A stretch of DNA of 64,000 nt. Source: Micromonospora sp. HM5-17. GTDB taxonomy: Bacteria > Actinomycetota > Actinomycetes > Mycobacteriales > Micromonosporaceae. The stretch's first letter is position 1; each line of letters starts with the position of its first letter. The position numbers and the translations under genes are program-made. The notes below the pieces were generated by a model. The model did no database searches, was not told the origin of the DNA, and was given only the letters and a program-made list of their open reading frames with translations. This document shows, piece after piece, positions 1-64,000 of the stretch. Location of the stretch: contig NZ_RJWA01000003.1 of assembly GCF_003762835.1 (NCBI RefSeq), forward strand, positions 806,001 to 870,000, in the 5' to 3' direction.

Positions 1-149
1 TCCGGCCGTTTGCGGACGGTCGGCGAGGTAGGGGCCGGTCGACGGCCCGCCACGGCGGCCCGTCAGCCCGCCATAGCGGGATCCGGGTTCCTCGGCGCAA
101 GGCGCGACTGGCGTGGCTGGGCGACAGCGGCGCCAACGCGGCCGGGCTG

Positions 150-1166
150 GTGTTGGGCTACGCCCTCGACACGCTGATCGGTGACCCGCGCCGAGGCCAT
201 CCGGTCGCCGGATTCGGCACCCTGGCGACCGCGCTGGAGCGCCGGCTCTACCGGCCCCGTCGATCGACCGGTGCCGGATACACGGCGATAGCGGTGGGAG
301 TCCCCGTGCTGCTCGGCGGTGCCGCCGCGATCGCGACCCGCCACCGGCCCCTGGCCCGAATGGCGCTGGTCGCCGCCGGCACCTGGGCGGTGCTCGGCGG
401 GCGGACCCTGCGGCGGGAGGCGGCGGTGATGAGCCGCGCGTTGGGGACCGGCGACCTACCAGCGGCACGCCGGCGGCTCAACCACCTCTGCGGCCGGGAC
501 CCCGCCGGGCTGGACGAGACCGAACTCGCCCGCGCCACCGTCGAGTCGGTCGCCGAGAACACCTCCGACGCGGTGGTCGCGCCGTTGCTCTGGGGAGCAC
601 TGGCCGGCCTGCCGGGGCTGCTCGGCTACCGCGCCGCGAACACCCTGGACGCGATGGTGGGGCACCGCTCGCCCCGGTACGCCCGCTTCGGCACCGCCGC
701 CGCCCGCCTGGACGACCTGCTCAACCTGCTGCCATCCCGACTGACCGGGCTGCTCACCGTCGCCGCCGCGCCGCTGGTCCGGGGCGACCGGGCCCATGCC
801 TGGCGGATCTGGCGGCGGGACCGGCGGGACCATCCCAGCCCCAACGCCGGTCAGTGCGAGGCGGCGATGGCCGGTGCGCTCGGCATCCGGCTGGGCGGAC
901 GCAACGTCTACTTCGGACGCACAGAGGTGCGCCCGTTCCTCGGTGACGGCCCACGACCCGACGCCCGGCACATCGACCGCGCGGCACGGCTCTCGACCGC
1001 GGTCGGGTGTGCGGCGCTCGGCATCGCGGCGACGTACGCGGCGACCGGCCGGCCCCGGCGTGCCGCCGCCCGCTGGCTCGTCGACCGAATCAGGGCGCGT
1101 CGAGGGCGGTGGCGGCCACCGGTGCCGAAGGCGGGAGACGGTAGCCAGCTGACGGGGGCCAGGTGA
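150..1166 (+). CDS. cobD: Adenosylcobinamide-phosphate synthase CobD/CbiB
   Basis: Membrane enzyme of the late cobalamin pathway that attaches the aminopropanol arm to adenosylcobyric acid. The N-terminal GDPRRGHPV stretch, the [11 protein letters not shown] block and the [10 protein letters not shown] block are family hallmarks, and there are several hydrophobic segments. GTG at 150 gives about 338 residues, a usual length. The frame stays open to the window edge without a convincing ATG, so the true start may lie upstream. The stop overlaps the cobQ start by 4 bases (GTGA), which indicates translational coupling. It is probably the tail of a larger cobalamin cluster outside the window. Confidence 0.9.
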
Positions 1167-2752
1167 GCGGCGGACTGCTGGTGGCGGGGACCACCTCCGA
1201 CGCCGGCAAGAGCGTGGTGACCGCCGGCATCTGCCGCTGGCTACGCCGGCAGGGCGTCGCGGTGGCGCCCTTCAAGGCACAGAACATGTCCAACAACTCG
1301 GCCGTGGTGATCGGCCCGGATGGTCGGGGCGGCGAGATCGGGCGGGCCCAGGCGATGCAGGCCGCCGCCTGCGGGGTCGCGCCCGACCTCCGGTTCAACC
1401 CGGTTCTGCTCAAGCCGGGTAGCGACCGGTCGAGCCAGGTCGTCCTCCTCGGCGAGGCGGTCGGCACGGTCACCGCCGGGAACTTCCGTACCCTTCGGCC
1501 CCGGCTCGCCGAGGCCGCCTTCGCGGCCCTGGCCGAGCTGCGTGCCGAGTACGACGTGGTGATCTGCGAGGGCGCCGGTAGCCCCGCCGAGATCAACCTG
1601 CGGGACGGCGACTACGTCAACCTGGGGCTCGCCCGGCACGCGCGGCTGCCGGCGATCGTGGTCGGCGACATCGACCGGGGCGGCGTCTTCGCCTCGATGT
1701 TCGGGACGCTGGCGTTGCTGGACGCCGCCGACCAGGCGCTCGTCGCCGGGTTCGTCATCAACAAGTTCCGGGGCGACCTCGACCTGCTCCGTCCCGGCCT
1801 GGACATGCTGACCCGGCTCACCGGACGGCCGACGTACGGCGTGCTGCCGTGGCACGTCGACCTGTGGCTGGACGCCGAGGACTCGCTCGCCTACGGTCGG
1901 GTGCTCGGCCGGCCGGATCCGCCGAAGGGCGACGAATGGCTCGACGTGGCGGTGGTGCGGCTGCCCCGGATCTCCAACGCCACCGACGTCGAGGCGCTCG
2001 CCACCGAGCCGGGGGTCCGGGTCCGGCTGACCGTCGAGCCGGCCGAGATCGCCGCCGCCGACCTCGTCGTCCTGCCGGGGAGCAAGTCGACGGTCGCCGA
2101 CCTCGAATGGCTGCGGCGTACCGGACTCGCCGACGCCGTGCTCCGGCACGCCGCCGCCGGACGGCCGCTGCTCGGCATCTGCGGCGGATTCCAGATGCTC
2201 GCCCGCACCATCCACGACGAGGTCGAGAGCGGACGCGGCCGGGTCCCAGGTCTCGGACTACTCCCCATCGACGTCGCCTTCGACCCGGTCAAGACCGTGA
2301 CCCGGTCGGTCGGCACGGCGTTCGGCGCGGCGCCGGTGCACGGCTACGAGATCCACCACGGGTACGTCCTCCGCGCCGATCCGGCGCTACCTCCGCTCAT
2401 CTTCCGAACCGACGGCCGGGGGGAGGGCGCGTTGGCCGGCAACGTCTTCGGCACCCACTGGCACGGCACCTTCGCCTCGGACGAGTTCCGCCGGCGGTTC
2501 CTCGCCGAGACGGCCCGGCTGGCCGGCCGGCGGGGGTTCCGGGTGGCCGACGACACCTCCTTCGCCGCCGTCCGGGACCGAGCCCTGGACCTGCTCGGCG
2601 ACCTCGTGGAGGAGCACCTCGACACCGACGCCCTGTGGCGGCTCATCGCGCAGGGAGCCCCGGACGGGTTGCCGTTCGTACCGCCGGGGGCGCCGGTGTC
2701 ACCGGCGCGGGAGGTGTCGCCGCCGACCGGGGTGACCGGTGCGGGCCGGTAG
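1163..2752 (+). CDS. cobQ: Cobyric acid synthase CobQ
   Basis: Glutamine-dependent amidase that amidates side chains b, d, e and g of adenosylcobyrinic acid a,c-diamide to give cobyric acid. The N-terminal dethiobiotin-synthetase-like ATPase carries GTTSDAGKS (about residues 9-17) and the [10 protein letters not shown] block. The C-terminal class I glutaminase-like domain has the [10 protein letters not shown] nucleophile elbow with Cys near residue 340 and GTHWHGTF with His near residue 432. At 529 residues it is a normal length. GTG start overlaps cobD by 4 bases, and the next gene's start lies within its 3' end, so the three genes are probably co-transcribed. Confidence 0.95.
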
Positions 2753-3494
2753 CCTCGGCCCGGTGCCGGAGGGGGTCGAGACGTACGCCGAGCTGGCCGG
2801 GAGGATTCTGCGCCGGCCGGCCCGGCTGGGCCGTACCCGGCTGGTCGCCGTCGATGGGCCGAGCGGGGCCGGAAAGACCTCCTTCGCCGCGCGGCTCGCG
2901 GCCGCGCTCAGGGTGGCGACCGGGACGGCGCCGGACGACGCGGACCTGACGGCCGGGTCTGCGGGGACGATCGGGCGGGGCCCGGCCGGTCCTGCGGACC
3001 CGGCCGGGCCCGCAGGGAGAGCCGGGCGAGACGAGGCCGACCCGGTGCCGGTGGTGCACACCGACGACCTGCTCGACGGGTGGGCGGATCAGTTCACCTT
3101 CTGGCCGCGTCTGGAGGAGTGGGTGCTGGCGCCCCTCCGGGCGGGACGACCGGGCCGCTACCGGCGGTACGACTGGCACGCCGGCCGCTTCGCCGACCCC
3201 TGGATCGTGGTCCCGCCGGCACCCGTGGTGATCCTGGAGGGCGTCTCCAGCGCCCGGGCCGTCGTCGCGGCCGAGTTGACCCTCGCCGTCTACGTGACCG
3301 CCCCGGTCCGGCTACGCCGCGATCGGGCCCTGGCCCGGGACGGCGCCGACCTGCTGCCGCAGCTCAGGCGCTGGTGGCAGGGTGAGCGGCGGCACTTCGC
3401 CGCCGACCGGACCGTGGCCCGGGCCGACGTCGTGGTGGACGGGGCGGCCGCCCCGAGCCACGATCCCGCTGGTCGGTTCCGCCGGCTCCGCTGA
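2739..3494 (+). CDS. Uridine-kinase-like P-loop ATPase
   Basis: Cytoplasmic P-loop kinase of the uridine kinase/phosphoribulokinase-like group found in actinobacteria. It has a Walker [12 protein letters not shown] near residues 36-46, a [10 protein letters not shown] segment where uridine kinases bind substrate, and a YDWHAGRF motif. Between the P-loop and the substrate motif is a low-complexity Gly/Pro/Ala stretch (about residues 75-100) that looks like a species-specific insertion. GTG 2739 overlaps the end of cobQ; GTG 2763 is an alternative start. The substrate cannot be read from the sequence, and a role linked to cobalamin or nucleoside salvage is only contextual. Confidence 0.75.
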
Positions 3495-3631
3495 CGCCCC
3501 CGGCCCCGGGCCGCGGAGTGCGCGGCCGGCCCGCCCCGGCGGCCCGGACGGCGGCCGGAGTGCCGGGCCGAGGGTGGCGCAGCCGGATCCGGCCTCCGAT
3601 CCGGCTGCCCGCGCGGCCTACGATCACGGTC

Positions 3632-4999
3632 ATGACCACAGCTACCCGTACCGAGTCCGACATCCGTGCCGCGATCGCACGCGAGCTGCCCGGCGTACGG
3701 GCGGACCTGGAGCGCCTGGTCCGGATCCCGGGCATCGCCTTTGACGGCTTCGACCACTCCCAGGTGGAGCGGAGCGCCGAGGCAGTCGCCGAGCTGCTTC
3801 GGGGCTGCTCCCTGGACGTACGGGTGGTGCGGTCCGGCAACGGGCAGCCGGCGGTGATCGGGACGCGACCGGCTCCGCCCGGCGCGCCGACCGTGCTGCT
3901 CTACGCCCATCACGACGTCCAGCCGGTCGGCGATCTGTCGCTCTGGCAGAGCGACCCCTTCGAGCCGGTCGAGCGCGACGGCCGGCTCTACGGCCGGGGC
4001 GCCGCGGACGACAAGGCCGGCATCATGGCCCACGTCGCGGCGCTGCGGGCCTTCGGGGACGCGCTTCCGGTCGGGATCGTGGTCTTCGTCGAGGGCGAGG
4101 AGGAGTACGGCTCCGAGTCTCTGGAGCGGCTGCTCACCGAGCACCGCGACGAGATCGCGGCCGACGTCATCGTGATCGCCGACTCGGGCAACTGGGACAT
4201 CGGCGTACCGGCGCTCACCACCTCGCTGCGCGGCATCGTCAACTGCTTTGTCGAGGTCCGTACCCTCGGTCAGGCGGTGCACAGCGGGATGTTCGGCGGC
4301 GCCGTGCCGGACGCGCTGACCACGCTCTGCCGGTTGCTGGCCACCCTGCACGACCAGGCCGGCGATGTCGCGGTGGAGGGCCTGGTCCGGGCGCCCGGCG
4401 CGACCGTCGACTATCCGGAGGACCGGCTGCGCGCCGAGGCCGGAATGCTCGACGGGGTCTCCTTCATGGGTACGGGCCGGCTCACCGACCGGATCTGGAC
4501 CAAGCCGGCGATCTCGGTGATCGGTCTCGACGCGCCGCCGACCGCCGAGGCGCCGAACGCGCTGGTGCCCACCGCCAAGGCGAAGCTCAGCGTACGGCTG
4601 GCCCCCGGGGACAACGCCGCGCAGGCGTACGCCGCGCTGTGCGAGCACCTGCGGCGGCACGCCCCGTTCGGCGCCTCTGTCACGGTGACCCTGGAGCACG
4701 ACGGCGAGCCGTGCGTGATCGACGCCTCGGGCCCGATGTTCGACGCGGCTCGCGAGGCGTTCCGGATCGCCTGGGACGGCGTCGACCCGGTGGACATCGG
4801 CGTCGGCGGTTCGATCCCGTTCATCGCCACGTTCCAGGAGCTGTTCCCGGAGGCGGCGATCCTGGTCACCGGCGTGGAGGACCCGTACGCCCGGGCGCAC
4901 GGCCCGAACGAGAGCCTGCACCTGGGGGAGTTCGCCCGGGTCTGCCTGGCTGAGGCACTGCTGCTGGCCAAGGTCGCCGAGGTGGCGACCGGACGCTGA
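3632..4999 (+). CDS. M20 family dipeptidase
   Basis: Metallopeptidase (M20, CNDP/PepV-like) of 455 residues that cleaves dipeptides or similar amide bonds with two metal ions. Metal-site motifs are visible in order: LLYAHHDVQPVG, GRGAADDKAG, EGEEEYGSESL and, at the C terminus, ARAHGPNES. The central lid domain follows at about residues 200-310. Start ATG 3632 (MTTATRTES) is preferred over an upstream in-frame start at 3518, because the extra N terminus is arginine/proline-rich and not conserved-looking. No signal peptide is visible, so it is cytoplasmic. Two strong hairpins follow the stop. Confidence 0.9.
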   Translation: MTTATRTESDIRAAIARELPGVRADLERLVRIPGIAFDGFDHSQVERSAEAVAELLRGCSLDVRVVRSGNGQPAVIGTRPAPPGAPTVLLYAHHDVQPVGDLSLWQSDPFEPVERDGRLYGRGAADDKAGIMAHVAALRAFGDALPVGIVVFVEGEEEYGSESLERLLTEHRDEIAADVIVIADSGNWDIGVPALTTSLRGIVNCFVEVRTLGQAVHSGMFGGAVPDALTTLCRLLATLHDQAGDVAVEGLVRAPGATVDYPEDRLRAEAGMLDGVSFMGTGRLTDRIWTKPAISVIGLDAPPTAEAPNALVPTAKAKLSVRLAPGDNAAQAYAALCEHLRRHAPFGASVTVTLEHDGEPCVIDASGPMFDAAREAFRIAWDGVDPVDIGVGGSIPFIATFQELFPEAAILVTGVEDPYARAHGPNESLHLGEFARVCLAEALLLAKVAEVATGR

Positions 5000-5018
5000 C
5001 CCGGTCGGCGGCTTCGAG

Positions 5019-5053
5019 CCCGCGGGGACGGCGGTCTTCTCCGTCCCCGCGGG
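5019..5053. terminator. Perfect 13-bp hairpin after dipeptidase gene
   Basis: CCCGCGGGGACGG at 5019-5031 pairs perfectly with 5041-5053 around a 9-base loop. It begins 20 bases after the M20 stop. The surface-protein gene converges from the other side, so the hairpin probably terminates in both directions. There is no U tract, as is common for actinobacterial terminators. Confidence 0.7.
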
Positions 5054-5096
5054 GATGCGTCCACCTCCGCGATCGCGCGCCTCGCGGTGACGCCTC

Positions 5097-5132
5097 CGTC
5101 ATCGCGGGGACGCGGTGATCCCCGCGATGACG
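5097..5132. terminator. Perfect 14-bp hairpin between convergent genes
   Basis: CGTCATCGCGGGGA at 5097-5110 pairs with 5119-5132 around an 8-base loop. It lies about 50 bases past the end of the convergent surface-protein gene. It shares the GCGGGGA core with the neighbouring hairpin, so the two may be related copies as well as a double terminator. Confidence 0.65.
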
Positions 5133-5180
5133 TGTCCGTCCCCGCGGCGGTGCGGTGGCCCCCATGACCCCGGGCGGGGT

Positions 5181-6773
5181 CTACTCCTCGACGGCGGTGC
5201 CCGGGCGGCGGCGCGCCAGCAGCAGGAGCAGCACGCCGAGTGCCACGGTGGTGAGGCCGATGCCGCTCGTCGGGCCCGGCCGGGCACCGGTGATCGGCAG
5301 CTCGCCGCCACCACCGCCCGGCTCGTTGATGACGATCTTCACGGTGTTGTTTGCCTCGTCCTTCTCGGTCGAGGCCCCCGTCGGACGGACGGTGATCGAA
5401 CCGTTCGTCCCCGGAGTCGACGTGATCCGCAACCGGATCGTGGCGGAAACGGTGCCGGCGCCCGACGCCTCGGCCAGCCATGGTTGCCCGGTGCCGCAGT
5501 CGACGCTGGTCAGTTCGGCGGCCGGCTTGCCCTGCTCGTCGGTGAAGGAGCACCACTCGCTCGGCAGCAGCACGGTGCCGCGCGGCGCCACGATCCGCCA
5601 CGTCGCGGCGCCGTCGGACGGCCCGCGGTTGGTGATGGTGTACGCCACCTCGACGGTGTCGCCGACCGCCCCGGTCACCGCCCCCGCCTCGACCGCGAAG
5701 TCGTGGGTGTTGGGTTTGCTCCAGATCGCGAACTCGGCCCGGGTCGCCAGCTCGGCGCCGTCGGCCGGCCCGGAACGCGGGGTGGCCCACGGCTCGACGT
5801 CGCCCGGCAGCGCGGCGATCCGCTCGGCCAGCGGGGACGGCTCCGCGGCCGCGGTCGATCGGGCGGCGTCGGACGGCTCCGCCGCCGCGGGCGCGTCCAC
5901 CTCCACCGAGGCGGTGTGCCGCTGCGGCCCGGGCAGGTTCGCGCCGACGGCGACGTGGAACAGCGCCTCGTCGCCCTGTGGCGCGAAGAGCCGGACCAGG
6001 TAGCCGGGTGGAAGCGACACCGGCAGCACGCAGCGCATCGTGGTCGGGCCGTAGACGTACCCGTCGGGTGGCGTGCCGGACCGGCCTCCCGTGTAGTCGC
6101 ACTCCTCGTACCGCTCGACGAACGTCGAGCCGAGCGGCAGGGTGAGCGTCAGCCGGATGTCCCGGGCCTCGGTACGCCCGCGGTTGATGATGGTCGCCCG
6201 GACGGGGTGGGTCTCCCCGGAGCCGACCGGCTCCTCGGTCGAGCCGAGGTCCTCGACGGAGACCGCCAGATCCGGGTCGGGCCGTTTCGTCACCTCCACG
6301 GAGAGCCGGCTGCTCGTGGCGGTGCCGTCGGGGCCGGTGCCGGCCAGGACGACGGTGAGGTCGCCGGCGTCGCCCGGCGCGGCATTTGGCCGGCTGGCAA
6401 GGACGATCGACTCGACCGTGTCGTCCTGCCCCGGCGCCAGGTCGGCGTGCGGGCAGGTCACGACCTTCTCGGCGAGCTGACAGCCGGTGGCCGTGTCGGC
6501 CAGGGAGATCACGACATCGTCGGTGAGCCTGCTGCCGTCGTAGGTCACGGTGACCTCGGTGGCCGGCGCCTCGCCGCGGTTGGCGAGCTGGAAGCCGAGC
6601 GGGGTGCCGAGCGTGTCGATGGTGGCGGTGGTGACGGCGGTCAGCGACAGCGCGGGCTGGGGCGATGCGGCGGCGTATCCGGGACCGGGGATGGCGGCGA
6701 GCGCCAGCCCCGCGACGGTGGCCGCGGTGACCGCAGCCACCCGGTTACGGGCGTGACCGGTGGCGAGGTGCAT
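5181..6773 (-). CDS. LPxTG-type cell-surface protein with DUF11/CARDB-like repeats
   Basis: Predicted secreted, wall-anchored protein of 530 residues. It has an N-terminal Sec signal (hydrophobic core AVTAATVAGLALAAI, then PGYAAA). Repeated Ig-like modules follow, each with blocks such as NRGEAPATEVTVTYDG, NRGRTEARDIRLTL and TNRGPSDGAATW, typical of DUF11/CARDB repeats. The C terminus carries LPITG, a hydrophobic helix and RRRPG, which is a sortase signal. A sortase gene is not in the window. The stretch near residues 285-320 is Ala/Asp-rich and may be a linker. The ligand or role is not evident; adhesion or envelope structure is a guess. Confidence 0.8.
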   Translation of the reverse strand: MHLATGHARNRVAAVTAATVAGLALAAIPGPGYAAASPQPALSLTAVTTATIDTLGTPLGFQLANRGEAPATEVTVTYDGSRLTDDVVISLADTATGCQLAEKVVTCPHADLAPGQDDTVESIVLASRPNAAPGDAGDLTVVLAGTGPDGTATSSRLSVEVTKRPDPDLAVSVEDLGSTEEPVGSGETHPVRATIINRGRTEARDIRLTLTLPLGSTFVERYEECDYTGGRSGTPPDGYVYGPTTMRCVLPVSLPPGYLVRLFAPQGDEALFHVAVGANLPGPQRHTASVEVDAPAAAEPSDAARSTAAAEPSPLAERIAALPGDVEPWATPRSGPADGAELATRAEFAIWSKPNTHDFAVEAGAVTGAVGDTVEVAYTITNRGPSDGAATWRIVAPRGTVLLPSEWCSFTDEQGKPAAELTSVDCGTGQPWLAEASGAGTVSATIRLRITSTPGTNGSITVRPTGASTEKDEANNTVKIVINEPGGGGGELPITGARPGPTSGIGLTTVALGVLLLLLARRRPGTAVEE

Positions 6774-6952
6774 GGATCGTGGCGTCCTTTGCTCTGCTGG
6801 CCGCGCCGCTGGCGGGGCCGGCGGGCGCGGCGGTCGAGGGGACGGTGAGTGACGCTGCCCGGACGATAACCGACACCGGACCCAGCCGGCGACCCACGGG
6901 AGAAACCGGAAAAGCGCCCCGGTCGCCCCACCGGGACGGTATGGTATCGAAC

Positions 6953-7159
6953 ATGAGTACGAACGAGGCGATGGCGCGGCTCGATGCCGCGGTCACTGCG
7001 CTGCGGGACGTCGACGTCGCCGCGTGGTCCGACGAGGCGCTCCAGGAGCGTCTTGCCGAACTGTCCACCGCTCTCTGCGCGCTCGACGCCGCGCTGTCCC
7101 GGATCGCCGACGGGATCCGCGCCCGCGGGCTGCGGATCGAGGAGCCGGTTTCCGCCTAG
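6953..7159 (+). CDS. Small hypothetical protein (68 aa)
   Basis: Short helical protein starting at ATG 6953 ([11 protein letters not shown]), or ATG 6941 four codons earlier. Heptad-like hydrophobic spacing, for example [15 protein letters not shown], suggests a small helical bundle, reminiscent of the N-terminal helices of DUF222/HNH proteins, though no HNH part is present. Third-position G/C bias supports coding. It lies 40 bases upstream of the DNA ligase gene and may be co-transcribed with it. Function unknown. Confidence 0.5.
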
Positions 7160-7199
7160 CCCGACCAGGGATGTCGGTCGTGGCTGCCAGGATGGAGCC

Positions 7200-8975
7200 G
7201 TGCGCTTCGTTGACCTGGCCGCCGCCTCCGCCGCCGTCGCCGCGACCTCCGCCCGGCGGGCCAAGGTGGAGTTGCTCGCCGGGGCACTGCGCAGGCTCGA
7301 GCCCGACGAGATCGCGGCCGGTTCGGCGTACCTCGCCGGCGAGCTGCGGCAGCGGCAGACCGGCGTCGGCTACGCCAGCCTCCGCGAGCTGCCGCCCCCC
7401 GCCGAGCACCCGACCCTGACCGTGGCCGCGGTCGACGCCGCCATCAGCGAGCTGGCCGCGGTACGGGGGCCGGGATCCCACGCCCGCCGCCGGGAGCTGT
7501 TGGCCGCGCTGTTCGCCGCCGCCACGACCGACGAGCGGCGCATGCTGCTCGGACTGTTCAGCGGCGAGCTGCGGCAGGGCGCCCAGGCAGGGTTGCTGGT
7601 CGAGGCGATCGCCCGGGCCGCCGAGGTGCCGGTGCCGATGGTCCGCCGGGCGCTGCTGCTCGCCGGTGACCTGAAGACGGTGGCGGTGGCCGCGCTGACC
7701 GGAGGGCCGGCCGCGTTGGCCGGGTTCACGTTGCAGGTCGGCCGCCCCCTCGCGCCGATGCTCGCCCAGAGCGCCGCCTCGGTCGAGGAGGCGGTGTCGG
7801 CGGTCGGGCTGCCGGCGGTCGTCGACGTCAAGCTCGACGGCATCCGCATTCAGGTGCACCGCTCCGGCGACGACATCGCGGTCTTCACCCGCAGCCTCGA
7901 CGAGATCACCCCACGGGTGCCGGAGGTGGTGTCCGCGGTACGCGCCCTGCCCGCCCGCGAGCTGGTGCTCGACGGTGAGGCGATCGCGCTCGACCCGTCC
8001 GGTCGGCCCCGACCGTTCCAGGAGACGGCGAGCCGGGCGGCCACCCGGGGCGCACGTCGGGCCGTCCGCGCCGCGCTGTCCGGGGACGCCGACGCCGGGC
8101 ACGGCGAGCCGGGTGGACCGCGTAGCTTCGGCGCCGCACCGGTCGCCTCGCCCGAGGCCGGCTCGGTGCGCAGCTCCGGCGAGGTGCCGACCGACATCTC
8201 CGCGTTGCCCCGGATCGGCACCTCCGGTCCGGCGCCGGCGACAATTCCCGGGCCGGAGCGTCCGCCCGGCGCCGCGCCGTCGGTGCTCGCCGCGGCCGAC
8301 ACCAGCGGTACGACGCTGCTGACGCCGTTCTTCTTCGACCTGCTGCACCTCGACGGGGCCGACCTGCTGGACGCGCCGGGGCGCCAGCGCTGGGCGGCGC
8401 TCGCCGAGACGGTCGCCCCGGCGCACCTCGTCCGACGGAGCGAGGTCGAGAGCGTCGAGGCGGTGTCGGCGGCGTTCGCGGCCGCCCTCGACGCCGGCCA
8501 CGAGGGGATCGTGGTGAAGGCACCGGAGGCGCCGTACGACGCCGGGCGGCGGGGCGCGGCGTGGGTCAAGGTCAAGCCACGGCACACCCTCGACCTGGTG
8601 GTCCTCGCCGTCGAGTGGGGCAGCGGCCGGCGCCGCGGCTGGCTGTCGAACCTGCACCTGGGGGCGCGCGATCCCGAGCGGGGCGGTTTCGTGATGCTCG
8701 GAAAGACGTTCAAGGGGCTCACCGACGAGCTGCTGCGCTGGCAGACGGAGCGGTTCCAGGAGTTGGCGGTCGAGCGCGGAGACTGGGTGGTTCGGGTTCG
8801 GCCCGAACAGGTGGTGGAGATCGCCTTCGACGGGGTGCAGAGCAGCCCGCGCTATCCGGGCGGGGTGGCGCTGCGCTTCGCCCGGGTGGTGCGGTACCGA
8901 CACGACAAGACCGCCGACGAGGCGGACACGATCGACACCGTACGCGCCATCCACGCGGGCCACCGGCCGGGCTGA
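7200..8975 (+). CDS. ATP-dependent DNA ligase (LigB-type)
   Basis: Joins nicked DNA using ATP. Helical DNA-binding domain in the first 190 residues, then the adenylation domain with motif [14 protein letters not shown] (active-site Lys), motif III LDGEAI, motif IV-like EGIVVKAP, motif V WVKVKP, and an OB-fold ending in [20 protein letters not shown] 7200 (MRFVDLAAA) matches where actinobacterial LigB proteins begin. At 591 residues it is longer than the roughly 510 usual for this family, because of an approximately 90-residue Gly/Pro/Ser-rich insertion (about residues 280-370) inside the adenylation domain. The main replicative ligase would be NAD-dependent LigA, so this is probably a repair enzyme. 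Confidence 0.9.
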
Positions 8976-8983
8976 CGTCCGGC

Positions 8984-9508
8984 TCAGCGGGTCGGCTCAC
9001 CCGGCTCCCCGAACCCGCACGGTCCCGCCCCGCCGCCGGTGTCGCAGCTGATCGGGGCGCTCGCGGCCGACCAGCAGTACGCCCGCCCGTCGACCTTCTC
9101 CAGCGGCTGGTAGTACGCGGCGTACCCGGTCACCCGGTGATCCGGCGGCGCGAGGCCGGCGATCCCCTCCGGCCAGGTCGCCGTGGCCACGCCGTCCTGG
9201 TCGGTGGTGGCGTACCGGAGCGCCTCCGCCGCCGTGGCGCGCCGGTCCAGCAGGGTCACCACCAGCTTCACCCGGACACCGCCGAGCGGCTTTCCGGCCG
9301 CGCCGAGCCGGGCGCTGACGGTGAGCGGGGCGTCGGTTCGGCTCACCGTGACCGGTGACACCTCCAGGGCCGTCTCGGTGCAGCCCTGCTGACAGCCGAC
9401 GGCCGGGACGACCAGCCCGCCCAGCAGGACGGCGGCCACCGTGGCCAGCGCGATGCGGCACCCGCGCCGCCCCGGCGGATCGGGCCGGCCAGTCCAGCGG
9501 GACGTCAC
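8984..9508 (-). CDS. Putative exported or lipoprotein, 174 aa
   Basis: Starts with GTG at 9508, overlapping the Nudix stop by 4 bases (GTGA). It has an Arg-rich N terminus, a hydrophobic segment ALATVAAVLLGGLVVPA, then VGCQQGC, a weak lipobox. The mature part resembles an Ig-like domain (LTVSARLGAAGKPLGGVRVKLVVTL and a DQDGVATATW turn), typical of envelope proteins with bacterial Ig-fold repeats. Cysteines at CWSAA, ISCDT and GPCGF could form disulfides outside the cell. Function unknown. It is the second gene of a two-gene unit with the Nudix hydrolase. Confidence 0.65.
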   Translation of the reverse strand: MTSRWTGRPDPPGRRGCRIALATVAAVLLGGLVVPAVGCQQGCTETALEVSPVTVSRTDAPLTVSARLGAAGKPLGGVRVKLVVTLLDRRATAAEALRYATTDQDGVATATWPEGIAGLAPPDHRVTGYAAYYQPLEKVDGRAYCWSAASAPISCDTGGGAGPCGFGEPGEPTR

Positions 9509-10050
9509 CGTGCGGCGGGGGCGGGTCGAGCCGGACCGGACGCGGCGGTGGCGAGGAACTCGGCCAGCGTCTCGGTGTGGGTGGAGAACGCGAGGTCCAT
9601 CGGCTCGGTGCAGACGAGCCACTCCGTGGACTCCGCGGTGGGAGCCGAGGCAGGCAGCGTGTCGGCGGGCCGCTCGGGCAGCACCCCGAATATCATGATC
9701 GTGTTGCCGGCCGGGGCGCTGCGTACCGCGAACAGACGCACCGCTGCCGCGTCGCCGACCAGGCCGGTCTCCTCGCGGAGCTCCCGGACCAGGGCGTCTC
9801 GCCAGTCCTCGCCGTACTCGATGAAGCCGCCGGGAAGCGCGAGCAGGCCGCGTCCCGGTTCGATGCCGCGGCGCTGCACCACGACGCCGACCCGGCCCTC
9901 GGCGGTGCGGACCGGAAGGATCGCCACCGCCACCGGCAGCGGATTGCGCCAGGTGGTTTCGCCGCAGGCCGGACACGTCCGGGGCCAGTCGGCCTCGGCC
10001 GGGTACGCGGTGCCGCAGTACGAGCAGTGCGAGTGGAGGACGCCGGTCAC
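9505..10050 (-). CDS. Nudix hydrolase with N-terminal zinc ribbon
   Basis: Pyrophosphohydrolase of 181 residues. An N-terminal zinc ribbon (HCSYCG and TCPACG, about residues 7-30) precedes a complete Nudix box: Gly, five residues, Glu, seven residues, then RELREETGL, so the Mg-binding glutamates are present. The ribbon recalls NADH pyrophosphatase-type enzymes, but the NudC-specific SQPWPFPxS motif is not seen, so the substrate is open. GTG 10050 (MTGVLHSHCSYCG) is chosen because it puts the zinc ribbon at the very N terminus. Confidence 0.85.
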   Translation of the reverse strand: MTGVLHSHCSYCGTAYPAEADWPRTCPACGETTWRNPLPVAVAILPVRTAEGRVGVVVQRRGIEPGRGLLALPGGFIEYGEDWRDALVRELREETGLVGDAAAVRLFAVRSAPAGNTIMIFGVLPERPADTLPASAPTAESTEWLVCTEPMDLAFSTHTETLAEFLATAASGPARPAPAAR

Positions 10051-10479
10051 GTCGGCCGACGATACCCGGCACCGTGCCGACGGGGCGTGGCCGCTACCGG
10101 GAGTTGACGTCGGGATGCCGAGCGCTGTCGACGGTACTGTCGTACTCGTCGCAGCCCGCCGGCCCGGGCTGCGGAAGGGCATGCCCGGCGCGGCGTCGGA
10201 GGGGCAGGCCCGGCACGGGCCGTGGCACGAACTCGCGGCGCGCCGGAGCGGTGCCGCGGTGTGCGCTCCACAGGAGTCGCGAGGCGCGACCCGGACCGGA
10301 CGCCGCAGGGCGCTCGCCGGCTGACCGCGGTGCGCTCGGTGCGGGCCGGGACGCGCGCCGGGCGGCGAGGGAACGACGGACGACGAGGAACCGAGGCGGG
10401 AGGTACGGAATGGTGGGTCGATGAGGAGACCGGGGCGACGGACCGAGCGGCAGGACACCGAGAGGACGGAGCGAAGGAA
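10051..10479. other. Intergenic region without recognised gene
   Basis: 429 bases between the divergent Nudix and RNA ligase-like genes. Reading frames here are arginine/glycine-rich and show no conserved motif. The last 12 bases contain GAAGGA, the ribosome binding site for the gene at 10480. It presumably holds both divergent promoters, but no clear -35/-10 pair was found. Confidence 0.4.
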
Positions 10480-11124
10480 ATGACGACGGTGGAACACGTC
10501 GACACCATGCGGGACCACTGGTGGTGGCGTCCGGGCTGGCGGGTCGGCCGGCACTACTACGCGTGTCACTTCGACATGGGTCGACACCGCGAACTGGTCG
10601 CCCTGGTCGAGCGGTACCAGCAGGCGATCGGTGAATTTCCCGGGCTCGACCTCATTCCGCACCGCTGGCTGCACCTGACGACGCAGGGCGTCGGGTTCCT
10701 GGACGACCTTGCCGCCGAGTCGATCGACCGTCTGGTCGGGGTCGTCGCCGATCGGCTCGCGGAGGTGCCGGCGCCGGTGGTCACCTTCCACCGGCCGACG
10801 GTACGGGGTGAGGCGGTGTATCTGCTGGCGGACCCGGCCGAGCCGGTCGCCGCGGTCCGGTCGGCGGTGCGCGCGGCGATCGCCGAGGCGCTCGGCGAGG
10901 AGCGGGTCGAGCAGGCGGCGGAGGGTCCGGCCGGCTTCCGGCCGCACGTCAGCATCGCGTACTCGAACCGGGAACAGCCCGGGGCGCCGATCGCTGAGGC
11001 GCTGGAGAAGGTGATGACCGAGCCGGTGACCGTGGTGCTCGACCAGATCGAGCTTCTCGAGTACCACCGGGATCGCCGGATGTACGAGTGGACCGAGGCC
11101 CGTCCGCTGAGGATCGGCCGGTGA
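10480..11124 (+). CDS. 2'-5' RNA ligase/cyclic phosphodiesterase-like protein
   Basis: 2H phosphoesterase superfamily protein of 214 residues. Both His-x-Ser/Thr motifs are visible: HLTT at about residue 65 and HVSI at about residue 156. These form the catalytic pair that acts on 2',5' or 2',3'-cyclic phosphate bonds in RNA or nucleotides. Start ATG 10480 (MTTVEHVDTM) has GAAGGA 3-8 bases upstream. The N terminus is Trp-rich (DHWWWRPGWR). Cytoplasmic, with no clear operon partner. The physiological substrate is unknown for most bacterial members. Confidence 0.85.
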   Translation: MTTVEHVDTMRDHWWWRPGWRVGRHYYACHFDMGRHRELVALVERYQQAIGEFPGLDLIPHRWLHLTTQGVGFLDDLAAESIDRLVGVVADRLAEVPAPVVTFHRPTVRGEAVYLLADPAEPVAAVRSAVRAAIAEALGEERVEQAAEGPAGFRPHVSIAYSNREQPGAPIAEALEKVMTEPVTVVLDQIELLEYHRDRRMYEWTEARPLRIGR

Positions 11125-11432
11125 CCCCGGTTGGCCTCGGCGGGCCTTGCGGCCACGGCGACGATAAGTGTCCAATCTAGACGTACATAGGTGTATGTAG
11201 ACATTCGATGGTGGGGGTGCGCGGGCTGCCGCCGTGGTAGCCGTGCGGTGGTACCCGCGCTCCCGCCGCCGGTGCGCGGCGGCGTGCCGGCGCCGGGCCT
11301 ACCGTCACCGGGGCGGTCGGCGCGGTGCCTCGGTCGCCGGCGGCCCACCGTCATGGTGCTTCGGCCATCAGCGGTCCGCCCGCACGGCGCCTGCCGGCGC
11401 CCCGGCGGCTCGTCACCCCGTTCAGCGGTTTG
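11125..11432. other. Gene-free convergent region with AT-rich palindrome
   Basis: 308 bases between the RNA ligase-like gene and the convergent phosphatase gene. Reading frames here are not gene-like. The notable content is an unusually A/T-rich patch at about 11166-11206 containing a TACATA/TATGTA inverted repeat, listed separately. Confidence 0.4.
11184..11199. promoter_or_regulatory. TACATA-ggtg-TATGTA operator-like inverted repeat
   Basis: TACATA (11184-11189) and TATGTA (11194-11199) form a perfect inverted repeat with a 4-base spacer, inside a rare A/T-rich patch flanked by TCTAGAC and TAGACA. Such sites resemble PadR- or GntR-type operators over a promoter. No convincing gene follows on either strand: the next + strand ATG (11207) opens a frame of only about 10 codons. 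Confidence 0.4.
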
Positions 11433-12688
11433 TCAGCGGGTGATTCGCGCCCGTGGGGTACGCCGCAGCGCCAGCAGGGCCACGTCGTCGACGGGTTGTT
11501 CGATGTCCAGGGTGTTCATGATCGTCGCGCAGACCGCCTCGGCCGTTCCGGGGCGGATCGCGGCGCGGAGGCGGTCGAGCCCGACGTCGATCAGCTCGTT
11601 ACGCCGCTCGATGAGGCCGTCGGTGTAGCAGACCAGGACCGCCTCCGGCGGGAAGTCGACGACGGTCGTGCGGCGCTTCGGACGGCTGATCCCGAGCGGC
11701 AGGTCGACGGGGAGGGCCAGCGGACCCACACCGGCGTCCGGGTCGGCGAGCATCGGTGCCAGGTGCCCGGCCAGGGAGATGCGGATCTGGTCCCGGTCGG
11801 GGCTGACCAGCGCGTAGAGCACGGTGGCGAGGTTGCCGGCCTCGAAGTGCTGGATCTTCTGGTCGAGCCGGGTCAGTGCGTCGGCCGGGTCGTCGCACTC
11901 CAGGGCGTACGCCCGCAGGGCACTGCGCAGCCGACCCATCACGACGGCGGCCCGCAACCCGTGCCCGGAGACGTCGCCGACCACGAGGCCGAGCCAGCCT
12001 GAGGGAAGGGTGAAGACGTCGTACCAGTCGCCACCGATACCGGTGTGGTGGCCGGGGACGTACCGGGCGGCCATCTCGACGCCGGCGACCTCCGGCAGCC
12101 GGGTGGGGAGCAGGCGCTCCGCTGCAGGGCGAGGGTCGCGGTTCGGTCGATGCCGCCGAGCCGGGCCTGACTCGCGAGGCTGGCGCGGTCCGCGACCAGC
12201 TGGAGCAGCTGGACGTCGTCCCGGGTGAAGCGACGTGGGCTCAGGGTCCCCACGTGCAGCACTCCCACCAGGTCCGTGCCGGCGAACAGCGGCACCCCGA
12301 GCATGGACCGGATTCCCCTGTCCCGCAGGACGGCGGTGGGCAGATCGGCCGGCGCGACCTGTTCCACCACGATCGGCTGTTTCCCCGCGGCGACCTGCCC
12401 GACGAAACCGTGAGCCGCCGAGATCCGGAGCCCCGGCCGGGTCTCCGCCTCGACACCCTTCGCGGCGGTCGTCACGAACTGCTGCGCGTGTTGATCGAGG
12501 AGCAGGATGGCCGCCGTGTCGACCATGAGGATCTCCTGGACCCGCGCGAGGAGTTCGTCGAAGAGATCGTCGACGTCGAGCCGAGACAGCGCGGAGTCCG
12601 TCACTGCCTCGATCCGGCGGAGCCGCTCGTCGACCCCGACTCCCTCTGCCTCGATCACTCCGTGAAGCGTAGCCGGTGTGGGGACCAC
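11433..12688 (-). pseudogene. GAF-SpoIIE (PP2C-type) phosphatase, frameshifted
   Basis: Two halves of one sensor phosphatase lie in different frames. The upstream half (GTG 12688, or GTG 12658) has an ERLRRIEAVTDSAL helix, a GAF domain (VQEILMVDTAAILLLD to TLSPRRFTRDDVQLL) and the linker RTATLALQRS. The downstream half resumes with LLPTRLPEVAGVEMAARY, GGDWYDVF, VGDVSGHGLRAAVVMGRLR and VCYTDGLIERR, a SpoIIE/RsbU-type PP2C domain ending at 11433. Joining ALQRS to LLPTRLP requires a shift of one base at about 12111-12121. Such enzymes dephosphorylate anti-anti-sigma factors in stress control. Either a pseudogene or a sequence error. Confidence 0.8.
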
Positions 12689-12890
12689 CGGCGGTGATGG
12701 AACAGTCTGGCTCGGGCGTGGCCGTGGCGCGGCGGTCGCTGCCCGTCGTACGGTCCGTCGTCGGCTGAACCGTCCGCACGGGAGCCTCCGGAAAGGGCCG
12801 GTTCCGGCGTGAAACAGGGAGTAGGGACCAGACGGTCCGATCAGCGGTCACGAGGGCGGTTCTTCCGCTTTCCGAACAGGCCGGCCGCTT

Positions 12891-13535
12891 CTAGAACAGG
12901 CCGGCGCTGCCCGCGATCGCGGCGGCCTCGGCCTTCGACGAGACCCTGAGCTTGCGTAACAGGGACGCGATCAGGCGTTTCGCCGTCCGTTCCGAGACGT
13001 GCAGCTTCTCCGAGATCCCGGCCGTACTGGTTCCCCGGGCAATAAGCTGCAGGAGCAGGCGTTCCTGCTCGTCGAGGCCGGCGGAGACCGAGGCCCGGCC
13101 GCGCACCGGTGCGACGAGCGCCCCCAGCAGGTCGGCGGGGAGGACCGCCCAACCATCCAGCACGGCGAGCAGCGGCGGCAGGAGTTCCTCGGGCTCACTG
13201 CTCTTCGGTAGGTAACCGTCGGCACCGGCCCGGAGCGCCTCCACGGCGGTGGCGGTGTCGTCGAGACCGGACATCGCGACGATCCGGAGGCCCGGGTTGG
13301 TCCGCCGGATGGCGGCGATGGCCCGTACCCCGCCGGGCTCGGGCATGCGGAGGTCGACCAGGGCCAGATCGGGAAGGCAGCGACGGACGAGGGCGGCGGC
13401 CGACGCCGCGTCCCCGGTCGACCCCACGACCCGTACCCGCCCACCGTCGGTGGCCGCGAGCAGCAGCTCCAGCCCACGTACGAACAGGGGGTGGTCGTCG
13501 ATCAAAGCGATGCGGACGGTGGCCGAACCGGGCAC
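12891..13535 (-). CDS. NarL/LuxR-family response regulator
   Basis: Two-component DNA-binding regulator of 214 residues. The receiver domain has acidic Asp13/Asp14 in IDDHPLF, phospho-acceptor Asp61 in LALVDLRMP and Lys111 in GYLPKSS. The C-terminal LuxR HTH contains LIARGTSTAGISEKLHVSERTAKRLI and ends AGSAGLF. GTG 13535 has a GGAAAGG ribosome site upstream. It is divergent from the histidine kinase gene starting at 13566, with only 30 bases between start codons, so the promoters must overlap the 5' ends. The kinase is the obvious partner; targets are not evident, but the catalase/exporter genes are nearby. Confidence 0.9.
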   Translation of the reverse strand: MPGSATVRIALIDDHPLFVRGLELLLAATDGGRVRVVGSTGDAASAAALVRRCLPDLALVDLRMPEPGGVRAIAAIRRTNPGLRIVAMSGLDDTATAVEALRAGADGYLPKSSEPEELLPPLLAVLDGWAVLPADLLGALVAPVRGRASVSAGLDEQERLLLQLIARGTSTAGISEKLHVSERTAKRLIASLLRKLRVSSKAEAAAIAGSAGLF

Positions 13536-13565
13536 CCGGGCGCCTTTCCCGGATACGGCCTGATC

Positions 13566-14690
13566 ATGCCCACCAGGTTGAGAGGCGTACCCCGGCGACG
13601 TTTCGCGACGATCGGTACGCCGATGCCGGCGGCGCTGGTCGGCGGCGCGGTGGTGGTCCTGGCCGGTGCCGTGGCGCTCGGGCTGCTCCTGAACGCCACG
13701 ATGGCCGTGACGCTGGTGCTGACCGGGCTGCTCGCGGTGGATCTCGTGCTCCGGGCACGGTCGCTGCTCTGCCGCCGTGGATCCAGATCCCCGGCCGAAC
13801 CGGACGGACGTCCGAGCCGGGGCGATCCCGCTGTCGAGTCTGTCCTGCTCCGGGCGCTCTGTCACGAGTTGCGGTCGCCGATCGGCACGCTGACCGCGCT
13901 GACCCGGACCCTCGCCGACGAGCGGCAGGCGGTCACCGTGGCCGACCGGCGGGCGATGCTGTCGCTCGCCCGGGACCAGGCCGTACACCTCGACGGCGTC
14001 TGGCGGCAGGCGGTGGCCTGGGCACGCGGCGTGACCGAGGACGGCGAACCGCCGGTCCCGCTGGCCCGGATCCTGCCGGCGGTGGTCGCGGCCTGGCCGC
14101 CGAGCCGGGTACGGCTGTCGGTGAGTCCCGACGCAGGCCGACGGTTGGTCAACGCCCAGCGGGTTCGTCAGGTGCTGCTGAACCTGGTCGACAACGCACT
14201 GCGGCACGGCCCCCGGCGGGGCCCGGTCCGCGTCACCGCCACCGTGCGCGCCGGTGATCTGGTGATCATGGTCGCCGACGAGGGCCGACACTGTGCCGAT
14301 CTGCTCGCCGCACTGCGCCGCCCGGCCCCGCCCGGCGGAATGTCCGGCCTGGGGCTCTGGATTGTCCGACGGCTGGTCGACGTCGACGGTGGCACGATCC
14401 GGGCGTACCCGCTCCGACCGCGCGGTGTCGCGGTCGAGGTGTCGCTTCCCGCGCAACCGACCCCGTGGCCCGACGCAACCCGCCGTGCCGAGCCCGTCCG
14501 CCAGCCGGAGCCGGTCGGCCGCGCCCGTCTCCTCCGGCTGCTCAGCGGTTGGCCCGGATGGGCCACCGTTTGGCCCGGCCGGTTCGCCGTTCCGGGTACC
14601 CGCGCGGTGTCCGCATCCCGCCCGACAGGAGGACAGCGTGTTCAGCCACATCAAGGATCTGCAGTTCACGGCGAAGCCGGACGGACCTGA
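13566..14690 (+). CDS. Sensor histidine kinase
   Basis: Membrane histidine kinase of about 374 residues. Two hydrophobic helices at about residues 18-60 (AALVGGAVVVLAGAVALGLLL and a second segment) are followed directly by the H-box RALCHELRSPIGTL with His near residue 100, the N-box QVLLNLVDNALRHG, a VADEGRH G1-like box and MSGLGLWIVRRL. There is almost no extracytoplasmic sensor domain, so it may sense membrane state or a partner protein. The 60-80 residue C-terminal tail is low-complexity and overlaps the manganese catalase gene by 53 bases. It is divergent from its presumed response regulator. Confidence 0.85.
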   Translation: MPTRLRGVPRRRFATIGTPMPAALVGGAVVVLAGAVALGLLLNATMAVTLVLTGLLAVDLVLRARSLLCRRGSRSPAEPDGRPSRGDPAVESVLLRALCHELRSPIGTLTALTRTLADERQAVTVADRRAMLSLARDQAVHLDGVWRQAVAWARGVTEDGEPPVPLARILPAVVAAWPPSRVRLSVSPDAGRRLVNAQRVRQVLLNLVDNALRHGPRRGPVRVTATVRAGDLVIMVADEGRHCADLLAALRRPAPPGGMSGLGLWIVRRLVDVDGGTIRAYPLRPRGVAVEVSLPAQPTPWPDATRRAEPVRQPEPVGRARLLRLLSGWPGWATVWPGRFAVPGTRAVSASRPTGGQRVQPHQGSAVHGEAGRT

Positions 14691-15504
14691 TGCCGCCTTC
14701 GCCCGGCGTCTCCAGGAGATTCTGGGCGGCAAGTGGGGAGAGATGACCGTCGCCAACCAGTACCTCTTCCAGGGCTGGAGCTGCCGCCTCCCGGGCAAGT
14801 ACAAGGATCTCCTGCTCGATGTCGGCACGGAGGAACTGGGCCACGTCGAGATGATCTCCATCATGATCGCCCGGTTGTTGGACAGCGCGCCGCTCTCGAT
14901 GCAGGAGGCCGCCGCCGAGGACAACCCGATGCTGGCGGCGATCTACGCCGGCTCCAACCCGGCGCACCTCATCCACGCCGGCGGCGGGCCGCTACCGGTG
15001 GACAGCGTCGGAGTGCCGTGGAACGGCTCGTACATCACCGCCAGCGGCAACCTGCTCGCCGACTTCTACCTCAACGTCACGGCGGAGGCGCAGGGACGAC
15101 TCCAGGTGGCCCGCCTGTTCAACATGACCGACGATCCCGGCGTCAAGCAGATGCTGCGTTTCCTGCTCGCTCGGGACACGATGCACCAGAACATGTGGCT
15201 CGCCGCCATCGAACAGCTCAAGGAGGACGGCCTCGAGGAGATGCCGGTGCCGGAGGCCTTCCCGGATGCCGAGCAGGAGAACGAGTTCGCCTACCAGTTC
15301 ATCAACTTCTCCGCCGGTGAGGAGTCGGCCGAGGGCCGGTGGGCGTCCGGACCGAGCCCCGACGGGAAGGGCCAGTTCAGCTATCACGCGACGGCACAGG
15401 CCCATGAGGAGGCGCCGACGCTGCCGCCGGCGGACCCCCGGTTGCACGGCACCCCGCCGCCGACGGTCGGCTCGATGCTCGCCGCGAGGACGACGAGCCG
15501 CTGA
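14638..15504 (+). CDS. Manganese catalase
   Basis: Non-haem dimanganese catalase of 288 residues that disproportionates hydrogen peroxide. Ligand-bearing helices are recognisable: GEMTVANQYLFQGWS (Glu), GTEELGHVEMIS (Glu and His), NVTAEAQGRLQVARL (Glu) and ARDTMHQNMW (His). GTG 14638 is preceded by AGGAGG at 14628-14633. The start lies inside the histidine kinase frame, so the two are likely translationally coupled. The putative manganese/heavy-metal transporter follows after a hairpin. The C-terminal tail (HEEAPTLPPADPRLHG) is typical of spore-former and actinobacterial members. Confidence 0.93.
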   Translation: MFSHIKDLQFTAKPDGPDAAFARRLQEILGGKWGEMTVANQYLFQGWSCRLPGKYKDLLLDVGTEELGHVEMISIMIARLLDSAPLSMQEAAAEDNPMLAAIYAGSNPAHLIHAGGGPLPVDSVGVPWNGSYITASGNLLADFYLNVTAEAQGRLQVARLFNMTDDPGVKQMLRFLLARDTMHQNMWLAAIEQLKEDGLEEMPVPEAFPDAEQENEFAYQFINFSAGEESAEGRWASGPSPDGKGQFSYHATAQAHEEAPTLPPADPRLHGTPPPTVGSMLAARTTSR

Positions 15505-15539
15505 CCGGGCTCGTCACGTCCGCCGCTTCCCGTTCCCCG

Positions 15540-15581
15540 CCGTGCCGGGACGACCTGTCTCCGCCGGACGTCCCGGCACGG
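15540..15581. terminator. 13-bp hairpin between catalase and exporter genes
   Basis: CCGTGCCGGGACG (15540-15552) pairs perfectly with 15569-15581, with a 16-base loop, in the 99-base gap after the catalase gene. It could terminate the catalase transcript or attenuate read-through into the transporter gene, which starts 22 bases later. Confidence 0.6.
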
Positions 15582-15603
15582 TCCACCACTGGAGGGCTGC
15601 CTC

Positions 15604-16902
15604 GTGGTCGAACTGCTCGTCCGTCCGCTGGCGGACGCCTTCATGCAGGTCGGGGTCTTCGTCGCCGTGCTGGTCGCGCTCTTCGGGTGGCTCCGCTGGC
15701 GTCACGGCGACCGGGTCACCGATGGACTGACCCGCCGGCCGCGGCTCGGTCCGCTGGTCGGCGCGGTGCTGGGCGTGAGCCCCGGGTGCGGCGGGGCCAT
15801 CATCCTCATGCCGCTCTACGCCCGGGGGAAGGTCAGTTACGGCACGGTGATCGCCGCGCTCGCCGCGACGATGGGCGACTCGTCCTGGGTGGTGATCGCC
15901 GCTGATCCCGGATTCGCGCTCCGGATCCACCTGGTGCTGTTCGTGGTCGGTCTGGCCACCGGATACGCCGTCGACCTGCTCGGGATCGACCCGGCCCGCG
16001 CCCTGCCCGCGTGGTGGCGGCGGCGCCGGGCGGGCAGGGCGGCCGCGGCGCTGCCGGGTGCCGTGCCGGCCGGCGTCGCCCCACCGGCCCGACCGGCGCC
16101 GGTCGGGCCGTCCGCGCCTGCCGGGGCGCCGGCCCCGACCACGGCCGCCCCACCCGCCGCCTCCGCCGTGCGGCCTGCCCCAGCGGGCCGGGCCGCCGCG
16201 CCGGGGCGCGGCCGGCCGCGCGGAGTCGACAACCCGGGAACGGGAGGGCTCGCGGTGCTCGCCGCCGCCGACCAGGCGCCGACCGCGCGGCGGAGCGGGA
16301 TCTCCGTCGCCTTCTGGGGGTTGACCACGCCGGCCTTCCTGGTCTCCGTCCCGGTCGCGTTTCACGCGGTCGACCCGGCGTCGTTGCGTGCCCCGTTCGC
16401 CGGCGTCGACCCGTACCTGGTCCTGGGGTGCGCCGGCATGCTGGTCGCCCTGGTCGTCTTCGCCGTCGGACGGGGCCGGTTCGCCGACGACTCCATGGCC
16501 ACCGCCCACCCGGCGAGTCTGCGGGAGACGCTCCGGCACAGCGCGCACGAGGCGTCGTTCGTCACGGTGTGGGTCGCGGCCGCCTACCTCGGGTGGCAGG
16601 TCCTCTCCACGGCGACCGGATTCGACGGTTCGCAGCTGGGCTTCGCCGGAGTGGTCGGGGTCCTCGTCGGCGCGCTCATCGGGTTGGTCCCGGGCTGCGC
16701 GATCCAGATCGTCTTCACCGGGATCTACGTCAGCGGGGGACTGCCGCTGCCGACGCTGGTCGCCAACGCGATCAGCCAGGACGGCGATGCCCTCATCCCG
16801 CTCGCGGCGCTGCGTCGCCGGGCCGCCGGACTGGCGACCCTGATCACGACCGTGCCGGCGCTCGTCGTGGGTCTCGGACTGCTGCTGGTCCTCGCCGTAT
16901 GA
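15604..16902 (+). CDS. Putative 10-TM manganese/heavy-metal exporter (ArsP_2-like)
   Basis: Polytopic membrane protein of 432 residues resembling the ArsP_2/'putative manganese transporter' family. It has two inverted-looking halves: the first contains SPGCGGAIILMPLYARGKVSYGT and the second VPGCAIQIVFTGIYVSGGLPLPT, each followed by a conserved acidic patch (MGDSS, QDGDA). The halves are joined by a Pro/Ala-rich cytoplasmic linker (about residues 138-215). GTG 15604 has GGAGGG about 10 bases upstream. Position next to manganese catalase supports a manganese role; transport direction is inferred from the family name and not shown here. Confidence 0.7.
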   Translation: MVELLVRPLADAFMQVGVFVAVLVALFGWLRWRHGDRVTDGLTRRPRLGPLVGAVLGVSPGCGGAIILMPLYARGKVSYGTVIAALAATMGDSSWVVIAADPGFALRIHLVLFVVGLATGYAVDLLGIDPARALPAWWRRRRAGRAAAALPGAVPAGVAPPARPAPVGPSAPAGAPAPTTAAPPAASAVRPAPAGRAAAPGRGRPRGVDNPGTGGLAVLAAADQAPTARRSGISVAFWGLTTPAFLVSVPVAFHAVDPASLRAPFAGVDPYLVLGCAGMLVALVVFAVGRGRFADDSMATAHPASLRETLRHSAHEASFVTVWVAAAYLGWQVLSTATGFDGSQLGFAGVVGVLVGALIGLVPGCAIQIVFTGIYVSGGLPLPTLVANAISQDGDALIPLAALRRRAAGLATLITTVPALVVGLGLLLVLAV

Positions 16903-16934
16903 ACCTGTCCCGCACCGTCTGAGCCGGGGGTGCC

Positions 16935-17297
16935 GTGATGTCGAGAGTGGAGCACGAGACCGGGGCGCCGGCGTTGCCCCGCCCCGCCGTCGTGCGACGG
17001 AGGTTCCAGGTCTTCGCCGGGCTGACCGTCGTCGCGGTCGTGGCCCGGCTGCCGGTCTGGTCCTGGCTGGCCCTGCTCGCGATCACCGTGCTGATCCCGG
17101 TCGCCGTGGCGGTGTACGGCGGCCCGGGTCTGCTCCGCGGAGTCTTCCGGCCCGGCTGTCCCGCCAGCCCGCCCCGATCCCTCCCCGGTCGAGCCGTACG
17201 GGGTGCGGGGCGGGTGGGATCGGGCACCGCCGATCGGGCCGACGCCGCTGACCGAGGTGTGCTCGGGGCGCCGGCCGCCGGCCGGGACCATGGGTGA
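16935..17297 (+). CDS. Small membrane protein, unknown function
   Basis: 120-residue protein with two hydrophobic segments (FQVFAGLTVVAVVARLPVW and SWLALLAITVLIPVAVAVY, about residues 24-62) and an unstructured Arg/Gly/Ala-rich tail. Third-position G/C bias is strong through at least residue 80. GTG 16935 or ATG 16938 could start it. It sits 32 bases after the exporter gene in the same direction, so it may belong to that unit. No family recognised. Confidence 0.5.
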   Translation: MMSRVEHETGAPALPRPAVVRRRFQVFAGLTVVAVVARLPVWSWLALLAITVLIPVAVAVYGGPGLLRGVFRPGCPASPPRSLPGRAVRGAGRVGSGTADRADAADRGVLGAPAAGRDHG

Positions 17298-17421
17298 GCG
17301 CCGCCGGACCAGGGGGTCCGACGGCGGGAACGCTGTGCCGGGCCGGCGGTGCGGCCGGCCCGGCGAGTCGCCTCCTCGGCGTACCGGAGCGGGTGCGGAC
17401 GCGACGACCGCGTCCGCCCGC

Positions 17422-17997
17422 TCAGCCGCGGTCCGCCTGGGACTCGCGCCAGTCCCGGACCGCGTCCCGGACCCGGTCGAAGAGGGCCATCGGCGGCCCG
17501 ACCAGCATGTTCGCCGTCGCGGACTCGCCGCTGTGCGGATGCGGGCGGGTCGGCGCCATCGCCTCGGCGGCCCGCACCGCGCCGGCCATCCGGGTCAGCT
17601 GCGCCTCGGACATGTTCCGGCGCAGGGACGGGAACTCCTCGTTCTCCTCGTGGCTCGCGTGCTGGACCACCGCGTCGGCGAGTCGTGCCAGCCGGGTGTC
17701 GAAGTTCGGGTGGTCGACGCCCATCTCGTACAGTTCGGCCAGCTCACGCTTGGCCTGGTCCTCCTCCTGAAGCCGCTGGTCCACCACCTGATGGCCACGG
17801 TCGATCCTCCGCCGGGCGCTCGGATGCACGACGATCTCCTCGGCGCTCTCGTGCACCGCCAGGAGCCGGACCAGCTGCTCGAACAGCTCCCGCTTCTCGG
17901 TTCCCCGTGCCCGGCTCAACTGCCCGAACAGGCTCTTGATCTGGTTGTGCTGGTCGACCAGGAGGTCCACCACGTCCCGCTGCTTGGTCGCGGTCAC
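17422..17997 (-). CDS. Hemerythrin HHE-domain protein
   Basis: 191-residue helical protein with an HHE cation-binding domain. Metal-binding histidines and glutamates are visible in DQHNQIKSLF, LAVHESAEEIVVHP and VVQHASHEENEEFPSL. A C-terminal tail with RPHPHSGESATAN follows. Members bind di-iron or oxygen and are often linked to oxidative or nitrosative stress, which fits the neighbouring catalase. GTG 17997 (MTATKQRDVVDLLVDQHN). It is divergent from the DUF4383 gene, with 227 bases between starts. Confidence 0.88.
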   Translation of the reverse strand: MTATKQRDVVDLLVDQHNQIKSLFGQLSRARGTEKRELFEQLVRLLAVHESAEEIVVHPSARRRIDRGHQVVDQRLQEEDQAKRELAELYEMGVDHPNFDTRLARLADAVVQHASHEENEEFPSLRRNMSEAQLTRMAGAVRAAEAMAPTRPHPHSGESATANMLVGPPMALFDRVRDAVRDWRESQADRG

Positions 17998-18224
17998 CGC
18001 CGATCACCTCGCTTCCGTCGTGGATGCCTAGCCGTACGGTTCCCCGGAGCGCCCGCTTCATGTGCCACCCGTGGGACGCGTGTGGCGCCCGCGCCGTACC
18101 ACCCCAGTCGGGCCGACGAAGCACCACGGGCCGCCCATCTCGGGCATCCGGGACGGCGGTGCCGCTGGTTTCACACGGCGCGGACGGGGAACGGGAGGCA
18201 TCATCCGCCAGGGAGGTGGGCGAC

Positions 18225-18677
18225 ATGGCGAGCGGGACCCAGATTCAGGTCGCCGGAGAGACCGGCGAGCCACTGCTGCTCGTACGCAGGCTCGCGGTGG
18301 CCGTCGCCGCGGCCTTCGTCCTCGTCGGCCTCGCTGGCTTCGTTCCCGGCATCACCACCCACTTCGGCGACCTCACCTTCGCCGGGCACGAGTCCGGAGC
18401 CAGGCTGTTCGGGGTGTTCCAGGTGTCGATCCTGCACAACCTCGTGCACCTCCTCTTCGGCGTCGTTGGTCTCGCGATGGCCCGTACCGTCGCGGGTGCC
18501 CGGCTCTTCCTGATCGGCGGCGGCGCCGTCTATCTCGCGTTCTGGATGTACGGGTTCGCCGTGGGACACCGGAGCGCGGCCAACTTCGTACCGTTCGACG
18601 CCGCCGACAACTGGCTGCACCTGGGCCTCGGGCTCGGGATGATGATCCTTGGCCTCGGCTCCGGCGAGCGGCGCTGA
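18225..18677 (+). CDS. DUF4383 integral membrane protein
   Basis: 150-residue protein with four hydrophobic helices and the DUF4383 hallmarks ARLFGVFQVSILHNLVHLLFG and DNWLHLGLGLGMM. ATG 18225 is preceded by GGGAGGTGGG at 18211-18220, which decides the start against longer in-frame options. Function unknown; members are common in actinobacterial stress regions. The hemerythrin gene lies divergently upstream. Confidence 0.85.
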   Translation: MASGTQIQVAGETGEPLLLVRRLAVAVAAAFVLVGLAGFVPGITTHFGDLTFAGHESGARLFGVFQVSILHNLVHLLFGVVGLAMARTVAGARLFLIGGGAVYLAFWMYGFAVGHRSAANFVPFDAADNWLHLGLGLGMMILGLGSGERR

Positions 18678-18963
18678 CGGCAGGGCGCGAGGCGGCACAC
18701 GCGCGCCCGTCTCGCCGGCGACATGAGGGATCCACGGGTGCGGCGGCGCGTGACGAGCCGATCGCGTGGTGGGCCGCCGTCGTCCCGCGACACCCACGAG
18801 AGCACCGCCTGCTACTGGAGTTCGTGCCCGGTGCTCCCAACCCACCGGTCACCCCGTAACCGGGTCGGCCCGAGGCGCGGGGTCGGCAACCCGTACCCCG
18901 CACCAACTAGGGTCGATGGGGGTGGCCCGGTCACCATGCCACGAGCCCGGACGAGGAGAGCAG

Positions 18964-19296
18964 ATGATCTTCATTACCGCCAAGTTCAAGGTGTTGCCGG
19001 AGTACGCCGACCAGTGGCCGGAGATCGTCAGGGAGTTCACGGAGGCGACCCGTGCCGAGCCCGGCTGCCTCTGGTTCGACTGGTCCCGCAGCCTCGACGA
19101 CCCGACGGAGTACGTCCTCGTCGAGGCGTTCCGGGACGGCGAGGCCGGTGCCGCGCACGTCGGGTCGGCGCACTTCCGGAAGGCGCAGCAGACGCTGCCG
19201 CCGCACCTCGCCGAGACGCCCCGGATCGTCAACACCACGATTCCGCAGGACGACTGGTCGGAACTGGGCGAGCTGGCCGTACCCGAGCGCGGCTGA
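18964..19296 (+). CDS. Antibiotic biosynthesis monooxygenase (ABM) domain protein
   Basis: 110-residue dimeric ferredoxin-like fold of the ABM/YgiN group. It contains FITAKFKVLPEYADQW, EPGCLWFDWSRS and the SAHFRKAQQTLPPHL segment typical of these small cofactor-free oxygenases or quinol monooxygenases. ATG 18964 follows a GAGGAGAG ribosome site. There is no biosynthetic cluster around it, so a general redox or detoxification role is more likely than antibiotic synthesis. Confidence 0.85.
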   Translation: MIFITAKFKVLPEYADQWPEIVREFTEATRAEPGCLWFDWSRSLDDPTEYVLVEAFRDGEAGAAHVGSAHFRKAQQTLPPHLAETPRIVNTTIPQDDWSELGELAVPERG

Positions 19297-19607
19297 TCCC
19301 GACGCGGCCCCGGGCCGGCGCCACCGGTGCCCCGCCCGGGGTCCGGTCGGTCCGGCCACCGCCCGGGTTCGTTACCGGGCGTGGCCCGGTCGGGTCGCGC
19401 ACCGGGGTGGCCCACCGGCGTCCTCGGTCGACCTGTCCACCGCCGTCATCATCAACGTGGAAGGCGGCCGACCGGTCGGTGGCTAGAATCGGCGGCGGTC
19501 CGGTCAGGACGTGTCGCCGTCGGGGTCCGGTTGGCAGGCACAGCAGCCGGACGAGTGTCGACATCGGATCGCGTGGGCAGCGGGGAGACGGCAGAAGGAG
19601 CACGGGC
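19297..19607. other. Intergenic region, no gene seen
   Basis: 311 bases between the ABM gene and the LLM oxidoreductase gene. The long upstream extension of the LLM reading frame here is arginine- and proline-rich and is not protein-like. AGAAGGAG at 19592-19599 is the ribosome binding site of the next gene. No promoter boxes are clear. Confidence 0.4.
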
Positions 19608-20480
19608 ATGGAACTCGGCCTGCAGATTCCCAACTTCACCTGGCCGAAGGGGCCGGCCGGCCTGCGTCACGATCTCGCCGCCGTCGCCCGTACGGCCGAC
19701 CAGGCGGGCTTCGGCTATCTCGCCCTGATGGACCACTTCTTCCAGGTCCCGGTATTCGGTCCGACCGAGGCGGAGATGCTGGAGGCGTACACCACGCTCG
19801 GCTACCTCGCCGCGCACACCGAGCGGGCCACCCTGCTGACCGTGGTCACCGGGGTGCACCACCGTCCGGCGGGTCTGCTCGCGAAGACCCTGACCACGCT
19901 GGACGTCCTCAGCGGCGGCCGGGTGATGCTCGGCATCGGCGCCGGGTGGAACGAGGAGGAGTCGCGCGGGCTCGGTTTCCCGTTCCCGCCCCTGTCCGAA
20001 CGGTACGAACTGCTCGAGGAGACGCTCCGGTACCTGCTGCAGATGTGGTCCGAGGACGACGGACCGTTCGACGGCACGCACATCCAGGCCAGGCGACTGC
20101 TCAACTCCCCGCAGCCGCTGACCCGGCCGCATCCGCCGATCATGATCGGTGGCGGCGGGGAGAAGAGGACGCTGCGGCTGGTCGCGAGGTACGCCCAGGC
20201 GTGCAACCTGTTCAACTCGCCGGATCTGGAGCACAAGCTTGACGTACTCCGCCGGCACTGCGAGGCCGAGGGGCGCGACTACAACGAGATCACCAAGACC
20301 GTCTACCACATCATGGACATCGGCGAGAACGGCGAGCGCACCGGCGAGTTGATCGACGAGCTACGCCGGCTGCACGACCTCGGCTTCGACGTGGCGATCG
20401 GCAACATGCCCCAGTTGCCCCGTCTCGACCTGCTGGAGCGGATCGGCACCGACGTCATTCCGGTCATCCGGCAGTTCTGA
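19608..20480 (+). CDS. LLM-class F420-dependent oxidoreductase
   Basis: TIM-barrel flavin/F420-type oxidoreductase of 290 residues. Typical blocks are GLQIPNFTW, LALMDHFFQ, LLTVVTGVHHRPAGLLAKTLTTLDVLSGGRVMLGIGAGW (split by position 75-115), YELLEETLRYLLQMW and PPIMIGGGGEKRTLRLVARYAQACNL near residues 175-205. ATG 19608 has an ideal AGAAGGAG upstream. Substrate unknown; actinobacteria carry dozens of paralogues. Confidence 0.88.
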   Translation: MELGLQIPNFTWPKGPAGLRHDLAAVARTADQAGFGYLALMDHFFQVPVFGPTEAEMLEAYTTLGYLAAHTERATLLTVVTGVHHRPAGLLAKTLTTLDVLSGGRVMLGIGAGWNEEESRGLGFPFPPLSERYELLEETLRYLLQMWSEDDGPFDGTHIQARRLLNSPQPLTRPHPPIMIGGGGEKRTLRLVARYAQACNLFNSPDLEHKLDVLRRHCEAEGRDYNEITKTVYHIMDIGENGERTGELIDELRRLHDLGFDVAIGNMPQLPRLDLLERIGTDVIPVIRQF

Positions 20481-20505
20481 CCGGCGGCGTCCGGCCCCGG
20501 CCATC

Positions 20506-20524
20506 GGCGTCCGGCCGGGACGCC
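20506..20524. terminator. Hairpin between convergent LLM and clpP genes
   Basis: GGCGTCC (20506-20512) and GGACGCC (20518-20524) form a 7-bp stem with a 5-base loop in the 118-base gap between convergent genes. It is placed to stop transcription from both sides. Confidence 0.5.
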
Positions 20525-20598
20525 GGCGGCCACGATCGCGGTCGCCGGCATCCCGGCAGGCATCGGCCGATCCGCCCCCCACCGCCGCCGTACCGGAG

Positions 20599-21222
20599 CT
20601 ATCTCCCGGCCCGGGACCCCGGCTGGAGCTGCGCGGCGCCTGCGATCACTTGGTCGATGAAGCCGTACTCCCGCGCCTCCTCCGCGGTGAACCAGCGGTC
20701 GCGGTCGGCGTCGGCCACGATCCGCTCGTACGTCTGCCCGGTGTGCCGGGCGATCGTCTCCAGCATGACGCGCTTGGTGTGCAGCATCTGCTCGGCCTGG
20801 ATGGCGATGTCGGCTGCCGTGCCGCCCATCCCGCCGTGCGGTTGGTGCATCACGATCCGGGTGTGCGGCAGCGCGTACCGCTTGCCCCGGGTGCCGGCGC
20901 AGAGCAGCAACTGGCCCATGGAGCCGGCCAACCCCAGGGCCACCGTGGAGACGTCGTTCTCGATGAACTGCATCGTGTCGTAGATCGCCATCCCGGCCGA
21001 GACCGAACCGCCCGGTGAGTTGATCCAGAGGGTGATGTCCCGGTTCGGGTGCTCGGCGGCGAGCAGCAGCAGTTGGGCGCAGATCCGGTTGGCCACCTCG
21101 TCGGTGACCTCGCTGCCGAGGAAGATGATCCGTTCGGCGAGCAGTCGCTTGTAGACGGAGTCGTCGAGGCCCCCGTGCGCCGGGTCGGCGCCGCGAGCCT
21201 CCGGGGTGTATGGGCTCGTCAT
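20599..21222 (-). CDS. clpP: ATP-dependent Clp protease proteolytic subunit
   Basis: Serine protease subunit of 207 residues. The triad is intact: Ser in LAGSMGQLLL, His in RIVMHQPHGG and Asp in DRDRWFTAEEAREYGFID. Other landmarks are RIIFLGSEV and LWINSPGGSVSAGMAIYDTM. It stands alone rather than in the usual clpP1P2-clpX order, so it is likely an additional paralogue. ATG 21222 (MTSPYTPEARG). The GLAGSMG context differs slightly from the common GMAASMG. Confidence 0.92.
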   Translation of the reverse strand: MTSPYTPEARGADPAHGGLDDSVYKRLLAERIIFLGSEVTDEVANRICAQLLLLAAEHPNRDITLWINSPGGSVSAGMAIYDTMQFIENDVSTVALGLAGSMGQLLLCAGTRGKRYALPHTRIVMHQPHGGMGGTAADIAIQAEQMLHTKRVMLETIARHTGQTYERIVADADRDRWFTAEEAREYGFIDQVIAGAAQLQPGSRAGR

Positions 21223-21602
21223 GGGGCTGAAGGTAGTGACGGCCGGGAGCCTTCGGACCGGACTTACGCGGAAAGCGTACGGGTTCAGCGGTCCGCGAAG
21301 TCACCGCCCGGGCCCCGACGTCGACCCGGTGGCGTCCGGCGGGCACCGTGTGCCGACCGTACGACACCGGCGCCTCCTGCGTGTCGCCGGCCTCCGCTGT
21401 CGCTCCCGGGCACCGGTGTCGCCCGGCCCCGCCGCCGGTCGACGAACGCCGCGGCGCCGCTTCCCCGCCCCGGCTCGCCCCCGGGGCCGGCCCGGAGCCG
21501 CCGCCGACCGTGTCGGGCCGACGGCTCGCCCGGTACGCGCAACGTCGCGCGAATCATCCCGGAATGCGGCACGATGAGGAGCAGACGGGAGGGGGCCAGG
21601 CG
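21223..21602. other. Divergent intergenic region clpP / nitroreductase
   Basis: 380 bases between divergent starts. No gene-like frame is seen. It should contain both promoters. The purine-rich GGGAGGGGG at about 21588-21596 serves as ribosome site for the nitroreductase. A near-start ATG at 21564 offers a 13-residue longer nitroreductase. Confidence 0.4.
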
Positions 21603-22610
21603 ATGATCGACGGAACGTACGGCGGGAACCGGTCCGCGACCGACGCGCTCGCCCGCGCCGCGGAGAACGCGGCCCACGCGCCGTCGGTGCACAACACCCA
21701 GCCCTGGCACTGGCGGGTGGAACCGGGGCTGCTCGAACTCTCCGTCGCCGAGGAGCGGCAACTCGGCGTCAGCGACCCCGACCGCCGGCTGCTCACCCTG
21801 AGCTGCGGCGCCGCCCTGCACCACGCCCGGATCACCCTCGTCGCCGACGGGTGGGCCGTACGGGTCGACCGGCTTCCGGACCCGGCCCGGCCCAACCTGC
21901 TCGCCCGGATCACCCCCACCGGGCAGGCCCCGGCCCCGCCCGACGCGGCGGAACTGGTCAGCCGGATCCCGGAGCGGCACACCGACCGCCGACCGGTCAG
22001 CGACCAGGAGGTGCCGCCGGCGGCGCTGGACGCGATCGTCGCGGCGGCCGCCCCGCAGGGCGCCCAGGTGCAGATCCTCGACGACGACGAGGTGATCGAA
22101 CTCGCCGCCGCGGCCGGGCGGGCCGGCGGCCTGATCGCCGAGGACCCGGCGCTGCGGGAGGAGCTGGCGTACTGGACCAGCCGGGCGGCCTCGAAGGGCG
22201 CCGGCCTGCCGGCCGAGGTGCTGCTGGAGCACGCGCCGCAGACCACCGTGCCGGCCCGGGACTTCGGTCGCCCCGGCACCCTGCCGGTCGGCCCGGGTCA
22301 CGATCAGGCCGCTGTCTACGGGATCCTCTTCGGCGACGAGGACGAGCCGGAGAGCTGGCTACGGGCCGGGGAGGCGCTCTCCGCCGCCTGGCTGACCGCC
22401 ACCCGGTTCGGGGTCTCCATGGTCCCGCTCAGCGGGGTGATCGAGGTCCCCGTCACCCGGCAGATCCTGCGGCAGATGCTCGCCGGTCTCGGGCAGCCAT
22501 ACCTGGCACTGCGGCTCGGGCTGCCCGACCCGGCGTACCAGCGGCCGGTGCCGCGAACGCCGCGGCTGCCGACGGACGAGACCGTGGAAAGGCCGGAGGC
22601 GGGGGAGTAG
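21603..22610 (+). CDS. Acg-family FMN-binding nitroreductase-like protein
   Basis: 335-residue protein of the Acg (Rv2032) type, a double nitroreductase fold. Signature blocks are AAHAPSVHNTQPWHWRV, LTLSCGAALHHARI, IPERHTDRRPVS and LGQPYLALRLGLP. In mycobacteria such proteins are dormancy- and stress-induced and may sequester flavin instead of reducing nitro compounds. ATG 21603 follows the GGGAGGGGG ribosome site; ATG 21564 is an alternative. Confidence 0.85.
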   Translation: MIDGTYGGNRSATDALARAAENAAHAPSVHNTQPWHWRVEPGLLELSVAEERQLGVSDPDRRLLTLSCGAALHHARITLVADGWAVRVDRLPDPARPNLLARITPTGQAPAPPDAAELVSRIPERHTDRRPVSDQEVPPAALDAIVAAAAPQGAQVQILDDDEVIELAAAAGRAGGLIAEDPALREELAYWTSRAASKGAGLPAEVLLEHAPQTTVPARDFGRPGTLPVGPGHDQAAVYGILFGDEDEPESWLRAGEALSAAWLTATRFGVSMVPLSGVIEVPVTRQILRQMLAGLGQPYLALRLGLPDPAYQRPVPRTPRLPTDETVERPEAGE

Positions 22611-22784
22611 CCGGCCGCCTCGCGCGCGTGGCCGGCGGTCCACCGAGCCGGCGGCGCGCGGCCGACTACTATCGTGATCTCAGCGGCCTGTCGCTGGAGC
22701 GGCGACCCGACGGCCCGATTCTCGGAGCAGTCGGAGGACCCAGCTCGTGACGGCCCGGACCATGTGATCGAGGAAGGGGCCACG

Positions 22785-23279
22785 GTGGCGGCCACAGAAC
22801 GTACTCTTGTCCTGCTCAAACCCGACGCGGTGGCGCGGGGTCTGACCGGGCGCCTGGTGCAGCGGTTCGAGGACGCCGGTCTGAAGATCGTCGGTCTGAA
22901 GATGAAGCAGATGGACGCGGACTTCACCCGCCGGCACTACTTCGACCTGGAGGAGCGCTTCGGCAAGACGGTGTACGACGCCACGGCCGCGTACATGCAG
23001 CAGGGTCCGGTCGTCGCCCTGGTGCTCGAAGGGGTGGACGCGGTGGCCAACGTTCGCCGGTTGATCGGGCCGACCTTCCCGGACCAGGCCGCGCCCGGCA
23101 CGATCCGGGGCGACTTCGCGCACATGTCGAAGGCGTACGCCGAGGGGGCCGGCAAGGCCATCGCCAACCTGGTGCACGCCTCGGGGAGCGTCGACGAGGC
23201 GAAGTACGAGGTGCAGCTCTGGTTCGGCGACGACGAGCAGTTCGACTACCAGACCGTCGCCGAGCGCTACGTCTTCTAG
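22785..23279 (+). CDS. ndk: Nucleoside diphosphate kinase, atypical
   Basis: Transfers the gamma phosphate between nucleotides. ERTLVLLKPDAVARGL, GLKIVGLKMKQM, GPVVALVLEG, NVRRLIGPT and APGTIRGDF are classical, and the active-site His sits in NLVHASGS. At 164 residues it is about 25 longer than the usual bacterial enzyme, because of an extra helix-like segment AHMSKAYAEGAGKAIA just before the His, and a C-terminal extension. GTG 22785 follows AGGAAGGGG. A standard-length ndk probably exists elsewhere in the genome. A 13-bp hairpin follows. Confidence 0.85.
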   Translation: MAATERTLVLLKPDAVARGLTGRLVQRFEDAGLKIVGLKMKQMDADFTRRHYFDLEERFGKTVYDATAAYMQQGPVVALVLEGVDAVANVRRLIGPTFPDQAAPGTIRGDFAHMSKAYAEGAGKAIANLVHASGSVDEAKYEVQLWFGDDEQFDYQTVAERYVF

Positions 23280-23305
23280 CCGCCCGAGTCGTCTCGCCGC
23301 CCGCC

Positions 23306-23340
23306 CGCGGGCCGTGGAACCGGGTGGTCCACGGCCCGCG
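23306..23340 (+). terminator. 13-bp hairpin after ndk
   Basis: CGCGGGCCGTGGA (23306-23318) pairs with TCCACGGCCCGCG (23328-23340) around a 9-base loop, 27 bases after the ndk stop. A strong intrinsic-type terminator without a U tract. Confidence 0.75.
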
Positions 23341-23589
23341 TCCTCTCCCAGGCCGAGCTCCGCGCCGAGACGGTGACGGACCATGGCGTACGGCTCCGCC
23401 GGCCGTCGCACCGGCAACGCTATGTATCGGTATCGTCGCGTCACAAGCGGGCAAGGGCACCGGGTGAACTGGCCGTTTGGGCGACTTGACCGACATTCCC
23501 GGCTCATCGATTGACCCGCCACCGGTTCCTCGCGCCGGTCGGGAACGTGGCGGCCACCGGACCCGACGAGTGTCGCCGGCGGGACGCGG

Positions 23590-25188
23590 TCAACCGACCA
23601 GGCCGAGGGCCTCGGCGGCGGCCCGTCCGTTGGCGTGGCTGGCCCCGTACGTCAGGACGAAGGCGCGGGCGCCGGCCGGGCGCCAGCGCGACGGCCAGCC
23701 CATCTCGACGACGGTGACCGGGTGTCGGGCGGCCAGCGCCTCGATCAGCCCGGGCCCGCCGGGTAGCTGGTGCAGCCGCCGCCCGACCAGCACGATCGGC
23801 CGGTCGCCGGCCCGGGCGGCCAGGTCCTCGGCGTCGGCCTCGGCGGCGACGACCCGGAGCTGCTCGACACCGTTCAGGTGCGGTCCGAGGCCCCACGGCA
23901 CGCGTCCCTCGGCGATCGTCGAGGCGGAGAAGAGCTGCACGACGAGCGGGCGGGTGAGCCGGTCCACCACACCCTCGACCCGGACGGCGCGCCGCGCGGC
24001 GGCGTAGCCGAGCGCCTCCACGGGCGACCTGCTGCCCGGTGCGGCGGCGCCGTCCGGCCGACGGATGGCGTCGCCCGAGCGACCAGGGGCGACGTCCGGG
24101 CTGCCGGTGGCGCCCGGTCCGGGCGTGGCGCCCGGAGCCGACGGGCCGGCGGCGCGATCGGTGACCCGGGCCGAGGCCGGGAGGCCGGCGGCCTGGGTCC
24201 AGGCGGCGAGGGCGGCGACCCGTTCGGCGGCCTCCTCGACCCGGGACACGGCGAGGCGTCCGTCGCGCAGTGCCGCGACGATCTCGGCGACCACCTCCTC
24301 GACCAGGTCGGCGTCGACCTGGGCGCCGATGCAGAGCAGGTCCGCCCCGGCGGCGAGGGCCCGGACGGCGGCCGACCCCACGCCCCCGGCGGACGCCGAG
24401 GCGCCCTTCATCTCCAGCGCGTCGGTGAGGACCGCCCCGGCGAAGGCGTACTCGGTGCGGAGCAGGTCCACCAGGACGGCGCGGCTGAACGTGGCCGGGC
24501 CGTCGCCGGTCAGCGCCGGGACCCGGATGTGGGCGGTCATGATGGCCCTGACGTCAGCGGCGATCACCGCCGCGAAGGGCGGCAGGTCGCGACTCCGCAG
24601 CACGTCGGCGGGTACGTCCACGGTCGGCAGTTCCAGGTGGGAGTCGGCGATCGTGGCGCCGTGCCCGGGGAAGTGCTTGGCGCAGGCGGCGACCCCGGCG
24701 GCCTGGAGTCCCGCCACCGCGGCGGCGGCGTGCGCGGCGACCCGGGCCGGGTCGGCCCCGAACGCCCGGGTACCGATGATCGGGTTGTCGTCGGCGGTGT
24801 TGACGTCGACGGTCGGGGCGAGGTCGAGGGTGATCCCGACCGCGGTGAGGTCGGTGCCGATCGCGTGGTACACCTGCCGGGTCAGGGCGGGGTCGTCGAC
24901 CACGCCGAGGGCCGCGTTCCCGGGGTAGGGGCTGCCGGTGGCGTGGGCGAGCCGGGTGACGTCGCCCCCCTCCTCGTCGATCGCGACCAGGACGTCCGGC
25001 CGGGCCTCGCGCAGCGCGGCGGTGAGCGCGGCGACCTGGTCGGGATGGTCGATGTTCCGACCGAACAGGGTGTGCCCGGCCAGCCCCTCGGCGACCAGGT
25101 CGAGCGCCCAGCCGGGCGGGGCGGTCCCGGGGAAGGCGGCGAGCAGCGTCCGTAGGGCGAGCCGGCGGAGTCCGGGGTCGGTCGGCAA
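23590..25188 (-). CDS. nagZ: Glycoside hydrolase family 3, NagZ-like beta-N-acetylhexosaminidase
   Basis: 532-residue GH3 enzyme that releases GlcNAc, probably from cell-wall or chitin fragments. The barrel has AIDEEGGDVTRL, KHFPGHGATIADSHLELP (the catalytic His/Asp loop, near residue 170) and the nucleophile region VLTDALEMKGAS. A second, Rossmann-like domain follows after a Pro/Gly/Ser-rich linker (about residues 385-430). The start is TTG 25188, supported by AGGAGGA 6 bases upstream and by the natural N terminus LPTDPGLRRLALRTLL. No signal peptide, so cytoplasmic. It is divergent from the ROK repressor, which very likely controls it. Confidence 0.88.
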   Translation of the reverse strand: MPTDPGLRRLALRTLLAAFPGTAPPGWALDLVAEGLAGHTLFGRNIDHPDQVAALTAALREARPDVLVAIDEEGGDVTRLAHATGSPYPGNAALGVVDDPALTRQVYHAIGTDLTAVGITLDLAPTVDVNTADDNPIIGTRAFGADPARVAAHAAAAVAGLQAAGVAACAKHFPGHGATIADSHLELPTVDVPADVLRSRDLPPFAAVIAADVRAIMTAHIRVPALTGDGPATFSRAVLVDLLRTEYAFAGAVLTDALEMKGASASAGGVGSAAVRALAAGADLLCIGAQVDADLVEEVVAEIVAALRDGRLAVSRVEEAAERVAALAAWTQAAGLPASARVTDRAAGPSAPGATPGPGATGSPDVAPGRSGDAIRRPDGAAAPGSRSPVEALGYAAARRAVRVEGVVDRLTRPLVVQLFSASTIAEGRVPWGLGPHLNGVEQLRVVAAEADAEDLAARAGDRPIVLVGRRLHQLPGGPGLIEALAARHPVTVVEMGWPSRWRPAGARAFVLTYGASHANGRAAAEALGLVG

Positions 25189-25512
25189 CGGATCCTCCTG
25201 TGATCGTTTTCCGGGTGCGAGTGTCGCACCGGTGCGGGCCGGTCCGGGGCCGGGAGCCGCGAACGACGCCGGTGCCGCCGAGCATGCGTACCCGAACCCG
25301 TCCTCCCCGGTTCCGGCGGTCCGGGCGGTGGCGATGCCGGCCGCGGAGCGCCGGGTCGATGATCGCGATTCCCCCGTTGGTCCCGCCTCCCCGCCCCGAG
25401 TGGTGGGTCCGGAGAGGTCCGTCCCGGGATCACGCGGCACCGGATCGGCCTAGCACCCCCGCCTCGCCGGCCCATTACGCTACGTCTACTCCCCCGAAGG
25501 CTAGGCTGGAAA

Positions 25513-25529
25513 TTAGGAAACTTACCTAA
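25513..25529. promoter_or_regulatory. ROK-type operator palindrome
   Basis: A 17-base inverted repeat (TTAGG, 7-base centre, CCTAA) in an A/T-rich patch, 10 bases before the ROK gene and in the divergent region with nagZ. It resembles operators of actinobacterial ROK repressors such as CsnR (AGGAAA...TTTCCT type). It likely mediates autorepression and repression of nagZ. Confidence 0.65.
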
Positions 25530-25538
25530 AGCACGAGG

Positions 25539-26720
25539 ATGCGTATGGCCAACACCCGGCTGCCCGGTACCCCCCGTTTGCTTCGCGCGCTCAACGACCG
25601 CGCGGCACTGGAGCTGTTGCTCACGCGGGGTCCGCTCACCCGGGCACAGCTGGGTGAACTGACCGGGCTGTCGAAGGTCACCGCCTCCCAGCTCGTGGAG
25701 CGGCTGGAGGAGCGGGGGCTGGTGACCCGGGTCGGCGAGCAGGCCGGCGGGCGGGGCCCGAACGCGCAGCTCTACGCCGTACGGCCGGGGAGCGCGCACG
25801 TGGTCGGCGTCGACGTGGGGCCGGACCGGGTGGTGGCCGCCTGTGCCGACATCACCGGTGAGGTGATCGGCCGGGTGGAGCAGTCCACCCGGGACACCGA
25901 CGACCCGGTCGGCGTCGTCCACAACGCGGTGGTGCAGGCGGCGAGCGAGGCCCGGGCCGACCTCGCCGGCGTCCGCCGGGTGGTGCTCGGCACCCCGGGG
26001 CTGGTCGACCCGAACACCGGGGACATCACCTTCGCGTTCAACCTGCCGCGCTGGCACCGTGGTCTGCTCGCCGCGCTCCGCGAGGACCTGGACACCCCGG
26101 TGTACTTCGAGAACGACGTCAACCTCGCGGCGGTCGCCGAGGCGGAGTCGGGGGCGGCCCGCGGGGTGAAGGACTTCATCCTGGTCTGGCTCGGCGTCGG
26201 CATCGGTCTGGCGATCGTCCTGAACGGACGGCTGCACCACGGCGCCACCGGCGCGGCGGGCGAGATCGGCTACCTGCCGGTACCGGGAGCGGAGATCCCG
26301 CGCGACGCCTCACGCCGGGCGAAGCCGCCCTTCGGCCAGCTGGCCGGCTCGGACGCGGTCCGGGCGGTGGCCCGGGAGCACGGCTTCCGGGCCGGTACGG
26401 CCGCGGACGCGATTCGGGCCGCGATCGCGGCGGGTACGGCGGGTGGACCGGTGCTGGACGAGGTGGCGCGCCGGCTGGCGCTCGGTGTGGCCAGCAGTTG
26501 CGTGGTGCTCGACCCGCCGCTGGTGGTGCTGGCCGGCGAGGTCGGCCAGGCGGGCGGCACCGCGCTCGCCGAGCGGGTGCAGCACGAGGTGGCCGCCATC
26601 ACCCTGGTCGCGCCCCGCGTGGTGCCGACGGAGCTGACCGAGGAGCCGGTGCTGCGCGGCGCGCTGCGGATCGCGCTCGACGCGGTCCGCGACGAGGTCT
26701 TCGGATCCACGGTGGGGTGA
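25539..26720 (+). CDS. ROK-family transcriptional repressor
   Basis: 393-residue sugar-responsive regulator. A winged-helix MarR-like N terminus (LTRGPLTRAQLGELTGLSK, ASQLVERLEERGLV, residues about 25-65) precedes a ROK domain with VVGVDVGPDRV, LGTPGLVDP, VYFENDVNLAAVAE and GAAGEIGYLPVPG. The zinc-binding CxCGxxGC motif of sugar kinases is replaced, with only ASSCVV nearby, so it is a repressor more than a glucokinase. ATG 25539 or 25545 can start it. It faces nagZ across an operator, so GlcNAc or a muropeptide sugar is the likely inducer. Confidence 0.88.
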   Translation: MRMANTRLPGTPRLLRALNDRAALELLLTRGPLTRAQLGELTGLSKVTASQLVERLEERGLVTRVGEQAGGRGPNAQLYAVRPGSAHVVGVDVGPDRVVAACADITGEVIGRVEQSTRDTDDPVGVVHNAVVQAASEARADLAGVRRVVLGTPGLVDPNTGDITFAFNLPRWHRGLLAALREDLDTPVYFENDVNLAAVAEAESGAARGVKDFILVWLGVGIGLAIVLNGRLHHGATGAAGEIGYLPVPGAEIPRDASRRAKPPFGQLAGSDAVRAVAREHGFRAGTAADAIRAAIAAGTAGGPVLDEVARRLALGVASSCVVLDPPLVVLAGEVGQAGGTALAERVQHEVAAITLVAPRVVPTELTEEPVLRGALRIALDAVRDEVFGSTVG

Positions 26721-26795
26721 GTCGGCGGATCGCCTGACGCGGATCGGTGACACCGGCTCAGCGTCCCTGGTCGGGGGACGTGTAGATAGTTTTCG

Positions 26796-26811
26796 TCCTT
26801 CGTCAGAAGGA
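26796..26811. promoter_or_regulatory. TCCTTC-gtca-GAAGGA inverted repeat upstream of amidase
   Basis: Perfect 6-bp arms around GTCA (26796-26811), about 95 bases before the muramoyl amidase start and immediately after a TAGATAGTTTTCG A/T-rich tract. It may be an operator for the amidase promoter. Not the same motif as the ROK site at 25513. Confidence 0.4.
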
Positions 26812-26905
26812 TGCAACCTCTCGACATAGACGATCGCGACGCTATACGGTACGGCCACCCGGCGCCCCGACCCCCAGGGCGTCCGATCGTTCGGGAGGAG
26901 TGACG

Positions 26906-28498
26906 GTGACCGTTCGGTACCTCCAACCGCGCCTGAGCCAGTTGCTCGGCGCCACACTGATCGTCTCCCTCGCCGTCGGCCTGTCCGGCCAGCCGGCCGC
27001 CGCGCGTCCCGCCAGCGGCGGTACGGGCGGGGCCGCGGCCGGTGGCTCGCCCGCCGTGGCCGGCCCGCTGGCGGCCGCCTTCGACCGGGCGGCGGCCCGC
27101 TACGACGTACCCCGCGACCTGCTGGTCGCCCTCGGCTACGCCGAGACGCACCTCGACGACCACGCCGGAGCGCCGAGCGCGTCCAACGGCTACGGCGTGA
27201 TGCACCTGGCCAGCAACCCGACGGTGCGCACCCTGGACGAGGCGGCCGCGCTGACCGGCCTCGACCCGGCGGCACTGCGGACCGACACCGCCGCCAACAT
27301 CGCCGGGGCGGCCGCCGTGCTGCGGTCGTACGCCGACGAGGCCGGGCTGACCGCGGCCCAGCGCGCCGACGTCAACCGCTGGTACGGCGCGGTCGCCCGC
27401 TACGGCGGCGCGCGTACCCCGGCCGTCGCCCGGCTCTACGCCGACGCCGTCTACGACCTGCTCGCCACCGGCATCGACGCCACCACCGCGGGCGGTCCGG
27501 TCCGGGTCGCGCCCCGGACGGTTGCCCCGGAGCGCGGTGCGCTGGCCACCGTCGCGCCGCTCGGCAGCGGCGACGAGGTGGGCACCCTGAGCACGGACTA
27601 CGGTCCGGCCGCCTGGGTTCCGGCGAGTTCGTCCAACTACACGGTCTCCAACCGGGAGTCGACGTACCAGATCAACTACGTGGTGATCCACGTGGCCCAG
27701 GGGTCGTACGCCGGCACGATCAGCTGGTTCCAGAACCCCTCGGCCCAGGTCAGCGCGCACTACGTGATTCGCTCCTCGGACGGCGCGGTGACCCAGTCGG
27801 TCCGGGACAAGGACATCGCCTGGCACGCCGGCAACTGGACGTACAACACCCAGTCGATCGGCATCGAGCACGAGGGCTACATCAACCAGGCGTCCTGGTT
27901 CACCGACGCCATGTACCGCTCGTCGGCCGCGCTGACCCGGCACCTCTGCGACCGCTACGGCATCCCCAAGGACCGTAGCCACATCATCGGCCACAACCAG
28001 GTTCCGGGCGCGACCCACACCGACCCGGGACCGAACTGGAACTGGACGTACTACATGCAGCTGGTGACCGGCTCGACCCCGACGCCGGGCTGGTCGGTCA
28101 CCGTCGACAACAGCACCTCCGGGGCCTTCACCGCCAGCAGCAACTGGGGCACGTCGAGCTACTCCAGCCAGCGGCACGGCGCCGACTACCGCTTCGCCGA
28201 GCCCATCGAGGCGAGCGACCCGGCCTGGTACCGGGCCAACATCCCGGAGACCGGCACCTACCGGGTGGAGGTCTGGTATCCGGCCGACCCCGGCTACAAC
28301 AACCGGGCGCCGTACATCGTCGTGACGCCGAGTGGGAACCAGACCGTCTACGTCGACCAGCGCTCCGGCGGCGGGGCGTGGCGTTCCCTCGGCACCTTCA
28401 CCCTGGCCGCCGGTGACGGCAACAAGGTGGGGGTGAGCCGGTGGACCGGCGGCACCGGCCTGGTGATCGCCGACGCGATCCGGATCACCCGCGTCTGA
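26906..28498 (+). CDS. Secreted N-acetylmuramoyl-L-alanine amidase with golvesin-like C-terminal domain
   Basis: 530-residue exported wall hydrolase. Signal peptide (LGATLIVSLAVGLSGQPAAA), then a lysozyme-like helical region (VPRDLLVALGYAETHL to about residue 190), an Amidase_2 catalytic domain with zinc ligands in YVVIHVAQG, SIGIEHEGY and GATHTDPGP (about residues 250-385), and a beta-rich golvesin-C-like domain (FTASSNWGTSSYSSQRHG to LVIADAIRI). GTG 26906 fits the GGGAGG ribosome site better than GTG 26900, which overlaps it. Located just after the NagZ/ROK pair, it suggests a muropeptide recycling neighbourhood. Confidence 0.88.
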   Translation: MTVRYLQPRLSQLLGATLIVSLAVGLSGQPAAARPASGGTGGAAAGGSPAVAGPLAAAFDRAAARYDVPRDLLVALGYAETHLDDHAGAPSASNGYGVMHLASNPTVRTLDEAAALTGLDPAALRTDTAANIAGAAAVLRSYADEAGLTAAQRADVNRWYGAVARYGGARTPAVARLYADAVYDLLATGIDATTAGGPVRVAPRTVAPERGALATVAPLGSGDEVGTLSTDYGPAAWVPASSSNYTVSNRESTYQINYVVIHVAQGSYAGTISWFQNPSAQVSAHYVIRSSDGAVTQSVRDKDIAWHAGNWTYNTQSIGIEHEGYINQASWFTDAMYRSSAALTRHLCDRYGIPKDRSHIIGHNQVPGATHTDPGPNWNWTYYMQLVTGSTPTPGWSVTVDNSTSGAFTASSNWGTSSYSSQRHGADYRFAEPIEASDPAWYRANIPETGTYRVEVWYPADPGYNNRAPYIVVTPSGNQTVYVDQRSGGGAWRSLGTFTLAAGDGNKVGVSRWTGGTGLVIADAIRITRV

Positions 28499-28503
28499 CC
28501 GGA

Positions 28504-28549
28504 CGCGGGCGGGTCCCGGCCCTCCCTGACGGGACGGGGCCCGCCCGCG
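28504..28549 (+). terminator. Long hairpin after amidase gene
   Basis: CGCGGGCGGG (28504-28513) pairs with CCCGCCCGCG (28540-28549); an inner TCCCG/CGGGA stem (28514-28518 with 28530-28534) extends it. It starts 5 bases after the stop codon. A likely terminator. Confidence 0.7.
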
Positions 28550-28823
28550 GTCAGGTCCCCCCGCACGCTCCGATGTAGACGGGAGACGGCGACCGCCGGC
28601 CGGCCTCGCCCGGGGGTGCCGAGCGTGGCGCCCGTCGCCGTGGTCTCCACCGCACGTCGTCCGCCGTCCGGCGCTCGGTCCCCGCGGCCGGCGCCGGGCG
28701 TCGGCGCGCTCGGTCGCCGGTGGCACCTGCCACCGCCGTACGACGTGACGTCGGACACGGCGCCCCAGCCCCGGCGCCGGTGGCGCGCGCGGCGGGCAGC
28801 GGGGTGCGTGGTTGGATGGAAGG
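28550..28823. other. Intergenic region between amidase and ABC ATPase genes
   Basis: Together with the preceding terminator this gap is 325 bases long. Frames are arginine-rich and non-conserved. GGAAGG at 28818-28823 abuts the GTG at 28824 as a ribosome site. No other structure noted. Confidence 0.35.
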
Positions 28824-29681
28824 GTGCGTGAAGAGCCCGTATACCTCTCCGACGGTGCCGGTCGGGGCACCGATGCCGGCGACGTGTCACCGCCGGACCG
28901 GGACGTGGTGATCGACCTGCGCCAGGTCGGTGTCGTGCGCTCCGGAAATCCGCTGCTCAGGGATGTGACCTGGCGGGTGACGGCCGCCGAGCGCTGGGTC
29001 GTACTCGGGCCGAACGGCGCGGGGAAGACGACACTGCTGAACCTGGCGGCGGGGCGGCTGCACCCGACCACCGGGGTGGTGCACGTGCTCGGTGAGCGGA
29101 TCGGCCGTACCGACCTCTCGGAGCTGCGTACCCGGATCGGACTGAGCACGGCGCTGCTGGCGGAGCGCATCCCGGCCGACGAGCGGGTCCGGGACGTGGT
29201 GCTGACCGCCGCCTGGTCGGTGGTCGGCCGCTGGCGTGAGGAGTACGACGAACTGGACGAGGCGCGCGCGGCCGCGCTGCTCGGCCAGCTCGGCGTCATC
29301 GCGCTGGCCGACCGGGCCTACGGGACCCTGTCCGAGGGGGAGCGGAAGCGGGTGCAGATCGCCCGGGCGCTGATGACCGACCCGGAGTTGCTGCTGCTCG
29401 ACGAGCCGGCCGCCGGCCTCGACCTGGGCGGCCGGGAGGATCTGGTGGCCCGGCTGGCGGAGCTGGCCCGGGACGAGGACTCGCCGGCGCTGGTGCTGGT
29501 GACCCACCACGTCGAGGAGATCCCGCCGGGCTTCACCCACGCGCTGCTGCTGCGCGAGGGCGGTGTCGTGGCGCAGGGCCCCATCGCCGAGACGGTCACC
29601 GGGGAGTACCTGTCGAAGACCTTTGGCGTCCCGCTGGTGGTCGACCGGGCCGGAGACCGCTTCACCGCCCGGGCCGCCTGA
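28824..29681 (+). CDS. Stand-alone ABC transporter ATP-binding protein
   Basis: 285-residue ATPase with Walker A LGPNGAGKTTLLNLAAG, a Q-loop region IGLSTALLAERI, signature LSEGERKRVQIARALM, Walker B ELLLLDEPAAGLDL and the H-loop VTHHVEEI. It resembles ModF/YlmA-type ATPases that are encoded without a permease. GTG 28824 (MREEPVYLSDG). No transport partner is adjacent, so a non-transport role or a distant permease is possible. Confidence 0.82.
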   Translation: MREEPVYLSDGAGRGTDAGDVSPPDRDVVIDLRQVGVVRSGNPLLRDVTWRVTAAERWVVLGPNGAGKTTLLNLAAGRLHPTTGVVHVLGERIGRTDLSELRTRIGLSTALLAERIPADERVRDVVLTAAWSVVGRWREEYDELDEARAAALLGQLGVIALADRAYGTLSEGERKRVQIARALMTDPELLLLDEPAAGLDLGGREDLVARLAELARDEDSPALVLVTHHVEEIPPGFTHALLLREGGVVAQGPIAETVTGEYLSKTFGVPLVVDRAGDRFTARAA

Positions 29682-29888
29682 GCCCCGCCCCGCCGGGCGT
29701 ACCCGTCCGCCGGGCCGCCGCGCGCATCGTCCGACAGGCCGCCCGGAGGCACGCGTCACAGGCCGTCCGCGCGTCCGCCGGGCAGGCCGTCCGCAGGTGC
29801 CGTTCGGTGGTGGCGGGCGCGCAGCGGGAGCGGTCGTGGTCGCCGGCCCAGGTGGGCGACCGGCCGCGGCCGGTCGGCCTCGGCGCGG
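29682..29888. repeat. Short degenerate repeats CAGGCCGYCCG
   Basis: The 207-base gap between convergent genes contains several imperfect copies of CAGGCCGYCCGC or GTCCGCCGGGC, at about 29735-29750, 29758-29775 and 29784-29800. They are too short and irregular for CRISPR or IS ends and probably reflect slippage in G/C-rich DNA. Confidence 0.35.
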
Positions 29889-30881
29889 TCAGGCGGTGGC
29901 GGCACGCAGCATCGGCAACAGCGTCTCCGCCGCCAGGGTGAGTTGGGCGACCGCGAAGCGGGCATCGCGGGGCGGCACGAGGACGACCGCGTCCGCGCTG
30001 GCCTCGCGGAGTCGGGCCACCGCCGCGGCGCACTGCTCGGCGCTGCCGGCCGCCGCGAACCGGTCCAGGTAGTGCTCGGGCAGCGCCGCAGCCAGCGCCG
30101 TCACCCCGGGGGCCGCGGCCCGCAGGGCGGCGAGCTCCTCCGTCAACCCGGCATCCGCCGGGGAGAGCGGCCCACCCTGGACGAGCCGGGCGGCGATCTC
30201 GCGCCGGGCACTGGCTCGGGCCTCGTCGAAATCCAGGTGGACGTAGACGGTGAGTCGATGGTCGTCGGTCCGCCCGGCCTCCCGGCGTCCCTCGTCGATG
30301 AGGTGCCGGGCCCAGCGGACGTACGCCGGGCTGGCGCACTCGGCCAGGATCGTGCCGTCGGCGACCCGGCCGGAGAGCCGCAGCGAACGCGCGTTGCGGA
30401 CCCCCGTCGCGATCGGCGGTGGCTGTTCCGGCGGGAACTCCAACGCCACCTCGGCGAGGCGGGCATGCCGGCCGGTCACGGTGACGGTCTCGCCGGCGAG
30501 CAGCGCGCGGACCGCCGTGACCGTCTCGCCGAGGACCGCCAGTGGCGAGGGATGGTCGGCCCCGACCTGGCGTACCCAGTCCGGCATGCCGTGACCGAAA
30601 CCCGGCAGGATCCGTCCCGGGAAGAGCCGGGCCAGGCTGGCCAGCTCCATCGCGGCCAGTGCCGGGTTGCGGAATGCCGCCGGCAGGATGCCGATGCCGA
30701 TCCGGAGCGTGGTGGTCGCCGCCGCCGCGACGGCGGCGGTGGAGACGGCCCCGCCGAAGAAGCAGTCCTCCACCACCCACAACTCGTCGTAGCCGAGCCG
30801 CTCCGCCAGCCGGGCGTACGCCGGAAGCTGTTCCGGCGGGGTGTCGCAGCGGTACATGACTCCGATCGGCATCTGGCCCAT
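29889..30881 (-). CDS. LLM-class flavin/F420-dependent oxidoreductase
   Basis: About 330-residue TIM-barrel oxidoreductase of the luciferase-like superfamily. Blocks include MPIGVMYRCDTPPEQL, LGYDELWVVEDCFF, RIGIGILPAAFRNPALAAMELA, LFPGRILPGFGHGMPDW and SGRVADGTILAECASPAYVRWA. Start ATG 30881 is taken; ATG 30872 (MPIGV) is equally possible and the ribosome site does not decide. Divergent from the ribokinase gene by 74 bases. Substrate unknown. It shares only fold-level similarity with the LLM protein at 19608. Confidence 0.85.
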   Translation of the reverse strand: MGQMPIGVMYRCDTPPEQLPAYARLAERLGYDELWVVEDCFFGGAVSTAAVAAAATTTLRIGIGILPAAFRNPALAAMELASLARLFPGRILPGFGHGMPDWVRQVGADHPSPLAVLGETVTAVRALLAGETVTVTGRHARLAEVALEFPPEQPPPIATGVRNARSLRLSGRVADGTILAECASPAYVRWARHLIDEGRREAGRTDDHRLTVYVHLDFDEARASARREIAARLVQGGPLSPADAGLTEELAALRAAAPGVTALAAALPEHYLDRFAAAGSAEQCAAAVARLREASADAVVLVPPRDARFAVAQLTLAAETLLPMLRAATA

Positions 30882-30955
30882 GTCGTGCAGCCTGCCAGAA
30901 GCGTCCGGCACCGGATCGCTCTAGACTCGAGCATTCGCCGGAACGGGAGGTGTCG

Positions 30956-31858
30956 GTGGAACGGCAGCGACCGCGGATCGTGGTCATGGGCAGCGCCAAC
31001 ATGGACCTGGTGGTGACCACCGACGTGCTGCCGAAGCCCGGGGAGACCGTCTTCGGCACGGACTTCGTGATGGTGGCCGGGGGCAAGGGCGCCAACCAGG
31101 CGATCGCGGTGAGCCGGGCCGGTGGCGACGGCGCCCTGCTCGGCGCGATCGGCTCCGACTCGTTCGGGGTGACTCTCAAGGCCCGGATCGCCGCCGCCGG
31201 CGTGGACACCGAGCAGGTCCGGGTGGTGTACGGCTCCTCCGGGGTGGCGGTGGTCACCGTCGACGCGGAGGGGGAGAACACCATCGTGGTGACCCCGGCG
31301 GCGAACTCCGCCTTCGTCGGGCTGACCGAGGCCGAGCTGGCCGTCGTCCGCGAGGCGGACGTTCTGGTCGCGCAGTTGGAGATCCCGGTCGGGACGGTGA
31401 CCGAGGCGGCCCGGGTCGCCCGCGAGTCCGGCACCCGGGTGCTGCTCAACGCGGCCCCGGCACAGCCGGTCCCGGCCGAGCTGCTGGAGCTGGTGGACCT
31501 GTTGGTGGTGAACGAGGCCGAGGCCCGGGCGATCACCGGGCGAGGCCGGGAGGCACCCGAGGCGTTGCTCGACGTCGTACCCCGAGCGGTGCTGACCCTC
31601 GGTCGGCACGGGGCCTGGTACGGCGACCGGGACGGCACCACGCGGTACGTGCCGGCGGTCAAGGTCGAGCTGGTCGACTCGACGGCCGCCGGGGACGCGT
31701 TCACCGGGGCGCTCGCGGTGGCCTGGGGCGAGGGACGGGACATGCTCGACGCGGTCCGGTGGGCGAGCGCGGCGGGGGCGGCCTGCGCCCGCAGGCTCGG
31801 CGCGTCGGTGGCCCTGCCGCTCCGCTCCGAGATCGACGAGCTGTACGTACCCGGCTGA
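30956..31858 (+). CDS. rbsK: Ribokinase (PfkB family), copy 1
   Basis: Phosphorylates ribose (or a related pentose) at O5. About 300 residues with VVMGSANMDLVV, VAGGKGANQAIAVSRAGG, VDLLVVNEAEARAITG and the catalytic STAAGDAFTGALAVAW (Asp base). GTG 30956 is preferred because GGGAGG at 30945-30950 sits 5 bases upstream; GTG 30950 overlaps it. It stands apart from the second ribokinase (39778) in the catabolic operon; the two share most motifs but are clearly diverged. Confidence 0.9.
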   Translation: MERQRPRIVVMGSANMDLVVTTDVLPKPGETVFGTDFVMVAGGKGANQAIAVSRAGGDGALLGAIGSDSFGVTLKARIAAAGVDTEQVRVVYGSSGVAVVTVDAEGENTIVVTPAANSAFVGLTEAELAVVREADVLVAQLEIPVGTVTEAARVARESGTRVLLNAAPAQPVPAELLELVDLLVVNEAEARAITGRGREAPEALLDVVPRAVLTLGRHGAWYGDRDGTTRYVPAVKVELVDSTAAGDAFTGALAVAWGEGRDMLDAVRWASAAGAACARRLGASVALPLRSEIDELYVPG

Positions 31859-31970
31859 CCACCGGACGGCCGGCACCGGCGGTGACGCCGGACGAGTGCC
31901 GCGGGCGCCGTGACGGGGTGGGCGCGGGCACCGCGGCGAGGTGGCCACGGGCACCGTGCCCGGACGGCCC

Positions 31971-32028
31971 GGGCAACCGCGTGCTCGCCCGGTCGACCGG
32001 GCAACCGCAATGCTTGCCCGGTCGGTCC
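31971..32028. repeat. Imperfect tandem repeat (28-30 bp units) before yccF-like gene
   Basis: Two units beginning GGGCAACCGC (31971-31998 and 31999-32028). The second includes an 8-bp inverted repeat CCGGGCAA/TTGCCCGG (31997-32004 with 32014-32021). It ends 12 bases before the YccF start and could be a regulatory hairpin or replication slippage. Confidence 0.45.
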
Positions 32029-32039
32029 ACCATGACCGC

Positions 32040-32450
32040 ATGGTGCGGTTCGTGCTCAATCTCCTCTGGCTGGTCTTCGGCAGCGGCATCGTGCTCGCGG
32101 TCGGGTACGGCCTCGCGGCGCTGATCTGTTTCGTGCTGGTCGTGACCATCCCGTTCGGGGTCGCGGCGCTGCGGCTGGCCCACTACTCGCTCTGGCCGTT
32201 CGGCCGGACCCTGGTGGCCAAGCCCGATGCCGGGCTCGGCTCCGGCCTGGCGAACGTGCTCTGGGTGGTGCTGGCCGGCTGGTGGCTCGCCCTGGCCCAC
32301 ATCGTCGCCGGGGCCGGACTCTGCGTCACGATCGTCGGTATCCCGTTCGGCATCGCGAACTTCAAGCTCGTCCCGGCCGCGTTCTGGCCGCTCGGACGCC
32401 AGGTGGTGGAGATCGACGACCTGCGGCGGCCGGACCTCGCCACGCCCTGA
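32040..32450 (+). CDS. YccF-domain inner membrane protein
   Basis: 136-residue protein with two YccF repeats, each ending in a TIPFGVAALRLAHYSLWPFG or VGIPFGIANFKLVPAAFWPLG type block, and about four hydrophobic helices. ATG 32040 (MVRFVLNLLWLVFG) is the natural start. Function of the family is unknown. It lies 219 bases before the LacI gene and is probably a separate unit. Confidence 0.88.
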   Translation: MVRFVLNLLWLVFGSGIVLAVGYGLAALICFVLVVTIPFGVAALRLAHYSLWPFGRTLVAKPDAGLGSGLANVLWVVLAGWWLALAHIVAGAGLCVTIVGIPFGIANFKLVPAAFWPLGRQVVEIDDLRRPDLATP

Positions 32451-32600
32451 GCCCGGCCCACACCCCGACGGTATCCGCCCCCGGTGGGCAGGTCACCCGC
32501 CGTGCCTCGCGGTGCGCGTCGCCCGGATCCGGTACGACCCGGGCTGGCCAGAGCCACATCAGCGCCGTGAGCTGGAGCGAAACATTTTCGTAACGGACCC

Positions 32601-32629
32601 TTGACGGGCTGGCGAGGGGGGAGCAGACT
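32601..32629 (+). promoter_or_regulatory. Candidate promoter of the catabolic operon
   Basis: TTGACG (32601-32606), 17-base spacer and CAGACT (32624-32629) resemble a primary-sigma promoter. The first LacI operator begins 5 bases downstream of the -10-like box, an arrangement suited to repression. Confidence 0.5.
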
Positions 32630-32633
32630 CCCC

Positions 32634-32645
32634 GGAAACGTTTAC
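32634..32645. promoter_or_regulatory. LacI-family operator 1
   Basis: GGAAACGTTTAC, one mismatch from the perfect palindrome at 32677. The CG-centred AAACGTTT core is the classic LacI/GalR half-site arrangement. It lies just downstream of the candidate promoter. Confidence 0.7.
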
Positions 32646-32669
32646 ACATCTGGGGTGGAGGTCCGGTGC

Positions 32670-33872
32670 ATGGGTCGTAAACGTTTACAGCCCGCTGCCG
32701 GCCGGCCGACCGTACACACGGTGGCCGCGCGGGCCGGCGTCTCGATCGCCTCGGCCTCGCGCGTCCTCAACGGCGTCGGCGGCAGCCCCGAGACCATCCG
32801 CAAGGTTCGCCAGGCGGCGGCCGAGGTCGGCTACGTGCCGAACGCCATCGCCCGGTCGTTGCAGTCGCAGCGCACGGGCCTGGTCGCGCTCGCGGTCGCC
32901 GACATCGGCAACCCGGTCTACGTGGCCATGATGCGAGCCATCGAGGCCGTGGTCGCCGCCGGCGGCCGACAGCTGCTGGTGCACGCCACGGGCGGCGACG
33001 TCGCCACCGAGATCTCGCTGCTGCGTCGGCTGGCACACCGGTACGTGGACGGCATGATCGTCTCACCGATCCGGATCACCGACAGTCACCTCGAGGCGAT
33101 GGTGGTCAGCCCGGTCCCGGTCGTCGTGGTGGGCCAACTCCCCGACGACGCGCCGGTCGACAACGTCCGTACCGACTCCCGGGCCGGTGTCGCGCTCGCC
33201 GTCGACCACCTGCTCGCGGCCGGACGGCGGCGGATCGGGTTCCTCAACGGTCCGCTGGACACCGTGCCCGGCGCGGCCCGGGACGCCGGGTTCCGGGCCG
33301 CGCTGGCCCGCCACGGCATCCCCGTCGACGAGGATCTCATCGAGATCGGTGACTTCCAGTACGCGGCCGGTCGCGCGGCCGCCGCGCGGCTACTCGCCCG
33401 GGCCGAGCCGGATGCGCTGCTCTGCGCCAACGACCTGATCGCGGTCGGCGCCCTGCACACGCTGCTCAGCGAGGAGCGGCGGGTCCCGCAGGAGGTCGCC
33501 CTGGTCGGCATGGACGACACCGAACTCGCCCAGATGACCTTTCCACAGCTCTCCAGCGTCTCGCTCGGCTCCGCCGACCGGGGACGGCGTGCCGCCGAGC
33601 TGCTGCTGGAACGGATCGCCGACCCCGACCTGCCGCCCCGCCGCGCCCACGTCGCGCCCAGCCTGGTGGTCCGCGCCTCCAGCATCCCCGGCGGCACCCC
33701 GCGACCCCCGGCGCCGGGCCAGCCGACCGCCGTCACCGCGCCGGAGCCGGGCCTCGGGACGTCACCCGCGGTACCGACGGCGGCGGCTCCGATGACGGCC
33801 ATGCCTGCCTCGCCCGCGTCCCCCCGGACGACCAGCACCGCCGGGCTCACTACGGAAGGTGGGACCCGATGA
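32670..33872 (+). CDS. LacI-family transcriptional repressor of catabolic operon
   Basis: 400-residue regulator. HTH at residues about 10-35 (VHTVAARAGVSIASASRVLNG), hinge ARSLQSQRTG, then a periplasmic-binding-like effector domain (VADIGNPVYVAMM, GMIVSPIRI, GRRRIGFLNGPLDT, ALLCANDLIAVGAL, VGMDDTELAQM). A Pro/Ala/Thr-rich tail of about 55 residues follows the domain. ATG 32670 puts the HTH in normal position. The stop overlaps the permease ATG (ATGA), so the repressor is co-transcribed with the operon and autoregulated through the AAACGTTT sites. Confidence 0.92.
   Translation: MGRKRLQPAAGRPTVHTVAARAGVSIASASRVLNGVGGSPETIRKVRQAAAEVGYVPNAIARSLQSQRTGLVALAVADIGNPVYVAMMRAIEAVVAAGGRQLLVHATGGDVATEISLLRRLAHRYVDGMIVSPIRITDSHLEAMVVSPVPVVVVGQLPDDAPVDNVRTDSRAGVALAVDHLLAAGRRRIGFLNGPLDTVPGAARDAGFRAALARHGIPVDEDLIEIGDFQYAAGRAAAARLLARAEPDALLCANDLIAVGALHTLLSEERRVPQEVALVGMDDTELAQMTFPQLSSVSLGSADRGRRAAELLLERIADPDLPPRRAHVAPSLVVRASSIPGGTPRPPAPGQPTAVTAPEPGLGTSPAVPTAAAPMTAMPASPASPRTTSTAGLTTEGGTR
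32677..32688. promoter_or_regulatory. LacI-family operator 2 (inside lacI codons 3-7)
   Basis: GTAAACGTTTAC is a perfect 12-bp palindrome located within the first codons of the repressor gene (Arg-Lys-Arg-Leu). The centre-to-centre distance from operator 1 is 43 bases, about four helical turns, compatible with cooperative binding. Confidence 0.7.
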
Positions 33873-34798
33873 CCACGCTGACCGTACGGCCGGCGGTGGA
33901 CCGCGCCCCCCGGCGTCGGCGCCGGCGCTCCGACCGGGCGACCGTCTACCTGCTGCTGCTCCCGTCGCTGCTGCCGGTCCTCGTGCTCTCCGTCTTCCCA
34001 CTGCTGCGGGGCATCTACCTCGGCTTCACCGACGCCCGGGCCGGCCGGAACGTGGAGATCAGCTTCACCGGGCTAGCCAACTACCGGGAGCTGCTGCACG
34101 ACGAGCTGTTCTGGAGCTCATTCCGGATCGGGCTGCTCTGGGCGTTCTCGGTGACCGTGCTGCAGTTCCTGCTCGCGCTCGGGCTGGCCCTGCTGCTCAA
34201 CCAGCGGCTGCGGTTCCGGGGCCTCGCCCGGGTGCTCGCCGTCGTCCCCTGGGCGATGCCACCGGTGGTGGTCGGCATCCTCTGGCGGCTGGTCTACCAC
34301 CCGGACGCGGGACTGCTCAACGAGTTTCTGTACCGCATCGGTGCGGACGGACTGCGGACCACCTGGCTCGGCGACTTCAGCACCGCGTTGCCCGCCGTGA
34401 TCATCGTCGGGGTCTGGGCCGGGATGCCGCAGACCACCGTCGTACTCCTGGCGGGGTTGCAGAGCGTGCCGCGCGAGCTGCACGAGGCGGCGGCGGTGGA
34501 CGGCGCCGATGCCTGGCAGCGGTTCCGGAGCGTCACCCTGCCGTCGCTGATGCCGGTGATCGTCGCGATCACCTCGCTCGACTTCATCTGGAACTTCAAC
34601 TCGTTCGGCCTGGTGTACGTGCTCACCGCCGGCGGGCCGGGCGGTCGGACCATGCTGCCGATGCTCTTCGCGTACGAGGAGGCGTTCCGGTACGGCGACT
34701 ACGGCTACGCCGCCGCCCTCGGCAACGTGATGGTGGTGATCGTCGTGGCACTACTCGCGGTCTACCTGCGCCGCCGGCTTCGGGAGGCGAACCAATGA
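33869..34798 (+). CDS. ABC sugar-type transporter permease (MalF-like)
   Basis: 309-residue integral membrane subunit with six predicted helices and the ATPase-docking EAA loop ELHEAAAVDGADAWQRFRSVTLPSL split near residues 205-230. N terminus RRRRRRSDRATVYLLLLPSLLPV is typical of the MalF/UgpA branch. Overlaps the LacI stop (ATGA) and its own stop overlaps the next permease (ATGA). It serves as one half of the membrane channel for the binding protein at 35921; no ATPase is in the operon, so a shared MsiK-type ATPase elsewhere is likely. Confidence 0.92.
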   Translation: MTTLTVRPAVDRAPRRRRRRSDRATVYLLLLPSLLPVLVLSVFPLLRGIYLGFTDARAGRNVEISFTGLANYRELLHDELFWSSFRIGLLWAFSVTVLQFLLALGLALLLNQRLRFRGLARVLAVVPWAMPPVVVGILWRLVYHPDAGLLNEFLYRIGADGLRTTWLGDFSTALPAVIIVGVWAGMPQTTVVLLAGLQSVPRELHEAAAVDGADAWQRFRSVTLPSLMPVIVAITSLDFIWNFNSFGLVYVLTAGGPGGRTMLPMLFAYEEAFRYGDYGYAAALGNVMVVIVVALLAVYLRRRLREANQ

Positions 34799-35826
34799 CG
34801 ACCTGGGGACACGACCCGACGATCCGGTCCGGCGGCGCGACGAGCCGGTCGGGTGACACGACGATCGGCCCGGGCGATGTGACGGCCCGGTCCGGCGACG
34901 CCACGACCCGGTCGCGCTTCGGGACGACAGCTCGGGACGGCCACCCGACGACGGGCCCGATCCGGAGCGGGGTGGGTACCGGACGGGCCCGGAAGCGTCG
35001 CCGCGGCCTCGGCACCGGGCTGCAGTACCTCGCACTCGCGGCGTACCTGATCTTCCTGGCGTTTCCGCTCGTGTGGCTCCTCTCCACCTCGTTCAAGCCG
35101 CCGCGCGAGCTGGTCCGGCTGCACCCGACGCTGATCCCGGAGAGCCCCACGCTGGCGAACTTCGTGCAGGCCTTCACCGAGCAGGAACTGGGCCGGGCGG
35201 CCTGGAACAGCCTGCAGGTCTCGCTCGCCTCGGCGGTGCTCACCGTGCTGGTCGCGACGCCCGCGGCGTACGCCCTGGCGCGGTTCCGGACCCGGCTCGG
35301 CACCGTGGCCCTGGGCTGGGTGCTTCTCTCCCAGCTCTTCCCGTTCGTGCTGCTGATCATCCCGATCTTCCTGGTGCTCCGGCAGGTCGGGCTCGCCAAC
35401 ACGCACGCCGGGCTGGTGCTGATCTACGTCGTCTGGGCGCTGCCGTTCGCGCTCTGGATGCTCCAGGGATTCGTCCGGAGCATCCCGCGCGAGCTGGAGG
35501 AGGCGGCGTCGGTCGACGGGGCGACCCGGCTTCAGGCCCTGCGTCGGGTGGTCTTCCCGCTGCTGACCCCGGGCCTCGTCGCGACCGCGGTCTTCGCCTT
35601 CATCTCCGCCTGGAACGAGTTCTTCTTCGCCCTGGTGCTGATCAAGACGCCGGAGCTGGCGACCCTGCCGGTCGCGCTGGCCCGGTTCGTCGGCATCGAG
35701 GGGACCGCCCGGCTCGGCCCGCTGGCGGCCGGATCGCTGCTCGCCACGCTGCCGAGCCTCGTCTTCTTCGCCATCATGCAGCGCCGGCTGGCCTCCGGGT
35801 CACTCGCCGGCGCGGTGAAGGGATGA
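34795..35826 (+). CDS. ABC sugar-type transporter permease (MalG-like) with repeat-rich N terminus
   Basis: 343 residues. The membrane core begins near residue 75 (LQYLALAAYLIFLAFPLVWLL) and has the MalG-type WLLSTSFKP, an EAA loop ELEEAASVDGATRLQALRRVVFPLL and FAFISAWNEFFFALVLI. The first 60 residues are an unusual hydrophilic segment with imperfect repeats of the kind xxRSGDxT/xxRSGGAT (about residues 8-50), predicted to lie in the cytoplasm. ATG 34795 overlaps the previous stop. A start closer to the membrane core (for example GTG near 34971) cannot be excluded. Confidence 0.88.
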   Translation: MTTWGHDPTIRSGGATSRSGDTTIGPGDVTARSGDATTRSRFGTTARDGHPTTGPIRSGVGTGRARKRRRGLGTGLQYLALAAYLIFLAFPLVWLLSTSFKPPRELVRLHPTLIPESPTLANFVQAFTEQELGRAAWNSLQVSLASAVLTVLVATPAAYALARFRTRLGTVALGWVLLSQLFPFVLLIIPIFLVLRQVGLANTHAGLVLIYVVWALPFALWMLQGFVRSIPRELEEAASVDGATRLQALRRVVFPLLTPGLVATAVFAFISAWNEFFFALVLIKTPELATLPVALARFVGIEGTARLGPLAAGSLLATLPSLVFFAIMQRRLASGSLAGAVKG

Positions 35827-35838
35827 CCGCACACGCGC

Positions 35839-35888
35839 AAGGAAGGGCCCCTTCTTCTACCAAAAGCGATAACAGGGGGCCCTTCCTT
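35839..35888. repeat. Palindromic element, copy 1
   Basis: AAGGAAGGGCCCC (35839-35851) pairs perfectly with 35876-35888; the 24-base loop contains CTACCAAAAGCGATA. It lies between the permease and binding-protein genes. The element recurs at 45009-45056 with the same stem and a similar loop. It could act as an attenuator/mRNA stabiliser that raises binding-protein expression, or be a mobile REP-like unit. I recall similar hairpins as common in Micromonospora-type genomes, but this needs a search. Confidence 0.75.
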
Positions 35889-35920
35889 TCACCCCACACA
35901 TACCGAAGGAGGTAGCCCCC

Positions 35921-37210
35921 ATGCCCCATAGATTCACCCGGCGCCGGTTCGTCGGCGCCGCCCTGGCCGGCGCCCTGGCGCTCGGCCCACTCGCCGCGTG
36001 CGGCAGCGACGACGGCGGGTCGGACGGCCCGGTCACTCTGCGCTTCCTCAGCCTCGCCTGGCAGAAGGAGTCGCTCCAGGCGAACAAGGATCTGGTCGCC
36101 AAGTGGAACGCCGAACACCCGGATATCCAGGTCGAGTACGTCCAGGGCGACTGGAACTCCATCCACGACCAGCTGCTGACCTCGTTCGAGGGCGGGGACG
36201 CGCCGGACATCGTCCACTACGAGGCGGCCGCGATCGGCGAGTTCAGCAAGCAGGGCTACCTGGCCGACCTCTCGGGGCTGCTCTCTGACGACTTCAAGGC
36301 CCAGATCGACAAGGGCATCTGGGACACCGTGACCTTCGACGGCAAGGTCACCGGGATCCCGTTCCTGCTGGAGTCGCAGGTCGTGATCGCCAACAAGAAG
36401 CTGCTCGACGACGCCGGCATCCCGGTGCCGCCCGCCGACGGGGGCTGGACCTGGGACGAGTTCCAGGCCAACGCCAAGAAGCTCACCAAGCCGGGCCAGT
36501 ACGGCGTGGCCTGGGCGCTGAAGTCGCCGACGAACCGGGTGATGAACCTGGCGCTGAACTTCGACGGCAAGTACTTCTACACCGAGGGCGGCAAGACCGA
36601 GGTGCGGGTCGGGACCGCCGAGACCGAGGTCCCCAGGCGGATCCACGACATGCTCTACACCGCGAAGTCCGCGGCGCCGGAGGCGCTGGGGATGAGCGGT
36701 GCCGACACCCTGCCGGGCTTCTTCGCCGGCAAGTACGCGATGATCCCGGGCTCGGTCTCGCTGCGCCAGCAGATGGTGGAGCAGGCGCCGGCCGGCTTCG
36801 AGTGGGTGACGCTGCCGCCGATCCGGGGAATCTCGGCCAACCAGGCCGCCAACCCGCAGACGCTGTCGGTCTCCGCCGACTCGAAGCACCAGAAGGAGGC
36901 GGTGCAGTTCCTCGAGTTCTTCCTCAACCCGACGAACATGGCGCAGCTCGCCAAGGGCGACTGGCTGGTGCCGACCGGGAAGCAGGCGAACGAGGAACTG
37001 GTCAAGGCGACCGGTGGCAAGCAGGGCTGGGACGTGGCCGCGGACAGCGTCAAGGACCTGACGGTGGCGCCGTTCCAGATGGTCGACGGCTACCCCGAGT
37101 GGAAGACCAAGTACGCCACCCCGGCGCTCCAGCAGTACTTCGCCAACAAGATCACGCTTGACCAGCTCGCCACGCAGCTGGTCGACGGCGGAAAGCAGGT
37201 CCTGAGGTAA
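35921..37210 (+). CDS. ABC transporter extracellular solute-binding protein (lipoprotein)
   Basis: 429-residue family 1 binding protein. The N terminus has a twin-arginine motif (TRRRFVGAAL) and a lipobox LAAC with Cys near residue 27, so it is probably exported by Tat and lipid-anchored. Blocks include LRFLSLAWQKESLQANKDL, WNAEHPDIQVEYVQGDW, GGDAPDIVHYEAA, GIPFLLESQVVIANKKLL and FFAGKYAMIPGSVS. ATG 35921 has AAGGAGG upstream. The aromatic- and acid-rich ligand face fits a sugar or glycoside, but the ligand is not identifiable. It follows the palindromic element and ends 2 bases before the next gene. Confidence 0.92.
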   Translation: MPHRFTRRRFVGAALAGALALGPLAACGSDDGGSDGPVTLRFLSLAWQKESLQANKDLVAKWNAEHPDIQVEYVQGDWNSIHDQLLTSFEGGDAPDIVHYEAAAIGEFSKQGYLADLSGLLSDDFKAQIDKGIWDTVTFDGKVTGIPFLLESQVVIANKKLLDDAGIPVPPADGGWTWDEFQANAKKLTKPGQYGVAWALKSPTNRVMNLALNFDGKYFYTEGGKTEVRVGTAETEVPRRIHDMLYTAKSAAPEALGMSGADTLPGFFAGKYAMIPGSVSLRQQMVEQAPAGFEWVTLPPIRGISANQAANPQTLSVSADSKHQKEAVQFLEFFLNPTNMAQLAKGDWLVPTGKQANEELVKATGGKQGWDVAADSVKDLTVAPFQMVDGYPEWKTKYATPALQQYFANKITLDQLATQLVDGGKQVLR

Positions 37211-37212
37211 CC

Positions 37213-38391
37213 ATGGAACTCTTGCTCGACAAGTCGGTCGGCTGCCTGGTCGGTGCCGCGGTGGGCGATGCCCTCGGCGGGGCGACGGAGACGGCGCTGC
37301 CCGAGCAGATCCGGGCCCGGTACGGCGGCTGGGTGGAGGGCGTGGTGCCCCCGTTCCACGCCGACTGGGCCACCGCGCGGCCGCTGGCGCCGTACCACAA
37401 GGGCGATGGGCACATCACCGACGACACGTTGATGACCCACGCGCTGGTACGGACGTACCTGCGCAAGCGGGACCACCTCGACGCGTTCGACGTGGCGGAA
37501 CTGCTCGTGCCCGACCTGATCGAGCGGGTGGTCTACCTGCCGGACCTGGAGCGGGAGGGGGTGACCTTCCACCGCCTCGCCGCCGCGGAGCGGTGGCTGG
37601 TCACCCGCCTGCACCACGCGCACGTCGACCCGAGGGAGGGCGGGGTCGGCAACATCGTCAACTGTGGCGCCGCGATGTACATGGCCCCGGTCGGCGTGGT
37701 GAACGCCGGCGACCCGGCCGGCGCGTACGCCGAGGCGGTCGAGATCGCCGGCGCCCACCAGCACAGCTACGGGCGGGAGGCGGCCGCGGTCTTCGCCGCC
37801 GCGGTCGCCGCCGCGATGGCGCCGGGGGCGGGCGTCGGGGACGTGGTCGCCGCCGCCCTCGACCTGGCCCGGGACGGCACCCGGGCCGCGATCGCCGCGG
37901 TGGTCAAGCAGGCCGAGGGGTACGCCGACTGGCGTGACGCGATCGGCCCGCTGCGCGCAGCGGTCGCGCCGTACGACACGGTGGGGGAGGACTACCGCAA
38001 CCCCGGGCTCGGGGCGCGGCGACCGAGCCGGCTGCACGCGATCGAGGAGCTGCCGATCGCGCTCGGGATGCTGGTGGTCGCGAAGGGGAACCTGCGGCAG
38101 GCGGTCCTCGGGGCGGTCAACTACGGCCGGGACGCGGACTCCACCGCCACCATGGCCGGGGCGATCGCCGGGGCGCTCGGCGGCGCGGCGGCGGTGCCGA
38201 CCGAGTGGTCCGAGGCGGTCGCCGAGGCGTCCCGGACCGACCTGGTCGAGCCGGCCCGGCAGCTGGCCGGGGTGGCGGCCGAGATCTTCGCGCTGGATCG
38301 GGAGCGGTTCGCCCGGCGCGCCGAGCGCTTCGCCCGGCTCACGACCCCCGCCGGTCCCGAGGGTGCCGCCGGCGACGACGGTCGGGAGTGA
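37213..38391 (+). CDS. ADP-ribosylglycohydrolase-family protein, paralogue 1
   Basis: 392-residue metal-dependent hydrolase of the DraG/ARH fold. Metal-site motifs are complete: GAAVGDALGGATE, GHITDDTLMTHAL and, near residue 305, YGRDADSTATMAGAIAGALGG. These enzymes cleave N- or O-glycosidic bonds to (ADP-)ribose. Here the neighbours are sugar transport genes and a ribokinase, so the substrate is probably an imported small riboside and not an ADP-ribosylated protein. No signal peptide. ATG 37213, with 2 bases between it and the binding protein stop. Confidence 0.88.
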   Translation: MELLLDKSVGCLVGAAVGDALGGATETALPEQIRARYGGWVEGVVPPFHADWATARPLAPYHKGDGHITDDTLMTHALVRTYLRKRDHLDAFDVAELLVPDLIERVVYLPDLEREGVTFHRLAAAERWLVTRLHHAHVDPREGGVGNIVNCGAAMYMAPVGVVNAGDPAGAYAEAVEIAGAHQHSYGREAAAVFAAAVAAAMAPGAGVGDVVAAALDLARDGTRAAIAAVVKQAEGYADWRDAIGPLRAAVAPYDTVGEDYRNPGLGARRPSRLHAIEELPIALGMLVVAKGNLRQAVLGAVNYGRDADSTATMAGAIAGALGGAAAVPTEWSEAVAEASRTDLVEPARQLAGVAAEIFALDRERFARRAERFARLTTPAGPEGAAGDDGRE

Positions 38392-38395
38392 CGTC

Positions 38396-39778
38396 ATGTC
38401 GAACGGGGTGGGGTCGATGAGGCTGACCTGGGTGCAGCCGGAGGACCTGCTGCCGCACGAGCTGGCGGCCAGCGCGGACGAGGGACGGGACGTCTCGGCG
38501 ATCGCCGCCCGCTGGGCGGCGGCCGGCGGGGCCACCGTACCGCCGGTCAGCGGGGCGTCGCCGGTGCCCGCCGGGCCGGAGCTGCGGGCCCTGGCGGCCG
38601 AGCTGCTCGACGAGTGCGACGCGCTCCCGGAGGTCGACTCGGCGACGGAGCCGCGCTCGCTCGACGCGATCCGGGCGAGCTGGCCGGCGGAGTTCGGGCT
38701 GCCCGTCCGGACACCGGAGCCGGACCGGCTGCACGGCGCCTGGCTCGGCCGGGCCGTCGGCTGCCTGCTCGGCAAGCCGGTGGAGAAGATTCCCCGGGAG
38801 GGGATCCGGGAGATCCTCACCTCGGCGGGGCGCTGGCCGCTGCGGGGCTACTTCACCGCCGCGGGGCTGCCGGCCGAGGTGGCGGCGCGCTGGCCGTGGA
38901 ACCGGCGCAGCGCGTCGACCAGTCTCGCCGAGAACATCGACGGGATGCCGGAGGACGACGACCTCAACTTCGCCCTGCTGGCGCTGCGCGTGCTGGAGAC
39001 CAGGGGTCCGGACCCGACCAGCGCGGACGTCGCCCAGGCGTGGCTGGACTGGCTGCCCGGCGGGCGGGTCTTCACCGCCGAGCGGGTGGCGTACCGGAAC
39101 CTCCTGCTCGGGCTGACGCCGCCGGAGACGGCGCGACGGCACAACCCGTTCCGGGAGTGGATCGGTGCCCAGATCCGTACCGACGTCTACGGCTGGGTCA
39201 ACCCGGGCCGGCCGGACCGGGCCGCGGAGCTGGCGTACCGGGACGCGACGGTGAGCCACGTCCGGTCCGGGGTGTACGGGGCGCTGTGGGTGGCGGCGAT
39301 GAGCGCCGCCGCCGTCGTCGCCCCGGACGTGGCGACGATCCTCGACGTCGGCGAGGCGGTGCTGCCGCCGGAGAGCCGCTTCGCGGCGGCGGTCCGCGAG
39401 GGGCGGGCGCTCGGCGCGGCGGCCACCGACGACGACGGCTGGGAGTCGGTGCTGGACACCCTGCACGCCCGGCACGGGCACCTGCACTGGGTGCACGTGC
39501 GCAACAACGCGGCCCTGGTCGCCGCCGCGCTCGCGTACGGCCGGGGCGACCTGGTCCGCTCGATCTGCGCGGCGGTCAGCGGCGGCTGGGACACGGACTC
39601 GACCGGGGCGACGGTCGGCGCGATCACCGGCGCCCTGACCGGGGCGGCGGGGCTTCCGGCCGCGTGGACCGCGCCGCTGCGCGGCCGGCTGGCCAGCAGC
39701 ATCGCCGGGTTCGACGGCGTCGGCTTCGTGGAGCTGGCCGAGCGGACTCGACGACTGATCAGGGAGGGAGAGGTCTGA
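38396..39778 (+). CDS. ADP-ribosylglycohydrolase-family protein, paralogue 2
   Basis: 460 residues, the second DraG/ARH-fold protein in the operon. Its first motif reads GRAVGCLLGKPVEK where others have GDALG, losing that Asp. EDDDLNFALLALR replaces TDDT-type residues, while GGWDTDSTGATVGAITGAL keeps the C-terminal metal Asp pair. An N-terminal helical region of about 100 residues (LTWVQPEDLLPHEL onwards) is extra. ATG 38396 lies 4 bases after the previous stop; ATG 38417 is an alternative. The stop overlaps the ribokinase ATG (TGATG). The pair may form a heteromer or act on different bonds. Confidence 0.85.
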   Translation: MSNGVGSMRLTWVQPEDLLPHELAASADEGRDVSAIAARWAAAGGATVPPVSGASPVPAGPELRALAAELLDECDALPEVDSATEPRSLDAIRASWPAEFGLPVRTPEPDRLHGAWLGRAVGCLLGKPVEKIPREGIREILTSAGRWPLRGYFTAAGLPAEVAARWPWNRRSASTSLAENIDGMPEDDDLNFALLALRVLETRGPDPTSADVAQAWLDWLPGGRVFTAERVAYRNLLLGLTPPETARRHNPFREWIGAQIRTDVYGWVNPGRPDRAAELAYRDATVSHVRSGVYGALWVAAMSAAAVVAPDVATILDVGEAVLPPESRFAAAVREGRALGAAATDDDGWESVLDTLHARHGHLHWVHVRNNAALVAAALAYGRGDLVRSICAAVSGGWDTDSTGATVGAITGALTGAAGLPAAWTAPLRGRLASSIAGFDGVGFVELAERTRRLIREGEV

Positions 39779-40740
39779 TGGGTGCCCGGGTAGTCGTGGT
39801 CGGCAGCACCAACCTGGACCTGGTGGTGACCACACCGACCCTGCCCCGACCGGGGGAGACCGTGCTGGGTAACGGCTTCAGCACCGTACCCGGGGGCAAG
39901 GGGGCGAACCAGGCGGTCGCCGCGGCCCGGGCGGGGGCCCGGTGCGCGTTCGTCGGCGCGGTGGGCCAGGACGGCTTCGCCGAGCAGCTGCGGGCCAGTC
40001 TGGTGGCGGCGGGAGTGGACGTACGGCGGCTGCGCAGCGTCCCCGGCCCCTCCGGGGTGGCGCTGATCGCGGTCGACGCCGACGCGGAGAACCTGATCGT
40101 GGTGGCGCCGGGGGCGAACGCCGCGCTGACCAGCCTCGACGACCCGGACCGGGCGGCGGTCGAGGCGGCGGACGTGCTGCTCTGCCAGCTGGAGGTGCCG
40201 ATCGAGGCGGTCGTGCAGGCCGCCGGCTGGGCGCGGGCCGCCGGCACCACGGTCGTGCTCAACGCCGCACCGGCCCGGCGGCTGCCGGCCGAGCTGCTGG
40301 ACGTGGTCGACCTGCTGGTGGTGAACCAGGGTGAGGCGGCGGTGGTCGCCGGAACCGGCGACGACGGCGGCGAGCCGGACGCGTTGCTGGACGCGCTGCT
40401 CCGGCTGGTGCCCCGGGTCGTGGTGACGCTCGGCCCCCGAGGGGTGCGGTACGCCGACCGGTGTGGACTGCGGCTCGAGGTGCCGGCGCCGGTGGTCGAG
40501 GCGGTCGACACCACGGCGGCCGGGGACGCCTTCACCGGCGCCCTGGCGGTGGCCTGGGCGGAACGGGGCGGTCCGGTCGAGGCGGCGGCGGTGACGGCGG
40601 CACTGGGCTGGGCATGCGCGGCGGGTGCCGCCTGTGCGCGGCGCCCCGGTGCCTCCACCGCCCTCCCGGACCGCGCCGAGATCGACGACCTCTACGCGCT
40701 GACCTACTCCGGCGGCGGGCGGACCGAGGAGGCGGCGTGA
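39778..40740 (+). CDS. rbsK: Ribokinase (PfkB family), copy 2
   Basis: 320-residue sugar kinase with VVVGSTNLDLVV, VPGGKGANQAVAAARAG, VDLLVVNQGEAAVVAG and DTTAAGDAFTGALAVAW (catalytic Asp). The N-terminal GSTNLDLV block marks ribokinase more than adenosine or fructose kinase. ATG 39778 overlaps the previous stop (TGATG), so it is translationally coupled to the ADP-ribosylglycohydrolase gene. It would phosphorylate ribose released by the two hydrolases, feeding ribose 5-phosphate to the pentose phosphate pathway. Confidence 0.9.
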   Translation: MGARVVVVGSTNLDLVVTTPTLPRPGETVLGNGFSTVPGGKGANQAVAAARAGARCAFVGAVGQDGFAEQLRASLVAAGVDVRRLRSVPGPSGVALIAVDADAENLIVVAPGANAALTSLDDPDRAAVEAADVLLCQLEVPIEAVVQAAGWARAAGTTVVLNAAPARRLPAELLDVVDLLVVNQGEAAVVAGTGDDGGEPDALLDALLRLVPRVVVTLGPRGVRYADRCGLRLEVPAPVVEAVDTTAAGDAFTGALAVAWAERGGPVEAAAVTAALGWACAAGAACARRPGASTALPDRAEIDDLYALTYSGGGRTEEAA

Positions 40741-40840
40741 TCGGCGCCACCGCGGGATCGCGAAGAGCCGTCGGTGCGGGTCGGCCCGGCGGGCCGGGTT
40801 CTCCGACGCGGGGCGACGACGAGCGGAGCGGGGAGTCAGC

Positions 40841-42817
40841 ATGACCGTCAATCCGTACGTGCCGAGGCCGATCGACCTGCCCACGGCGGTGCCGCTGGAG
40901 CCGGGGGCCGACCTGTCGGTGCTGGACGAGGCGAAGATCTTCGCCGCTCCCGACGACCCGGCGGAGTGGCCGGCCTGGCGGGACCGGCTCACCCGGTGGC
41001 GGGCCGAGGCCCGGCGGCGCCTGGGCTACGACGACCGGCACTACGCCGAGATCTCCGGGGACTGTTTCAGCGTCTGCCTGGCGTGGCTCTGGGACGAGAC
41101 CCTGTACGACCACGAGCGCGGCGTCTTCACCGTCGACGCCTTCCTCGACGCGGCCGAGCGAGACTTCGGCGGCTTCGACGGGGTGGTGCTCTGGCACGCG
41201 TACCCGGTGATCGGGCTCGACGACCGTAACCAGTTCGACTACTACCGCCAGGTCCCGGAGCTGCCCGAGGTGGTGCGTGCCCTCCAGGCGCGCGGGGTGC
41301 GGGTCTTCGTCGACTACAACCCGTGGGACGTCGGCACCCGACGGGCGACGCGTCCGGACGCCGAGGAGGTGGCGGCGCTGGTCGGCTGGCTGGGGGTGGA
41401 CGGGGTCTTCCTCGACACCCTCAAGGAGGGGGCGGAGGAACTGCGGAAGACCCTCGACGCCGTCCGGCCGGGTCTGGTGCTGGAGGGCGAGTCGCGGGTG
41501 CCGCTGGCCCGGATCGCCGACCACGCGATGTCCTGGGCCCAGTGGTTCGCCGACTCGCCGGTGCCGGGGGTGCTGCGGGCGAAGTGGTTCGAACGCCGGC
41601 ACATGCTGCACCACACCCGGCGCTGGCACCGGAGCCACCTGGACGAGCTGCACTCGGCCTGGCTGAACGGGGTCGGGGTGCTGGTGTGGGAGAGCGTCTT
41701 CGGGGTCTGGGTCGGCTGGAACGACCGGGACCGGGCGCTGCTGCGGGCGATGCGCCGGGTGCAGCGCGAGCGCGCCGCGTGGTTGCGCGCCGAGGAGTGG
41801 GTCCCGCTCGCCGACCACGTGCCGGGGACCCGCGTGTACGCCTCCCGCTGGACCCACGACGGCGTACCACTGTGGACGGTCGTCAACCGCGGCGAGGCGT
41901 ACGACGGGCCGTGGCTGCTCACCGACGAGCGCCCGGGACACCGGTGGTACGACCTCGTCACCGGTGCCGAGCTGACCGCCACCCGGACCGACGACGGCCG
42001 GGTGACGGTCGGCGGGACGCTGCCGGCCGGGGGGATCGCCGCCGTCCTCGCCACCGTCGAGGAGGTGACGCCGGCCCGGCACGCGTCGCCGGACGGCGAC
42101 CCGAACTTCCCGGCCCGGGCGGCGGTCCGGATCCCCGCCCCGGTGGTGCGCCGGGGCAGCGTGCCGCCCGGGATGGTCGCGGTCGACGGCGGACGGCGGG
42201 AACTGCTGGTCCGCTACCGGTTGCGCGAGACCGGCCTGTACGGCGAGGCGCCGTACGTCGACGAGTGGAAGCCGCTGCCACCGAGACTGCACCAGCCGGT
42301 GACGCTGCGCCGCACCGTTCACCTGGGACGGTTCGCCATCGCCGAGCGGGAGGTGACCAACGCGGAGTTCGCCGCGTTCGTCCGGGCCACCGGCTACCGT
42401 CCGGTCCGCGCCGAGCGCTGGCCCTGGGGCGACGGCGGCGCCGGCTGGGGGCCGCCCGACGCGCCCGCCACCCACGTCGAGCTGGCCGACGCGCGGGCGT
42501 ACGCGGCCTGGGCCGGGCTGCGGCTGCCGACCGAGGACGAGTGGCAGGTCGCCGCCGAGGCGGGGCTGCTGCGCCGGGCCGAGCCGCTGGTCTGGAACCT
42601 GACCGAGAGCGAGCACACCGACGGGCGTACCCGGTTCCTGATCCTGAAGGGCGGTGCGGCGTACCGGGCCGAGGGGTCGGACTGGTACCTCGACGGCGGC
42701 CCGCAGCCCCCGGAGGTGTCGGTGAAGCTGTTGCCGCTCGGTGCCGGCCTGACCCGTTCGCCGTCCATCGGCTTCCGCTGTGCTGTCGACCTGGGGGAAG
42801 GCTCCAACGACCGGTGA
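40841..42817 (+). CDS. TIM-barrel glycosidase-like / SUMF1-like fusion protein
   Basis: 658 residues. The N-terminal two-thirds look like a glycoside hydrolase-type TIM barrel: GVVLWHAYPVIGLDDRNQF, RVFVDYNPWDVGT and VFLDTLKEGAEE (possible acid/nucleophile Asp), with a following beta domain to about residue 430. The C terminus (about 435-655) is a formylglycine-generating-enzyme-like SUMF1 domain: IAEREVTNAEFAAFV, ADARAYAAWAGLRLPTEDEW and IGFRCAVDL. The two cysteines needed for formylglycine generation are absent, so it is probably a carbohydrate or cofactor-binding domain. No signal peptide. ATG 40841. It starts 100 bases after the ribokinase stop. Confidence 0.75.
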   Translation: MTVNPYVPRPIDLPTAVPLEPGADLSVLDEAKIFAAPDDPAEWPAWRDRLTRWRAEARRRLGYDDRHYAEISGDCFSVCLAWLWDETLYDHERGVFTVDAFLDAAERDFGGFDGVVLWHAYPVIGLDDRNQFDYYRQVPELPEVVRALQARGVRVFVDYNPWDVGTRRATRPDAEEVAALVGWLGVDGVFLDTLKEGAEELRKTLDAVRPGLVLEGESRVPLARIADHAMSWAQWFADSPVPGVLRAKWFERRHMLHHTRRWHRSHLDELHSAWLNGVGVLVWESVFGVWVGWNDRDRALLRAMRRVQRERAAWLRAEEWVPLADHVPGTRVYASRWTHDGVPLWTVVNRGEAYDGPWLLTDERPGHRWYDLVTGAELTATRTDDGRVTVGGTLPAGGIAAVLATVEEVTPARHASPDGDPNFPARAAVRIPAPVVRRGSVPPGMVAVDGGRRELLVRYRLRETGLYGEAPYVDEWKPLPPRLHQPVTLRRTVHLGRFAIAEREVTNAEFAAFVRATGYRPVRAERWPWGDGGAGWGPPDAPATHVELADARAYAAWAGLRLPTEDEWQVAAEAGLLRRAEPLVWNLTESEHTDGRTRFLILKGGAAYRAEGSDWYLDGGPQPPEVSVKLLPLGAGLTRSPSIGFRCAVDLGEGSNDR

Positions 42818-42833
42818 TCTCGAAGGAGTCTCG

Positions 42834-45002
42834 ATGAGAAGATCATGGCGGCTCGGCTCCGTCGCAGCCGTACTCCTGCTCGCCGCCGGCCTGGCCGGTG
42901 CCGTGCCCGGCGGCGCGGCGGCGAGCCGGGAGCGGCTCGGCACGCTGACCACGGCGAGCGCGCACTCGGCGGCGCTCGGCGGGCCGATCGACTACACCGT
43001 CTACCTGCCGTACGGCTACACCGACCGGCGTAACGCCGAGGTCCGGTACCCCGTGCTCTACCTGCTGCACGGCCGGGGCGACACGATGTCGGCGTGGACC
43101 CGGGTCAAGGCCGACCTGGACCGGATGATCGCCGCCGGCGAGCTGCCGCCGGTGATCGCGATCCTTCCGGACGCGCCGTGGAGCAGCCGGGGAAGCTGGT
43201 ACGTCGACTCGGCGTACACCGGTGCCGACGACCCGGGTCGCCCGGTCGAGACCGCGCTCACCCGCGACCTCGTCTCCGCCGTGGACGCCCGCTACCGGAC
43301 GGCCGCGCACCGGGGCGCCCGGCTGGTCGGCGGCTACTCGATGGGCGGGTTCGGTGCGCTCCGCTACGCCCTCGCCCACCCGGACCTCTTCGCGAACGCG
43401 CTGGTCCTCAGCCCGGCCGTCTACCGTCCGCTGCCGCCGTCCGACTCGTCGGCCCGGGAGTTCGGCGGGTTCGGCTCCGGCGACCAGCGCTTCTCCGACG
43501 AGGTCTACCAGCGGCTCAACTACCCGGCCCTGCTGCCGACGCTCGACCCCGATCTGCCGATCCGGATGTATATCGCGGTCGGCGACGACGAGTGGGCCAA
43601 CCCGAACCCGGAGGACGCCGTACACGACCTGGACTACGAGGCGGCGACGCTCTACAACGCGGTCCGTCGCTCGGACGCGATCACCGCACAGTTCCGGGTG
43701 GTCGACGGTGGCCACGACTGGGACGTCTGGCGGCCGTCCTTCGTGGACGGGCTCCGTGAGCTGGCGCCGACGCTGCGCGCCACCCCACCGGCCGGGATTC
43801 CCGGGCCGGCGTACGGCACCGACGGCACCGACTGGGCAGGTGGCGTGGCGGCGACCCCGGACGGCGGTGCCGTCCTCGGCTACGCGGCCTCCGGGTCGGT
43901 CGCCGGACAGCCGTACGCGGGCGGGCTGGACGCCGTCCTGACCCGGCTCGGCCCGGACCGGCGTACCGTCCGGTGGACGGCGCAGTTCGGCACCCCGGCC
44001 AACGACCGGCTCTACGGGGTCGCGCCGCTGCCCGACGGCGGGGTCCTGACCGCCGGCTACACCCGGGGCGACCTCGACGGCGCCCACCCGGGCAACCCCG
44101 CCGACGACGCCTTCGTGGCGAAGCTGACCGGTGCCGGGGAACGCGCCTGGTTGACCCAGGTCGGCGACCCGGCCAGGGCGGACCGGTTCTACGCGGTCGC
44201 GGCCGCCCCGGACGGCGGCGCCTACGTCGCCGGATACACCAGTGGCGCGTACGCCGGCACCAGCGCCGGGGACAAGGACGCCGTCCTGGCCCGGATCACC
44301 CCGGACGGGGCGGTCGCCTGGAGTCGGCAGTTCGGCGGCGCCGGCGAGGACAAGGCGTACGCGGTGGCGGCCGACGCCTCCGGCGTCTACGTCGTCGGCA
44401 GCACCTCGGCCGGGATGCCCGGCACGAGTCACGTCGGCGGGGTGGACGGCTGGCTGGCCCGGTTCACACCCGACGGCACCCGGCGGTGGCTGGTCGCCGA
44501 GGGCGGCCCCGGTGACGACCTGCTGACCGGGGTCGCGGTGACCGAGACCGGGGTGGTCGCCACCGGCGGCACCCGGGGGGACGCGACGGCCGGCGGCAGC
44601 GACGCGCTCACCGTCGCGTACGACGCGACCGGTCGGCAGCGGTGGCGGAGCCTCGCCGGTGGACGGGGCGACGACGCCGGAGCCGAGGTGCTGGCGCTGC
44701 CCGGCGGCGAGGTGGCGGTGGTGTGCTTCACCCGCAGCGCGCTCGGGGTGCCGGCCGGGGGCGCCGACGTGTTGACCCTCCGCTACGACCGGCGGGGCAG
44801 GCAACTCCTCGCCGCCCAGTACGGCACCGCCCGCGACGACGCGGTGGACGCCTTCGGCGAGGAGAACGTCTACGCCGCCCGGGCCGCCGACGGGACGCTG
44901 CTGGTCAGCGGGCTCACCACCGGCGGCCTGGCCGACGGCGCCGTGCTCGGCAACGGCGACGTCTTCCTCGCCCCGGTCGACCCGACGAGGGGGCTGCCGT
45001 GA
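42834..45002 (+). CDS. Secreted esterase-D-like hydrolase fused to beta-propeller repeats
   Basis: 722 residues. Signal peptide MRRSWRLGSVAAVLLLAAG to about residue 35. Then an alpha/beta hydrolase of the putative esterase family: YPVLYLLHGRGD, GGYSMGGFGALRYAL (nucleophile Ser) and DGGHDWDVW (His). From about residue 330 to the end come SBBP-type beta-propeller repeats, for example AVAAAPDGGAYVAGYTSG and AVTETGVVATGGTRGD, roughly six to seven blades. It would cleave an ester outside the cell, releasing substrate for import. ATG 42834 with GAAGGAG 6 bases upstream. Its stop overlaps the CoA-transferase GTG by 4 bases. Confidence 0.82.
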   Translation: MRRSWRLGSVAAVLLLAAGLAGAVPGGAAASRERLGTLTTASAHSAALGGPIDYTVYLPYGYTDRRNAEVRYPVLYLLHGRGDTMSAWTRVKADLDRMIAAGELPPVIAILPDAPWSSRGSWYVDSAYTGADDPGRPVETALTRDLVSAVDARYRTAAHRGARLVGGYSMGGFGALRYALAHPDLFANALVLSPAVYRPLPPSDSSAREFGGFGSGDQRFSDEVYQRLNYPALLPTLDPDLPIRMYIAVGDDEWANPNPEDAVHDLDYEAATLYNAVRRSDAITAQFRVVDGGHDWDVWRPSFVDGLRELAPTLRATPPAGIPGPAYGTDGTDWAGGVAATPDGGAVLGYAASGSVAGQPYAGGLDAVLTRLGPDRRTVRWTAQFGTPANDRLYGVAPLPDGGVLTAGYTRGDLDGAHPGNPADDAFVAKLTGAGERAWLTQVGDPARADRFYAVAAAPDGGAYVAGYTSGAYAGTSAGDKDAVLARITPDGAVAWSRQFGGAGEDKAYAVAADASGVYVVGSTSAGMPGTSHVGGVDGWLARFTPDGTRRWLVAEGGPGDDLLTGVAVTETGVVATGGTRGDATAGGSDALTVAYDATGRQRWRSLAGGRGDDAGAEVLALPGGEVAVVCFTRSALGVPAGGADVLTLRYDRRGRQLLAAQYGTARDDAVDAFGEENVYAARAADGTLLVSGLTTGGLADGAVLGNGDVFLAPVDPTRGLP

Positions 45003-46249
45003 CTGGTGAGGAAGGGCCCCTTGTACAACGAAAAACGATAGAAAGGGGCCCTTCCTTGCCCCAACCAGCTGCGCTGGACGGCGTGAAGGTGGTCGAGCTG
45101 GCGACCCTCTTCGCCGGGCCGCTCGCCACCGCCTTCCTCGGCGACTTCGGCGCCGACGTCGTCAAGGTGGAGCATCCGACCAAACCCGACCCGTCCCGGG
45201 GACACGGGCCGGCGAAGGACGGCGTCGGACTCTGGTGGAAGGTGCTCGGTCGCAACAAGCGGACCATCACCGCGAACCTCTCCGACCCGGCCGGGGCCGA
45301 GGTGTTGCGCCGGTTGGTCGCCGACGCCGACGTCCTGGTGGAGAACTTCCGACCCGGGACGCTGGAGCGCTGGGGGATCGGACCGGCGGAGCTGCACGCG
45401 GTCAACCCCCGGCTGGTGATCGCCCGGATCAGCGGCTTCGGCCAGGTCGGCCCGTACGCCCGGCGGCCCGGCTTCGGCACCCTCGCCGAGGCGATGAGCG
45501 GCTTCGCCGCCGCGACCGGCGAGCCGGACGGCCCGCCGACCCTGCCGCCGTTCGGGCTCGCCGACTCGGTGACCGCGCTCGCCACGGCGTACGCGGTCAT
45601 GCTGGCGCTCCGCTCCCGGGATGCCACCGGGGTGGGGCAGGTCATCGACCTGGCGATCATCGAGCCGATCATGGCGATGCTCGGTCCGCAGATCACCTGG
45701 TACGACCAGCTCGGTTACCTCCAGCCCCGGCTCGGCAACCGGTCGAACAACAACGCGCCCCGGAACACGTACCGGTGCGCGGACGGGCGCTGGGTGGCGA
45801 TCTCGACCAGCGCCCAGAGCATCGCCGAACGGGTGATGCGGCTGGTCGGGCGGCCGGAGCTGCTCGACGAGCCGTGGTTCGCCACCGGCAGCGGCCGGGC
45901 CGCGCACGCCGATGTCCTCGACGCCGCGGTGAGCGCCTGGGTGGCGGCCCGGAACCGCGACGAGGTGGTCGCCGCGTTCGAGCAGGCGGAGGCGGCGGTG
46001 GCGCCGGTCTACGACGTCCGGGACATCCTCGCCGACCCGCAGTACGCCGCGCTCGGCACCGTGGTCACGGTGCCGGACGACGACCTCGGCCCGGTGCGGA
46101 TGCAGAACGTGCCGTTCCGGATGTCGGCGACGCCGGGGCGGATCCGGCACACCGGGCGGCGGCACGGGCAGGACACCGACGCGGTGCTGGCCGAGCTCGG
46201 CTACACCGCCGACGAGATCGCGGCGCTCCGCGCCCGGGGGGTGGTCTGA
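44999..46249 (+). CDS. Family III CoA-transferase (CaiB/BaiF type)
   Basis: Up to 416 residues. From LDGVKVVELATLFAGPLATAFLGDFGADVVKVEHP onward (about residues 25-60) it is a clean family III member, with RNKRTITANLSDPAGAEVLRRLV, ENFRPGTLERWG and ISGFGQVGPY. At the position of the formyl-CoA transferase nucleophile it has AIIEPI, a Glu, as in many CaiB-like proteins. The start is uncertain: GTG 44999 overlaps the previous stop (GTGA) but translates the palindrome; TTG 45056 would begin right after it. CoA is probably transferred to a carboxylic acid aglycone. Confidence 0.88.
   Translation: MTGEEGPLVQRKTIERGPSLPQPAALDGVKVVELATLFAGPLATAFLGDFGADVVKVEHPTKPDPSRGHGPAKDGVGLWWKVLGRNKRTITANLSDPAGAEVLRRLVADADVLVENFRPGTLERWGIGPAELHAVNPRLVIARISGFGQVGPYARRPGFGTLAEAMSGFAAATGEPDGPPTLPPFGLADSVTALATAYAVMLALRSRDATGVGQVIDLAIIEPIMAMLGPQITWYDQLGYLQPRLGNRSNNNAPRNTYRCADGRWVAISTSAQSIAERVMRLVGRPELLDEPWFATGSGRAAHADVLDAAVSAWVAARNRDEVVAAFEQAEAAVAPVYDVRDILADPQYAALGTVVTVPDDDLGPVRMQNVPFRMSATPGRIRHTGRRHGQDTDAVLAELGYTADEIAALRARGVV
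45009..45056. repeat. Palindromic element, copy 2, at 5' end of CoA-transferase frame
   Basis: AGGAAGGGCCCCTT (45009-45022) pairs perfectly with 45043-45056. The loop GTACAACGAAAAACGATAGA matches copy 1 (35839) at most positions of ACnAAAAnCGATA. It lies directly after the upstream stop and within the reading frame of the CoA-transferase if GTG 44999 is the start. In-frame translation gives EEGPLVQRKTIERGPSLPQ, which is not conserved-looking. Confidence 0.75.
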
Positions 46250-47064
46250 TGCTCCTCACCTGGCTGTACGTGCCGGGAGACCGGCCGGACCGGTTCGGCA
46301 AGGCGGTCGACTCCGGCGCCGACGCGGTCATCCTCGACCTGGAGGACGCGGTGGTGGCGGCACGCAAGGCGTACGCCCGGGAGGCGGTCGCCGAGTTCGT
46401 CGCCACCCCGCACCGGGTGCCGGTCTTCGTCCGGGTCAACGAGCTGACCGGTCCGGACGTCGGCGCCGACCTGGACGCGGTCGCCGGGGCGCCCGGGCTG
46501 GCCGGGCTGCGCCTGCCGAAGGTGGAGTCCCCGGAGGCGGTCCGGGCGGTCGCCGAGCGGACGTCCGCGCCGCTGGACCTGCTGGTCGAGTCGGCGCTCG
46601 GCGTCGAGCGGGCGTACGAGATCGCGACCGCGCATCCGGCGGTGGCCTCGCTCGGGCTCGGCGAGGCCGACCTCCGCTCGGACCTCGGGGTGACCGCCGA
46701 GGAGGGGCTGACCTGGGTCCGGGGGCGGATCGTCGTCGCCGCCCGGGCCGCCGGGCTGCCGCCGCCGGCGATGCCGGTGTACGCCAACGTCACGGACCTC
46801 GCCGGGCTCGCCGAGTCGTGTGCGCGGGGGCGGCAGCTCGGCTTCGTCGGCCGGACCGCGATCCACCCCCGGCAGCTTCCGGTGATCGTGGAGGCGTTCC
46901 GGCCCTCCGAGGCGGAGGTCCTGCGGGCCCGGGAACTGCTGGCCGCGGTGGCCGAGGCCGAGACCCGGGACACGGGCACGGTGGTGTTGCCCGACGGCCG
47001 CTTCGCCGACCGGGCCATGGTCGCCGCCGCCCGCCGCACCGTCGACCTGGCCGAACGCTACTGA
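46249..47064 (+). CDS. HpcH/HpaI aldolase / CitE-like CoA-ester lyase
   Basis: 271 residues, a citrate-lyase-beta-like TIM barrel. Motifs: LYVPGDRPDRFGKA, DAVILDLEDAVVAARKAYAREAV (metal-binding Glu/Asp), VFVRVNE and GLRLPKVESPEAVRAV. Such enzymes cleave or form C-C bonds in 3-hydroxyacyl- or malyl-CoA-type esters. ATG 46249 overlaps the CoA-transferase stop (TGATG), so the acid is likely activated to a CoA ester and then split. It closes the operon; no strong terminator is obvious in the next 400 bases. Confidence 0.85.
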   Translation: MLLTWLYVPGDRPDRFGKAVDSGADAVILDLEDAVVAARKAYAREAVAEFVATPHRVPVFVRVNELTGPDVGADLDAVAGAPGLAGLRLPKVESPEAVRAVAERTSAPLDLLVESALGVERAYEIATAHPAVASLGLGEADLRSDLGVTAEEGLTWVRGRIVVAARAAGLPPPAMPVYANVTDLAGLAESCARGRQLGFVGRTAIHPRQLPVIVEAFRPSEAEVLRARELLAAVAEAETRDTGTVVLPDGRFADRAMVAAARRTVDLAERY

Positions 47065-47473
47065 CCGACCTCGTCCGTCCGTCGTCGGTCATGACGCCGT
47101 CGGCGGTATGGTCGTGACGTTGTCGGCGGGACCCGTCCGGGCGCGGCACCGTCGTGACCGACGATCCGGCGCGGCGGGTCCCGGCCGGTCCGGATCACCC
47201 GGACACGTCGTCCGCTCGCCCGATCCATCCGTACCGGTTCACTGTCGGGTCTGATATCGACATCCGCCGCTTTCGCCGCGAGGATTGACCTGGCGTCGCC
47301 GGCAGGCCCGCACCGGCCCGGTGGCCGGGGCGCGGTGGTCGGAGAGCCGCGCACCCGCGGCGTCGCGGGTGCGCGATCGACACGGTGCGAGTCTCCGGCG
47401 TCGAGGCGGGTCCGCCGACGCGGCGCCGGAGACGCGGATCCGGAGCGCCGAGACGAGGACCGGGAGGAAGACC
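47065..47473. other. Intergenic region, no gene seen
   Basis: 409 bases between the lyase and P450 genes. It contains a weak long-loop inverted repeat (GGGACCCG at 47128-47135 with CGGGTCCC at 47175-47182) and the GGGAGGAAG ribosome site of the P450 at 47462-47470. The upstream extension of the P450 frame is arginine-rich and not protein-like. Confidence 0.4.
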
Positions 47474-48685
47474 GTGACGACCGCATCCGTCGCCAATCCC
47501 TTCGCCGCGGGCTGGGACCTGCACGACGTACTGGCGCGGATGCGCCGGGAGAGCCCGGTGGTCGAGGTGACGCTGCCGACCGGGGCCACGGCGTGGCTGG
47601 TCACCCGCTACGACGACGCGCAGCGGGCGCTGAGCGACCCTCGGTTCAGCAAGGCGGTCATGCCGGCCGGCGGGGTGAACTACCGGGCGCTGGTCCCGGA
47701 GAGCGTCGAGCGGGCGCTGAACCGGCACATGCTCGCCACCGACCCGCCGGACCACACCCGACTGCGCCGGCTGGTCGCCGGGCCCTTCGCCCCGCGCCGG
47801 GTCGCCGCCATGCGCCCGTGGATCGAGCAGATCGCGGAGCGCCTGCTGGACGGCGTCTCCGGCGCCGTCGAGGTCGACCTGCTCGACGCGTACGCCGCCC
47901 CGCTGCCGATCCAGGTGATCTGCGAGCTGCTCGGGATTCCCGTCGAGGATCAGACCACCTTCCGGGGCTGGGTCAACGCGATCCTCGCCGGCCCGATGAA
48001 CGTGGCCGAGTGGCCGCCCGCGGTGATGGCGCTGCTGGACTACATCCGCGGCCTGCTGGTCGCCAAGCGCCAGGACCCGGGGGACGACCTGCTCTCGGCC
48101 CTGATCACCGCCCGCGACGAGGGTGACCGGCTGACCGACGACGAGCTGACCTCGATGGTCTACCTCCTGTTGATCGCCGGCCACGAGACGACGACCAACC
48201 TGATCGCCAACGGCATGCTGCTGTTGCTGTCGGAGCCGGCGCGGTGGGAGCGGGTGGTGGCCGAGCCGGAGCTGCTGCCCGGGGTCGTCGAGGAGTGCCT
48301 GCGCTACGAGGGTCCGGTGCAGACCGCCACCTTCCGTACCACCCTGGAGCCGGTCGAGCTGGGTGGGCACCTCATCCCCGCCGGCGCCACCGTGCTGGTC
48401 TCGTTGTCGTCGGCCAACCGGGACGCGGACCGCTTCCCCGACCCCGACCGGCTGGTCCTGGACCGGCCGGCCACGCCGAACCTGGCCTTCGGCCACGGCA
48501 TCCACTACTGCCTCGGCGCGCCGCTGGCCCGGCTGGAGGGTCAGGTCGCCTTCGCCGCGCTGGCCCGGCGGTTTCCCGGGATGCGGCTGGCGGTGCCGCT
48601 CGACCAGCTCTCCTGGCGGCCCAGTGTGCTGATCCGGGGCCTGGCGGCGCTGCCGGTCACCCTGAACGGCACCCGCCAGCCCTAG
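47474..48685 (+). CDS. Cytochrome P450
   Basis: 403-residue soluble bacterial P450. I-helix AGHETTT, ExxR-type ECLRYEG, and the haem loop FGHGIHYCLGAPLAR with Cys near residue 346. GTG 47474 follows GGGAGGAAG and gives the normal length; NPFAAGWDLHDVLARM is a standard N-terminal block. No ferredoxin or biosynthetic genes are adjacent, so redox partners are elsewhere and the substrate is unknown. Confidence 0.93.
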   Translation: MTTASVANPFAAGWDLHDVLARMRRESPVVEVTLPTGATAWLVTRYDDAQRALSDPRFSKAVMPAGGVNYRALVPESVERALNRHMLATDPPDHTRLRRLVAGPFAPRRVAAMRPWIEQIAERLLDGVSGAVEVDLLDAYAAPLPIQVICELLGIPVEDQTTFRGWVNAILAGPMNVAEWPPAVMALLDYIRGLLVAKRQDPGDDLLSALITARDEGDRLTDDELTSMVYLLLIAGHETTTNLIANGMLLLLSEPARWERVVAEPELLPGVVEECLRYEGPVQTATFRTTLEPVELGGHLIPAGATVLVSLSSANRDADRFPDPDRLVLDRPATPNLAFGHGIHYCLGAPLARLEGQVAFAALARRFPGMRLAVPLDQLSWRPSVLIRGLAALPVTLNGTRQP

Positions 48686-48771
48686 ACCGACCGGCGCCGC
48701 CGGTGGTGAACCGGCGGGCGGCCCGTGGCGCGTCACGGCCGCGGGACGCCGCCGCGGTGTGGCGGGTCGGC

Positions 48772-49257
48772 TCAGCGCTCCACGCCGTGCTGTTCGACGG
48801 CCCGTTGCACGGCCCGGTAGATCTGCCCGAACCGCAGCGCGTCGGCGGTGCGGACCAGCATCACCTCCCGGCCGTCGTACTGCACCCAGAGCTCCTGGAC
48901 CCGGACGCCCTTCTCGTAGGAGCGGTCCAGCCAGGACAGCGGCAGTTCCAGGAACGGCGTGAGCGCGAAGGCCCCGACCGCGCAGGCCGCCAGGATCAAC
49001 ACGGCGAGCTGCCACTGGCCCCGGTCATGGGCGGAGTAGGCGAGCGACAGCACGCAGATCACCGCGACCAGCGGCGGGATCGAGAAGAGAAAGATGAGCA
49101 CGCCTCGGCCGAGTAGCCGGGAGCGGGTCCGGGCGGTGCCGGGGCCGCGGGTGTGCCAGACGTACGTCACCTCGGCGACCGGTACGACGTGCCCGTTCGC
49201 CTGGATGCTCTCGGAGGTGACCCGCACCGTGTCGTCCCGGTAATAGAGCGTCACCAT
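48772..49257 (-). CDS. DUF6232-like two-TM protein, paralogue A
   Basis: 161 residues: LYYRDDTVRVTSESIQ at the N terminus, two hydrophobic helices in the middle (VLIFLFSIPPLVAVICVL and LAVLILAACAVGAFALTPF) and a C-terminal block LWVQYDGREVMLVRTADALRFGQIYRAVQRAVEQHG. ATG 49257 matches its paralogue at 50568. A longer form from GTG 49314 would overlap the lipoprotein stop (GTGA). The C-terminal block recurs almost unchanged in the paralogue. Function unknown. Confidence 0.75.
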   Translation of the reverse strand: MVTLYYRDDTVRVTSESIQANGHVVPVAEVTYVWHTRGPGTARTRSRLLGRGVLIFLFSIPPLVAVICVLSLAYSAHDRGQWQLAVLILAACAVGAFALTPFLELPLSWLDRSYEKGVRVQELWVQYDGREVMLVRTADALRFGQIYRAVQRAVEQHGVER

Positions 49258-49310
49258 TCCAGCAAAGCGTGCCGGTTGGCCGTTGTCGATGGCGTGTGGT
49301 GTCCGCCCGG

Positions 49311-49817
49311 TCACAGCACGTCGAGGACAGCGGCGTCGGCGGGAACGCTGCGGCCGCCCTTGCAGACCCGGACGATCCCCTCGGGAACCGGGGCCAGCAG
49401 GCCGTTCGTGGCCGAGATGTCGTACGCCGGCAGCGAGGTGCCGTCGGCGGTGGTCGGGCGCTCGTGTGGCCGGGCGAAGACGACCAGGGTGGTGCCGTTG
49501 CCGATCAGGTCACCCTCGGTCGGGGTGTCGACGCCGGGCCAGACCGCCACCCGTTCCGCCGCGGCGGTGCCGGTCAGGGCCTGGTCCACCCGGACGACCA
49601 GCCCTCGGCCTGTGGTGACGCCGTCGGTCAGCAGGCTCTGCGCCACGACGGTGACCCGCAGCACCGCCGCCGACCGGGCGGCGTCGGCCCGGACGGCGGC
49701 GGTGGTGGGGCTCGGGCACTCGTCGGCGGTGCCGCCGGAGGACTCGGCGGCGTTGCACGCGGTCAGCGCGGCGGAGGCGGCCGCGACGGCCGGCAGGACT
49801 CGTAGCGCCGTACGCAT
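49311..49817 (-). CDS. Putative lipoprotein, unknown function
   Basis: 168 residues. Signal MRTALRVLPAVAAASAALTAC with lipobox LTAC. The mature domain has VVAQSLLTDGVTTGRGLVVRVDQAL and GNGTTLVVFARPHERP, a beta-rich pattern. Two cysteines (DECPSP and VRVCKGG) could pair. It lies directly upstream of the DUF6232 paralogue A, with overlapping stop and possible start codons, so the two are probably one unit. No family recognised. Confidence 0.7.
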   Translation of the reverse strand: MRTALRVLPAVAAASAALTACNAAESSGGTADECPSPTTAAVRADAARSAAVLRVTVVAQSLLTDGVTTGRGLVVRVDQALTGTAAAERVAVWPGVDTPTEGDLIGNGTTLVVFARPHERPTTADGTSLPAYDISATNGLLAPVPEGIVRVCKGGRSVPADAAVLDVL

Positions 49818-49856
49818 CTCGACTGCCTCCTCACTCCGGCGTCCGCTGTCGCCGGT

Positions 49857-50345
49857 TCAGGTCCGGGCGGCCCAGTACGGCCCGTCGTTTTGGCTGATGA
49901 TGTCCCACAGCGGCTTGTTCTCGGTGTCGACGCTGTGGTAGCTGAGCAACGGCCAGCCGTCCGAACCCCGTCCGGTCACCATCATCGTGTGGTCGGGAGA
50001 GTCGGGTGAGCCGTAACCGTCGATCTCCATTTGCATGACGTCGGAGATCAGCAAATCTTCAAGGTACTGCAGGAATGTTACCCGACCGCCGTAGTTGTAT
50101 TCGTAGATATTCCAGTTTGTTGCCCCGCCCCAGGTGTAGGAGTGAATCGGGGTGCAGTCATTGCAGCGCCAGTACCAGACGTCGTAGTCGTCGTGATTCC
50201 AGAGTACGGCGGGGTAGTCCTCGGAGCCGGCCTCGGCGTACCGGCCGGTCCAGAGCGCCCACGAGACGAAGGTCGTGCAGTCGTTGGCGTCCCGGGTGTA
50301 GGGGACCGGGTGGTCGGTGGCGTAGTACAGGGCGAAGTCGACCAT
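49857..50345 (-). CDS. Amidase_6-like domain protein, 5' end disrupted
   Basis: 162-residue domain with the NlpC-like triad: DANDCTTFVSWAL (Cys), SPDHTMMVTG (His) and DGWPLLSYHSVDT. The domain frame is open upstream of ATG 50345 through YDYQA, then hits a stop; a protein-like segment SSIDALIDFMYQGTKVHPRE continues in another frame upstream. This suggests a frameshifted secreted hydrolase. Base composition is clearly less G/C-rich than its neighbours (Asn/Tyr-rich, many A/T third positions), a sign of transfer. No ribosome site precedes ATG 50345. Confidence 0.6.
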   Translation of the reverse strand: MVDFALYYATDHPVPYTRDANDCTTFVSWALWTGRYAEAGSEDYPAVLWNHDDYDVWYWRCNDCTPIHSYTWGGATNWNIYEYNYGGRVTFLQYLEDLLISDVMQMEIDGYGSPDSPDHTMMVTGRGSDGWPLLSYHSVDTENKPLWDIISQNDGPYWAART

Positions 50346-50567
50346 GGCCTGGTAGTCGTACGGTGGCCCCTCGCCGTTCTCTTGGATGGACCTTCGTTCC
50401 CTGATACATGAAATCGATCAGCGCGTCGATCGACGAAAATGTGTTGTGATGATATTGGGTCGTGGTATTCGTGTGACGGTCGGAGTCGAGGACCATGCCG
50501 ACCCGGGATGCCGGTCGGCGTCGGACCCGGCGCCGCCGGTCGCCGGGACACCGGCCCGGGCTGGCGG

Positions 50568-51041
50568 TCAGCGGTGCGGGCTGCCCGTCGCGTGCTGCTC
50601 GACGGCCCGCTCCAGGGCCCGGTAGATCCGGCCGAACCGCGACGCGTCGCCGGTGCGGAGCAGCCGCACCGGCCTACCCCGCCACTGCGCCCAGATCTCC
50701 AGGTGGTGACTGCCCTGGTCGTAGCTGCGGTCGACCCGGTCGAGCAGGAGGTCGGCGACCGGGGCGGCGGCCAGTCCGACCAGGACGGAGACCCCGACGA
50801 TGCCGACCGTGACGGCGAGCGGGGTGTGTAGGCGTACCGCGATCAGGAGGCCGGCCACGGCGGCGACCAGCGGGCCGGCGAGGGCCGCGAGCAGCGCACC
50901 GCGGCCGGCCAGGACGCCCCAGCGCCGCCCGGACCGGACGTGCCAGACCCGGGCGATCTCCCGCAGCGGGTACGCGTGCCCCGCCACCCGGATCGCCTCC
51001 GAGGTGACCCGCACCTGTCGGTCGTCGTAGTAGGTCGCCAT
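50568..51041 (-). CDS. DUF6232-like two-TM protein, paralogue B
   Basis: 157 residues starting at ATG 51041 (MATYYDDRQVRVTSEAIRV). Same plan as paralogue A at 48772: an N-terminal YYDDRQVRVTSEAI block, two hydrophobic helices (about residues 42-85) and a C-terminal RPVRLLRTGDASRFGRIYRALERAVEQH block that is nearly identical in length and order. The two copies flank the lipoprotein and amidase genes, all on the minus strand. Function unknown. Confidence 0.75.
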   Translation of the reverse strand: MATYYDDRQVRVTSEAIRVAGHAYPLREIARVWHVRSGRRWGVLAGRGALLAALAGPLVAAVAGLLIAVRLHTPLAVTVGIVGVSVLVGLAAAPVADLLLDRVDRSYDQGSHHLEIWAQWRGRPVRLLRTGDASRFGRIYRALERAVEQHATGSPHR

Positions 51042-51281
51042 CGCCACCGCCCTCGGCCGAGCCGTTCGACCTCTGCGAGCCGCGCCGAGCCCGCCGGCCG
51101 CGGCCTCCTCGCCGTGCGGAGCCCGCCGGCCGCGGCCTCCGAGTCGTTCGACATCGACGAGGCGCAGCCTATCGGGAACGTAACCACCGCGTCGGCCACT
51201 GTCACCAACCGACCGGGTACCTGGGGCAGCGGCTGACCGGGCGTTAAGGTGGGCCACGCGACATCGACGTGGAGGTGGGCT

Positions 51282-52055
51282 GTGGGCGACTTCGTCCGGG
51301 TGGAGAGCAGCGACGGCATCGGCACGATCCGGCTGGAACGGCCGCCGATGAACGCGCTGAACACGCAGGTCCAGGAGGAACTGAGGGCCGCCGCCACCGA
51401 GGTCGCCGCCGACCCCGCCATCCGCGCCGTCGTCGTGTACGGCGGGGAGCGGGTCTTCGCGGCCGGTGCGGACATCAAGGAGATGGCCGACATGTCGTAC
51501 GTCGACATGGTGCAGCGGGCCGCCGACCTCTCCAGCGCGCTCGGCGCCCTCGCCCGGATCCCGAAGCCGGTGGTCGCGGCGATCACCGGGTACGCCCTCG
51601 GCGGCGGCTGCGAGCTGGCGCTGGCCTGCGACTGGCGGGTGGCGGCCGAGGACGCCAAGCTCGGCCAGCCGGAGATCAAGCTCGGCATCATCCCGGGTGC
51701 GGGCGGGACCCAGCGGCTCGCCCGGTTGATCGGCCCGGCCCGGGCCAAGGATCTGATCATGTCGGGCCGGATGGTCGACGCGGCCGAGGCGCTGCGGATC
51801 GGCCTCGTCGACCGGGTGGTCCCGGCCGAGTCGGTGTACGCCGAGGCGGTCGCCCTGGTCCGGCCGTACGTCACCGGCCCGGCCCAGGCGCTGCGGGCGG
51901 CGAAGCTGGCTGTCGACGGTGGGCTGGAGATGGACCTCGCCTCCGGGCTGGCCTGGGAGAGCCAGCTGTTCGCGGCACTGTTCGCCACCGAGGACCGCCG
52001 GGAGGGGATGGCCGCCTTCGTGGAGAAGCGCAAGCCGAACTTCACCGGGCGCTGA
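51282..52055 (+). CDS. Enoyl-CoA hydratase/isomerase
   Basis: 257-residue crotonase-fold enzyme of fatty acid or acyl-CoA metabolism. Oxyanion-hole segments [10 protein letters not shown] and [18 protein letters not shown] are present, and both catalytic glutamates of hydratases are retained (Glu in VAAEDAKLG and in [18 protein letters not shown]). GTG 51282 follows GGAGGTGGG. No beta-oxidation partner genes are adjacent. Convergent with the regulator gene downstream. Confidence 0.92.
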
Positions 52056-52086
52056 CGGCCGGGGCTGGTCTGGCCCGGGGGCCCGG

Positions 52087-53055
52087 TCAGACCCAACCCC
52101 GCCGTACCGCCTCCATGCCGGCCTGGAAGCGCGTCTCGGCGCCCACCGATGCCATGATCTGGTGCACGCGGCGGTGTACGGTGCGCACGCTACAGCCCAG
52201 GGTCCGGGCGATGGTCTCGTCGGTGGCGCCACTGGCCAGCAGGCCGATCAGGTCGGTGTCCCGGGCGGAGAGCCCGGCGGGGCGACCCTGGCCGATCCGG
52301 TTGATCGCGACCGCCCGCTCCCACAGGGCCTCGAAGAGCGCGCTGAACGCGTCGAGCAACGACGAGGGGTACACCAGATAGGCGGCGTCGGCCAGGTAAC
52401 CGTCGCGCAGCACGGGGACCAGCGCGAGGCGGTCGTCGCAGATGACCAGCTTCATCGGCACATCCCGGGCGACCCGTGCCCGTTCACCCCGCTGGATCCC
52501 CTGCCAGATCTCGGCCATCCGCCCGGGGATGGCCAGCGCCGCCTGGTCGTACACCACCCGGTAGGTGAGTCCGCGATCGGTGAGCTGCTGGTTCTCCTCG
52601 GCGTTCCCCGCCACCGGGTTGTCCAGATAGGGCGGGCGGTCCAGGCCGCGGATCTGCACCCGGGCCTCGCGCTGCAACCGGACAAACGTGGCGCGGACGT
52701 TGGCCGCCCCCTCGATCACCTCGACGAGTTCGGCCGGGTGGTGCCGGACCGGGTCGCGCCGCCGGATCTCCTCGGCCAACTCGCGGGCGTGCGCGCGCAG
52801 GCGGAGCAGGTCCCGTTCCCGCTCGGCGATCAGCGACGCGGCGACCTGGTCGGGTGGCACCGCGGCGTACCGGGCCGGGCGTCCGGGCAGTCGGGTGACC
52901 AGGCCGCGGTCGACCAGCCGCCGGAGGGTCCGGGTCAACCGGGCCCGGGACAGCCCGAGTTCGTCGAGCAGTTCGTTGACGGTCGCCTGCCGGCGGCGCG
53001 CCAGCGTCTCGTAGACGGACTCCTCGGGACCAGGGATGCCCACCACATGCCACAT
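52087..53055 (-). CDS. TrmB-like/LuxR-type HTH regulator
   Basis: 322 residues. N-terminal TrmB-like winged helix (ATVNELLDELGLSRARLTRTLRRLVDRGLV), a middle region with a phospholipase-D-like or sensory fold (YRVVYDQAALAIPGRM, LVICDDRLALVPV) and a C-terminal LuxR HTH (LSARDTDLIGLLASGATDETIARTLGCSVRTVHRRVHQIM). ATG 53055 has GGAGGA upstream. Divergent from the sedolisin-kelch protease gene at 53262, so it is a candidate regulator of it. It converges with the enoyl-CoA hydratase gene. Confidence 0.88.
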   Translation of the reverse strand: MWHVVGIPGPEESVYETLARRRQATVNELLDELGLSRARLTRTLRRLVDRGLVTRLPGRPARYAAVPPDQVAASLIAERERDLLRLRAHARELAEEIRRRDPVRHHPAELVEVIEGAANVRATFVRLQREARVQIRGLDRPPYLDNPVAGNAEENQQLTDRGLTYRVVYDQAALAIPGRMAEIWQGIQRGERARVARDVPMKLVICDDRLALVPVLRDGYLADAAYLVYPSSLLDAFSALFEALWERAVAINRIGQGRPAGLSARDTDLIGLLASGATDETIARTLGCSVRTVHRRVHQIMASVGAETRFQAGMEAVRRGWV

Positions 53056-53120
53056 CCGCTTCCTCCGTCGGGTACCGGCCGGGTAGCCGGGCTTCGGCTC
53101 CGAGTCGGGAACCGGCCAAC

Positions 53121-53153
53121 TGTCCGGAACATGAACGCCCTGGGACATTGTCC
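53121..53153. promoter_or_regulatory. GGACA-t-TGTCC palindrome with upstream TGTCC half-site
   Basis: A perfect 11-base palindrome at 53143-53153 and a TGTCCGG half-site at 53121-53127, in the 206-base divergent region between the TrmB/LuxR regulator and the protease. Position and symmetry suggest an operator. Confidence 0.45.
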
Positions 53154-53261
53154 GGCTGATGATCAGGCTGACAAGATCATCCGTCGGTGCGCCCCGTCCG
53201 GGCCCCATCGACGCGGTCGGGCAGCGGGCCACCTGCCGGGAGCCCACCGAAGGAGTCATGG

Positions 53262-56200
53262 ATGGCCGAGCCCTTACGACCGGGACGGGTCCGCCGGGCC
53301 CTGCACCGGAGCAGACTTGTCGCCGCCGCCGCGCTCGCCCTGTTGATCGCCGGTCCGGCGGTGTTCGCGCCGCCGGCGCTGGCGAGTCCGGCGGAGTCAC
53401 CCGCCGCCCCACCGGCGAGCTGGCAGCGGCTCGGCTACCAGCCGGCCGGGTGCAACACCAGCACCCCGGGCACCGCGGCGGATGGCACCCCGCTGGCCCG
53501 CTGCTACGCGCTCGGCCTCGCCGCCGAGTCTGGCCGGTTGCGCCAGCAGGCCGCGGCGCCCCCGCCGACCGCGCTGGGACCCGCCGACATCCAGGCGGCG
53601 TACCGCCTGCCGGACGGCGGCGAGGGCCGGACGGTGGCCGTCGTGGTCGCGTTCGGCTACGCCGCGGCCGAGGCCGACCTGGCGGTGTTCCGGGCCCACT
53701 ACGGGTTGCCGCCGTGCACCTCCGCCAACGGCTGCTTCCGGAAGGTGGACCAGCGGGGCGGCACGGACTACCCGCGCGAGGACCCGGGCTGGTCGATCGA
53801 GGCGGCGCTCGACCTGGACGCGGTCTCCGCCGCCTGCCCGAAGTGCAACATCCTGCTCGTCCAGGCCGATGACAACTCCATGGCCAACCTCGGCGCCGCG
53901 GTCGACACGGCGGCCCGGCTGGGCGCGACGGCGATCTCCAACTCCTACGGCGTGGCCGGGGAGTACCGCTGGCAGTCCCGCTACAACGCCCACTACGACC
54001 ACCCGGGGATCGCGGTCACGGTCGCCAGCGGCGACGTCGGCTACGTGCAGAGCTACCCGGCGACCATCCCGAACGTGGTGGCCGTCGGCGGTACCCGGCT
54101 GACCCGGGACTCCTCGGCCCGCGGCTGGACCGAGACGGCCTGGTCGGAGGCGGGCAGCGGCTGCTCGTTCTTCGAGCCCCGGCCGGCGTACCAGGCCGAG
54201 CTGGACACCGGCTGCCCGGACACCCGGGCCACCGCCGACATCTCCGCGGTGGCCGACCCGGAGACCGGACTGGCCGTCTACAACACCTCCGGCCAGGACG
54301 GCTGGGCGCAGTACGGCGGCACGTCGCTGGCCGCCCCGCTGGTCGCGGCGATGTACGCGCTGGCCGGCACCCCGCTGCCGGGCAGCTACCCGGTGACCTA
54401 CCCGTACCGCGCGGACAAGCGCGGCCACCTCTTCGACATCACCGAGGGCAGCAACGGGTGGTGTGACACCGTGCTGTGCACCGCCGGCCCCGGCTGGGAC
54501 GGGCCGACCGGCGTCGGCTCCCCCAACGGGGTCGCCGCGCTGACCCTCGGCGAGTTCGGGCAGCTCGACGGCACCGTCTCCGGCACCAAGGGTGCCGGCC
54601 CGCTCGCCGGGGCGACGGTCACCGCCACCGACCGCGCGGGCGGGACGTTCCAGGCCGTGACCGACGCGGCCGGCCGGTACCAGCTGGCGTTGCCGGTGGG
54701 CGACTACCAGCTCACCGCCACCGCGTTCGGCTTCCGCGAGCAGACCCGCGCCATCACCGTCGGCGTCCGGGACAGCGCCTCGTACGCCTTCCAGCTCCCC
54801 TCGGTGCCGAGCCGCCGCCTCACCGGTACGGTCCGGGACGGCTCCGGGCAGGGCTGGCCGGTGTACGCGTCGATCCTCATCGACGGCTACCCGCACGGTC
54901 CGGTGTACACCGACCCGTTCACCGGCCGCTACCAGGTCGATCTGCCGACCGGTGCCGAGTACACGCTGCGGGTGTCCCCGGTGGACATGCCCGGCTACGT
55001 CACCAGCACGACGACGGTGGCCGTCGAGGCGCGCAAGCCCGGCCAGCCGCGCGAGGTGCGGCACGACGTGTCGCTCGCCGTCGACGCTAAGTCCTGCACC
55101 GCCCCCGGGTACACCAACCGGTACCGCGGGGTCAGCACCGACTTCACCGGTTGGGGCGACGCCGCCCGGGACGGCTGGCGGGTGACCGACGACGCCGGTT
55201 CCGGCCGGACCTGGCGGTTCGACGACCCCGGGGCCAAGGGCAACCTGACCGGCGGTAGCGGCGACTTCGCGATCGTCGACGGCTGGTACCGCCCCGGCGT
55301 GCAGGACACCAGCCTGATCAGCCCGCCGGTGGACCTCGGCGACGAGCAGGACCCGGTGATCGGGTTCGACACGCACTACTCGGCCTGGGACGAGCAGACC
55401 GCGGACGTCCTGCTCAGCCTGGACGACGGCGACACCTGGACGAGCGTCTGGCACGCCTCGACGCAGGATGTCCAGGGGCGGATCGAGATCCCCATCCCGC
55501 AGGCGGCTGGCCAGGACGGGGTGCTGGTCCGGTTCCGCTACCAGGGCGAGTACGACGACTGGTGGCAGCTGGACAACGTGTACGTGGGTAACCGGTCGTG
55601 CGTCCCGGTGCCCGGTGGACTGGTCGCCGGCCGGGTGCGGGACGACAACACCGGCGACGGGCTGACCGGCGCGACGGTGACCGCCAGCGGATCGGCCGCC
55701 GCCGCCACCAGCCAGGCCACGCCGCAGGACACCCGGCTCGCGGACGGCTTCTACTGGCTCTTCGCGCCGGGCACCGGCTCGGTCGAGCTGACCGCGACCG
55801 CTCCGCACTACGCGGACAGCACCGCGAGGGTGCGCATCGAGCCCGGCGGCGTGGTACGGCGGGACTGGCGGCTGGCGGCCGGCCGGCTGCGGGTCGGCCC
55901 GGCAGAGCTGTCGTTCGCCACCCGGCCCGGCGGGACCGGCCGCCGGACGGTGCGGCTGCGCAATGACGGCGACCAGCCGCTGCGGGTCCGCCTCGTCGAG
56001 CAGGACCGCGGCTACACGTCGGCCGACGGCCGCCCCCGGCCGAACGGGCCGGGAGCGCCGCTGATCCGCGTGGCCCAGGAGACCTCGGTCGCCGCCGGCG
56101 CGGCGTCCGGCGGGGCCCGCCCGGCGCCTACCGCCGCGCCCGCCGCCGGTGCCGCCACCGCCTGGACCCAACTGCCCGAGTACCCGCTGATCATCATGGA

Positions 56201-57221
56201 CAACCTGGTGGCCGACCAGGACGGCACGGTGTACTCGGTGGCCGGCACCGGGATCGAGGGCATCACGGCCCAGGGGTACGCCTACGACGAGCGCACCGGG
56301 GCCTGGCGGCGGATCGCCGACCTGCCCGAGCCGCGTCAGGCGCCGATCGGCGCGTTCGTCAACGGCCGGCTGCTGGCGGTGGGCGGCTGGGACGACGCGG
56401 GCGCCACCACCTCCACCACGTACTCCTACGACCCGCAGAGTGACCGTTGGTCCCGCCGGGCCGATCTGCCCGCTCCGGTGAGCGCGGGCGCGGCGGCCTC
56501 GGTCGACGGCCGGCTGTACGTGGTCGCCGGGTGTACGACGGGCGAGTGCGCACCGGCGTCCACCGCGACGTACCGCTACGACCCGGGCGCCGACACCTGG
56601 ACGCGGCTCGCCGACTACCCACAGGCGGTGGCCTTCCTCGGCTGCGCGGCGGCCGGCGACGGTCTGGTCTGCGCGGGTGGGGTCGACCCGGCCACCGGGG
56701 AGGTGAGCAGCGCCACCTACCGGTACTTCGCCGACGCGGACACCTGGGTGCGGATGGCGGACCTGCCGTTCCGGTCCTGGGGCATGGCCTACGCCGACGC
56801 CGGTGGCAAGTTCCAGGTGATCGGCGGGGTGGTCAACGATTCGGTGAGCAACCAGGCGGCCGAGTACGACCCGGCGACCAACGTCTGGTCGGCCCTGCCG
56901 AACGCGGCCAACGCCCTCTACCGGGGTGGTGCCGCGTGCGGCCTCTACCAGATCGGCGGCTCGGCGTACTCGTTCAACGCCACGCCGCTGGCCCAGCGGC
57001 TGCCCGGGTACGACGACTGCCTGCGCGGGTCGGCGGTGTCGTGGCTGTCGGTGAGCCGCACCGGTGAGCTGACGCTGCCGCCCGGCCGGTCGATCACGAT
57101 CACCGTCTCGGTCGCCGCTCCGGCCGCCGCGTCACCCGGTGAGTACGCCGCCCGGCTGGCCTTCGTGACGGACACCCCGTACCAGGTCGAGCCGATGCCG
57201 GTGACGATGCGGGTCCGCTAG
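53262..57221 (+). CDS. Secreted sedolisin (S53) peptidase with regulatory-like and kelch repeats
   Basis: 1319 residues. Signal peptide with [17 protein letters not shown], then an S53 catalytic domain: [14 protein letters not shown] (Glu and Asp of the Ser-Glu-Asp triad, about residue 180), SNSYGVAG, and [19 protein letters not shown] (Ser about residue 352). There is no long activation prosegment of the usual kind. Next come two carboxypeptidase-regulatory-like beta domains (about 430-620), a jelly-roll-like domain, another regulatory-like domain and, from about residue 970, a kelch-type propeller ([34 protein letters not shown]). ATG 53262 has AAGGAG upstream. A 13-bp hairpin follows the stop. 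Confidence 0.85.
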
Positions 57222-57233
57222 CCCGCCCCGCCT

Positions 57234-57271
57234 CGCGCCCGCCCGGTGGCACCGCGCGCCGGGCGGGCGCG
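57234..57271 (+). terminator. 13-bp hairpin after sedolisin gene
   Basis: CGCGCCCGCCCGG (57234-57246) pairs with CCGGGCGGGCGCG (57259-57271) around a 12-base loop, 12 bases after the stop codon. A likely terminator. Confidence 0.75.
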
Positions 57272-57346
57272 ACGCGTTGCGCGGGCCGCCCGCGCTCGAC
57301 CCGTGCCGGGCACCCACCTCAGGCGGTACCGGCGGTCGGCGCCGCT

Positions 57347-57742
57347 TCAGGTGGAGCGCTCGTAGCGTTCGGCGTACCGGCTCGCCGAACATCCGCCGGA
57401 AGTCCCGGACGATGTGTGGCTGGTCGGCATGGCCGAGCTCGGCCGCCAGCTCGGCCCAGTCGACCGGTTCGCCCCGGGCGAGTCGCTGGCCCACCTCGTG
57501 CAGTCGGTACCGGCGGATCACCCACTTCGACCGGCACGTCGACCGGACCGGGCGGGTCACGATGGAACACCTCGCGTGCGTCGACCGTCCGGTCGGATGG
57601 TCGGGACGGGAGCACCCAGGATCGGCCGAAAGCCCGCCGGCCGGAAGGCCACCCCGAACAGGTCGGTCCCGGTCAGCGAGAACGTCGTCGCGGCCTGGAG
57701 CCAGCCCGCCGCGTCGGCGCTGGACCACCTACTCGGCCTCAC
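57347..57742 (-). pseudogene. Decayed AraC-family regulator
   Basis: Pieces of one AraC-type protein lie in different minus-strand frames: [19 protein letters not shown] in one, [33 protein letters not shown] plus FRRMFGEP in another (residue blocks of the C-terminal HTH), and [10 protein letters not shown] ending at a stop (57347-57349) in a third. The N terminus and about 90-100 residues between the first two pieces are missing. No intact frame spans it. It lies between the sedolisin gene and the TPP-enzyme gene. Confidence 0.7.
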
Positions 57743-57839
57743 CGGGCCGGATCCCGGCCGGCCGCGCTGACCTTCTACCGGCCGGTAATCTCACAGCGAT
57801 CACCGTTGTGGATGTCGGCACGGCAGGACGGGAGCGGCG

Positions 57840-59459
57840 ATGGCAGACCGGATCGAGGGACACGGCGGCGACCTCGCCCTCGCGGCGGTGCGCGCGTACG
57901 GCGTGCGGGAGATGTTCACCCTCTCTGGCGGTCACGTGTTCCCGCTCTACGACGCGGCGCACCGTAGCGGGTTCCCCATCTACGACGTCCGGCACGAGCA
58001 GTCCGCCGTCTTCGCCGCCGAGGCGGTCGCCAAGCTACAGCGCCGGCCGGGGCTCGCGGTCCTCACCGCGGGGCCCGGGGTCACCAACGGCGTCTCCGGG
58101 CTGACCAGTGCGTACTTCAACGCGTCCCCGGTGCTGGTGCTCGGCGGCCGGGCGCCCGCCTTCCGCTGGGGGGCGGGGAGCCTCCAGGAGCTCGACCACG
58201 TCCCGCTGGTCGCCCCGGTGACCAAGCACGCCGCCACCGTCCTCGCCCCCGACGACATCGCCACCGCGGTCGCCGGTGCCCTCGACACCGCACTCACCCC
58301 GCACCGGGGTCCGGTCTTCCTCGATCTCCCCCTGGAGGTGGTCTTCTCCACCGGCGAGGCGGCGCCGCCGACGCCGACCGTACCGCTGATCGAGCCGGAT
58401 CCGGACGAGGTCGCCACCGCGGTCGGGCTGATCGCGCGGGCGCGGCGTCCGGTCATCGTCGCCGGCTCCGACGTGTACGCCGCGGACGCGGTCGAGGCGC
58501 TGCGTGCCGCCGCCGAGGCGCTGCGGGTGCCGGTCTTCACCAACGGGATGGGGCGGGGCGCGTTGCCACCCGGCCACCCGCTGCACTTCGCCAGGGCCCG
58601 CCGGGCCGCGCTCAGCGGGGCGGACGTGGTGGCGGTCATCGGCACGCCGCTCGACTTCCGGCTCAACTTCGGCGACTTCGGCGACGCCACGGTGGTGCAC
58701 GTGGTCGACGCCCCGAGTCAGCGGGCCCAGCACGTGCAGCCGGCGGTCAGCCCCGCCGGCGACCTGCGGTCGATCCTCACCGCGTTCGCGGACCACTCCG
58801 GCGACCGGGCCGACCACGAGTCCTGGATCGCCGACCTGCGGACCGCCGAGGACGCCGCCCGGGCCAGGGACGCCGAGGCGATGGTGGCCGAGACCGACCC
58901 GATCAAGCCGGCCCGGGTCTACGGCGAGCTGCGCCGGATCCTCGCCCCGGACGCGGTCACCATCGGCGACGGCGGCGACTTCGTCTCGTACGCCGGCCGC
59001 TACCTCGAACCGGTTCAGCCCGGCACCTGGCTCGACCCCGGCCCGTACGGATGCCTCGGCACCGGCATGGGGTACGCGATGGGAGCCCGGGTCACCTACC
59101 CGGACCGGCAGGTCTGTGTGCTGATGGGGGACGGGGCCGCCGGGTTCTCCCTGATGGACGTCGAGTCGCTGGTACGGCAGAAGCTGCCCGTGGTGATCGT
59201 GGTCGGCAACAATGGCATCTGGGGCCTGGAGAAGCACCCGATGCGCGCCATGTACGGCTACGACGTCGCCGCCGACCTGCAACCGGAGCTGCGCTACGAC
59301 CAGGTGGTGGCCGCGCTCGGCGGGGCGGGGGAGACGGTGGCGAAGGCGGCGGAGCTGGGGCCGGCACTGGAGCGGGCCTTCGCCGCGGGGGTACCGTACC
59401 TGGTCAATGTCCTGACCGACCCGGCCGACGCGTACCCGCGGTCGTCCACTCTGGCCTGA
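57840..59459 (+). CDS. Thiamine-diphosphate enzyme (acetolactate synthase-like)
   Basis: 539 residues with three TPP-enzyme domains. The catalytic Glu is in YDVRHEQSAVFAAEAVAK, and the metal/TPP-binding motif is GDGAAGFSLMDVESLV followed by VIVVGNNGIW. Central Rossmann domain VIVAGSDVYAADAVEAL. ATG 57840 (MADRIEGHGGDLALAAV). The family includes acetolactate synthase, 2-hydroxyacyl-CoA lyase and benzaldehyde lyase; there is no regulatory subunit gene nearby, so branched-chain synthesis is unlikely to be its main role. Confidence 0.85.
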   Translation: MADRIEGHGGDLALAAVRAYGVREMFTLSGGHVFPLYDAAHRSGFPIYDVRHEQSAVFAAEAVAKLQRRPGLAVLTAGPGVTNGVSGLTSAYFNASPVLVLGGRAPAFRWGAGSLQELDHVPLVAPVTKHAATVLAPDDIATAVAGALDTALTPHRGPVFLDLPLEVVFSTGEAAPPTPTVPLIEPDPDEVATAVGLIARARRPVIVAGSDVYAADAVEALRAAAEALRVPVFTNGMGRGALPPGHPLHFARARRAALSGADVVAVIGTPLDFRLNFGDFGDATVVHVVDAPSQRAQHVQPAVSPAGDLRSILTAFADHSGDRADHESWIADLRTAEDAARARDAEAMVAETDPIKPARVYGELRRILAPDAVTIGDGGDFVSYAGRYLEPVQPGTWLDPGPYGCLGTGMGYAMGARVTYPDRQVCVLMGDGAAGFSLMDVESLVRQKLPVVIVVGNNGIWGLEKHPMRAMYGYDVAADLQPELRYDQVVAALGGAGETVAKAAELGPALERAFAAGVPYLVNVLTDPADAYPRSSTLA

Positions 59460-59535
59460 CCGACCCGGCGGCGCGGGTGGGCGGCTCCGATCCCACACCG
59501 TCGGTGCGGCTCCGATTCCACACCGGCGGCGTGGC

Positions 59536-61146
59536 TCACCGCCCGGGGCCGAAGCGGTCCGGTGCCCAGAACCACTCCTCCGAGGCGCCGGCGTCGTCGT
59601 CCGCACCGGAGATGGTGACGTCGCTGACCTGGAGCGGAGGCGGTTCGGCGCCGTCCGGTGGCGGTGCGGTGAGCACGGAGCGGGGCCGGGGCGGACCGGC
59701 GGCGAGGAGCGGCAGCAGCAGGACCCCGAGGACGAGCGGGGCGGCCATGTAGCGGGCGGCCTGGGCGTTGTTGACCGCCAGGACCGAGAGCTGGTTGCCC
59801 AGGCTCAGCGCGGCGAGGACGAGCAGTGCCCGTTCCCGACGTCGCCAGGCCAGCAGCCCGACGACCAGGTACGCCAGGTAGGCCCAGGTGGCGCCGCGCC
59901 AGAGCAACCACTCGGGCCCGCTGACCCGACGGGTCAGGGCGTCCGCGAGCGACCCGGCCCGTTCGCTGACCGGCTGGCTGAACGCGACGGCCCGGACCCG
60001 GTCGTCCGCGAACCGCGGATCGTGGTCGAGGTAGATCGGCAGGGCCCAGGCGGTCGGGGTGCGGCTCAGCACCCCGGCCGGGGTGGGCCGCCAGGCGATC
60101 GAGGCCCGGCACCAGCGGGCCTTCAGGACGGTCATCGGCGCGCGTCGGGCCAGTCGCCACCAGGCGGCGAGGAGGTCGGCCCGCCGGGCGGCCGCCGCCC
60201 GGCGGTCGAAGTCGGCGTGGTGGACGGTGGGGTCGACGGTGTAGCAGTTGGCCGAGGAGCGCCAGTGCGCCAGCGGTGCCACCGTGGCCAGCAGCGCCGT
60301 CTCCTCGGCCGGGAAGTCCTGCGGGTCGGCGGCGTACCCGACCGCGAGGTCGGCGAGGAAGGTCTCGACCGCCACGATCGGGTCGCTGTCCCGAACCCCG
60401 ACCGCGGGCAGCAGGGCCCAGTTGGCCAGCAGGGCCACCGTCGTCGCCACCATCCCGGCCAGCAGTATCCGTAGCGCGGTCCGCCGGACCAGCAGCGCGA
60501 CCACGGCGACGACCGCCGCGACCAGGAACCCGTTCTGGCGGAACAGGCAGATCAGGGTCAGCGCGGCGACCACGGCAGCGAGCAGCGCCCGGGGAAACGC
60601 CGGGTGTCCGCCCGCCCGACGCCACGCGACCAGCCGGGCCAGCGTGCCGAGCAGGAAGACGTGGCAGATGACGTACGGCACGTCCGTCCAGACGCAGAGC
60701 ACGAAGGAGCCGACCGGCGGCAGCAGGACGACCGCGACGGCGGCGGCGCCCCAGCACCAGGCCGGGCCGCCGATCCGACGCAGCCCGGTGACGGCGTACG
60801 TCAACCCGGCGGCCAGCGCGCAGGCCTGGGCCAGGGTCAGCGCCCCGACCCCGCCGGTGAGCTGGATCGACAGCCAGACCAGCCCGGTGTAGGCGACCGG
60901 GTGGTGGCTGTTCCAGTTCCCGGTGGTCGCCTGCCAGACGTGGTCGAGCGAGTCCGGGCTGAACAGCCCCGGATACCTGGCGGCCCACCAGACGACCAGC
61001 ACGGCCTGCGTCAGGACGAAGGTGGTGCCGCCGAGTGGGGGCCGCCGCCGGTGCCGACGCCGCGCCGGCCCGTCCAGCGGGTCGGTGTGGCGGTCCGGCG
61101 ACGCCTCGGCCAGGTGGACCGGTCCGGCGACCACCTCGTGCGTCAT
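59536..61146 (-). CDS. Polytopic membrane protein (GT-C/mannosyltransferase-like)
   Basis: 536 residues with about 10 hydrophobic helices. The first extracytoplasmic loop has YPGLFSPDSLDHVWQATTGNWNSHHPV, reminiscent of GT-C-type glycosyltransferases or O-antigen-like proteins, split near residues 55-90. A long loop around residues 270-380 contains AVGYAADPQDFPAEE. The C-terminal tail is hydrophilic and Asp/Glu-rich. ATG 61146 has GGAGAGGGG upstream. No partner genes identify the acceptor. Confidence 0.65.
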   Translation of the reverse strand: MTHEVVAGPVHLAEASPDRHTDPLDGPARRRHRRRPPLGGTTFVLTQAVLVVWWAARYPGLFSPDSLDHVWQATTGNWNSHHPVAYTGLVWLSIQLTGGVGALTLAQACALAAGLTYAVTGLRRIGGPAWCWGAAAVAVVLLPPVGSFVLCVWTDVPYVICHVFLLGTLARLVAWRRAGGHPAFPRALLAAVVAALTLICLFRQNGFLVAAVVAVVALLVRRTALRILLAGMVATTVALLANWALLPAVGVRDSDPIVAVETFLADLAVGYAADPQDFPAEETALLATVAPLAHWRSSANCYTVDPTVHHADFDRRAAAARRADLLAAWWRLARRAPMTVLKARWCRASIAWRPTPAGVLSRTPTAWALPIYLDHDPRFADDRVRAVAFSQPVSERAGSLADALTRRVSGPEWLLWRGATWAYLAYLVVGLLAWRRRERALLVLAALSLGNQLSVLAVNNAQAARYMAAPLVLGVLLLPLLAAGPPRPRSVLTAPPPDGAEPPPLQVSDVTISGADDDAGASEEWFWAPDRFGPGR

Positions 61147-61508
61147 TGCACCCCTCTCCCTCGCTTCCCCGGCGCACACGCCGGACGGCACTGTGAGGGG
61201 TGCACTGCTGGGCCATGGTATGGCCGCGGGACAGCGGCGGTCGGTGGAATGTCCGACTCCCGCCGAATCCGGGCCGGCCGGCCCCATCCGGCCTGGACCG
61301 TCAGCCGGCCGTTCGGCGCCGCTCGGCCGGGGCGGCGCCGCGTCAGCCCGGTGGGTCAGGGGTGGGCGGCCGGCAGGTCGCGGGGGACCGGGTCAGTCGC
61401 GGGGGAGACCGTGTCGTCAGTCATCCGCGCCGAGGGGTGGGGCGAGCGCGGTCCGACCACGGCGCCGGCCGGGGTGGAAGGGGGGCCGCGCCGGCGGGCG
61501 GTCTCGGC
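61147..61508. other. Intergenic region, no gene seen
   Basis: 362 bases between the membrane protein and PLDc_N genes, both on the minus strand. A short direct repeat GTCGCGGGGGA occurs at about 61376 and 61396. It presumably holds the promoter for the membrane protein gene. Confidence 0.35.
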
Positions 61509-61910
61509 TCAGCTCTCCGGCTTGTCCGGCTCCCGGGGTGGCTCGCCGGCCTCCCGGCGCCGCAGCTCCTCCTCCCGGCGCCGCAGGTCCCGTTCCCACC
61601 GCTCGAACATCTCCCGGTCCTGCCGCGCCCGGCGCTCGTCCAGCGAGCGCAGGAACTCGGGGTCGTCGTCCGGGGCGAGGGGCCGGCGGTTGCGCCCGCC
61701 CAGGCCGGTGGAGGTACCGGCGGCGGGGAGCGGACGTCCGGCGGCGAACCAGACGATCGACCCGACGAGGGGGAAGAAGAGGATGATCAACACCCAGGCG
61801 ATCCGGGGGAGCGCCCGAATCTCGTCCTCCTCGGCGGAGAGGCAGCTGATCAGGGCGACCACGGCCAGGATGAGTTGCCCGATGGCGAGGAGCGCATAGA
61901 GGCGGACCAT
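61509..61910 (-). CDS. PLDc_N-domain membrane protein
   Basis: 133 residues with two helices (LYALLAIGQLILAVVALISCL and IAWVLIILFFPLVGSIVWFAAG), matching the N-terminal PLDc_N domain seen in cardiolipin synthases, but without the phospholipase domain. The C terminus is a charged coil (RRARQDREMFERWERDLRRR and onward), probably a cytoplasmic coiled coil. GTG or ATG near 61910 (MVRLYALLAIG). Confidence 0.82.
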   Translation of the reverse strand: MVRLYALLAIGQLILAVVALISCLSAEEDEIRALPRIAWVLIILFFPLVGSIVWFAAGRPLPAAGTSTGLGGRNRRPLAPDDDPEFLRSLDERRARQDREMFERWERDLRRREEELRRREAGEPPREPDKPES

Positions 61911-61937
61911 GTGGCCATGATGACGTACCCGATTGGC

Positions 61938-62285
61938 TCAGCGCATCGGCGCCAGGACCAGCAGCACGCCGAGTACGGCGAAGCCGGCCGAGACCAGGGC
62001 GGCCAGCGGTAGGGCGAGCCGGTGGGCACCGGACGCCCCGGGGCCGGACCGGGGCGCCGACCCCGCGTACCGGGGAAAGGTCGCCACCAGGACGGCGAGC
62101 CAGCCGAGTCCGGTCAGCGCGGCGAGCACCGTGCCGGCGGTGCCCCGGGTGAGCGCCAGCCGGGTGGCGAGCACCGCGACCACGCTGACCGCGAGGACCG
62201 TCCGCCGCCAGGCCAGGCGGGTACGCTCCCGGGCCAGCCCGGGGTCCCGGACCGGCCCCTCCCGGTCGGCGGCGCGGCCCGTCAT
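61938..62285 (-). CDS. DUF202 membrane protein, copy 1
   Basis: 115 residues with the DUF202 signature (LARERTRLAWRRTVLAVSVVAVL) and three hydrophobic helices. ATG 62285 (MTGRAADREGPVRD) is chosen; upstream frame is arginine-rich. It lies 55 bases downstream of the second DUF202 gene, so the two are probably one operon. Function unknown. Confidence 0.8.
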   Translation of the reverse strand: MTGRAADREGPVRDPGLARERTRLAWRRTVLAVSVVAVLATRLALTRGTAGTVLAALTGLGWLAVLVATFPRYAGSAPRSGPGASGAHRLALPLAALVSAGFAVLGVLLVLAPMR

Positions 62286-62340
62286 GACCGCTGTCGGCCG
62301 GCGTTCCGGGCCGGCCGGTCCCGATCCCCGGTCCGGCGGG

Positions 62341-62739
62341 TCACGACTGCCGGACCGCCTGGACCAGCACCGCCACCACGAGCAGGACGGCGCCGAGCCC
62401 GACCAGCAGGGCGAGCAGCGCCGGGAACCGGGAGGCGGGCAGCTCCCGGCCGAGCCGGATGGCACGTTCGGCCCGGGCCCAGTGGTCCACGGCGCGGATC
62501 GCCACCGCCCCGCCGAGCAGTAGCAACGCGATGGCGAGCACCTCGCGCAGGTGCCGTACGGGCAGTGGGGGCAGGAACTGCGCGACGGCGAGCCCACCGC
62601 CGACCAGCGCCAGCCCGGTACGCAACCAGGCCAGGAATGTTCGTTCGTTGGCGAGCGAGAACCGGTAGTCCGGAGTCTCGCCGATCTCGCGGAGTTCGTG
62701 CGGATCGAACCACCGCCGGATCGCCTCGAACACGATCAC
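62341..62739 (-). CDS. DUF202 (YidH-type) membrane protein, copy 2
   Basis: 132 residues: RRWFDPHELREIGETPDYRFSLANERTFLAWLRTGLALVGGGLAVAQFL, spread over residues 8-55, is a textbook YidH/DUF202 N terminus, followed by two more helices. GTG 62739 or GTG 62733 start. Divergent from the GNAT gene by 35 bases. Upstream partner of DUF202 copy 1. Confidence 0.85.
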   Translation of the reverse strand: MIVFEAIRRWFDPHELREIGETPDYRFSLANERTFLAWLRTGLALVGGGLAVAQFLPPLPVRHLREVLAIALLLLGGAVAIRAVDHWARAERAIRLGRELPASRFPALLALLVGLGAVLLVVAVLVQAVRQS

Positions 62740-62774
62740 GATTATCCGGTGGGCCTCGGCCTTAGCCTGGTCAG

Positions 62775-63593
62775 GTGAGCGATCTCGACGTCGACGTGCT
62801 CCGTACCGCCTACGACGCCCAGCTGCGGGCCCGGCCGCCGGAGCCGGTTCCCGAGGGCGTGACGGTGGAGCGCGATGGTCCGCTGCTGCGGATCCAGGGG
62901 CTCGGCCGGGGCGGCTTCGTCACCTACCGCGACCTGGACGGGGTGCGGGGGACGGAGCTGGACGAGCTGATCGTCCGGCAGCGCGACCACTTCGCCGCGC
63001 GGGGCGAGCAGGTCGAGTGGAAGCTGCACGGCCACGACGAGCCCGCCGACCTGCCCGAGCGGCTGCGGGCCGCCGGCTTCGTCCCGGAGGAGCGGGAGAC
63101 GGTCATGATCGGGCCGGTCGGACCGCTGGCGGCCACCCTCCCGGTCCTGCCCGAGGGCGTACGGCTGCGCGAGGTGACCGCCCGGGCGGACCTGGACCGC
63201 ATCGGCGAGCTGACGTCGGTGATCTGGGGCGGCGACGGCGACTGGCTGGCGGAGGGGCTGGCCCGGGAGATCGCCGCCGGTGCCGCCCTGGACCAGCCGC
63301 CGCTCACCGTGGTGGTCGCCGAGACCGACGCGGGCGAGCTGGTCAGTGCCGCCTGGGTCCGCTACGTCCCCGGGACCCGGTTCGCCACCCTCTGGGGCGG
63401 CGCGACCCTGCCGCGGTGGCGCCGCCGCGGCATCTACCGGGCGCTGGTCGCCTACCGGGCCCGGCTGGCCGAGGTACGCGGCTTTCCACTGTTGCAGGTG
63501 GACGCCTCCGACGACAGCCGGCCGATTCTGCAACGGCTCGGGTTCGTCCCGGTCACCACCACGACCCCGTACGTCTACACTCCGAAGCCGTGA
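62775..63593 (+). CDS. GNAT-family N-acetyltransferase
   Basis: 272 residues. The GNAT core is near the C terminus: ATLWGGATLPRWRRRGIYRALVAYRA (acetyl-CoA pyrophosphate loop RRRGIYR) and LQVDASDDSRPILQRLGFVPV. The N-terminal half may be a degenerate second GNAT fold (LPERLRAAGFVPEERETVMI). GTG 62775 (MSDLDVDVLRTAY). The stop overlaps the next start (GTGA), so the pair is co-translated. Acceptor unknown. Confidence 0.85.
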   Translation: MSDLDVDVLRTAYDAQLRARPPEPVPEGVTVERDGPLLRIQGLGRGGFVTYRDLDGVRGTELDELIVRQRDHFAARGEQVEWKLHGHDEPADLPERLRAAGFVPEERETVMIGPVGPLAATLPVLPEGVRLREVTARADLDRIGELTSVIWGGDGDWLAEGLAREIAAGAALDQPPLTVVVAETDAGELVSAAWVRYVPGTRFATLWGGATLPRWRRRGIYRALVAYRARLAEVRGFPLLQVDASDDSRPILQRLGFVPVTTTTPYVYTPKP

Positions 63594-63991
63594 TCGAACC
63601 GCTGACCGACGAGGAGCAGGCGATCCTGAAACGGGCCGCCTTCGGCGCGGTCCTGCTGGTGTCCAATGCCGAGCCGGGCGCGTTCTCCATGATCAAGGAG
63701 AGCATCGCGGCGTCGAACACGTTCGCCGGCACCACCGGACTGGTCCGGGAGTCGCTGACCACCGGCGCGTTGCCGCACTTCCCGGCCGGGACCGACGTGC
63801 CGGCGGCGGTGCTGCCGGCGCTGCGCCGCGCGATGGAGATCCTCCGGTCCAAGGCACCGGACGAGGCGGCCCGGTACCGGTCGGCGGTGTTGGACGCCGC
63901 CGAGGAGGTGGCCCGGGCGCACGACGGGGTCAGCCCGAACGAGGCGGCGATGATCGACGGCATCCGGGCCGCCCTCGACTCCGCCGCCTGA
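63590..63991 (+). CDS. Conserved hypothetical protein, 133 aa
   Basis: Starts with GTG 63590 in a 4-base overlap with the GNAT gene. Helical throughout: LTDEEQAILKRAAFGAVLLVSN, SMIKESIAASNTF and RAMEILRSKAPDEAARYRSAVLDAAEEVARAHDG in order. Resembles small actinobacterial proteins of unknown function that accompany acetyltransferases; no domain recognised. Confidence 0.7.
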   Translation: MIEPLTDEEQAILKRAAFGAVLLVSNAEPGAFSMIKESIAASNTFAGTTGLVRESLTTGALPHFPAGTDVPAAVLPALRRAMEILRSKAPDEAARYRSAVLDAAEEVARAHDGVSPNEAAMIDGIRAALDSAA

Positions 63992-64000
63992 GCGTCGGCT

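What the first reader, a model, noticed from the sequence alone, without database searches (positions are those of the whole stretch)
32670..47064. Putative riboside-utilisation operon built around two ADP-ribosylglycohydrolases
Seen: eleven collinear genes (LacI, two permeases, binding protein, two ADP-ribosylglycohydrolase-fold proteins, ribokinase, TIM-barrel/SUMF1 fusion, secreted esterase-propeller, family III CoA-transferase, CitE-like lyase). Most junctions overlap or have gaps under about 20 bases; the larger gaps are 94 bases (with a hairpin) and 100 bases. Known: ADP-ribosylglycohydrolases release ribose moieties and ribokinase phosphorylates free ribose. Inference: the pathway imports a ribosylated compound, frees ribose, and processes an acidic aglycone as a CoA ester. 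I know of no description of this gene set.
Basis: partly seen in the sequence, partly recalled or inferred. Interest (0 to 1): 0.75.

Follow-up and report, generated by a model that had tools for sequence, protein, structure and literature searches.

The report
Conserved ribose-conjugate breakdown operon
Many actinobacteria share a conserved run of neighbouring genes that probably imports an unidentified ribose-bearing compound, clips off the ribose and breaks down an attached acid; it matters because enzymes best known for removing ADP-ribose from proteins seem to work here as ordinary food-digesting enzymes.

Summary
It is no chance neighbourhood: of 80 loci found with its second ADP-ribosylglycohydrolase (ARH) gene, 48, from 27 named genera, hold all nine core genes (LacI, two permeases, binding protein, two ARHs, ribokinase, family III CoA-transferase, CitE). 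In a class-wide draw of 197 genomes, all 34 with the first ARH gene carry the CoA-transferase orthologue, 32 of them within 7 kb. LacI-type operator sites lie at the LacI start in 66 of 69 loci. Candidate catalytic residues of both ARHs, kinase, CoA-transferase and CitE are conserved. Best reading: a catabolic operon for an imported, probably alpha-ribofuranosyl, conjugate; ARHs free ribose, ribokinase phosphorylates it, and the CoA-transferase/CitE pair activates and cleaves a malate-type hydroxydicarboxylate. The substrate, and the assignment of ribose and acid to one molecule, are inferred. In nine Nonomuraea genomes the CoA pair sits apart beside its own regulator gene, so the halves are linked but separable. 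Transporter-ARH-kinase triads are already known (E. coli yegTUV, staphylococcal SERP2216-2218); the CoA arm is the new element.

The parts
32634..32645 (.). upstream LacI-type operator GGAAACGTTTAC
   Evidence: only two matches in 64 kb, 0.10 expected; site(s) at the LacI start in 66 of 69 loci
32677..32688 (.). second operator GTAAACGTTTAC, 43 bases downstream of the first; inside the first codons if LacI starts at 32670
32670..33872 (+). LacI-family repressor
   Evidence: Pfam; NCBIfam best RbsR-like, 187 bits, below cut-off
33869..34798 (+). ABC permease (MalF-like; the class name CUT1 is recalled)
34795..35826 (+). ABC permease (MalG-like)
35840..35887 (.). dispersed palindromic repeat, not part of the system
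35921..37210 (+). extracellular solute-binding protein (MalE type), lipoprotein by my reading of the N-terminus
37213..38391 (+). ARH1: ADP-ribosylglycohydrolase-fold hydrolase with E26, T69-D70-D71, D307, D309
38396..39778 (+). ARH2: second ADP-ribosylglycohydrolase-fold protein, EDD in place of TDD
39778..40740 (+). ribokinase (PfkB)
40841..42817 (+). TIM-barrel glycosidase-like domain fused to an FGE/SUMF1-fold domain without conserved Cys
42834..45002 (+). esterase with beta-propeller repeats, secreted by my reading of the N-terminus (optional member)
   Evidence: called in 20 of 80 loci
45009..45056 (.). second copy of the dispersed repeat, in frame at the 5' end of the CoA-transferase gene
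44999..46249 (+). family III CoA-transferase, catalytic Asp189 (numbered from 44999)
46249..47064 (+). CitE-like acyl-CoA lyase (nearest RipC/citramalyl-CoA lyase and CitE models, below cut-off)

Best explanation
A LacI-controlled catabolic operon for a small ribosylated conjugate. The binding protein and permeases import it (no ATPase gene lies in the operon; a shared one is assumed). The esterase and the TIM-SUMF1 protein, optional in relatives, trim it. Two ARH-fold hydrolases, up to four in relatives, cleave ribofuranosyl bonds, by analogy with animal ARH1/ARH3 at alpha-anomeric C1. Ribokinase phosphorylates the ribose. The family III CoA-transferase activates a released malate/citramalate-type hydroxydicarboxylic acid, and the CitE-like lyase splits it into an acyl-CoA and a 2-oxoacid. 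Shown by computation: conserved gene set, operator, folds, conserved candidate catalytic residues, co-occurrence of the sugar and CoA arms. Inferred: ribose as the sugar, alpha linkage, class of the acid, and that sugar and acid come from one molecule.
For: 80 ARH2-seeded loci: ARH1 called in 78, binding protein 69, ribokinase 68, CoA-transferase 65, CitE 63, TIM-SUMF1 47, esterase 20 (in the 62 with long flanks 61, 54, 52, 55, 54, 39, 18). All nine core genes in 48 of 80, from 27 named genera; the CoA-transferase lies downstream on the same strand in 65 of 65. Class draw of 197 genomes: ARH1 in 34, CoA-transferase in 48, both in 34 (Fisher p about 3e-27 ignoring kinship); 32 of 34 within 7 kb on one strand, two on different contigs; CitE in 38, all within 5 kb of the CoA-transferase. 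Operator. ARH1 model resembles DraG, MJ1187 and ARH3; conserved Glu/Asp (ARH3 metal ligands, PMC8141533 passages). [quoted passage not shown] Ribokinase. A Sphingopyxis plasmid groups ribokinase, TIM-SUMF1, a GH127-family gene and a CoA-transferase without ARH: one example.
Against: No substrate or activity was tested. 12 of 80 loci lack a ribokinase call and 7 of 8 Streptomycetaceae loci lack the binding-protein and permease genes within the held flanks. 15 of 80 loci lack a CoA-transferase call. In nine Nonomuraea genomes the CoA-transferase/CitE pair is separate, with a regulator gene beside it and no operator match. In the careful tree the ARH-linked CoA-transferases are not one clean clade (4 changes of label). 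CUT1 importers usually carry oligosaccharides or glycosides rather than nucleosides (recalled). No hydratase or dehydrogenase is in the operon, so the acid must already be a hydroxydicarboxylate. The ARH2 metal site departs from TDD, and only 35 of 72 extra ARH paralogues matched both metal-site patterns. The kinase misses the ribokinase equivalog cut-off.
Confidence: 0.5

Rival explanations
1. Two linked but chemically independent halves: the ABC-ARH-ribokinase part degrades ribosides, while the CoA-transferase/CitE pair degrades a free hydroxydicarboxylate that occurs in the same niche.
For: In nine Nonomuraea genomes the pair is a two-gene unit elsewhere with a regulator gene beside it. Of the 13 fetched CoA-transferase regions without ARH1, 7 hold both a cyclase-type and an MmgE/PrpD gene, and 8 a hydantoinase-like amidohydrolase. 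Rhizobial, Deinococcus and Mycolicibacterium ARH operons show no match to the pair in the fetched stretches (tblastn).
Against: 34 of 34 ARH1 genomes in the class draw carry the CoA-transferase orthologue; it lies in line downstream of ARH2 in 65 of 80 loci, usually with overlapping reading frames. Of the 15 loci without a CoA-transferase call I searched the genomes of 12, and all 12 have a match, fragmentary in Enemella. Ten regions were fetched: nine (all Nonomuraea) group with ARH-linked sequences on a branch of support 94/94, just under the tree program's mark, and one (Sphaerimonospora) does not.
Confidence: 0.25
2. The sugar is not ribose: the ARH-fold enzymes act as general furanosidases or glycosidases on a plant or microbial oligosaccharide or glycoside ester, and the PfkB kinase handles a ribose-like sugar.
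For: Maltose-type importer, a TIM domain resembling GH13 and GH29 enzymes, an esterase, up to four ARH genes per locus, GH127 instead of ARH in the Sphingopyxis cluster, kinase below the ribokinase equivalog cut-off.
Against: All 12 PDB matches of the kinase at E up to 1e-30 are ribokinases and its candidate active-site residues are invariant in 71 of 71; the ARH1 and ARH3 substrates shown in PMC9738213 (passages) carry a ribofuranosyl unit at the cleaved bond.
Confidence: 0.17
3. Salvage of NAD or ADP-ribose breakdown products, or reversal of protein ADP-ribosylation, as the family name suggests.
For: ARH fold with the ADP-ribosylhydrolase-type Glu/Asp residues. A NUDIX-domain gene is annotated once, about 6 kb from ARH1, on the Pseudochrobactrum plasmid.
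Against: No ADP-ribosyltransferase, NUDIX or nicotinamide gene is among the eleven genes or among the recurrent neighbour clusters that I annotated (most neighbours were not annotated). A sugar importer and the CoA pair have no evident role in it. ARH2 matches the DraG and Tri1 models only weakly.
Confidence: 0.06

Closest known systems
E. coli yegTUV with GgaR (YegW)
   Same: Transporter, ADP-ribosylglycohydrolase-family protein and putative sugar kinase in one operon under one repressor (PMC10819704 passages).
   Different: MFS nucleoside-type transporter, GntR regulator, ADP-glucose as proposed effector, one ARH, no CoA-transferase or CitE in the operon.
Staphylococcal SCC region SERP2216-2218
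   Same: ADP-ribosylglycohydrolase, permease and ribokinase side by side (PMC3637587 passages).
   Different: Purine/allantoin-type permease; one ARH; no CoA arm in the listed region.
Rhizobial and Deinococcus plasmid operons (LacI-permeases-binding protein-ARH)
   Same: LacI, two permeases, binding protein and ARH genes in the same order; ribokinase in L117 and L121.
   Different: Own UgpC-type ATPase in the rhizobial ones, a longer ARH of about 690-700 residues in L115-L117 and L121, no match to CoA-transferase/CitE in the fetched stretch.
DraG / ARH1 / ARH3 ADP-ribosylhydrolases
   Same: Fold and family-type Glu/Asp motifs.
   Different: Genomic context is sugar catabolism; ARH2 has EDD for TDD.
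Itaconate (rip) and malate-type CoA-transferase/lyase pathways
   Same: Family III CoA-transferase plus CitE-like lyase; RipC is the best NCBIfam match of the lyase.
   Different: No hydratase; scores well below the equivalog cut-offs.

Membership tests
ARH/DraG-type ADP-ribosylglycohydrolase | Pfam PF03747 above cut-off | tested here: met
   162.6 and 170.5 bits against a cut-off of 26.2
ARH/DraG-type ADP-ribosylglycohydrolase | two-metal site (T/S)DD ... DxD and a catalytic Glu | tested here: inconclusive
   ARH1 has E26, T69, D70, D71, D307, D309; ARH2 keeps a Glu and the Asp residues but has E188 for Thr (numbered from 38390). Equivalence to ARH3 D77, D78, D314, D316 rests on motif and fold; that of E26 to ARH3 E41 is recalled; no residue alignment to ARH3 was made
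ARH/DraG-type ADP-ribosylglycohydrolase | hydrolysis of ADP-ribosyl substrates | not testable with these tools
   needs an enzyme assay
Ribokinase | ribose-site and catalytic residues | tested here: met
   D15, G40, G41, N45, E140, D245, D251 (numbered from 39775) invariant in 71 of 71; roles assigned from recall; all 12 PDB matches at E up to 1e-30 are ribokinases
Ribokinase | NCBIfam equivalog cut-off TIGR02152 | tested here: not met
   262.2 bits against 299.65, so ribokinase-like but not called an equivalog
Family III CoA-transferase | PF02515 and catalytic Asp | tested here: met
   411.7 bits; Asp189 aligns with the YfdW Asp that I recall as Asp169; D in 81 of 82, gap in 1
CitE-like acyl-CoA lyase | metal ligands Glu and Asp | tested here: met
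   E115 and D142 (numbered from 46246) in 74 of 74; role of the residues recalled
Itaconate degradation (rip) pathway | equivalog score and an itaconyl-CoA hydratase | tested here: not met
   RipC 155 bits against a cut-off of 375; no hydratase among the eleven genes
Formylglycine-generating enzyme (SUMF1) | conserved catalytic Cys pair | tested here: not met
   no invariant or nearly invariant Cys in the 25-row alignment; requirement recalled
yegTUV-like ARH-kinase operon | transporter, ARH and PfkB kinase under one repressor | tested here: met
   transporter and regulator classes differ; control by the repressor inferred from the operator

The most novel reading that the evidence does not exclude
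ADP-ribosylglycohydrolase-fold proteins form a large, overlooked class of intracellular furanosidases for small-molecule nutrition, and this operon defines a new catabolic pathway in which an imported ribosyl conjugate of a hydroxydicarboxylic acid is split by two to four ARHs, the ribose going to ribose 5-phosphate and the acid to an acyl-CoA plus a 2-oxoacid through a dedicated CoA-transferase/CitE pair.
Probability: 0.35. Interest if true: 0.75.

Novelty: new variant of a known kind. Interest (0 to 1): 0.57.

Why it matters
Many bacterial ARH-family proteins have no known substrate (recalled) and are named after protein de-ADP-ribosylation. A strongly conserved operon that ties them to a sugar importer, ribokinase and a CoA-dependent C-C cleavage pair gives a concrete, testable setting: find the ligand of the binding protein, and an ARH activity and a missing nutrient may follow. 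It could also explain the recurring ARH-kinase-transporter triads (E. coli yegTUV, staphylococcal SCC, rhizobial plasmids).

Tried and rejected
Literature: ten searches. Those on ARH plus ribokinase, CoA-transferase/citrate lyase, glycosidase/sugar kinase, Streptomyces operons, riboside terms and PfkB/catabolism gave no listing whose title or abstract start describes this gene set. Several were loose term matches with more papers than listed; of all listed papers I read only passages of four (PMC10819704, PMC3637587, PMC8141533, PMC9738213); subscription papers are not held. Searches were yegU/yegV, itaconate and ARH3/alpha-NAD searches.

Considered and rejected: chance neighbourhood; regulatory hairpin in the 94-base gap (a dispersed repeat; the exact arm motif is in 2 of 160 fetched loci, L004 of this genome and L027 of a relative); active formylglycine-generating enzyme; internal promoters (no sigma-70-type match, weak evidence in this organism); downstream P450 as a member (seen near few loci).

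Aglycones thought about without evidence and left open: itaconate, citramalate, malate, 3-hydroxy-3-methylglutarate, methanopterin-type ribosides, apiosides.

The first crude ORF caller chose many antisense frames and was replaced by a codon-usage caller; counts come from the latter and may miss genes (for example L093 has a CoA-transferase match on the other strand that one search does not name). Rows dropped: the tree used 63 of 82 locus CoA-transferases (near copies and fragments left out), one search used 37 of 82 plus 10 in trans; structure alignments used the window plus 24 of 49 TIM-SUMF1 and plus 23 of 82 ARH1. Of 14 genomes with CoA-transferase but no ARH1, 13 regions were fetched (G199 was not). 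L044's operator was not counted as near because its LacI start was called too early. In the trees L136 (genome G269) was labelled ARH although its ARH genes lie on another contig. One search rechecked the distances first read by eye.
Full report
Observation. The window belongs to a 6.17 Mb genome. LacI and the two permeases overlap by four bases, the binding protein follows after 94 bases, ARH1 two bases later, ARH2 and the kinase almost without gaps, the TIM-SUMF1 protein after 100 bases, the esterase after 16, and the CoA-transferase and CitE with overlapping frames. Two LacI-type palindromes, GGAAACGTTTAC at 32634 and GTAAACGTTTAC at 32677, are the only matches in the window with up to two mismatches (0.10 expected).

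The hairpin. The stem-loop in the 94-base gap is one copy of a dispersed palindrome; a strict pattern, which that copy itself misses, finds 27 copies of 48 bases in the genome and none of the control pattern. A second copy at 45009-45056 lies in frame in the 5' end of the CoA-transferase gene if that starts at 44999. None of the 13 relatives printed has either copy at these places. It is an inserted repeat and not part of the system.

Is it a unit? A scan of genome contigs with ARH2 returned 80 loci, the best of at least 525 relatives, so the sample is seeded and rich in Micromonosporaceae (24 of 80). With a codon-usage gene caller, ARH1 was found in 78 of 80, the binding protein in 69, ribokinase in 68, the CoA-transferase in 65, CitE in 63, TIM-SUMF1 in 47 and the esterase in 20; 33 loci carry separate extra ARH genes and 3 a fused pair (ARH identity of representatives). 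Nine core genes (all but TIM-SUMF1 and esterase) are together in 48 of 80, from 27 named genera and 9 families; the CoA-transferase, where called, is always downstream of ARH2 on its strand, at most 5.2 kb away. Median gaps are -4 to 4 bases for most neighbouring pairs, 34 before the binding protein and 91 before ARH1, where extra ARH genes can intervene. An operator of the same type lies at the LacI start in 66 of 69 loci with a LacI gene.

Unseeded co-occurrence. In one draw of 197 genomes of the class, the CoA-transferase orthologue (E up to 1e-120) is in 48, ARH1 (1e-50) in 34, CitE (1e-45) in 38 and TIM-SUMF1 (1e-60) in 12. All 34 ARH1 genomes have the CoA-transferase (Fisher p about 3e-27, which ignores kinship). 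32 of 34 lie within 7 kb on one strand and two (G269, G279) on different contigs; all 38 CitE matches lie within 5 kb of the CoA-transferase, 37 on its strand. In G316 CitE was below threshold but is seen by tblastn next to the CoA-transferase.

Results against strict unity. Fifteen of the 80 loci lack a CoA-transferase call. I searched the genomes of twelve of them: all twelve have a match, in Enemella only fragments. I fetched ten regions. In nine, all Nonomuraea, the CoA-transferase and CitE form a two-gene unit with the same kind of gene divergent beside it, GntR/FCD in the one annotated, and no operator match. In the careful tree these nine group with ARH-linked sequences on a branch of support 94/94, while the tenth (Sphaerimonospora) falls outside; the ARH label needs four changes there and two in the quick tree, and several deep branches are unresolved. 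Of 48 CoA-transferase genomes, 14 have no ARH1 match. In the 13 of these that I fetched, 7 hold both a cyclase-type and an MmgE/PrpD gene, 8 a hydantoinase-like amidohydrolase, 5 an IclR-type cluster, 5 a fumarate-reductase-like flavoprotein and 3 an Asp/Glu-racemase-like protein (family names from representatives; counts). The pair thus looks like an acid-degrading module recruited into the ARH operon.

Are the enzymes competent? ARH1: E26 (81 of 82, a gap in one), T69, D70, D71, D307 and D309 (82 of 82) are conserved, and a predicted model (pLDDT 86, pTM 0.89) matches DraG, MJ1187 and ARH3. In human ARH3 the metal-coordinating residues include D77, D78, D314 and D316 (PMC8141533, passages); I matched them by motif and fold, not by a residue alignment, and the part of the Glu is recalled. 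ARH2 keeps the Glu and the Asp residues but has Glu for the first Thr in 83 of 84. Kinase: the residues that I recall as the E. coli ribose and catalytic site are invariant in 71 of 71, and all 12 PDB hits at E up to 1e-30 are ribokinases, although it scores below the ribokinase equivalog cut-off. CoA-transferase: Asp189 aligns with an Asp of YfdW that I recall as the catalytic one and is present in 81 of 82 with a gap in one. CitE: E115 and D142 in 74 of 74. TIM-SUMF1: the model (pLDDT 76, pTM 0.80) resembles GH13 amylases and GH29 fucosidases in the barrel and EgtB/FGE in the C-terminal domain; D192 and E217 are invariant and might be catalytic, but E217 lies in a low-confidence stretch; no conserved Cys supports formylglycine-generating activity.

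Mechanism. [quoted passage not shown] The simplest reading is therefore import of an alpha-ribofuranosyl conjugate, hydrolysis by the ARHs, phosphorylation of ribose, and CoA activation and C-C cleavage of a hydroxydicarboxylate. That CitE-type lyases split such CoA esters is family knowledge (recalled). Nothing here identifies the acid or proves that both products come from one compound.

Independent support and analogues. A Sphingopyxis plasmid groups ribokinase, TIM-SUMF1, a GH127 furanosidase-family gene and a family III CoA-transferase (33 percent identical), with a PEP-mutase/isocitrate-lyase family gene nearby on the other strand: one example, but with ARH and CitE seemingly replaced. 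Rhizobial, Deinococcus and Mycolicibacterium plasmids carry LacI-importer-ARH operons, some with ribokinase, without a match to the CoA pair in the fetched stretch. E. coli yegTUV (PMC10819704, passages) and staphylococcal SERP2216-2218 (PMC3637587, passages) are known ARH-kinase-transporter triads.

Verdict. The pathway reading is plausible and now better supported on gene linkage, but the substrate is unknown. It is a new variant of a known kind of ARH-kinase catabolic operon.

Noticed in passing
35840-35887 and 45009-45056: Dispersed 48-base palindromic repeat (AGGAAGGGCCCCTT ... AAGGGGCCCTTCCT), 27 strict copies in the genome; 48 is a multiple of three and one copy lies in frame in the 5' end of the CoA-transferase gene, like a palindromic element that inserts into coding sequence.
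   Followed up: partly
30950-31858: A second ribokinase-like gene just upstream of the operon, separated from it by a small gene that I named YccF-like from recall; seen at the same place in L035 and L081.
   Followed up: partly
L133, L127, L130, L126, L132, L134, L123: Recurrent actinobacterial cluster around a CoA-transferase/CitE pair: cyclase, MmgE/PrpD (up to two), hydantoinase-like amidohydrolase, and in some IclR, a fumarate-reductase-like flavoprotein and an Asp/Glu-racemase-like protein; might be a cyclic imide or hydantoin acid pathway.
   Followed up: partly
L119 (Sphingopyxis plasmid) 2327-8379: Ribokinase, TIM-SUMF1, GH127-family protein and CoA-transferase side by side without ARH; possible parallel version of the pathway.
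   Followed up: partly
L068, L096, L108: Two extra ARH domains fused in one protein in front of ARH1, separate genes in most relatives that have them; only 35 of 72 unfused extra ARH paralogues matched both metal-site patterns.
   Followed up: no
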